Shown: in pieces, positions 1-19,340 of the stretch | Layout: the number at the start of each line of letters is the position of its first letter | How positions within the stretch are numbered: position 1 is the stretch's first letter | DNA from: CBDUXZ01 sp965371325 [NCBI: uncultured bacterium] | GTDB lineage: Bacteria; JAUYMQ01 | Direction of reading: 5' to 3' | DNA: 19,340 nt | Assembly (NCBI GenBank): GCA_965371325.1 | Contig: CBDUXZ010000001.1 | Coordinates: forward strand, 1-19,340 | The notes under the pieces: generated by a model | What the model was told of the DNA's origin: nothing | Databases searched by the model: none | Seen by the model: the letters and a program-made list of their open reading frames with translations, nothing else | Position numbers and translations under genes: made by a program

Positions 1-179
1 TGCCCGTGGCCTCAGGCACAGGACTTGCATGGTCGAGTTCGGGGTCTTTCATCTGCAAGCTCGAAGAAGATGATGGCCCTTTCCCCTAGGATCTCTCGCT
101 AACGTCGACGCGCAAGCGCGACCTCGGCCGGAGCCTTCCAAAGCCCTGAAGTCCCGAGCAGCAAGAGAGCGAGGCGCGC

Positions 180-842
180 ATGGAACGACAGGCAGTCAAG
201 AAGCTCTATACGGAAAATGCATCGTTTTATCATCGGCTCTTCGTGGATTTTTTCCTGTACGGGAAGGGCTTGAAAGCGGCGCTGCGGAAACACGTCGGGC
301 TGAGGACGGGAATGAAGGTGCTGGATGCGGGTTGCGGCACGGGCATCCTGACGCGAAACCTCTATGAGATTGCGCAGGATAACGGCCTTCAGAACGTGGA
401 GTTTCATGGGCTGGATTTAACGCCGGCCATGATGGATCTGTTCAAAGCATGGATATCAGATCGAAGGGCAACCGGGATCACGCTGCAGCAGGCGGACGTT
501 TTGAAGCCGGAGCAATTGCCGCAAACGTGGCGCAATCATGATGTTGTGGTCTCGTCAGGAATGCTGGAATACCTCTCCAAGGACGAGATCGTGGATGCCT
601 TCAGGAACCTGAACGGCCTGCTCGGAGAAGAGGGAACCATGATGGTCTTCATCACGAAGCACAACATCCTCAACAAGTGGCTGATCCAGGCATGGTGGAA
701 GGGTAATATGTACAAGCGGGACGAAATCAGCCGTGTATTTCATGATGCCGGCCTTTCGATGGAGTTCAAGCGGTTCCCGTTCCCTTACAGCCATCTGAAT
801 TTGTGGGGACATGTCATGGTGGTTAAAAAGAAAGCAGGGTGA
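180..842 (+). CDS. Class I SAM-dependent methyltransferase
   Basis: This 220-residue protein has the Rossmann fold of class I S-adenosylmethionine methyltransferases. Motif I (VLDAGCGTG, residues 48-56) binds SAM. The acidic end of the second strand (GLDLTPAMM, about 77-85) would hold the ribose, and VVVSSGMLEYL (about 122-132) fits motif IV. The substrate is not evident. The C-terminal third is rich in aromatic and basic residues (KWLIQAWWKGNMYKR), which may point to a lipid or other hydrophobic acceptor; that is inference. The ATG at 180 has only a weak GAGG upstream. The stop codon overlaps the start region of the downstream SMR transporter, so the two are probably co-translated. Base composition is visibly AT-richer than the later genes (27 G+C in the 60 bases of 181-240), a possible sign of transfer. 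The fold is secure; the acceptor is unknown. Confidence 0.88.
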   Translation: MERQAVKKLYTENASFYHRLFVDFFLYGKGLKAALRKHVGLRTGMKVLDAGCGTGILTRNLYEIAQDNGLQNVEFHGLDLTPAMMDLFKAWISDRRATGITLQQADVLKPEQLPQTWRNHDVVVSSGMLEYLSKDEIVDAFRNLNGLLGEEGTMMVFITKHNILNKWLIQAWWKGNMYKRDEISRVFHDAGLSMEFKRFPFPYSHLNLWGHVMVVKKKAG

Positions 843-847
843 TGGCC

Positions 848-1174
848 ATGCAAGCATGGGTTTATCTGGTAGGCGCAATCGCGCTGGAAGTGGCGGGTAC
901 GACCTCGATGAAGTTGTCCGAGGGATTTTCACGACTGACCCCGTCAATCCTCATCTTCGTGTTTTATGCGTTTTCTTTTGCCTTGCTCACGCTGGCACTG
1001 AAGACCATCGAGTTGAGCTTTGCCTATGCCGTATGGTCCGGTTTTGGGACAGCACTTATCGCCACGATCGGATTTGTTTATTTCAAGGAGCCCGTGACGC
1101 TGCTGAAGATCGCTTCCATTCTTTTGATCGTCGTCGGTGTCGTGGGGCTCAACCTGGGTGGCGCGAGGCATTAA
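848..1174 (+). CDS. SMR-family (EmrE/Qac-type) multidrug efflux transporter
   Basis: A small inner-membrane protein with four hydrophobic helices, the size of small multidrug resistance transporters, which work as antiparallel dimers exchanging protons for cationic drugs. The conserved EVxGTTxMKxSEGF block is present, as is the AYAVWSG block (EmrE Tyr60/Trp63 region). I prefer the ATG at 848: it puts the essential membrane Glu at residue 14, exactly as in EmrE, and AGGG at 836-839 is 8 nt upstream. A GTG at 839 and an ATG at 842 in the same frame are alternatives and would overlap the stop of the methyltransferase gene. The EVxGTT signature fits the Qac/EmrE subtype rather than the guanidinium exporter Gdx/SugE. 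Pairing with a methyltransferase could mean export of a methylated cationic product; this is inference. Confidence 0.92.
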   Translation: MQAWVYLVGAIALEVAGTTSMKLSEGFSRLTPSILIFVFYAFSFALLTLALKTIELSFAYAVWSGFGTALIATIGFVYFKEPVTLLKIASILLIVVGVVGLNLGGARH

Positions 1175-1212
1175 AGACGCGCGCGGCCGTTTTCAGGACC
1201 GGGAGAAACACG

Positions 1213-2211
1213 ATGGTTCGCACGACGGTCGTGGGAAGCTGGCCCATTCCCTTCGGGCTCAAACCGGGGCTCACCGAATACTACAAGGGCGATCTCGGCG
1301 ACGAGGACGCGCGCGATATTCTCCAGGCGGCGGCGCGGATCGCGATGGATGAGCAGCGCGCCTGCGGGCTTGATCAGATCATGGGGGGTGAAGTGTTCGC
1401 GCCGGACTTCGTTCACCACGTTCCGCCGCGGCTCGCGGGCCTCGAAGTGGTGAAGAAGCGCGATCACAGGGCGGGTATCGAGGGGCTCGGCCAGTACACC
1501 ATTTCGGGCGATATTTCCGCGCCACGGGGCACCGGACACGCAGCCGCCTATCGGCGTGAAAAGGAGATCGCGCCCGATCTCGACAAGGCCGCGGTCCCTT
1601 CCGTGATGACCATGACGCTCCCGTTCCTGGCGGATCCCGAGCTGCCCGCCCAGATGGAGAATATGGCGAAGGTCGTCGAGCGCGAGGTGCGCGACATGGT
1701 CGAGGCCGGCGCGGCCGAAATTCAGCTCGATGCCCCGGTCGAGGCGGCGGCTCTCGTCATCGAAGCGCGCGCCATCGACGAGATCGTGCCCTGGCTCGTC
1801 TATCCCTTCCGCAAGGTGAGCGGGGTGAGGCGCACCGTGCACTTCTGCCTGGGTGACATGGGGCGCCGCCCCGCCACGCAGGAGCAACACCTCCGCAACC
1901 TCGTCCCCCTCATCGAGGCGCTGGAGGGGGCGATAGACCGCGTCCATGTGGAATGCTCCTACGCCGGCCAGTGGAAGGAAGTCGCGCTTCTTGAAAAAGT
2001 ACCGGAGTCGATGGAAGTAATTGCCGGGATCGCCGATGTGAAGTCGGAACCCGAAAGCGAAGAAGCCCTCCGCGATCGCCTGAAGGCACTCCTGGGCGTA
2101 CTGCCCGAGGAGCGGCTGCTGGTCTCATCCTCCTGCGGTTGCGGGCGAATGCCCCATGACGCTGCAATCACTCTCATGCGGAACCTGGTGAGAGCCGTCC
2201 GTTCGATTTAG
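1213..2211 (+). CDS. Short MetE-like zinc methyltransferase (core-MetE type)
   Basis: A 332-residue protein matching only the C-terminal catalytic barrel of cobalamin-independent methionine synthase, which transfers a methyl group to homocysteine thiol using zinc. The expected ligands are visible: His210 and Cys212 in VHFCLGD, Glu247 in VECSYAG, and a terminal Cys at 308 or 310 in SSSCGCGRMP. MetE itself has an N-terminal repeat and is roughly twice as long. Stand-alone core forms are known, some of which take the methyl group from methylcobalamin rather than folate. The start at 1213 is chosen because the family motif TTVVGSWP follows immediately and GGGAG lies just upstream. The frame is open further back to 811, but that stretch overlaps the SMR gene in another frame. 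The gene is 38 bp downstream of the SMR gene and could share its transcript, although its higher GC suggests a different origin. Methyl donor and acceptor are not proven. Confidence 0.82.
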   Translation: MVRTTVVGSWPIPFGLKPGLTEYYKGDLGDEDARDILQAAARIAMDEQRACGLDQIMGGEVFAPDFVHHVPPRLAGLEVVKKRDHRAGIEGLGQYTISGDISAPRGTGHAAAYRREKEIAPDLDKAAVPSVMTMTLPFLADPELPAQMENMAKVVEREVRDMVEAGAAEIQLDAPVEAAALVIEARAIDEIVPWLVYPFRKVSGVRRTVHFCLGDMGRRPATQEQHLRNLVPLIEALEGAIDRVHVECSYAGQWKEVALLEKVPESMEVIAGIADVKSEPESEEALRDRLKALLGVLPEERLLVSSSCGCGRMPHDAAITLMRNLVRAVRSI

Positions 2212-2329
2212 GGCGTCTTCCTGTCAGGCCGTCAAACATGTGCGGCCCGGCCCACAAGCCGGCGCAGGACGGTCCCTGCCCGCGTCTCTCCCCGCGAAAA
2301 GCCCCATCTTTTTAATCCATCCCAGAGGC

Positions 2330-2349
2330 CCGATCGAGAATTTGATCGG
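2330..2349. repeat. Inverted repeat CCGATC-N8-GATCGG
   Basis: Perfect 6-bp arms (2330-2335 and 2344-2349) with an 8-nt spacer, in the leader upstream of the HAMP-like gene. It could be an operator half-site pair or a small hairpin. No T-run follows, so it is not a standard terminator. Confidence 0.4.
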
Positions 2350-2353
2350 CGTG

Positions 2354-2363
2354 TCAGATCTGA
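2354..2363. repeat. Perfect 10-bp palindrome TCAGATCTGA
   Basis: A perfect palindrome 4 bp downstream of the 2330-2349 inverted repeat, in the same non-coding stretch. It may be a regulator site, but a 10-bp palindrome can arise by chance and no second copy was noticed. Confidence 0.25.
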
Positions 2364-2583
2364 GAAGCATCGATCCAACGCCCTCTGCCCGGGGGCGGAA
2401 CGGGTTCATAATTCAGTCGTTTTGCCGATAATGATGAACCGGGGTTGGCAACGCTTCGGCGCCGCCCAGGCCGGTCTGCCCGGAGAGCGCCGGATGGCCA
2501 TTCGGCATACGGGCGGAGGCTCCGGTCCAAGCGCCGGCGGGGTCCGGGAAATAAAGAGTTCAGAAGGGCGAGGGGACAATCGA

Positions 2584-3168
2584 ATGGTGATTCTCCGTAG
2601 GCGAAAATTCATCATCAACAAACACCTGCAGTACCGATTCGCCCTGTTGAGCATTTTTTATGTGGCTGCTTTCCTTTCGGTTCTTGGCGCCGCGCTTTTC
2701 ATCCCGCTCGCGATCCAGATGGAGACTATCGATTTAAACCTCGATGCGCATCTTTACGCGGCGGATCGGTTCCTCTATCTGCACAAGGTTTTCTGGCCGG
2801 TGGCCCTCGCCAGCATTTTCACGATATGCGTTCATGCCATTTATGTCTCGCACAGGCTTGCAGGGCCGCTCTATCGTCACATGCGTACCTTTTCGGACGT
2901 TGCAGATGGAAAAATCCCGAAGGCTGTGCGTATCAGAGAAAAAGATTACCTCAAGGAAGAAACGGAAATCATCAACGCCATGCTGAAAAGCCTTCGGGAG
3001 GAAATTGGAGGGCTTCAGGAAGAACAGGCGGAGATGACCGTCCTGATCTCCGGGCTTGGTGATGCGACACGGGGGGGCTCGGAGGAGGAGATCCGGAAAG
3101 CTCTCCTTGCCGTTTCAGAAAAAGAGAAGGAAATTGCCGCCAGGCTGAACAGTTTCAAGGTCGAGTAG
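2584..3168 (+). CDS. Two-TM HAMP-like membrane signalling protein without output domain
   Basis: A 194-residue protein with two predicted membrane helices (about 19-42 and 69-89) and a short segment between them. Straight after TM2 comes a HAMP-like linker: SHRLAGPLYRHM (about 89-100), ADGKIP, then a charged segment and EIINAMLKSLREEI. The remainder (about 130-194) is predicted helical and rich in Glu and Lys, probably coiled coil. No methyl-accepting, kinase or GGDEF output domain follows, so it may signal by protein contact. HAMP-type proteins with the HRxAGPLYR motif, encoded beside pilin-like genes, occur in deltaproteobacteria. The frame is open from 2422, but the ATG at 2584 is preferred: it sits just after GGGCGAGGGG and begins with a basic stretch (VILRRRK) typical before TM1. 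The prepilin gene follows 23 bp downstream. Family assignment is moderate; the partner is unknown. Confidence 0.75.
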   Translation: MVILRRRKFIINKHLQYRFALLSIFYVAAFLSVLGAALFIPLAIQMETIDLNLDAHLYAADRFLYLHKVFWPVALASIFTICVHAIYVSHRLAGPLYRHMRTFSDVADGKIPKAVRIREKDYLKEETEIINAMLKSLREEIGGLQEEQAEMTVLISGLGDATRGGSEEEIRKALLAVSEKEKEIAARLNSFKVE

Positions 3169-3191
3169 CGAAAACCGTACGGGTATAGTTT

Positions 3192-3692
3192 ATGGGGTTT
3201 CGGTGTCGAGGGGTCAGGTTGGATAAGAGACTGCTGCCATGCGTCGCGGGGGCAAGCCCGTCGGGCTTTACCCTCATCGAGCTTCTGGTGGCGATGGCGG
3301 TCATAGGAATTCTGGCCTCGATTGCGATCCCCAACTATCTCCGGTTTCTGGATCGCGCGAGAATAGGCCGGGCGAGGGCGGAGCTTCAGGGCATCGCCAG
3401 GGTCCTGGATGCGAATAAGACAACCGAGGTAACGCTTCCCGTCGTGCTCGCGGAAGTCGGTGAAGGCGGGAAGATAGATCCCTGGGGGAACCCCTACGTC
3501 TACCTGAACCTGGTTCTGTTCCCGGGCGGCGCGAGACTCGACGGGGGCGGGAACCCGCTGAACACGGACTACGACCTCTACAGTCCCGGCCTGGACCATG
3601 TGACTTCGGTCGATATCACCAACCCCCCGAGCGTGGACGATGTGGTCCGCGGAAGGGACGGCGCCTTTTTAGACATTTCCAGCCATTACTAG
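3192..3692 (+). CDS. Type II/IV prepilin (GspG/PilA-like pseudopilin)
   Basis: A pilin-like protein with the class III signal of type IV pili and type II secretion. After a short basic leader, the prepilin peptidase site lies between Gly25 and Phe26, followed by FTLIELLVAMAVIGILASIA, with the conserved Glu at mature position 5 (residue 30). The hydrophobic N-helix is followed by a globular domain carrying DPWGNPY (about 97-103) and DYDLYSPGLD (about 126-135), which resemble the calcium-binding C-terminal part of major pseudopilin GspG. The ATG at 3192 has a poor ribosome site. A TTG at 3219, with GAGGGG just upstream, would give a 16-residue leader closer to the family norm and may be the real start. 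It is an orphan, with no ATPase or secretin gene in the window, but lies directly behind the HAMP-like gene. It could serve a pilus or a secretion pseudopilus. Confidence 0.9.
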   Translation: MGFRCRGVRLDKRLLPCVAGASPSGFTLIELLVAMAVIGILASIAIPNYLRFLDRARIGRARAELQGIARVLDANKTTEVTLPVVLAEVGEGGKIDPWGNPYVYLNLVLFPGGARLDGGGNPLNTDYDLYSPGLDHVTSVDITNPPSVDDVVRGRDGAFLDISSHY

Positions 3693-3748
3693 GCCTCATC
3701 GCACCCCTTCCGCGCGTTAGCCCCGGAGGCGCACGCCGGACCGTCCTC

Positions 3749-4561
3749 TCAGAGCCCGTGATTGGGCCAGGCGGGCTTCAGGTTTTTGTCGATGAAGGAC
3801 TGTGCGCCGTAGCTGTGCTTGTCTTTCCGAAGGAACATCGAGAGCACCATCTCCGCCTCGATTCGAAGCCGCTCTTCCATCGTTCGGCCGACACCCCGCA
3901 TGACGGATTCCTTGTCTGATCGGATCGCGCCCTGGGGCAGCTCGGCGATGCTGCGGGCCAGCTCCAGCGCGCGTTTGTAAGCGCTCCCCGCCGGCACGAT
4001 CTCGTTCACAAGGCCGAGCCTGTAAGCTTCATGAACGTCTATCCGCCGACCCGTTATGATGAGCTCCATGGCGTGGGCGTAACCCACGATGAGCGGCAGG
4101 CGTACCGTGAGGCCGTCGCCGCCGACAATGTTCCAGCGCCGCTCGAGCGCGCCGAACTCGGCGTTCTCGGCCGCAATGCGAATGTCGGCCAGCAGGGCGG
4201 TCTCGAAACCCGCCGCGAAGGCGTAGCCGTTCACTGCGGCGATGATCGGCTTGAAGATGTCGGCGCGGCGCGTGTAACCGCAGTATCCCTCCGAGTTATA
4301 GACATCGACCCGGAACTGATCGAATGTGCCCATGTCCGTCAGCGCGGCCGCGTCGTTCAGATCCCACCCCGCCGAAAAAGACTTGTCGCCTGCGCCCGTC
4401 AGGATGGCGACGAAGGCGTCTTCATCATCCCTGAATCGCTTCCAGGCGTGCTGCAGATCGCTGTTCATGACCGTGTTGATGCAGTTGTGCTTCTCCGGAC
4501 GGTTCAGCCGGATGGTGACGACGTGTTCATCCTTTTCATACTGAATGGTCGTGTACTTCAC
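3749..4561 (-). CDS. Enoyl-CoA hydratase/isomerase (crotonase family)
   Basis: A 270-residue crotonase-fold enzyme that would hydrate a 2-enoyl-CoA in beta-oxidation or a branched-chain pathway. The two oxyanion-hole segments are present: KSFSAGWDL (60-68) and IIAAVNGYAFAAGFE (106-120). Both catalytic glutamates of hydratases can be aligned, Glu140 in GALERRWN and Glu165 in HAMELIITG, so true hydratase chemistry is possible. The start is a GTG at 4561, supported by a perfect AGGAGG 7 nt upstream. The gene lies 64 bp downstream of a second crotonase gene on the same strand and probably shares its transcript. It converges with the prepilin gene; the 56-bp gap between them shows no clear terminator. 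Acyl chain specificity cannot be told. Confidence 0.9.
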   Translation of the reverse strand: MKYTTIQYEKDEHVVTIRLNRPEKHNCINTVMNSDLQHAWKRFRDDEDAFVAILTGAGDKSFSAGWDLNDAAALTDMGTFDQFRVDVYNSEGYCGYTRRADIFKPIIAAVNGYAFAAGFETALLADIRIAAENAEFGALERRWNIVGGDGLTVRLPLIVGYAHAMELIITGRRIDVHEAYRLGLVNEIVPAGSAYKRALELARSIAELPQGAIRSDKESVMRGVGRTMEERLRIEAEMVLSMFLRKDKHSYGAQSFIDKNLKPAWPNHGL

Positions 4562-4568
4562 GGTGGCA

Positions 4569-4574
4569 CCTCCT
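4569..4574 (-). promoter_or_regulatory. Ribosome binding site AGGAGG deciding a GTG start
   Basis: A perfect Shine-Dalgarno sequence on the minus strand, 7 nt before the GTG at 4561. No upstream in-frame ATG competes with it, so it fixes the start of the crotonase gene. Confidence 0.8.
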
Positions 4575-4625
4575 CTGGAACCAGGGCATCGATAAAATCT
4601 CCCGCGAGCTTCACGCGCGGGGGCT

Positions 4626-5543
4626 TCAGGTTTTCTTCGCCCAGGGCGGTTCGGGGCTGATCACGTTTTCTCGCCCGGGCTGGCGGCCGGCCGGCGCCTG
4701 GCTGTAGTCGCCGAAGAGGGCGTCACGCTCCTTGATCGCCGCTCCGACGCCTCCCTTGGCCGCGGTTTCGATGAAGCCGAGCGATTCGGGAATGTTGCGC
4801 ATGTAGCCGTCGAGGATCGGGCCGAGCGTTTGCGTGCTGTGCAGCCCCATGTTCTCGTAGGCCTGGTTGACGATGAGCTTCATTGCCGCGAGCTGGGCTG
4901 GAGGAAGCGTCGCAAGCCGCTCGGCCGCGGCGCGCACTTCGTCCTCCAGCTTGGCGAAGGGGACGGCCTTGTTGATGAGTCCGATCTCCACCGCCTTCTT
5001 CCCGCTTAACGCTTCGCCGGTCAGGGCAAGCTCTTTCACCTTCGTGAGGCCCAGGCGGTAGATCCACATCCCCGTCAGGTAGCAGCCCCAGGCGCGGGAG
5101 TAGGGCGTGCCGATCTGCGCGTCGTCCGAGGCGATGACGAGATCCGCGCACAGCGCCATGTCGGAGCCGCCGCCCACGCACCAGCCGTGAACCTGGGCGA
5201 TCACCGGTTTGGGAGTGCGCCACAGGCTCATGAACTTCGGGACCGGCGCTGTGAAGGGGCTCGTCGCGAGCACCATGTCCTTGCCGGGATCCCACCGGCC
5301 ATCCGTGGTCAGGTATTCCTTGAAGTGACCGAAGTCGTCTGAAAAATCGAAGCCCGCGCAAAACGCGCGGCCGGCGCCGCGGAGCACGATGACGCGCACG
5401 CTCTCATCGCGGGTCGCCTTCGCCACCGCCGACTCAATCTCGTCCGGCATGGGAGGCACAATCGTGTTCAGGCGGTCCGGCCGGTTCAGCGTGATGGTCG
5501 CAACCGGACCGTCCACCCTGTAGAGTAGGGTCTCGTAACTCAT
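4626..5543 (-). CDS. Crotonase-family protein with one catalytic Glu replaced
   Basis: A 305-residue crotonase homologue. Oxyanion-hole segments are visible at RAFCAGFDFSDD (59-70) and VIAQVHGWCVGGGSDMALCADL (about 114-135). The position of the first hydratase glutamate is Tyr148 (IGTPYSR), whereas the second is kept as Glu171 (KVKELALTG). This pattern argues against ordinary hydration and is compatible with isomerase, hydrolase or other crotonase reactions. An insert around residues 75-105 and a proline-rich tail make it longer than the usual 260 or so residues. The frame stays open to 5597, but the ATG at 5543 has AGGAG just upstream and starts the family sequence SYETLLYRVDGPVATITLN. It is divergent from the alcohol dehydrogenase gene at 5675 and upstream of the other crotonase gene. 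Confidence 0.88.
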   Translation of the reverse strand: MSYETLLYRVDGPVATITLNRPDRLNTIVPPMPDEIESAVAKATRDESVRVIVLRGAGRAFCAGFDFSDDFGHFKEYLTTDGRWDPGKDMVLATSPFTAPVPKFMSLWRTPKPVIAQVHGWCVGGGSDMALCADLVIASDDAQIGTPYSRAWGCYLTGMWIYRLGLTKVKELALTGEALSGKKAVEIGLINKAVPFAKLEDEVRAAAERLATLPPAQLAAMKLIVNQAYENMGLHSTQTLGPILDGYMRNIPESLGFIETAAKGGVGAAIKERDALFGDYSQAPAGRQPGRENVISPEPPWAKKT

Positions 5544-5674
5544 ACTGGCTCCTTTCAGTGGGCTCGGGCGTGAAAGCCCTCCCGCCATGGATATCATGAA
5601 GGCCCTGTTGAAGTGAATGGGGCGGCGCGCCGGAGGGGGCGGCCCCAGGGACGCAACGCCAGAGGAGGCAATAG

Positions 5675-6712
5675 ATGACCACCGTCCGCCGGGCGCGTTT
5701 GACGAAAATCGGCTGGGAAGACGATCTGGAAATCGAAAGCGCGGAAGAGGAATTTGCGCCGCCCGAAGGCAATCAGGTGCGCGTGGAAGTGGAAGCCTGC
5801 GGGGTGTGTCACCGCGACTGCATCGATCGCTCGGGACGCTTCAAGTTTATCCAGATTCCCGTGACGCCGGGGCATGAGGCGGTCGGCCGGGTGATAGGGG
5901 TCGGGCCCGACGTGACGGACTGGAAAATGGGCGACCGGGTCGGAACCCTGCACCGCGATTTTTGCGGGTCTTGCGGCCCCTGCAGGGATGGAAGCGCGTC
6001 GCTCTGCGAGAGCGCCGCAGCACTCCTCGGTTTGATCATCGACGGCGGTTATGCGACGCACATGGTTGCGCCGGAAAGGTGCTTCTTCGTAGTGCCCGAG
6101 GGGGTGCCGGCCGCCGAAGCGGCCGTGCTTCATTGCACCTTCGGTACGTCTTACCGTGGATTCCGGCGATCGGGGCGGGTGGAGGAGGGCCGGCACGTGC
6201 TGGTCACGGGCGCCAACGGCGGCGTGGGAACCGCAGCCATCCAGGTTGCGCGCCGCATGGGCGCGAGCGTGACGGCGGTGGTGCGTGGGGAAGGACAGGA
6301 AGCGTACGTGCGTGAGCTGGGCGCGGATAACGTGGTTGTCGATCCGGGCGACGGCTTTCACAAGAAGCTGACTGGCCCCGCCGACGTGGTCATGGAGTGC
6401 GTGGGCCAGCCGACTTTCAATGCATCGTTAAGAGCCCTCCGCCCCGGCGGCTGCGTCATTGTGGTGGGCAACGTGGTGCCGGAGCCCGCGTCGGTAAACC
6501 TGGGCCTCATCGTCACAAAGGGGCTCCGGATCATGGGAAGCAGCGGGGCCACGCGGGAAGACATGAAGGCGCTCCTGGCGATGCACGAGAAGGAGCCCTT
6601 CTCCGTGCAGATCCAGGAACAGGTGGACCTGCAGGAAGCCGATCGCGCGCAGCGGCTGGTGCAAGCGGGCGGCCTTCAGGGACGGATTGTGGTCGTTCCA
6701 AAGCGGGGGTAA
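5675..6712 (+). CDS. Zinc-dependent medium-chain alcohol dehydrogenase
   Basis: A 345-residue MDR-superfamily oxidoreductase that would interconvert an alcohol and an aldehyde or ketone with NAD(P). Catalytic zinc ligands are recognisable as Cys45 (CGVCHRD), His67-Glu68 (GHE) and Cys154 (LHCTFG). The structural zinc lobe has all four cysteines: Cys97, Cys100, Cys103 and Cys111. The nucleotide-binding Rossmann segment is HVLVTGANGGVGTAAIQVA (about 174-192). The ATG at 5675 follows GAGGAGG, which fixes the start. It is transcribed away from the crotonase pair across a 131-bp gap and converges with the AhpD-like gene, with only 8 bp between the stop codons. Substrate unknown; context suggests an alcohol or aldehyde intermediate of acyl catabolism. 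Confidence 0.93.
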   Translation: MTTVRRARLTKIGWEDDLEIESAEEEFAPPEGNQVRVEVEACGVCHRDCIDRSGRFKFIQIPVTPGHEAVGRVIGVGPDVTDWKMGDRVGTLHRDFCGSCGPCRDGSASLCESAAALLGLIIDGGYATHMVAPERCFFVVPEGVPAAEAAVLHCTFGTSYRGFRRSGRVEEGRHVLVTGANGGVGTAAIQVARRMGASVTAVVRGEGQEAYVRELGADNVVVDPGDGFHKKLTGPADVVMECVGQPTFNASLRALRPGGCVIVVGNVVPEPASVNLGLIVTKGLRIMGSSGATREDMKALLAMHEKEPFSVQIQEQVDLQEADRAQRLVQAGGLQGRIVVVPKRG

Positions 6713-6720
6713 CGCGGCGG

Positions 6721-7812
6721 CTACTCGCTCGCCGGAAGGGGCACAAGGAAAGAAAGGAAAGCCTGACCCCCCAGGAGGCGCCGCAGGCGGGCCCACTGGT
6801 TGGCGTGGGCGATGGCGATGGCGAGCTCCAGGATGCCCCTGTCGTCGTAGCCCTCCCGGTGGAGCGCGTTGATCATCGCTTCGCTGCTCCGGTACGCGTA
6901 TCGCGTGCCGACGAAGGCGAATGCCTCCACGGGATCTTCCGGCCGCGCGTGCAGCCCCTCCGCTTCCTCCGCCGTGGCCGGAAGCGCATCCTCGACGGCG
7001 CGATCAATGCGCGCAAGGACCGCCGCGTCCAGGTTTGAGCTCTCCCGCTCCTCCAGCATGATCTGTATTGCCTCGACGAGCGTGGGGCGGTTGCGGAGCG
7101 CCTCGAGATCGTCTTTCAGCGCCCTTCCTACCACCCGTTCGAATACGGGAGCAACTCCCTCGAGCGCTTCGTCATAACTTTTATCGTAGGGGCGCGTCGA
7201 CAGATCCATCGCCTTACGGAAGAGCAGGGCCGCGCCCTTCCCCGCGAACTGCCTCAAGGGCTCGAAGCGCCGCAGCCCTTCGGGGAGCCCCTCGGGATCG
7301 ACGTCGAGCAGATCCGCGACGCGGTTCACGAAATGAAATCCCGCCACAACGAGGGCGTAGTCGAGTGCCGAGTCCCCGACAAGAGCCCGCAGCGCGTCGA
7401 GGTCACCCGTTGAAAGCAGTTTTGGCTGCGCCTGCGCTTTGCGGGCAAGCGCGGTCAGCGCCAGCTCGAGCGGCGTGGCGTTGCTTGCCTCCCCCTCCAG
7501 CAGCTTGTCGGCGCGGGATGCCTTTCCCCCCGCCGCTTCCATCATGGCCTCGTGGGCGTCGGTGCAGTAGTGGCAGTCGTTCAGGCGCGATACGAGCGAT
7601 GCGAGCAGTTCGCGCGTCGTGCGCGGCTCGTCTCCCGACCAGCTCGATAACTCCCAGAGCCGGATCATGCGCCGCATCGATTCGGGCTTGAGGCTGAAGA
7701 TCCGGATCACGTTCGGGATCAGTTTTGTCTCCGCCATCTCGCCCATGTATCGGTAGACTGCGGCGGTCTCGCCGGTTGCCTTGCGGGGAGAAACGACTTC
7801 GATGAATGCCAT
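6721..7812 (-). CDS. AhpD-like (carboxymuconolactone decarboxylase family) protein with degenerate second half
   Basis: A 363-residue protein whose first half is an AhpD/CMD-type all-helical domain with the redox motif Cys80-His-Tyr-Cys83 and His87 (DCHYCTDAHEAM), as in peroxidase-type alkylhydroperoxidase proteins. It is followed by the typical helix LDYALVVAGFHFVNRVADLL. The second half appears to repeat the fold: RYAYRSSEAMINALHREG (about 315-332) and GILELAIAIAHANQWARLRRLL align with these two blocks but lack both cysteines. Single-domain members are about 150-200 residues, so this looks like a fused tandem with an inactive C-terminal copy. The start is the ATG at 7812 with AAGGAG upstream, although the frame is open to 8040 inside tetR. 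It is the last gene of the minus-strand set, 79 bp behind tetR. Likely role: thiol-dependent peroxide or electrophile handling. Confidence 0.8.
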   Translation of the reverse strand: MAFIEVVSPRKATGETAAVYRYMGEMAETKLIPNVIRIFSLKPESMRRMIRLWELSSWSGDEPRTTRELLASLVSRLNDCHYCTDAHEAMMEAAGGKASRADKLLEGEASNATPLELALTALARKAQAQPKLLSTGDLDALRALVGDSALDYALVVAGFHFVNRVADLLDVDPEGLPEGLRRFEPLRQFAGKGAALLFRKAMDLSTRPYDKSYDEALEGVAPVFERVVGRALKDDLEALRNRPTLVEAIQIMLEERESSNLDAAVLARIDRAVEDALPATAEEAEGLHARPEDPVEAFAFVGTRYAYRSSEAMINALHREGYDDRGILELAIAIAHANQWARLRRLLGGQAFLSFLVPLPASE

Positions 7813-7852
7813 GGCGATCTCCTTGCTCTTATTTATTTCCGCCCTGTATCTC

Positions 7853-7870
7853 CGATGCCGCATGGCGTCG
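7853..7870. other. Small inverted repeat between tetR and the AhpD-like gene
   Basis: Arms CGATGCC and GGCGTCG (one G-T pair) around a GCAT loop lie in the 79-bp gap between the two genes. No T-run follows, so it is not a clear terminator. It could be an intercistronic hairpin. Confidence 0.3.
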
Positions 7871-7891
7871 GGCGTTGCGAATCCCGGGTGA

Positions 7892-8527
7892 TTAATCGAA
7901 CTGTCGAACGGGATAACCCAGGTAGGCGGAGAGGCAGGCCGTGACCTCCTGGATGTAAAGCGCCTCGTCCTCGCCCTTTCTGCGCAGGAAACACTCCCGG
8001 AGCGCGGACTCCACGAGGCCGTACTGGACAGCCGCCGCAACGCGCGTGTTCATGGGGGCTATCAGTCCCCGGCGGACCCCGTCCTCGAGCTGGACCTCGA
8101 TGGCGGCGATCATTTGCGTCCGGTTTGCTTCCAGCGCGGGAGCGCCTTCCGTGGGCTCGGAGGCCAGCAGAAAGGCCGCCAGCGGCCCCCCGCTGTTTCG
8201 CACATAGTCGAAGATGCTGCGGACCATCGTCCCCATGTCGCGGGGATCGATGCGCTGATCAAGGTCGCCGAAGGCCGCCTCGACGAGCCCTCTCCCGTAT
8301 TGATCTCCCACGGCGACAAGCAGCCCCTGCTTCGACCCGAACTGGTGGTAGAGGGTGCCTTCCGCTACGCCGGCTGCCTTCGCCACGCGGTCCATGCGGG
8401 CGCCCCGGAACCCCCGGCGGGCGAACTCCCGCGCGCCCGCCTTGAGGATCCGCGTACGGCGGCCCTCGGGATCCTGACGCCAGGTGCGGCGTCGCGTGTG
8501 AGGCTTCGTGGACGTTGCGCCGCTCAT
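7892..8527 (-). CDS. TetR-family transcriptional regulator
   Basis: A 211-residue repressor-type protein. The N-terminal TetR DNA-binding domain is clear: RILKAGAREFARRGFRGARMDRVAKAAGVAEGTLYHQFGSKQGLL (about 26-71), with the helix-turn-helix ending in GTLYHQFGSK. The rest is the variable helical ligand-binding domain. The ATG at 8527 overlaps the stop codon of the iron-sulfur/SCP2 gene as ATGA, with GGAG 6 nt upstream, so it is translationally coupled to an enzyme of the set it probably controls. Likely target: the two palindromes at 11852-11904 in front of the operon, giving negative autoregulation. Its ligand is probably a substrate or CoA ester of the pathway. The DNA-binding role is certain; target and ligand are inferred. 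Confidence 0.93.
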   Translation of the reverse strand: MSGATSTKPHTRRRTWRQDPEGRRTRILKAGAREFARRGFRGARMDRVAKAAGVAEGTLYHQFGSKQGLLVAVGDQYGRGLVEAAFGDLDQRIDPRDMGTMVRSIFDYVRNSGGPLAAFLLASEPTEGAPALEANRTQMIAAIEVQLEDGVRRGLIAPMNTRVAAAVQYGLVESALRECFLRRKGEDEALYIQEVTACLSAYLGYPVRQFD

Positions 8528-10185
8528 GAAGCGCTCCGCTTCGCGCGGTCTGTGAGGAGGCGCTTTATCGCCCGCTTCGCATACCAGGCGGCGCGATGGA
8601 AAAGAGAGCTACCGGGGGTATTGGCGAGTATGGCGGGGAAGGTGAGGAAGAGCTTCCTGTTCCCCGAGAGCTTGATCCGTCCGAGCAGGAGCTGAACAAC
8701 TGCGCTCGTCTCCTCCCGGTGAACCGCCAGGAAGAGTTCTCCCGGACACCGGACCGTCAGATCCGGGTTTTCGATCTCGCCCGGATAGACCTGGCACTGC
8801 CGGTTGGCGACGCGCATGACCCATCGTCCGCCCCCCTCGCCTGTAAAATCATACTGGCAGGTAAAGTCGAGGCCCGCCGCCTCCGTGCCCCGGAAGTAGT
8901 GGGGCATGTTGCGCATCATCGAATCGATGTTCGAGACGCGAATCCGCTCGAGCTCGACGAGGCGAACGACGGGGTGGCCGGGCCTTCGTCGCTCTGGGGG
9001 CGTGCGCCATTCGCCGGGCGGGATGTTGTGCTTCTCCCGGGCGCTCGGCGTGTCGATGACGAATTGCTGATCGGCCTCCCGCCGCGCCTGGTTCAAAGGC
9101 TTCAGCTGCGTATCAAGAACCTTCCGCCGCCCTTCCTTGCTTCCCTGAAAGATCTTCTCGATGTCGGCGGGGCAGACGGAAACACAGTTGAAACAGCGAT
9201 ACTCCACCCGGAAAGCGAGTGACTGCCAGAGCGATGCAATCTCGGCGTCGGTCCAGCGCTTCTCGAACCTCTTCGGATTCGCCGCGCCCAGATCCCGTAC
9301 GAGATCCATGAACCCGGGAATGGAATCGCGATAGGTGTGGTTGTAGCAGGCGAAGAAATCGAACTCACCGTCGCTCTTGATGGCGTCGGTCGGGCATCCC
9401 GCGACGCAGAGGTTGCATTTCAGGCACGGGTTCCACGCGATCGGCGTGTCCATCTGCTCGCTTGGAAAATCGAGGTTTGTGATGACGGTGTCGATGAGGC
9501 AGTAGGCGCCGAATTTCCGGTGCAGGAAGTTTCGGCTGAGCCCGATGACGCCGAGGCCGGCCGCCTGGGCGACGAGCCTGTGGCTGAGGGGCCAGATCTT
9601 GTCGGCCCAGCGCTGCGAAACTTCCTGGGGCCAGCCGATGGTTGTCGTGAGCCCCGCCCCGCCGAGGGATTCGAGGATGTCGACCGTCTTGCGGCCCATT
9701 TCGAAAACCCGCTCCTCGCAGGTGTAGAGTTCGTGATTGGCCGACGGCAGGTAACGCGACTGCATCGCCGCCTGGTTCTCTTTTCCAATCAGGCAGACGA
9801 GTGTTTTCGCGTGGGGATAGATGTAGAGAATTTCGTCGCGCTCGTGGGCGAGCGCAGGGTCATCGACGGAGATGATGCCCACGTCGTCGGCAAAGGTGGC
9901 GATTTTCCGCTTGAACTCCTCCGCCGAAATCGGCGAGACGACGTGGCGCGGCGTGACGTGGTGATCATCGATGGCGTCGATGTCGACAAAGGGCCAGCGC
10001 ATCTCCGTGCGCCGGGGGAGCTTTAGCGCCTTCGGCCTCCCCGGTGCGGGGAAGGGGAACTTCCAGTCCTTTGAAGAGTTCCGGTGTCCGTGGGGTGTTG
10101 CCGGGCCCACGTCGCTCTCCGGCCCGGGCTCACCCTCACGGCCCTTTCGCTCGTACCGACCTTCTACGCGTGCGCGTGTCGCCAT
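8524..10185 (-). CDS. QueG/RdhA-like iron-sulfur protein with C-terminal SCP2-like domain
   Basis: A 553-residue protein with an unusual domain order. Residues 1-60 are a charged, Pro/Arg-rich extension. Residues about 65-250 resemble the cobalamin-binding part of epoxyqueuosine reductase and reductive dehalogenases, including AGLGVIGLSRNFLHRKFGAYCL (209-230). A 2[4Fe-4S] module follows: Cys254, 257, 260, 264 (CLKCNLCVAGCP), then Cys280, then Cys331, 334, 338 (CFNCVSVCP), which is the QueG arrangement. Residues about 420-525 look like a sterol-carrier SCP2 domain (RWVMRVANRQCQVYPGE, PDLTVRCPGELFLAVH). No twin-arginine signal is seen, so it is probably cytoplasmic. The ATG at 10185 has GGGAG 6 nt upstream and lies 13 bp after the oxidoreductase stop; the next in-frame ATG (10002) has a poorly placed site. 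The combination suggests a reductase acting on a lipid held by the SCP2 domain. Substrate and bound corrinoid are not shown by the sequence. Confidence 0.82.
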   Translation of the reverse strand: MATRARVEGRYERKGREGEPGPESDVGPATPHGHRNSSKDWKFPFPAPGRPKALKLPRRTEMRWPFVDIDAIDDHHVTPRHVVSPISAEEFKRKIATFADDVGIISVDDPALAHERDEILYIYPHAKTLVCLIGKENQAAMQSRYLPSANHELYTCEERVFEMGRKTVDILESLGGAGLTTTIGWPQEVSQRWADKIWPLSHRLVAQAAGLGVIGLSRNFLHRKFGAYCLIDTVITNLDFPSEQMDTPIAWNPCLKCNLCVAGCPTDAIKSDGEFDFFACYNHTYRDSIPGFMDLVRDLGAANPKRFEKRWTDAEIASLWQSLAFRVEYRCFNCVSVCPADIEKIFQGSKEGRRKVLDTQLKPLNQARREADQQFVIDTPSAREKHNIPPGEWRTPPERRRPGHPVVRLVELERIRVSNIDSMMRNMPHYFRGTEAAGLDFTCQYDFTGEGGGRWVMRVANRQCQVYPGEIENPDLTVRCPGELFLAVHREETSAVVQLLLGRIKLSGNRKLFLTFPAILANTPGSSLFHRAAWYAKRAIKRLLTDRAKRSAS

Positions 10186-10198
10186 GGCGTACTCCCAT

Positions 10199-11797
10199 TC
10201 ATTTGCGTTTTCTGGTGCGTTTCTTGGCGGCGGTCATGATGGCCGTCATGATTCTGAAAAACCCGAAGGGACCCATGACGGCGCTCGCAGCCGCCAGCCC
10301 ACCCATGGTTGCCCCCACCAGCCCGTGGAAGTAGACATCCGAGCCTGCCAGGTAGAGGTTCTTCACGGGTGTGCGAACGCCGAGCCACTTTTGCCGAAAA
10401 CGCTCCGGGGTCCCCGCCAGGCCGTAGATCGCGCCTTCGGGGCTCCGCATGAAATGCTCGACGCTGAGCGGCGTTGAGACTTCCTGGTATTCGACGAGAT
10501 CGCCGAAGCCGGGAAACTTTTTCTCGACCAGCCCCAGAAGGCCCGCGGCAATGCGATCCTTCAGGGCGCCGTACTCCTTGCCCCGGTCCATCCAGGGACG
10601 ATCGGCCCAGCGCTTGAAGGCGCCGTAGTCCGTTATCGCCACGATCTCCGCCGTATGGATGCTCGCCTTCGGGTCTTTCAGGGAGGGGAAGGAGAGATAG
10701 CAGGCGACGGGGTTCCCCGAAAAGGCGCTTTCGCTCTCCCGATCGCCGTCGTGATCGTAGCTGTCGGCGATCCAGTAGTTCTCCCCCCGGAAACCGAGGC
10801 GCGCGGGGCTCTCCTTGAAGCTCACGTAGAGCGAGACCGCGCTGTTGCCCGGCAAGAGCGTGTTCAGCTTGTCGAGGAAGGGCGCCGCCGTCTCCCGCGG
10901 AATGAGCTTCGCGTAGGTGGTGTGGGCGCCGGCGCCGGAGATCACCACCGGGGCGAAGTAAGTATCGGTGAGGTCCCGGCCCCCCTTCCGGTGGACGACT
11001 TCCACCCCCTTAGCGGCGCCGTTCTCGACGAGCACGCGGGTGACGCGGTGGCGCGTGAGGCACTTTCCGCCCTGCTTCTCGATGACGGGCATGATGTTCG
11101 AGGCGATCGCATGGGCGCCGCCGACCGGGTAGTAGCCGCCCCGCAGATAGTGATCGACGATGATCGCGTGGGAGAGGAACGCGCTCCTGTCGGGTGGCAT
11201 GCCGTGGTCTTTCCATTGCGAGACGAGCGTGGCCTTGAGCTTCGGATCGCGAAAATGTTCATCGAGGTAGTCTTTGGTGATGGTCAGGGCGAGCCGTTTC
11301 CCGGCGCCGCCGGGGCCGAGCAGGAGATCGCGAAGCGGGAAGGGGAGGGTGTCGCCGACGAAGCGGCGGCGGCCCCAGCCGACCGCCTTCCCGATGTCCC
11401 GGAAGTATCGTTCAATTGCGGCCTCTTCGTCAGGGAAGCGGCTGATGAGATCTCTTTTGAAACGTGCCGGCTCACCGTGGAGCTCGAAGGTGAAGTCCGG
11501 GTACACGAAGCGCTCGAAGGGCTCGTTCATCCGCGTCCACTGGATCCCGCCGTCGCTGATGAAGTCCATGATGGCGCGGGGATCGCGCCCCTCGCCCATG
11601 TCGCCGATGTAGTGGATGCCCACGTCCCAGGTGAGGTTCCCTGGACGCTTGAACTCGTGGGTGAAGCCGCCGGCGACATAGTGCTGCTCGAGCAGGAGAA
11701 CGCGCTTGCGCCCCAGCTTCGCAAGGACGCTGGCGGCCGTGAGTGCGCCGATTCCCGAGCCAATCATGATCGCGTCGTAATGGTTGTTCTGGGTCAT
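10199..11797 (-). CDS. FAD-dependent oxidoreductase of the phytoene desaturase / retinol saturase (CrtISO) type
   Basis: A 532-residue flavoprotein. The N-terminus has the dinucleotide-binding motif AIMIGSGIGALTAASVLAKLG (about 9-29), the ribose-binding Glu37 (LLLEQH) and VAGGFTHEF, as in CrtI, carotenoid isomerase and retinol saturase. The C-terminal FAD motif NLYLAGSDVYFHGLVGATMGG (about 480-500) is also present. A hydrophobic stretch and a strongly basic tail (AAKKRTRKRK) end the protein, suggesting peripheral membrane attachment. Relatives saturate, desaturate or isomerise double bonds in carotenoids and other polyprenoid or lipid substrates. The ATG at 11797 is preceded by GAGG. It heads the minus-strand set behind two putative operator/promoter units, and the iron-sulfur/SCP2 gene follows after 13 bp. 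No carotenoid synthesis genes are nearby, so the substrate is open. Confidence 0.9.
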   Translation of the reverse strand: MTQNNHYDAIMIGSGIGALTAASVLAKLGRKRVLLLEQHYVAGGFTHEFKRPGNLTWDVGIHYIGDMGEGRDPRAIMDFISDGGIQWTRMNEPFERFVYPDFTFELHGEPARFKRDLISRFPDEEAAIERYFRDIGKAVGWGRRRFVGDTLPFPLRDLLLGPGGAGKRLALTITKDYLDEHFRDPKLKATLVSQWKDHGMPPDRSAFLSHAIIVDHYLRGGYYPVGGAHAIASNIMPVIEKQGGKCLTRHRVTRVLVENGAAKGVEVVHRKGGRDLTDTYFAPVVISGAGAHTTYAKLIPRETAAPFLDKLNTLLPGNSAVSLYVSFKESPARLGFRGENYWIADSYDHDGDRESESAFSGNPVACYLSFPSLKDPKASIHTAEIVAITDYGAFKRWADRPWMDRGKEYGALKDRIAAGLLGLVEKKFPGFGDLVEYQEVSTPLSVEHFMRSPEGAIYGLAGTPERFRQKWLGVRTPVKNLYLAGSDVYFHGLVGATMGGLAAASAVMGPFGFFRIMTAIMTAAKKRTRKRK

Positions 11798-11848
11798 CGC
11801 TTCGATCCTCGGGCCCGAACACCGCCCGGTTCCGCGGCCCTGGCAGGG

Positions 11849-11877
11849 CTCTTAATTGAGCCTGTCTCAAATGTGAA
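11849..11877 (-). promoter_or_regulatory. Candidate promoter 1 with operator in spacer
   Basis: On the minus strand TTCACA (11877-11872, five of six matches to TTGACA) and TAAGAG (11854-11849, weak) are 17 bp apart. The spacer holds the palindrome TTGAG-N5-CTCAA. It lies about 50 bp before the oxidoreductase start. A repressor bound here would exclude RNA polymerase. Confidence 0.45.
11852..11872. repeat. Direct repeat copy 1 containing palindrome TTGAG-N5-CTCAA
   Basis: A 21-bp sequence identical to 11884-11904, 32 bp away start to start, about three helical turns. The 5-5-5 palindrome core (11856-11870) has the size of TetR-family operators. The likely binder is the TetR protein encoded at 7892-8527. 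Confidence 0.8.
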
Positions 11878-11880
11878 GCG

Positions 11881-11909
11881 AGTTTAATTGAGCCTGTCTC
11901 AAATTGCAA
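11881..11909 (-). promoter_or_regulatory. Candidate promoter 2 with operator in spacer
   Basis: On the minus strand TTGCAA (11909-11904) and TAAACT (11886-11881) are separated by 17 bp. The second copy of the palindrome fills the spacer, as in candidate promoter 1. Either promoter could start transcription of the oxidoreductase, iron-sulfur/SCP2, tetR and AhpD-like genes. Confidence 0.5.
11884..11904. repeat. Direct repeat copy 2 containing palindrome TTGAG-N5-CTCAA
   Basis: The second exact copy of the 21-bp element, with palindrome core at 11888-11902. Two identical sites on the same DNA face suggest cooperative binding by two repressor dimers. Confidence 0.8.
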
Positions 11910-11947
11910 GACGGTTTTCCCTGTAAACGGGCGATAAATTCGGGGCC

Positions 11948-11961
11948 CGTGCGAGCGCACG
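11948..11961. other. GC hairpin downstream of the CoA-transferase gene
   Basis: CGTGCG and CGCACG flank AG, forming a small strong hairpin between the CoA-transferase stop (11998) and the promoters at 11849-11909. A perfect palindrome ATTCATGAAT (11976-11985) lies beside it. There is no run of T directly after it, so a role in transcription ending is possible but unproven. Confidence 0.35.
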
Positions 11962-11997
11962 AATTCCCTGAATTCATTCATGAATTTAGAGTGGGCC

Positions 11998-13197
11998 CTA
12001 AGCTACGGTTCCCCTTTCGCGCATGGACGCGATGGCCTCCCCGCCGTAACCGAGTTCGGCGAGAATGCTGTCAGTGTGCTCGCCCGGCATGGGCGCGGGG
12101 CCCTGGGGGCTGGCGGGGGTGGCGGAGAAACGAGGCGCGGGGAGGGCCTCACGCAGGGGGCCGGCGGTCGGGTGCTGGGTTTCGCGAAGCGAGGCGTTCG
12201 CCTGGACCTGCGGGTGGGTGTGCACGTCGTCGAGGGGCACGATGAGCGCGTGCGGCACGTCGTGTTGCTCGTACAGCGCGCACCACTCGGCCGTTGTCTT
12301 GGAGGCAATCATTTCCGTGACGAGTTTGAGCAACTCCTTCGTGTGGCTCATCCGGCCGAAGATCGAGCTGAAACGAGGATCGTCGATCAGATCCTGTCTG
12401 TCGGCCGCGCGGCAGGCATTGATCCACTGCTCGTCCGTCAGCGCCGAGATCGTCATGGCGCCGTCGGCCGTCGCGTAGACGCGGTAGATGGTGGAGAAGG
12501 GCGGAATGCGCATGACATCTTCCCCCAGGAAAGTATGGTTCATCATGCCGTCGGGCCACAGGAACGCGAGCGCCACGTCGAGCATGGCGATGCGCACATG
12601 CTGCCCGCCACGGCGGCGCTCCCGCGCCAGAAGAGCTGCCGTAACGGCCTGCGCCGCGGTGTACGCCGTCGCCTTGTCGAGGGAAAGGTTGCGCACCAGC
12701 TCGGGCTCCCCGGTCTCGGGGTTTGCCTGGACCGAGGCCATGCCGCTGATGGCCTGGACGATGTTGTCGTACACCGGGCGCTTGGACATGGGTCCCGTGT
12801 CGCCGAAGCCGGATATCGACAGATAGATGATGTCCGGCGAAATGGCCTGCACGGCTTCGTATCCGAATCCCATCCGTTCCGCGACACCCGGTCGGAAATT
12901 CTGGATGAAGACGTCGGCGCCATCGCAGAGCTTGCGAAGAATCCCCTTCCCCTCATCGGTACGGAGATCCAGTGTCATTGTGCGTTTGCTGCGGTTCATG
13001 TTCACGAAAGTCGAGGACACCCCCCCGCTAATCGCGCCGAACATCCGCATCGGATCTCCCATACCGGGCGCTTCAACCTTGATGACGTCCGCTCCCTGGT
13101 CTCCCAGAATCATCGTCGCCAGCGGCCCGCTGATCATCGCGGTCAGATCGACAATGCGTATGCCCGCAAGCGGGCCCGAATGATGGGTGGTCGTCAT
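11998..13197 (-). CDS. Class III CoA-transferase (CaiB/BaiF family)
   Basis: A 399-residue enzyme of the formyl-CoA/carnitine CoA-transferase family, which moves CoA between carboxylic acids through an aspartyl-CoA thioester. The N-terminus GIRIVDLTAMISGPLATMILGDQGADVIKVE is the family signature. The catalytic Asp is probably Asp174 in NLSLDKATAY. SISGFGDTGPMSKRPVYDNIVQAISG (about 127-152) and the GRGGQHVRIAMLD-type segment (about 198-208) also fit. Length is normal. The ATG at 13197 has GGAGGAGG 5 nt upstream. It is divergent from the amidase gene and ends about 200 bp before the oxidoreductase start, separated by the operator region, so it is probably a separate transcript. It would activate an acid for acyl-CoA degradation. 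Acid specificity cannot be read. Confidence 0.92.
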   Translation of the reverse strand: MTTTHHSGPLAGIRIVDLTAMISGPLATMILGDQGADVIKVEAPGMGDPMRMFGAISGGVSSTFVNMNRSKRTMTLDLRTDEGKGILRKLCDGADVFIQNFRPGVAERMGFGYEAVQAISPDIIYLSISGFGDTGPMSKRPVYDNIVQAISGMASVQANPETGEPELVRNLSLDKATAYTAAQAVTAALLARERRRGGQHVRIAMLDVALAFLWPDGMMNHTFLGEDVMRIPPFSTIYRVYATADGAMTISALTDEQWINACRAADRQDLIDDPRFSSIFGRMSHTKELLKLVTEMIASKTTAEWCALYEQHDVPHALIVPLDDVHTHPQVQANASLRETQHPTAGPLREALPAPRFSATPASPQGPAPMPGEHTDSILAELGYGGEAIASMRERGTVA

Positions 13198-13317
13198 GGC
13201 TTCCTCCTCCAGGGCTGGTTGCTCATCCTAGGTTGACGCGTCGGTGCTTGGCAAGGCGGGGGATGGCCGCGCGTCGCGAGGTCTTGCCGCAACCCTGCCA
13301 TCTCCTCGTGAGGCTTT

Positions 13318-13346
13318 TTGACCTCCATGAGGGGATGTCGTAAGAC
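13318..13346 (+). promoter_or_regulatory. Candidate promoter of the amidase gene
   Basis: TTGACC (13318-13323, five of six matches to the -35 consensus) and TAAGAC (13341-13346, weak -10) are 17 bp apart, about 75 bp before the amidase start in the 225-bp divergent gap. The segment also holds two similar short dyads, CCTCGTGAGG and CCTCCATGAGG. Confidence 0.3.
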
Positions 13347-13422
13347 ATACGGAAGCGATCAGCATCGAAATTCAGCCGGTCCTACCGCTGTGCCTACAAT
13401 CCTGATTGAAGGAGCTGTCGAC

Positions 13423-14877
13423 ATGAAATCTTCAGAGTACGCCTCCTATGATGGTCTCGGCCTCGCCGGGCTGATCGCCAAAGGAGAGGTCACGCCGACC
13501 GAGACGGTCGAGGCGGCGATTGAGCTGACCGAGAAACTGAATCCCGCGCTGAACGCCGTCATTCACAAACACTACGAGCGCGCCCGCGAGGAGGCGGGTG
13601 GCGCGTTGCCCGAGGGGCCGTTTCGGGGCGTGCCGTTTTTGCTGAAGGATCTCGGCGCCGGAAACCGTGCAGGCGATCCAAACCACTGGGGAACCCGTTT
13701 TCTGCGCGACGCCGACTTTCGTCCGCCGACGACTTCGTACCTGGTCGAGAAGTTCACGCGGGCCGGGCTCGTTGTCACCGGCCGCACGAACGTTCCCGAG
13801 CTAGGCGCCTGGGCATCGACCGAATCCCAAGCCTACGGCCCCTGCCGCAACCCCTACAACACCGAGCACTCGACCGGCGGTTCGAGCGGCGGCGCCGCCG
13901 CGGCCGTCGCCTCGGGAATAGTGCCGCTCGCACATGGCAGCGACGGGGGCGGCTCCATCCGGAACCCCGCCAGCCAGTGCGGGCTTGTCGGACTCAAGCC
14001 GACCCGCGGAAGAATTTCCCTCGGCCCCGATGGCGGGGAGTTCTGGGCGGGCATGGCCTTCGAGTTCGCGGTGACACGCAGCGTGCGCGACACCGCGGCG
14101 CTCCTCGACTGCGTCCACGGTATGATGCCGGGCGATCCCTACGGCGCGGTGCCGCCCGAGCGTCCCTATGCGCAGGAGGTGGGCGCTGAGCCGGGATCGC
14201 TGCGCGTCGGCCTGCTGTCGACCCACGAAGATGTGAGGGTGCACCCGGACTGCGTCGCGGCAGCCGAGGGGGCGGCCCGCCTGCTCGAGAGCCTTGGACA
14301 CAAAGTGGAAGCGTCGTATCCGGAGGAGCTCGCCACTTCGGTGCTCACCGAGCACGCCATTGCCGTCGTCGCGGCCAATCAGGCGCGCATGGTCGAACTC
14401 ATGGGCGGGCTGGTGGGGCGTGAGGTGGGGCCGGTAGACATGGACAGCGACAACTGGGCGGTGACGGAGCTGGGCCAGCACGTCACCGCAGGCCGCTACC
14501 TCGCCGCCATCGAGATCTATCACAGGTTCCAGCGACAGGTGGCTGCATGGTGGGCCGGCGGCTTCGACCTGCTCGTCACGCCGACGCTCACGGACCCGCC
14601 GCCCCCGATCGGCGAGTTCCTTCCGGACCCGGCGGCCCCCCTTGACGCATTCACGCGCTCGGGCCAGCTACTGACCTTCACGATTCCGTTCAACGTGACG
14701 GGCCAGCCGGCGATATCGCTGCCGCTTCACTGCAGCGACACGGGGCTACCGATCGGTGTGCAACTGGTCTCCGCCTTTGGGCGCGAAGACGTCCTCATCC
14801 GGGTCGCATCGCAGCTCGAGGAGGCCGTCAACTGGGGCAGCCGCCGGCCGTCGGTTCACGCCTCGAGCGCGGCTTGA
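13423..14877 (+). CDS. Amidase-signature hydrolase, NylA-like
   Basis: A 484-residue amidase of the Ser-cisSer-Lys family, which hydrolyses amide or cyclic amide bonds. Lys75 (VPFLLKDL), Ser154 in the TGGSSGG loop and the nucleophile Ser178 (HGSDGGGSIRNPAS) form the expected triad. The 24-residue spacing of the two serines matches fatty acid amide hydrolase. The overall pattern, including YDGLGLAGLIAKGEVTPTE, GLKPTRGRISLGPDG and PFNVTGQPAISLPL, closely recalls 6-aminohexanoate cyclic dimer hydrolase (NylA), though natural substrates are likely other amides. The ATG at 13423 is chosen because GAAGGAG lies 8 nt upstream; the frame is open from 13318. No signal peptide is seen. It is divergent from the CoA-transferase gene; together they could release and activate an acid. 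After its stop the same frame runs into a dehydrogenase remnant. Confidence 0.92.
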   Translation: MKSSEYASYDGLGLAGLIAKGEVTPTETVEAAIELTEKLNPALNAVIHKHYERAREEAGGALPEGPFRGVPFLLKDLGAGNRAGDPNHWGTRFLRDADFRPPTTSYLVEKFTRAGLVVTGRTNVPELGAWASTESQAYGPCRNPYNTEHSTGGSSGGAAAAVASGIVPLAHGSDGGGSIRNPASQCGLVGLKPTRGRISLGPDGGEFWAGMAFEFAVTRSVRDTAALLDCVHGMMPGDPYGAVPPERPYAQEVGAEPGSLRVGLLSTHEDVRVHPDCVAAAEGAARLLESLGHKVEASYPEELATSVLTEHAIAVVAANQARMVELMGGLVGREVGPVDMDSDNWAVTELGQHVTAGRYLAAIEIYHRFQRQVAAWWAGGFDLLVTPTLTDPPPPIGEFLPDPAAPLDAFTRSGQLLTFTIPFNVTGQPAISLPLHCSDTGLPIGVQLVSAFGREDVLIRVASQLEEAVNWGSRRPSVHASSAA

Positions 14878-14925
14878 AGGCAGAAGAATCGCCGGCATGG
14901 ACATGCGGGAGAAGAGGCCACGCCC

Positions 14926-15039
14926 ACGCAAACGGTCGTCATTAGCGGATTAGGCCGGGGGATCGGCCGCGAGGTGGCGAAACGCCTGGCCGCCGCCGAT
15001 CATACGATGGCCGGGTTCGACGTCGACGCGGCACGCCTC
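14926..15039 (+). pseudogene. Truncated short-chain dehydrogenase (SDR) N-terminal remnant
   Basis: Reading from about 14926, the plus strand encodes TQTVVISGLGRGIGREVAKR, then a stretch ending AGFDVDAARL. This is the first beta-alpha-beta unit of an SDR enzyme, with the glycine-rich GxxxGIG motif and an acidic residue after strand two. Only about 38 residues remain. Homology stops at about 15039, at the stop codon of the convergent acyl-CoA dehydrogenase gene (15038-15040), and the frame ends at 15061. In this frame no ATG, GTG or TTG lies between the amidase stop and the motif. The nearby ATGs at 14897 and 14903 are in another frame that ends at 14953, so the start is frameshifted or lost. 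It marks an old rearrangement or deletion behind the amidase gene. Confidence 0.7.
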
Positions 15040-16183
15040 AGTAGGACTCGGCCTTGGCGATGATCTCGTTCATGATCTCGCGGGTGCCGCCGCCGATGGG
15101 GTAGAGCCGCGCGTCGCGGTAGAGGCGCTCGACGACGGTCTCGCGCATGTAGCCGTAGCCGCCGTGGATCTGCACGGCCTGATCGCAGACCCAGGAGCAC
15201 ATGTCCGTCGTGGCGTTCTTGGCCTGGGCCGCGAGGAGGTTGGCCTCCTCGCCGTTCAAGTGGCGCATCACGCACTCGCCCGTGAGGGCGCGGCCCGCGG
15301 CAATGCGCGTTGACATGTCGGCGAGCTTGTGGCGCGTGACCTGAAAGCCGGTGAGGGGACGTCCGAAGGCCTCGCGCTCACGGGCGTACTTCCTGGCTTC
15401 ACGGTAAGCGAGCTCCGCGATCGCCACGCACTGACCGGCAATCCCGAGCCGTTCGGTGACGAAGTTCATCATGATGGCGAGGAAGCCCTGGTTCTCCTCC
15501 CCGATAAGATTAGCCACCGGAACGCGGCAATCCTCGAACGTCAGCTCCGCCGTGTCGCTGGCCCACCATCCGGTCTTGTGCAGCTTGCGCGAAACGGTGA
15601 AGCCTGGCGTACCGCGCTCTATCACGAGAAACGAGATGCCGCCGTGCTGCGGCCCGCCGGTGCGGACCGCAGTCGTGACAAAGTCGGCGCGGCAGCCGGA
15701 CGAAATGAAGGTTTTTGCGCCATTCACGATGTAGTGATCGCCGTCGCGCACGGCGCGCGTTTGCAGTGAGGCAACGTCGCTGCCGGCTCCCGGCTCCGTG
15801 ATCCCCAGCGCGGCTATCAACTTCCCCTCGAGAACCGGGCGCACGAAACGCTCCTTCTGCTCGGGGGTCCCCAGGCGGGCGATGGGCGGCAGAGCGATGC
15901 CGTGCGTGCCGAGCCCCACCGTTGTGCCGACGGACTTCCCGGCCAGGATCATCTCCTCGCCGGCCACCAAACCGTGCGTGAAGTTCCCTCCGGCTCCGCC
16001 AAGCTCCTCCGGATAGCTGAGGCCGAGGAGCCCGGCCTCGGCGGCTTTCTTGTACATCTCGCGCGGGAACTCCTCCGCCTCGTCCCACTCCGCCGCGTGG
16101 GGCTCTATCTCGGCGGCCGCAAAGCGCCGGATCTGCTTTCGGAGCTGCGCGTGATCCTCGGTTTCGAAGAAATACGTGCCCAT
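15038..16183 (-). CDS. Acyl-CoA dehydrogenase, isovaleryl/long-chain subtype
   Basis: A 381-residue FAD enzyme that would introduce a 2,3 double bond into an acyl-CoA, passing electrons to ETF. The family signatures ALGITEPGAGSDVASL (125-140) and QIHGGYGYMRE (338-348) are present. The usual catalytic Glu of the IYEGT motif is Gly365 here (PIGGGTREI). Instead Glu244 in NFVTERLGIAG sits where isovaleryl-CoA and long-chain acyl-CoA dehydrogenases carry their base, which places the enzyme in that subgroup. The ATG at 16183 has AGGAGG upstream. It follows the biotin carboxylase gene by 26 bp and is the third gene of the carboxylase operon. With a 3-methylcrotonyl-CoA carboxylase alongside, isovaleryl-CoA (leucine breakdown) is the likely substrate. 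A saturated acyl-CoA of other origin remains possible. Confidence 0.93.
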   Translation of the reverse strand: MGTYFFETEDHAQLRKQIRRFAAAEIEPHAAEWDEAEEFPREMYKKAAEAGLLGLSYPEELGGAGGNFTHGLVAGEEMILAGKSVGTTVGLGTHGIALPPIARLGTPEQKERFVRPVLEGKLIAALGITEPGAGSDVASLQTRAVRDGDHYIVNGAKTFISSGCRADFVTTAVRTGGPQHGGISFLVIERGTPGFTVSRKLHKTGWWASDTAELTFEDCRVPVANLIGEENQGFLAIMMNFVTERLGIAGQCVAIAELAYREARKYAREREAFGRPLTGFQVTRHKLADMSTRIAAGRALTGECVMRHLNGEEANLLAAQAKNATTDMCSWVCDQAVQIHGGYGYMRETVVERLYRDARLYPIGGGTREIMNEIIAKAESY

Positions 16184-16209
16184 CGGTCCCTCCTAAAAGT
16201 TTTCCCTTC

Positions 16210-18285
16210 TCACGGGGGAGCGTCCGCAGCTTCCAGGACAACCAGCACCTCATCGGGATCGACCATCTGACCGACCTCGACACGAACCTCGCTGACGATG
16301 CCCGAAGCGTGCGCAACGAGCTGGTGCTCCATTTTCATGGCCTCGAGGACGAGAAGCACGGCACCTTCTTCCACGCTGTCGCCCGCCGATACATTGACCT
16401 TGCGAATCACGCCCGTCATCGGGGCCACACATCCGCCGGCGAGCTCCTCCCCGCTCGAAGCACGGAAACGCGGGATTATTATCAGCTCCGAAGTGCCGCT
16501 CGTTCCGTGAACGAAGACACGCTCGCCTTCACGTACCACGCGGAACCGGCGGCGCACGCCATCCAGTTCCACCGTCAGGCCATCCCGGTCGAAGCCCGAT
16601 AGGACGGCTCGCACGGATCCTCCCGGCTCTCCCGTTTCGGGGTCATTTTGTCCGTTATCCCCGTTGCCGGCATCACCCTCGTCGCCTTCGGAGGCGCCTC
16701 GTTTGGCCTCGACTGCAAAGCTCCCGTCGGCGTTGGCGACGTAGTGCACCTCGATCAACTCTCCGTCCGCCTCGAAGCGTACATCCTGTGGACGCCAGCG
16801 ATTGTTCCGCCATCCGGAAGGAATGCCAGGCGGCAGCGGCCCTCCGTCCGCGCGCCGCTGCTCGTGTCCGTACAGCGCGGCGGCGACCGCGTTCAAACGC
16901 AGCGCCTCGGGATCGCTCCGTGGCTGGCGGGTCTCCGGGGGGAGGTGCTTTTCGATGAAGTGCGTATCGAGATCTCCCGCTGCGAAGACAGGATGCTCCA
17001 GCGCCGACAGGAGAAAATCACGGTTCGTCGTCACGCCGCCTACGGCGAGACGGCGGAGCCCATGGGCCAGTCGGACTGTTGCCTCGTCGCGCGTGGCGCC
17101 GTGGGCAATTACCTTGGCGAGCATCGGATCGTAGTGGACGCTGACTTCGGTTCCCGTCTCCACGCCGCTGTCGTAGCGAAGCCCCGGCAGCGCCGCTGGC
17201 TCCCAGAGGGCCACCCGGCCCGTGACGGGAAGGAAATCCTGCGCGGGATCCTCCGCGTAGAGCCGCGCCTCGATGGCGTGGCCCGTCAGGGAAAGCTGCG
17301 CCTGCGTGACCGGCAGGGGATGGCCCTCGGCGGTCCGGATCTGCATCTCTACGAGATCGAGGCCGGTCACGGCCTCGGTGACGGGATGCTCGACCTGAAG
17401 GCGCGTGTTCATCTCGAGGAAATAGAACTCACCCGATCCGTCAACAAGGAACTCCACCGTTCCCGCGCCGATGTAACCGATTGTCTTGCCGGCCGCGACG
17501 GCGGCCGCGCCGAGACGATCGCGGAGTTTCTCATCGACCCCCGGTGAAGGCGCCTCCTCGATGATCTTCTGGAAGCGCCTTTGAATGGAGCACTCACGCT
17601 CGAAGCAGTGGATAACGTGCCCCTGCACATCGCCGAAGATCTGGACCTCGATGTGACGGGGCGCCTCGAAGTAGCGCTCGACAAGCAGCGTGCCGTCACC
17701 GAACGACGCGGTGGCTTCCCGCCGGGCGCTGGCAAGGGCTTCATCGAGGGCCGCGAGGTCTTGCACGATGCGCATTCCCTTGCCGCCGCCGCCCGCCGAA
17801 GCCTTCAGCAGAACCGGCAGACCGATCTTCTCTACCCCCCGGGCGATCTCCTTGTCGGAGAGCCCCTCGGCGGTGAACCCCGGAATAACGGGCACGCCCG
17901 CCTTCGCCATGATGGCCTTTGCTTCTATCTTGCTCCCCATCTTCCGGATTGCTTCGACGGGCGGACCGATGAAGACCAGCCCCGACTGCTCGCACCGCTC
18001 GGCAAAGGACGCGTTCTCGGCGAGAAAGCCGTAGCCCGGATGAACGGCATCCGCACCTGTGGCGGAGGCGGCGGAAAGAATCTTGTCCGCGTCGAGGTAG
18101 GATTCAAGGCTGGGCGATGGACCGATCCGGACAGCCTCGTCTGCTTCACGGACATGCGGCGCATCGGCGTCGGCGTCGGAATAAACGGCGACGCTCGCGA
18201 TGCCCATCTCCCGCACAGTGCGTGTTATGCGGCGCGCAATCTCGCCGCGGTTGGCAACCAGAATTTTTCGAATTGAATTCATCAT
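16210..18285 (-). CDS. mccA: Acyl-CoA carboxylase biotin-containing alpha subunit (probable 3-methylcrotonyl-CoA carboxylase)
   Basis: A 691-residue subunit combining biotin carboxylase and biotin carrier domains. Biotin carboxylase (about 4-450) shows KILVANRGEIARR, the ATP-grasp loop GGGGKGM (165-171), ECSIQRRFQKIIEEAP (231-246) and EMNTRLQVEHPVTE (291-304). The C-terminal carrier domain has the biotinylated Lys651 in EAMKMEH. Between them, residues about 529-557 form a glycine- and acid-rich linker with repeated Gly-Asp/Asn-type residues, not usual in the family. The ATG at 18285 (or the next at 18282) lies 2 bp after the beta-subunit stop, so translation is coupled; the frame is open to 18309 inside the upstream gene. 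It carboxylates biotin with ATP and bicarbonate for transfer by the beta subunit. The beta partner points to methylcrotonyl-CoA; geranyl-CoA or other acyl-CoA is possible. Confidence 0.9.
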   Translation of the reverse strand: MMNSIRKILVANRGEIARRITRTVREMGIASVAVYSDADADAPHVREADEAVRIGPSPSLESYLDADKILSAASATGADAVHPGYGFLAENASFAERCEQSGLVFIGPPVEAIRKMGSKIEAKAIMAKAGVPVIPGFTAEGLSDKEIARGVEKIGLPVLLKASAGGGGKGMRIVQDLAALDEALASARREATASFGDGTLLVERYFEAPRHIEVQIFGDVQGHVIHCFERECSIQRRFQKIIEEAPSPGVDEKLRDRLGAAAVAAGKTIGYIGAGTVEFLVDGSGEFYFLEMNTRLQVEHPVTEAVTGLDLVEMQIRTAEGHPLPVTQAQLSLTGHAIEARLYAEDPAQDFLPVTGRVALWEPAALPGLRYDSGVETGTEVSVHYDPMLAKVIAHGATRDEATVRLAHGLRRLAVGGVTTNRDFLLSALEHPVFAAGDLDTHFIEKHLPPETRQPRSDPEALRLNAVAAALYGHEQRRADGGPLPPGIPSGWRNNRWRPQDVRFEADGELIEVHYVANADGSFAVEAKRGASEGDEGDAGNGDNGQNDPETGEPGGSVRAVLSGFDRDGLTVELDGVRRRFRVVREGERVFVHGTSGTSELIIIPRFRASSGEELAGGCVAPMTGVIRKVNVSAGDSVEEGAVLLVLEAMKMEHQLVAHASGIVSEVRVEVGQMVDPDEVLVVLEAADAPP

Positions 18286-18287
18286 CC

Positions 18288-19340
18288 TCACATGCGGAAC
18301 ACGCCCCACCGGGTTGTCCCCTCGATGGGGCCGGAATGGACTGCGGAGAGGGAGAGTCCGAGGACGGTCCGGGTATCGCGCGGATCGATGATCCCGTCGT
18401 CCCAGAGGCGCCCGGTGGCGAAGAAGGCGTCCGATTCTTTCGTGATCTGGCCCTCCACCATGGCCTTGATCTGCGCGTCTTCTTCCTCGTCGAAGGGAGT
18501 GCCCGCGCGCTCGGCCGCCTGCCGCCGCACGATGGAGAGAACACCGGCAAGCTGCGCCGGTCCCATCACCGCGATGCGGTGGTTGGGCCAGGTGAAGAGG
18601 AACCGCGGATCGTAGGCGCGCCCCGCCATGCCGTAGTTTCCCGCGCCATAGGAAGCGCCCAGCATGATCGTCAGGAGCGGAACGGTGCTGTTCGAGACGG
18701 CGTTGATGAGCTTGGCGCCATCCTTGATGATGCCCCTCTCCTCGTAGCGTTTTCCGACCATGAAGCCGGTGATGTTCTGAAGGAAGACGATCGGCGTGCT
18801 GGTCTGGTTGCAGAGCTGAATGAACTGCGCCCCTTTCTGCGAGGATTCGGAGAACAGGACGCCGTTGTTGGCGAGAATACCCACCGGGTACCCATGGATG
18901 TGTGCGTAACCCGTGACCAGCGTCGTTCCGTAAGTCGCCTTGAACTCGTGGAAGCGGGAGCCGTCGACGATGCGCGCGATGATCTCCTTCACATCGAAGG
19001 GCTGGCGCACGTCGTAGCTCGTAAGACCGAGGATCTCGTCCGGATCGTAGACCGGTTCTTCAACGGGAATCTGCTTCGACTTGCCAAGTTTGCGCCAGTT
19101 GAGCTGGGCGATGATGTCGCGCCCGATGCGAATAGCGTCCAGCTCGTCCGCCGCGATGTAGTCGGAAACGCCCGAAACACGGCTGTGCATCTCCGCGCCG
19201 CCCAGCTCCTCGTCCGTGCTCTCCTCGTGGATGGCCATCTTCACGAGCGGCGGTCCCCCCAGAAAGACCTTCGCCCGATCCTTCACCATGACGACGTAGT
19301 CGGACATGCCCGGCACGTAGGCGCCGCCGGCCGTGGAGGA
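18288..19340 (-). CDS. mccB: Acyl-CoA carboxylase beta subunit, C-terminal part (probable 3-methylcrotonyl-CoA carboxylase)
   Basis: The last 350 codons of a carboxyltransferase subunit; the gene runs off the window end. The frame is open to 19340, where it reads [17 protein letters not shown], so a GTG at 19316 is not a real start. Roughly a third of the protein (about 185 residues, judging from family length) is missing. [39 protein letters not shown] and the C-terminus [10 protein letters not shown] to WGVFRM closely follow methylcrotonyl-CoA carboxylase beta rather than propionyl-CoA carboxylase. It transfers the carboxyl group from biotin to the enoyl-CoA. It is the first visible gene of the operon with the alpha subunit and acyl-CoA dehydrogenase. 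The promoter is outside the window. Confidence 0.93.

Follow-up and report, generated by a model that had tools for sequence, protein, structure and literature searches.

Comparison of related loci indicates that the gene for an iron-sulfur protein carrying an SCP2 domain, referred to below as FeS-SCP2, forms a conserved unit with a dedicated regulator, and the regulatory part of this conclusion is well supported by the sequence comparisons. The unit, the pairing of regulator with operator, the exchange of one regulator for another, the homology of the fold and the retention of the cluster cysteines all come out of comparison between loci. FeS-SCP2 is a large bacterial family, apparently undescribed. 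The DNA analysed here (the window) is 19,340 nucleotides long; the features of interest are collected in Table 1.

Genes and control elements of the locus

Table 1. Features in and around the FeS-SCP2 locus of the window
Feature	Position	Strand	Remarks
FAD-dependent oxidoreductase, CrtI/CrtISO/retinol-saturase-like	10199..11797	-	532 aa; basic C-terminal tail
FeS-SCP2 protein (core gene)	8524..10185	-	553 aa; QueG/RdhA-like N-terminal and two-cluster region ~82-375; SCP2 ~415-524
TetR repressor, type A	7892..8527	-	211 aa; presumably acts at the TTGAGN5CTCAA operator
AhpD-like (CMD) thiol protein with CHYC	6721..7812	-	363 aa
Tandem 32-bp operator repeat	11852..11915		copies 81% identical
Possible promoter, TTGCAA - 17 bp - TAAACT	11881..11909	-	read by eye; upstream operator copy inside the 17-bp spacer
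Class III CoA-transferase (upstream neighbour, outside the unit)	11998..13197	-	end lies 82 bp before the operator repeat

The gene identities of the original prediction are confirmed, as are the minus strand and the order in a row, with one start moved: the AhpD-like gene most likely begins at the ATG at 7812, which has AAGGAG ahead of it, rather than at the TTG at 8040 of the mechanical ORF, so that its coding part is 6721-7812. A consensus promoter scan of positions 6500-12100 gave no promoter-like site, the site read by eye falling below its threshold; terminator-like sites number 6 in the same scan, with 5.0 expected. L006, the closest relative, shows the same promoter layout when read by eye (TTGCAA, 17 bp, TAGCCT).

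The operator repeat holds two identical perfect palindromes, TTGAGCCTGTCTCAA (TTGAG-N5-CTCAA), at 11856-11870 and 11888-11902. Across the 16 close loci the exact TTGAGN5CTCAA lies at the FeS-SCP2 promoter in all seven with a TetR of type A (the window and six others) and in none of the nine remaining; with 6/6 other TetR-A loci showing the site ahead of the same gene and 0/9 loci without that regulator doing so, the double operator is more than chance. Seven of the eight exact matches in six whole genomes sit at the FeS-SCP2 promoter. A reversed control pattern also has eight matches in the same six genomes, so that it is the location of the matches, not their number, that is telling. The window regulator scores 61.5 bits with the Pfam TetR_N model, and its start overlaps the FeS-SCP2 stop as ATGA; with starts assigned by eye, such an overlap occurs in 6/7 TetR-A loci (five ATGA, one GTGA). 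The double operator, its link to this TetR and the coupling of TetR to the iron-sulfur gene had all been predicted, and all three stand.

Eight of the nine close loci lacking the type A regulator encode a TetR of an unrelated kind with a palindrome of its own (representative L122: TetR_C_33). The motif AACRGTGTYAA, derived from these same eight sites, spans the start of this second TetR in all of them and has no other occurrence in 1.7 Mb of loci. The ninth, L009, has neither TetR type.

Domains, fold and cluster residues of FeS-SCP2

In the window FeS-SCP2 protein, SCP2 (PF02036) scores 22.5 bits, above the cut-off of 21.3, and in P0005 it scores 38.2 bits. The QueG model TIGR00276 (cut-off 200) matches the window protein below cut-off at 53.8 bits and two distant members at 49.0 and 59.8 bits. 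The structure model, of moderate confidence (mean pLDDT 72, pTM 0.64; ferredoxin part mostly 50-70), aligns with QueG at a VIA Z of 16.6 (210 residues, 3.6 A) and with PceA at 16.4 (225 residues, 3.4 A), and its SCP2 part aligns with SCP2 folds at a VIA Z of about 15; QueG is also reached by hhalign (probability 99.3) and Foldseek (E 2.8e-8). The fold comparison, hhalign and the Pfam SCP2 match bear out the QueG/RdhA-like plus SCP2 architecture that had been read from the letters, and the protein is predicted by its model to have the cobalamin-domain and ferredoxin fold of the class III cobalamin enzymes (QueG/RdhA superfamily).

With QueG (TIGR00276; PDB 5d6s, 5d08) FeS-SCP2 has in common a cobalamin-domain fold of nitroreductase type and, behind it, a ferredoxin region for two [4Fe-4S] clusters; the eight cluster cysteines line up, and both carry an AGLG-x-x-G-x-x-x-N motif. 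FeS-SCP2 differs in ending with SCP2 where QueG has HEAT repeats, in lacking DYH, in having its own repressor and in coexisting with a true QueG. The reductive dehalogenases RdhA (PceA 4ur3, NpRdhA 6zy1; TIGR02486) have the same fold (Z ~15-16) and two clusters, but FeS-SCP2 lacks their catalytic Tyr, which is Y246 in PceA, and has the SCP2 domain. SCP2-type domains of human MFE-2 (1ikt), of the C-terminal parts of the alkylsulfatases SdsA1/Pisa1 and of UbiJ (6h6p) align at Z 10-16.5 over about 100-110 residues; the difference is that in FeS-SCP2 the domain is fused to an iron-sulfur reductase module.

PMC4646009 names the eight QueG cysteines for two [4Fe-4S] clusters and gives the active site as the D100-Y101-H102 motif with D130. 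Residues were compared in a 50-row alignment of the window, 13 of the other 15 close loci and 36 of the 75 distant ones. Among the loci left out are L012 (gene in two frames), L123 (stop flagged in the matched range), L018, L019, L056, L061 and L077 (each with a stop inside the match, in most cases the end of the gene, which the match overran), and L001 and L002. All eight cysteines have counterparts in 14/14 close rows (C254/257/260/264/280/331/334/338), and all 36 distant rows sampled are without C331, this proximal-cluster Cys being Ala or Ser. The window protein has no DYH motif, and across the 50 rows there is no invariant Tyr ahead of C254, so that the QueG/RdhA catalytic Tyr is not kept; the alignment leaves the counterpart of D130 ambiguous. 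FeS-SCP2 retains the cobalamin-domain core motif AGLG...GxxRN...FG. Because the Tyr is not kept and the proximal-cluster Cys is lost in the distant rows, part of the family may work unlike QueG/RdhA.

Distribution and neighbours of the wider family

The family is widespread, with 371 matching stretches, of which 80 relatives were retained from the search, and it has members in the culturable genera Priestia, Brevibacillus, Methylococcus and Nostoc. Among 145 relatives of the genome G001, FeS-SCP2 is found at E<=1e-80 in G001 alone. A regulator lies within 1.2 kb of FeS-SCP2 in 61 of the 75 distant loci (MarR in 52, TetR in 9), and models built from these same loci gave 64 regulator matches in 171 kb near the gene versus 14 in 773 kb farther off. 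In the other fourteen no regulator lies that close, two of them having less than 200 bp of upstream DNA. The commonest non-regulator neighbour is an SDR (11/75 loci within 7 kb); among the neighbours recurring in at least three of the 75 loci, most of them unnamed, no anchor gene or halogen-related gene was seen. Searches of open-licence PMC gave no paper joining SCP2 with epoxyqueuosine reductase, or reductive dehalogenase with sterol carrier protein, and in broader searches of the same collection none of the titles or abstract beginnings among the matches listed describes an SCP2-bearing member of the QueG/RdhA superfamily.

Proposed mechanism and its main alternatives

On balance we lean towards FeS-SCP2 being a reductase of class III type that acts on hydrophobic molecules, is induced by a ligand and has a repressor of its own, and towards an FAD enzyme having been added to it in the window. 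We infer repression and induction, electron flow, the cobalamin, the class of substrate and the action of the FAD enzyme on the same molecule or one related to it, as follows. The core would be a self-contained inducible unit of operator, FeS-SCP2 reductase and TetR, in which a TetR dimer on the TTGAG-N5-CTCAA palindromes would block transcription of FeS-SCP2 and of TetR itself until a ligand, probably hydrophobic, released it. Electrons would enter the distal [4Fe-4S] cluster (C254, C257, C260, C338), pass through the proximal one (C264, C280, C331, C334) and arrive at a redox centre of the nitroreductase-like domain. Homology suggests a base-off cobalamin as this centre, which would reduce a hydrophobic substrate offered by SCP2. 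The CrtI/RetSat-superfamily FAD oxidoreductase, encoded in the window between operator and core gene, would be co-induced.

To our knowledge the QueG/RdhA superfamily has two functions only. We suggest, more tentatively, that FeS-SCP2 is a third functional branch of this class III corrinoid superfamily, consisting of ligand-induced, SCP2-fed reductases of hydrophobic molecules in some 15 phyla, most copies having a regulator to themselves, of a kind replaced time and again (MarR or one of no fewer than three TetR subfamilies). Loss of the proximal Cys in the wide branch would then leave one iron site open next to the corrinoid pocket, and this site could join in catalysis. As a common and apparently undescribed relative that has a lipid-binding domain and a switch of its own, probably responsive to a ligand, FeS-SCP2 would widen the substrate range of QueG/RdhA-type enzymes. 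The private regulator makes the substrate discoverable, the molecule that releases TetR from the operator identified here probably being the substrate or a close relative of it.

A function in detoxification, in which an inducible enzyme would cleave halogenated or epoxidised hydrophobic compounds reductively in the manner of RdhA, is rather unlikely. RdhA is among the closest folds, two distant members scanned score 38-48 bits with the reductive dehalogenase model TIGR02486, and the occurrence of MarR, TetR_C_33 and LmrA/YxaF-like TetR regulators on one kind of gene is reminiscent of regulation by small toxic ligands; MarR-type regulators also accompany some rdhA genes. Against this, the window protein scores 22.4 bits with the same model, below its cut-off of 160.35, the catalytic Tyr is absent, and no anchor or halogen-related gene was seen among the recurring neighbours, mostly unnamed. 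It is also doubtful that FeS-SCP2 is a corrinoid-free protein of electron transfer and lipid delivery, its two clusters feeding electrons to another oxidoreductase, which in the window would be the FAD enzyme, while SCP2 ferries the substrate. The replaced QueG/RdhA active-site residues, the cluster ligand missing from the 36 distant rows sampled and the co-encoded FAD enzyme are consistent with such a role, but no partner redox gene recurs widely, the SDR as the commonest other neighbour being in 11/75 loci, and the cobalamin-domain core motif is kept.

Flanking genes and the weaker alternatives

The FAD protein, likened to retinol saturase in the original prediction, is above cut-off for the Pfam models Amino_oxidase, NAD_binding_8 and FAD_binding_2. 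Set against the CrtI/CrtISO/CrtD/retinol-saturase oxidoreductases, it matches the carot_isom and crtI_fam models near full length; it differs from them in lying below every listed NCBIfam cut-off (carot_isom 112.3 vs 586.9, crtI_fam 68.9 vs 238.1, another 98 vs 549.7) and in its relatives' loci, 5/11 of those looked at having an adjacent TetR of their own. At L133 the FAD homologue follows a TetR_C_33 regulator, and the regulators beside the homologues at L134-L136 are 60-75% identical to it.

The AhpD-like protein passes the Pfam CMD cut-off (31.2 bits vs 23) and, as AhpD-like (seleno)proteins do, TIGR01926 (86.4 vs 81.8); it is unlike them in its CHYC (residues 80-83), an extra C-terminal half and a score below cut-off with NF041238 (59.7 bits vs 175). 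Its best relatives in one class have CxxU in 7/8 cases, and the closest relatives found for its family are selenoproteins, the window protein being by its sequence the version with Cys.

That these two proteins, FeS-SCP2 and TetR act together on a single sterol, hopanoid, carotenoid or polyprenyl lipid is improbable. The four genes do follow one another on the same strand after the operator, related TetR_C_33-type regulators occur in relatives beside both the FAD gene (L133) and FeS-SCP2 (L122), and there is a weak co-occurrence of the two oxidoreductases: the FAD gene (E<=1e-80) is present in 4/13 genomes with close FeS-SCP2 versus 4/85 without (Fisher one-sided p 0.01, kinship ignored). But the FAD gene adjoins FeS-SCP2 only in the window, and in 0/15 other close loci (upstream DNA about 1 kb or less in L006, L012 and L125); in L006 the operator runs directly into FeS-SCP2, and the four genomes of one group that have both genes carry them on different contigs. 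No other close locus has the AhpD-like gene next to FeS-SCP2, its relatives lying elsewhere in 8/8 loci examined. The predicted neighbourhood was therefore conserved for FeS-SCP2 and its regulator, not for the FAD and AhpD-like genes, and a conserved four-gene redox operon is rejected on the neighbourhoods of the close loci. The FAD gene is best read as an addition to the core FeS-SCP2/TetR unit under the same switch; the AhpD-like gene is probably outside the unit.

Hopanoid, one of the substrates first suggested, was examined by co-occurrence, using for squalene-hopene cyclase the model PF13243 (E<=1e-20), which picks up related cyclases as well. A match is present in 6/14 close-clade FeS-SCP2 genomes (the genome of L009, G004, not among the 14), thus absent in eight, in 7/10 distant-type genomes (one weak, 6.6e-23) and in all of the first 14 class members listed as lacking close FeS-SCP2. 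Hopanoid as a general substrate is disfavoured, absence from draft genomes being weak evidence.

A second tRNA epoxyqueuosine reductase, a QueG paralogue acting on RNA, is highly improbable and was rejected: QueG is the best structural and profile match, but the score is below cut-off, DYH is absent, SCP2 replaces the HEAT domain, and a true QueG, above cut-off, is present separately in 22/24 FeS-SCP2 genomes.

As a minor observation, the distant FeS-SCP2 member at L039 has an adjacent FAD gene on the opposite strand, with 24% identity, which was not counted as conservation.

Genes and operator of the window

Domain scans agree with the gene names of the original prediction for the four genes listed below, and the double operator that it placed before them is borne out, the first gene being preceded by two identical perfect palindromes, TTGAGCCTGTCTCAA, with a spacing of 32 bp. 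The coupling proposed between the TetR gene and that of the iron-sulfur/SCP2 protein (FeS-SCP2) is likewise seen in the window. The FAD gene, encoding a CrtI/CrtISO/retinol-saturase-like oxidoreductase, lies between operator and FeS-SCP2, so both are under the switch of the window's kind of TetR (type A); that the two enzymes share the same or a related ligand is reasonably inferred.

The four genes in the window
Feature	Position	Strand	Remark
FAD oxidoreductase	10199-11797	minus	
FeS-SCP2 (iron-sulfur/SCP2 protein)	8524-10185	minus	
TetR (type A)	7892-8527	minus	ATGA overlap with FeS-SCP2
AhpD-like protein	most likely 6721-7812	minus	

The iron-sulfur/SCP2 protein

A three-row alignment, scanned against GTDB contigs, found 371 FeS-SCP2 relatives; among the best 80 of these, which were retained, 7 are close (59-71% identity) and the remainder show 29-36%. 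Profile comparison relates the protein to epoxyqueuosine reductase, QueG (probability 99.3%). An AlphaFold model from 50 sequences (mean pLDDT 72, pTM 0.64) matches both QueG 5d6s (Z 16.6, 3.6 A, 210 residues) and the reductive dehalogenase PceA 4ur3 (Z 16.4, 3.4 A, 225 residues), and residues ~415-524 match SCP2 domains, including the alkylsulfatase C-terminal domain (Z about 15-16). The QueG cluster ligands, as reported in PMC4646009, are C184, C187, C190 and C243 (distal) and C194, C210, C236 and C239 (proximal); their counterparts in FeS-SCP2 are C254, C257, C260 and C338, and C264, C280, C331 and C334. Its QueG and RDH model scores fall far under the cut-off, however, the Tyr common to QueG and RdhA is not conserved (50 rows), and a true QueG is separately encoded in 22 of the 24 genomes tested; FeS-SCP2 is therefore a relative of both enzyme groups, belonging to neither. 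All 50 rows share N150, E152, E188, W198 and H202. The 14 close rows all have Cys at position 331; the 36 distant rows sampled have Ala (31) or Ser (5) instead, a clear split coinciding with a clade of 100/100 support on a long branch. One MAG, OFTM47, holds both a close-type (L007, 62%) and a distant-type (L082, 32%) copy, which makes the two branches paralogous in that genome. The copy in L012 / G007:C225 runs over two frames, one piece with an in-frame TGA, and is a pseudogene or an assembly error.

No paper joining SCP2 with epoxyqueuosine reductase, or reductive dehalogenase with sterol carrier protein, was found in the open-licence PMC literature, and broader queries gave nothing relevant among the matches listed. 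Three plasmid copies are annotated merely as 'SCP2 sterol-binding domain-containing protein'.

Regulators of FeS-SCP2

Type A TetR genes lie directly behind FeS-SCP2 in 7 of the 16 close loci (the window, L006, L008, L010, L124, L127 and L128), the six others showing 33-58% identity to the window TetR, and the FeS-SCP2 stop overlaps the TetR start in 6 of the 7 (5 ATGA, 1 GTGA; starts assigned by eye). The exact palindrome TTGAGN5CTCAA stands at the promoter in all seven and is absent from the loci of the other nine close members, L009 having one two-mismatch site. L006 matches the window in having two copies at a spacing of 32 bp; by eye, the upstream one of each pair occupies the 17 bp between TTGCAA and a -10-like hexamer, a layout that in the window is under the threshold of the promoter scan. 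Six whole genomes hold 8 exact sites, 7 of them at the FeS-SCP2 promoter. A reversed control pattern likewise gives 8 matches in these genomes, and therefore only the location of the palindrome, not its number, is informative; from this confinement the type A TetR appears to act locally, on a single main target. Another exact site in G001 (L144, G001:C528:5175-5189) lies away from FeS-SCP2.

A different TetR (type B) is found in 8 of the 9 remaining close loci, the exception being L009. It is encoded ahead of FeS-SCP2 on the same strand (2.1 kb off in L007) or divergently (L012), and its representative in L122 matches TetR_C_33. A motif drawn from these same sites, AACRGTGTYAA, lies over the apparent start in 8/8 type B loci and at no other place in the 1.7 Mb of loci compared. 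The start that it overlaps is an apparent GTG, that of the TetR's own gene (L007, L011, L012, L121, L122, L123, L125, L126), an operator position which suggests leaderless, autorepressed transcription; by eye, imperfect extra copies seem present between TetR and FeS-SCP2 in L011, L125 and L126. The tree, some forks of which are weakly supported, requires two changes for each TetR type, and the regulator has therefore been exchanged at least once inside the close clade.

In the 75 distant loci (L001, L002, L013-L085), models built from these same loci place a MarR within 1.2 kb in 52 and a TetR in 9, both identities being confirmed in Pfam for one representative each; regulator matches number 64 in 171 kb near FeS-SCP2 versus 14 in 773 kb farther off. 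The regulator of the Priestia plasmid copy matches TetR_C_13. Regulators aside, the most frequent neighbour within 7 kb is an SDR, in 11 of the 75. For the most part, then, the family pairs one enzyme with one dedicated regulator, whose kind varies, and such private regulators suggest that a small ligand induces these genes.

The FAD and AhpD-like genes

Close FeS-SCP2 copies (E<=1e-100) occur in 13 of 148 genomes from the class of G002; with G001 (L006) and G004 (L009) these bring the close loci other than the window's to 15. The expectation that the FAD gene would be a conserved neighbour fails, as it adjoins FeS-SCP2 in none of the 15, the upstream DNA covered being about 1 kb or less in L006, L012 and L125. 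In L006, the closest relative, the operator runs straight into FeS-SCP2. Among 98 G002 relatives, FAD matches (E<=1e-80) are present in 4 of 13 with close FeS-SCP2 versus 4 of 85 without (one-sided Fisher test, p 0.01, without correction for kinship), and in all 4 genomes having both, the genes are on separate contigs. A TetR directly adjoins the FAD gene in 5 of 11 FAD loci (L003-L005, L129-L136), lying downstream in Tistrella (L004) and upstream in L133-L136, so FAD genes of this group are often switchable in themselves. The L133 TetR matches TetR_C_33, those of L134-L136 are 60-75% identical to it, and all four have by eye a GTATAC-type palindrome at the ATG start.

Nor does the AhpD-like gene keep its predicted company: relatives at E<=1e-40 occur in 7 of 148 genomes, and none of 8 loci (about 4 kb each) has a window-like FAD, FeS-SCP2 or TetR gene nearby. 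AhpD is mentioned in the literature on bacterial selenoproteomes. The window protein has a CHYC motif; in 7 of the 8 relatives that match it best in the G002 class (L145-L151), an in-frame TGA takes the place of the second Cys (CxxU), and the family is a selenoprotein family, in its Cys form in the window.

Possible function

The cluster chain, the cobalamin-domain fold and the SCP2 domain suggest that FeS-SCP2 would reduce a hydrophobic substrate, with cobalamin as a putative cofactor. Hopanoids, among the substrates originally proposed, are unlikely as a general one, because 8 of 14 close-clade FeS-SCP2 genomes show no match to squalene-hopene cyclase, which is matched in 14/14 class members that lack close FeS-SCP2; among distant-type genomes it is matched in 7 of 10. 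The match is found in 0/6 genomes with a type A TetR versus 6/8 with type B, a difference that may be kinship only. Elsewhere in the window, an acyl-CoA dehydrogenase, a biotin carboxylase (MCC-alpha type) and a carboxyltransferase on one strand (15038-19316), together with enoyl-CoA hydratases (3749-5597), look like acyl-CoA carboxylation and degradation.
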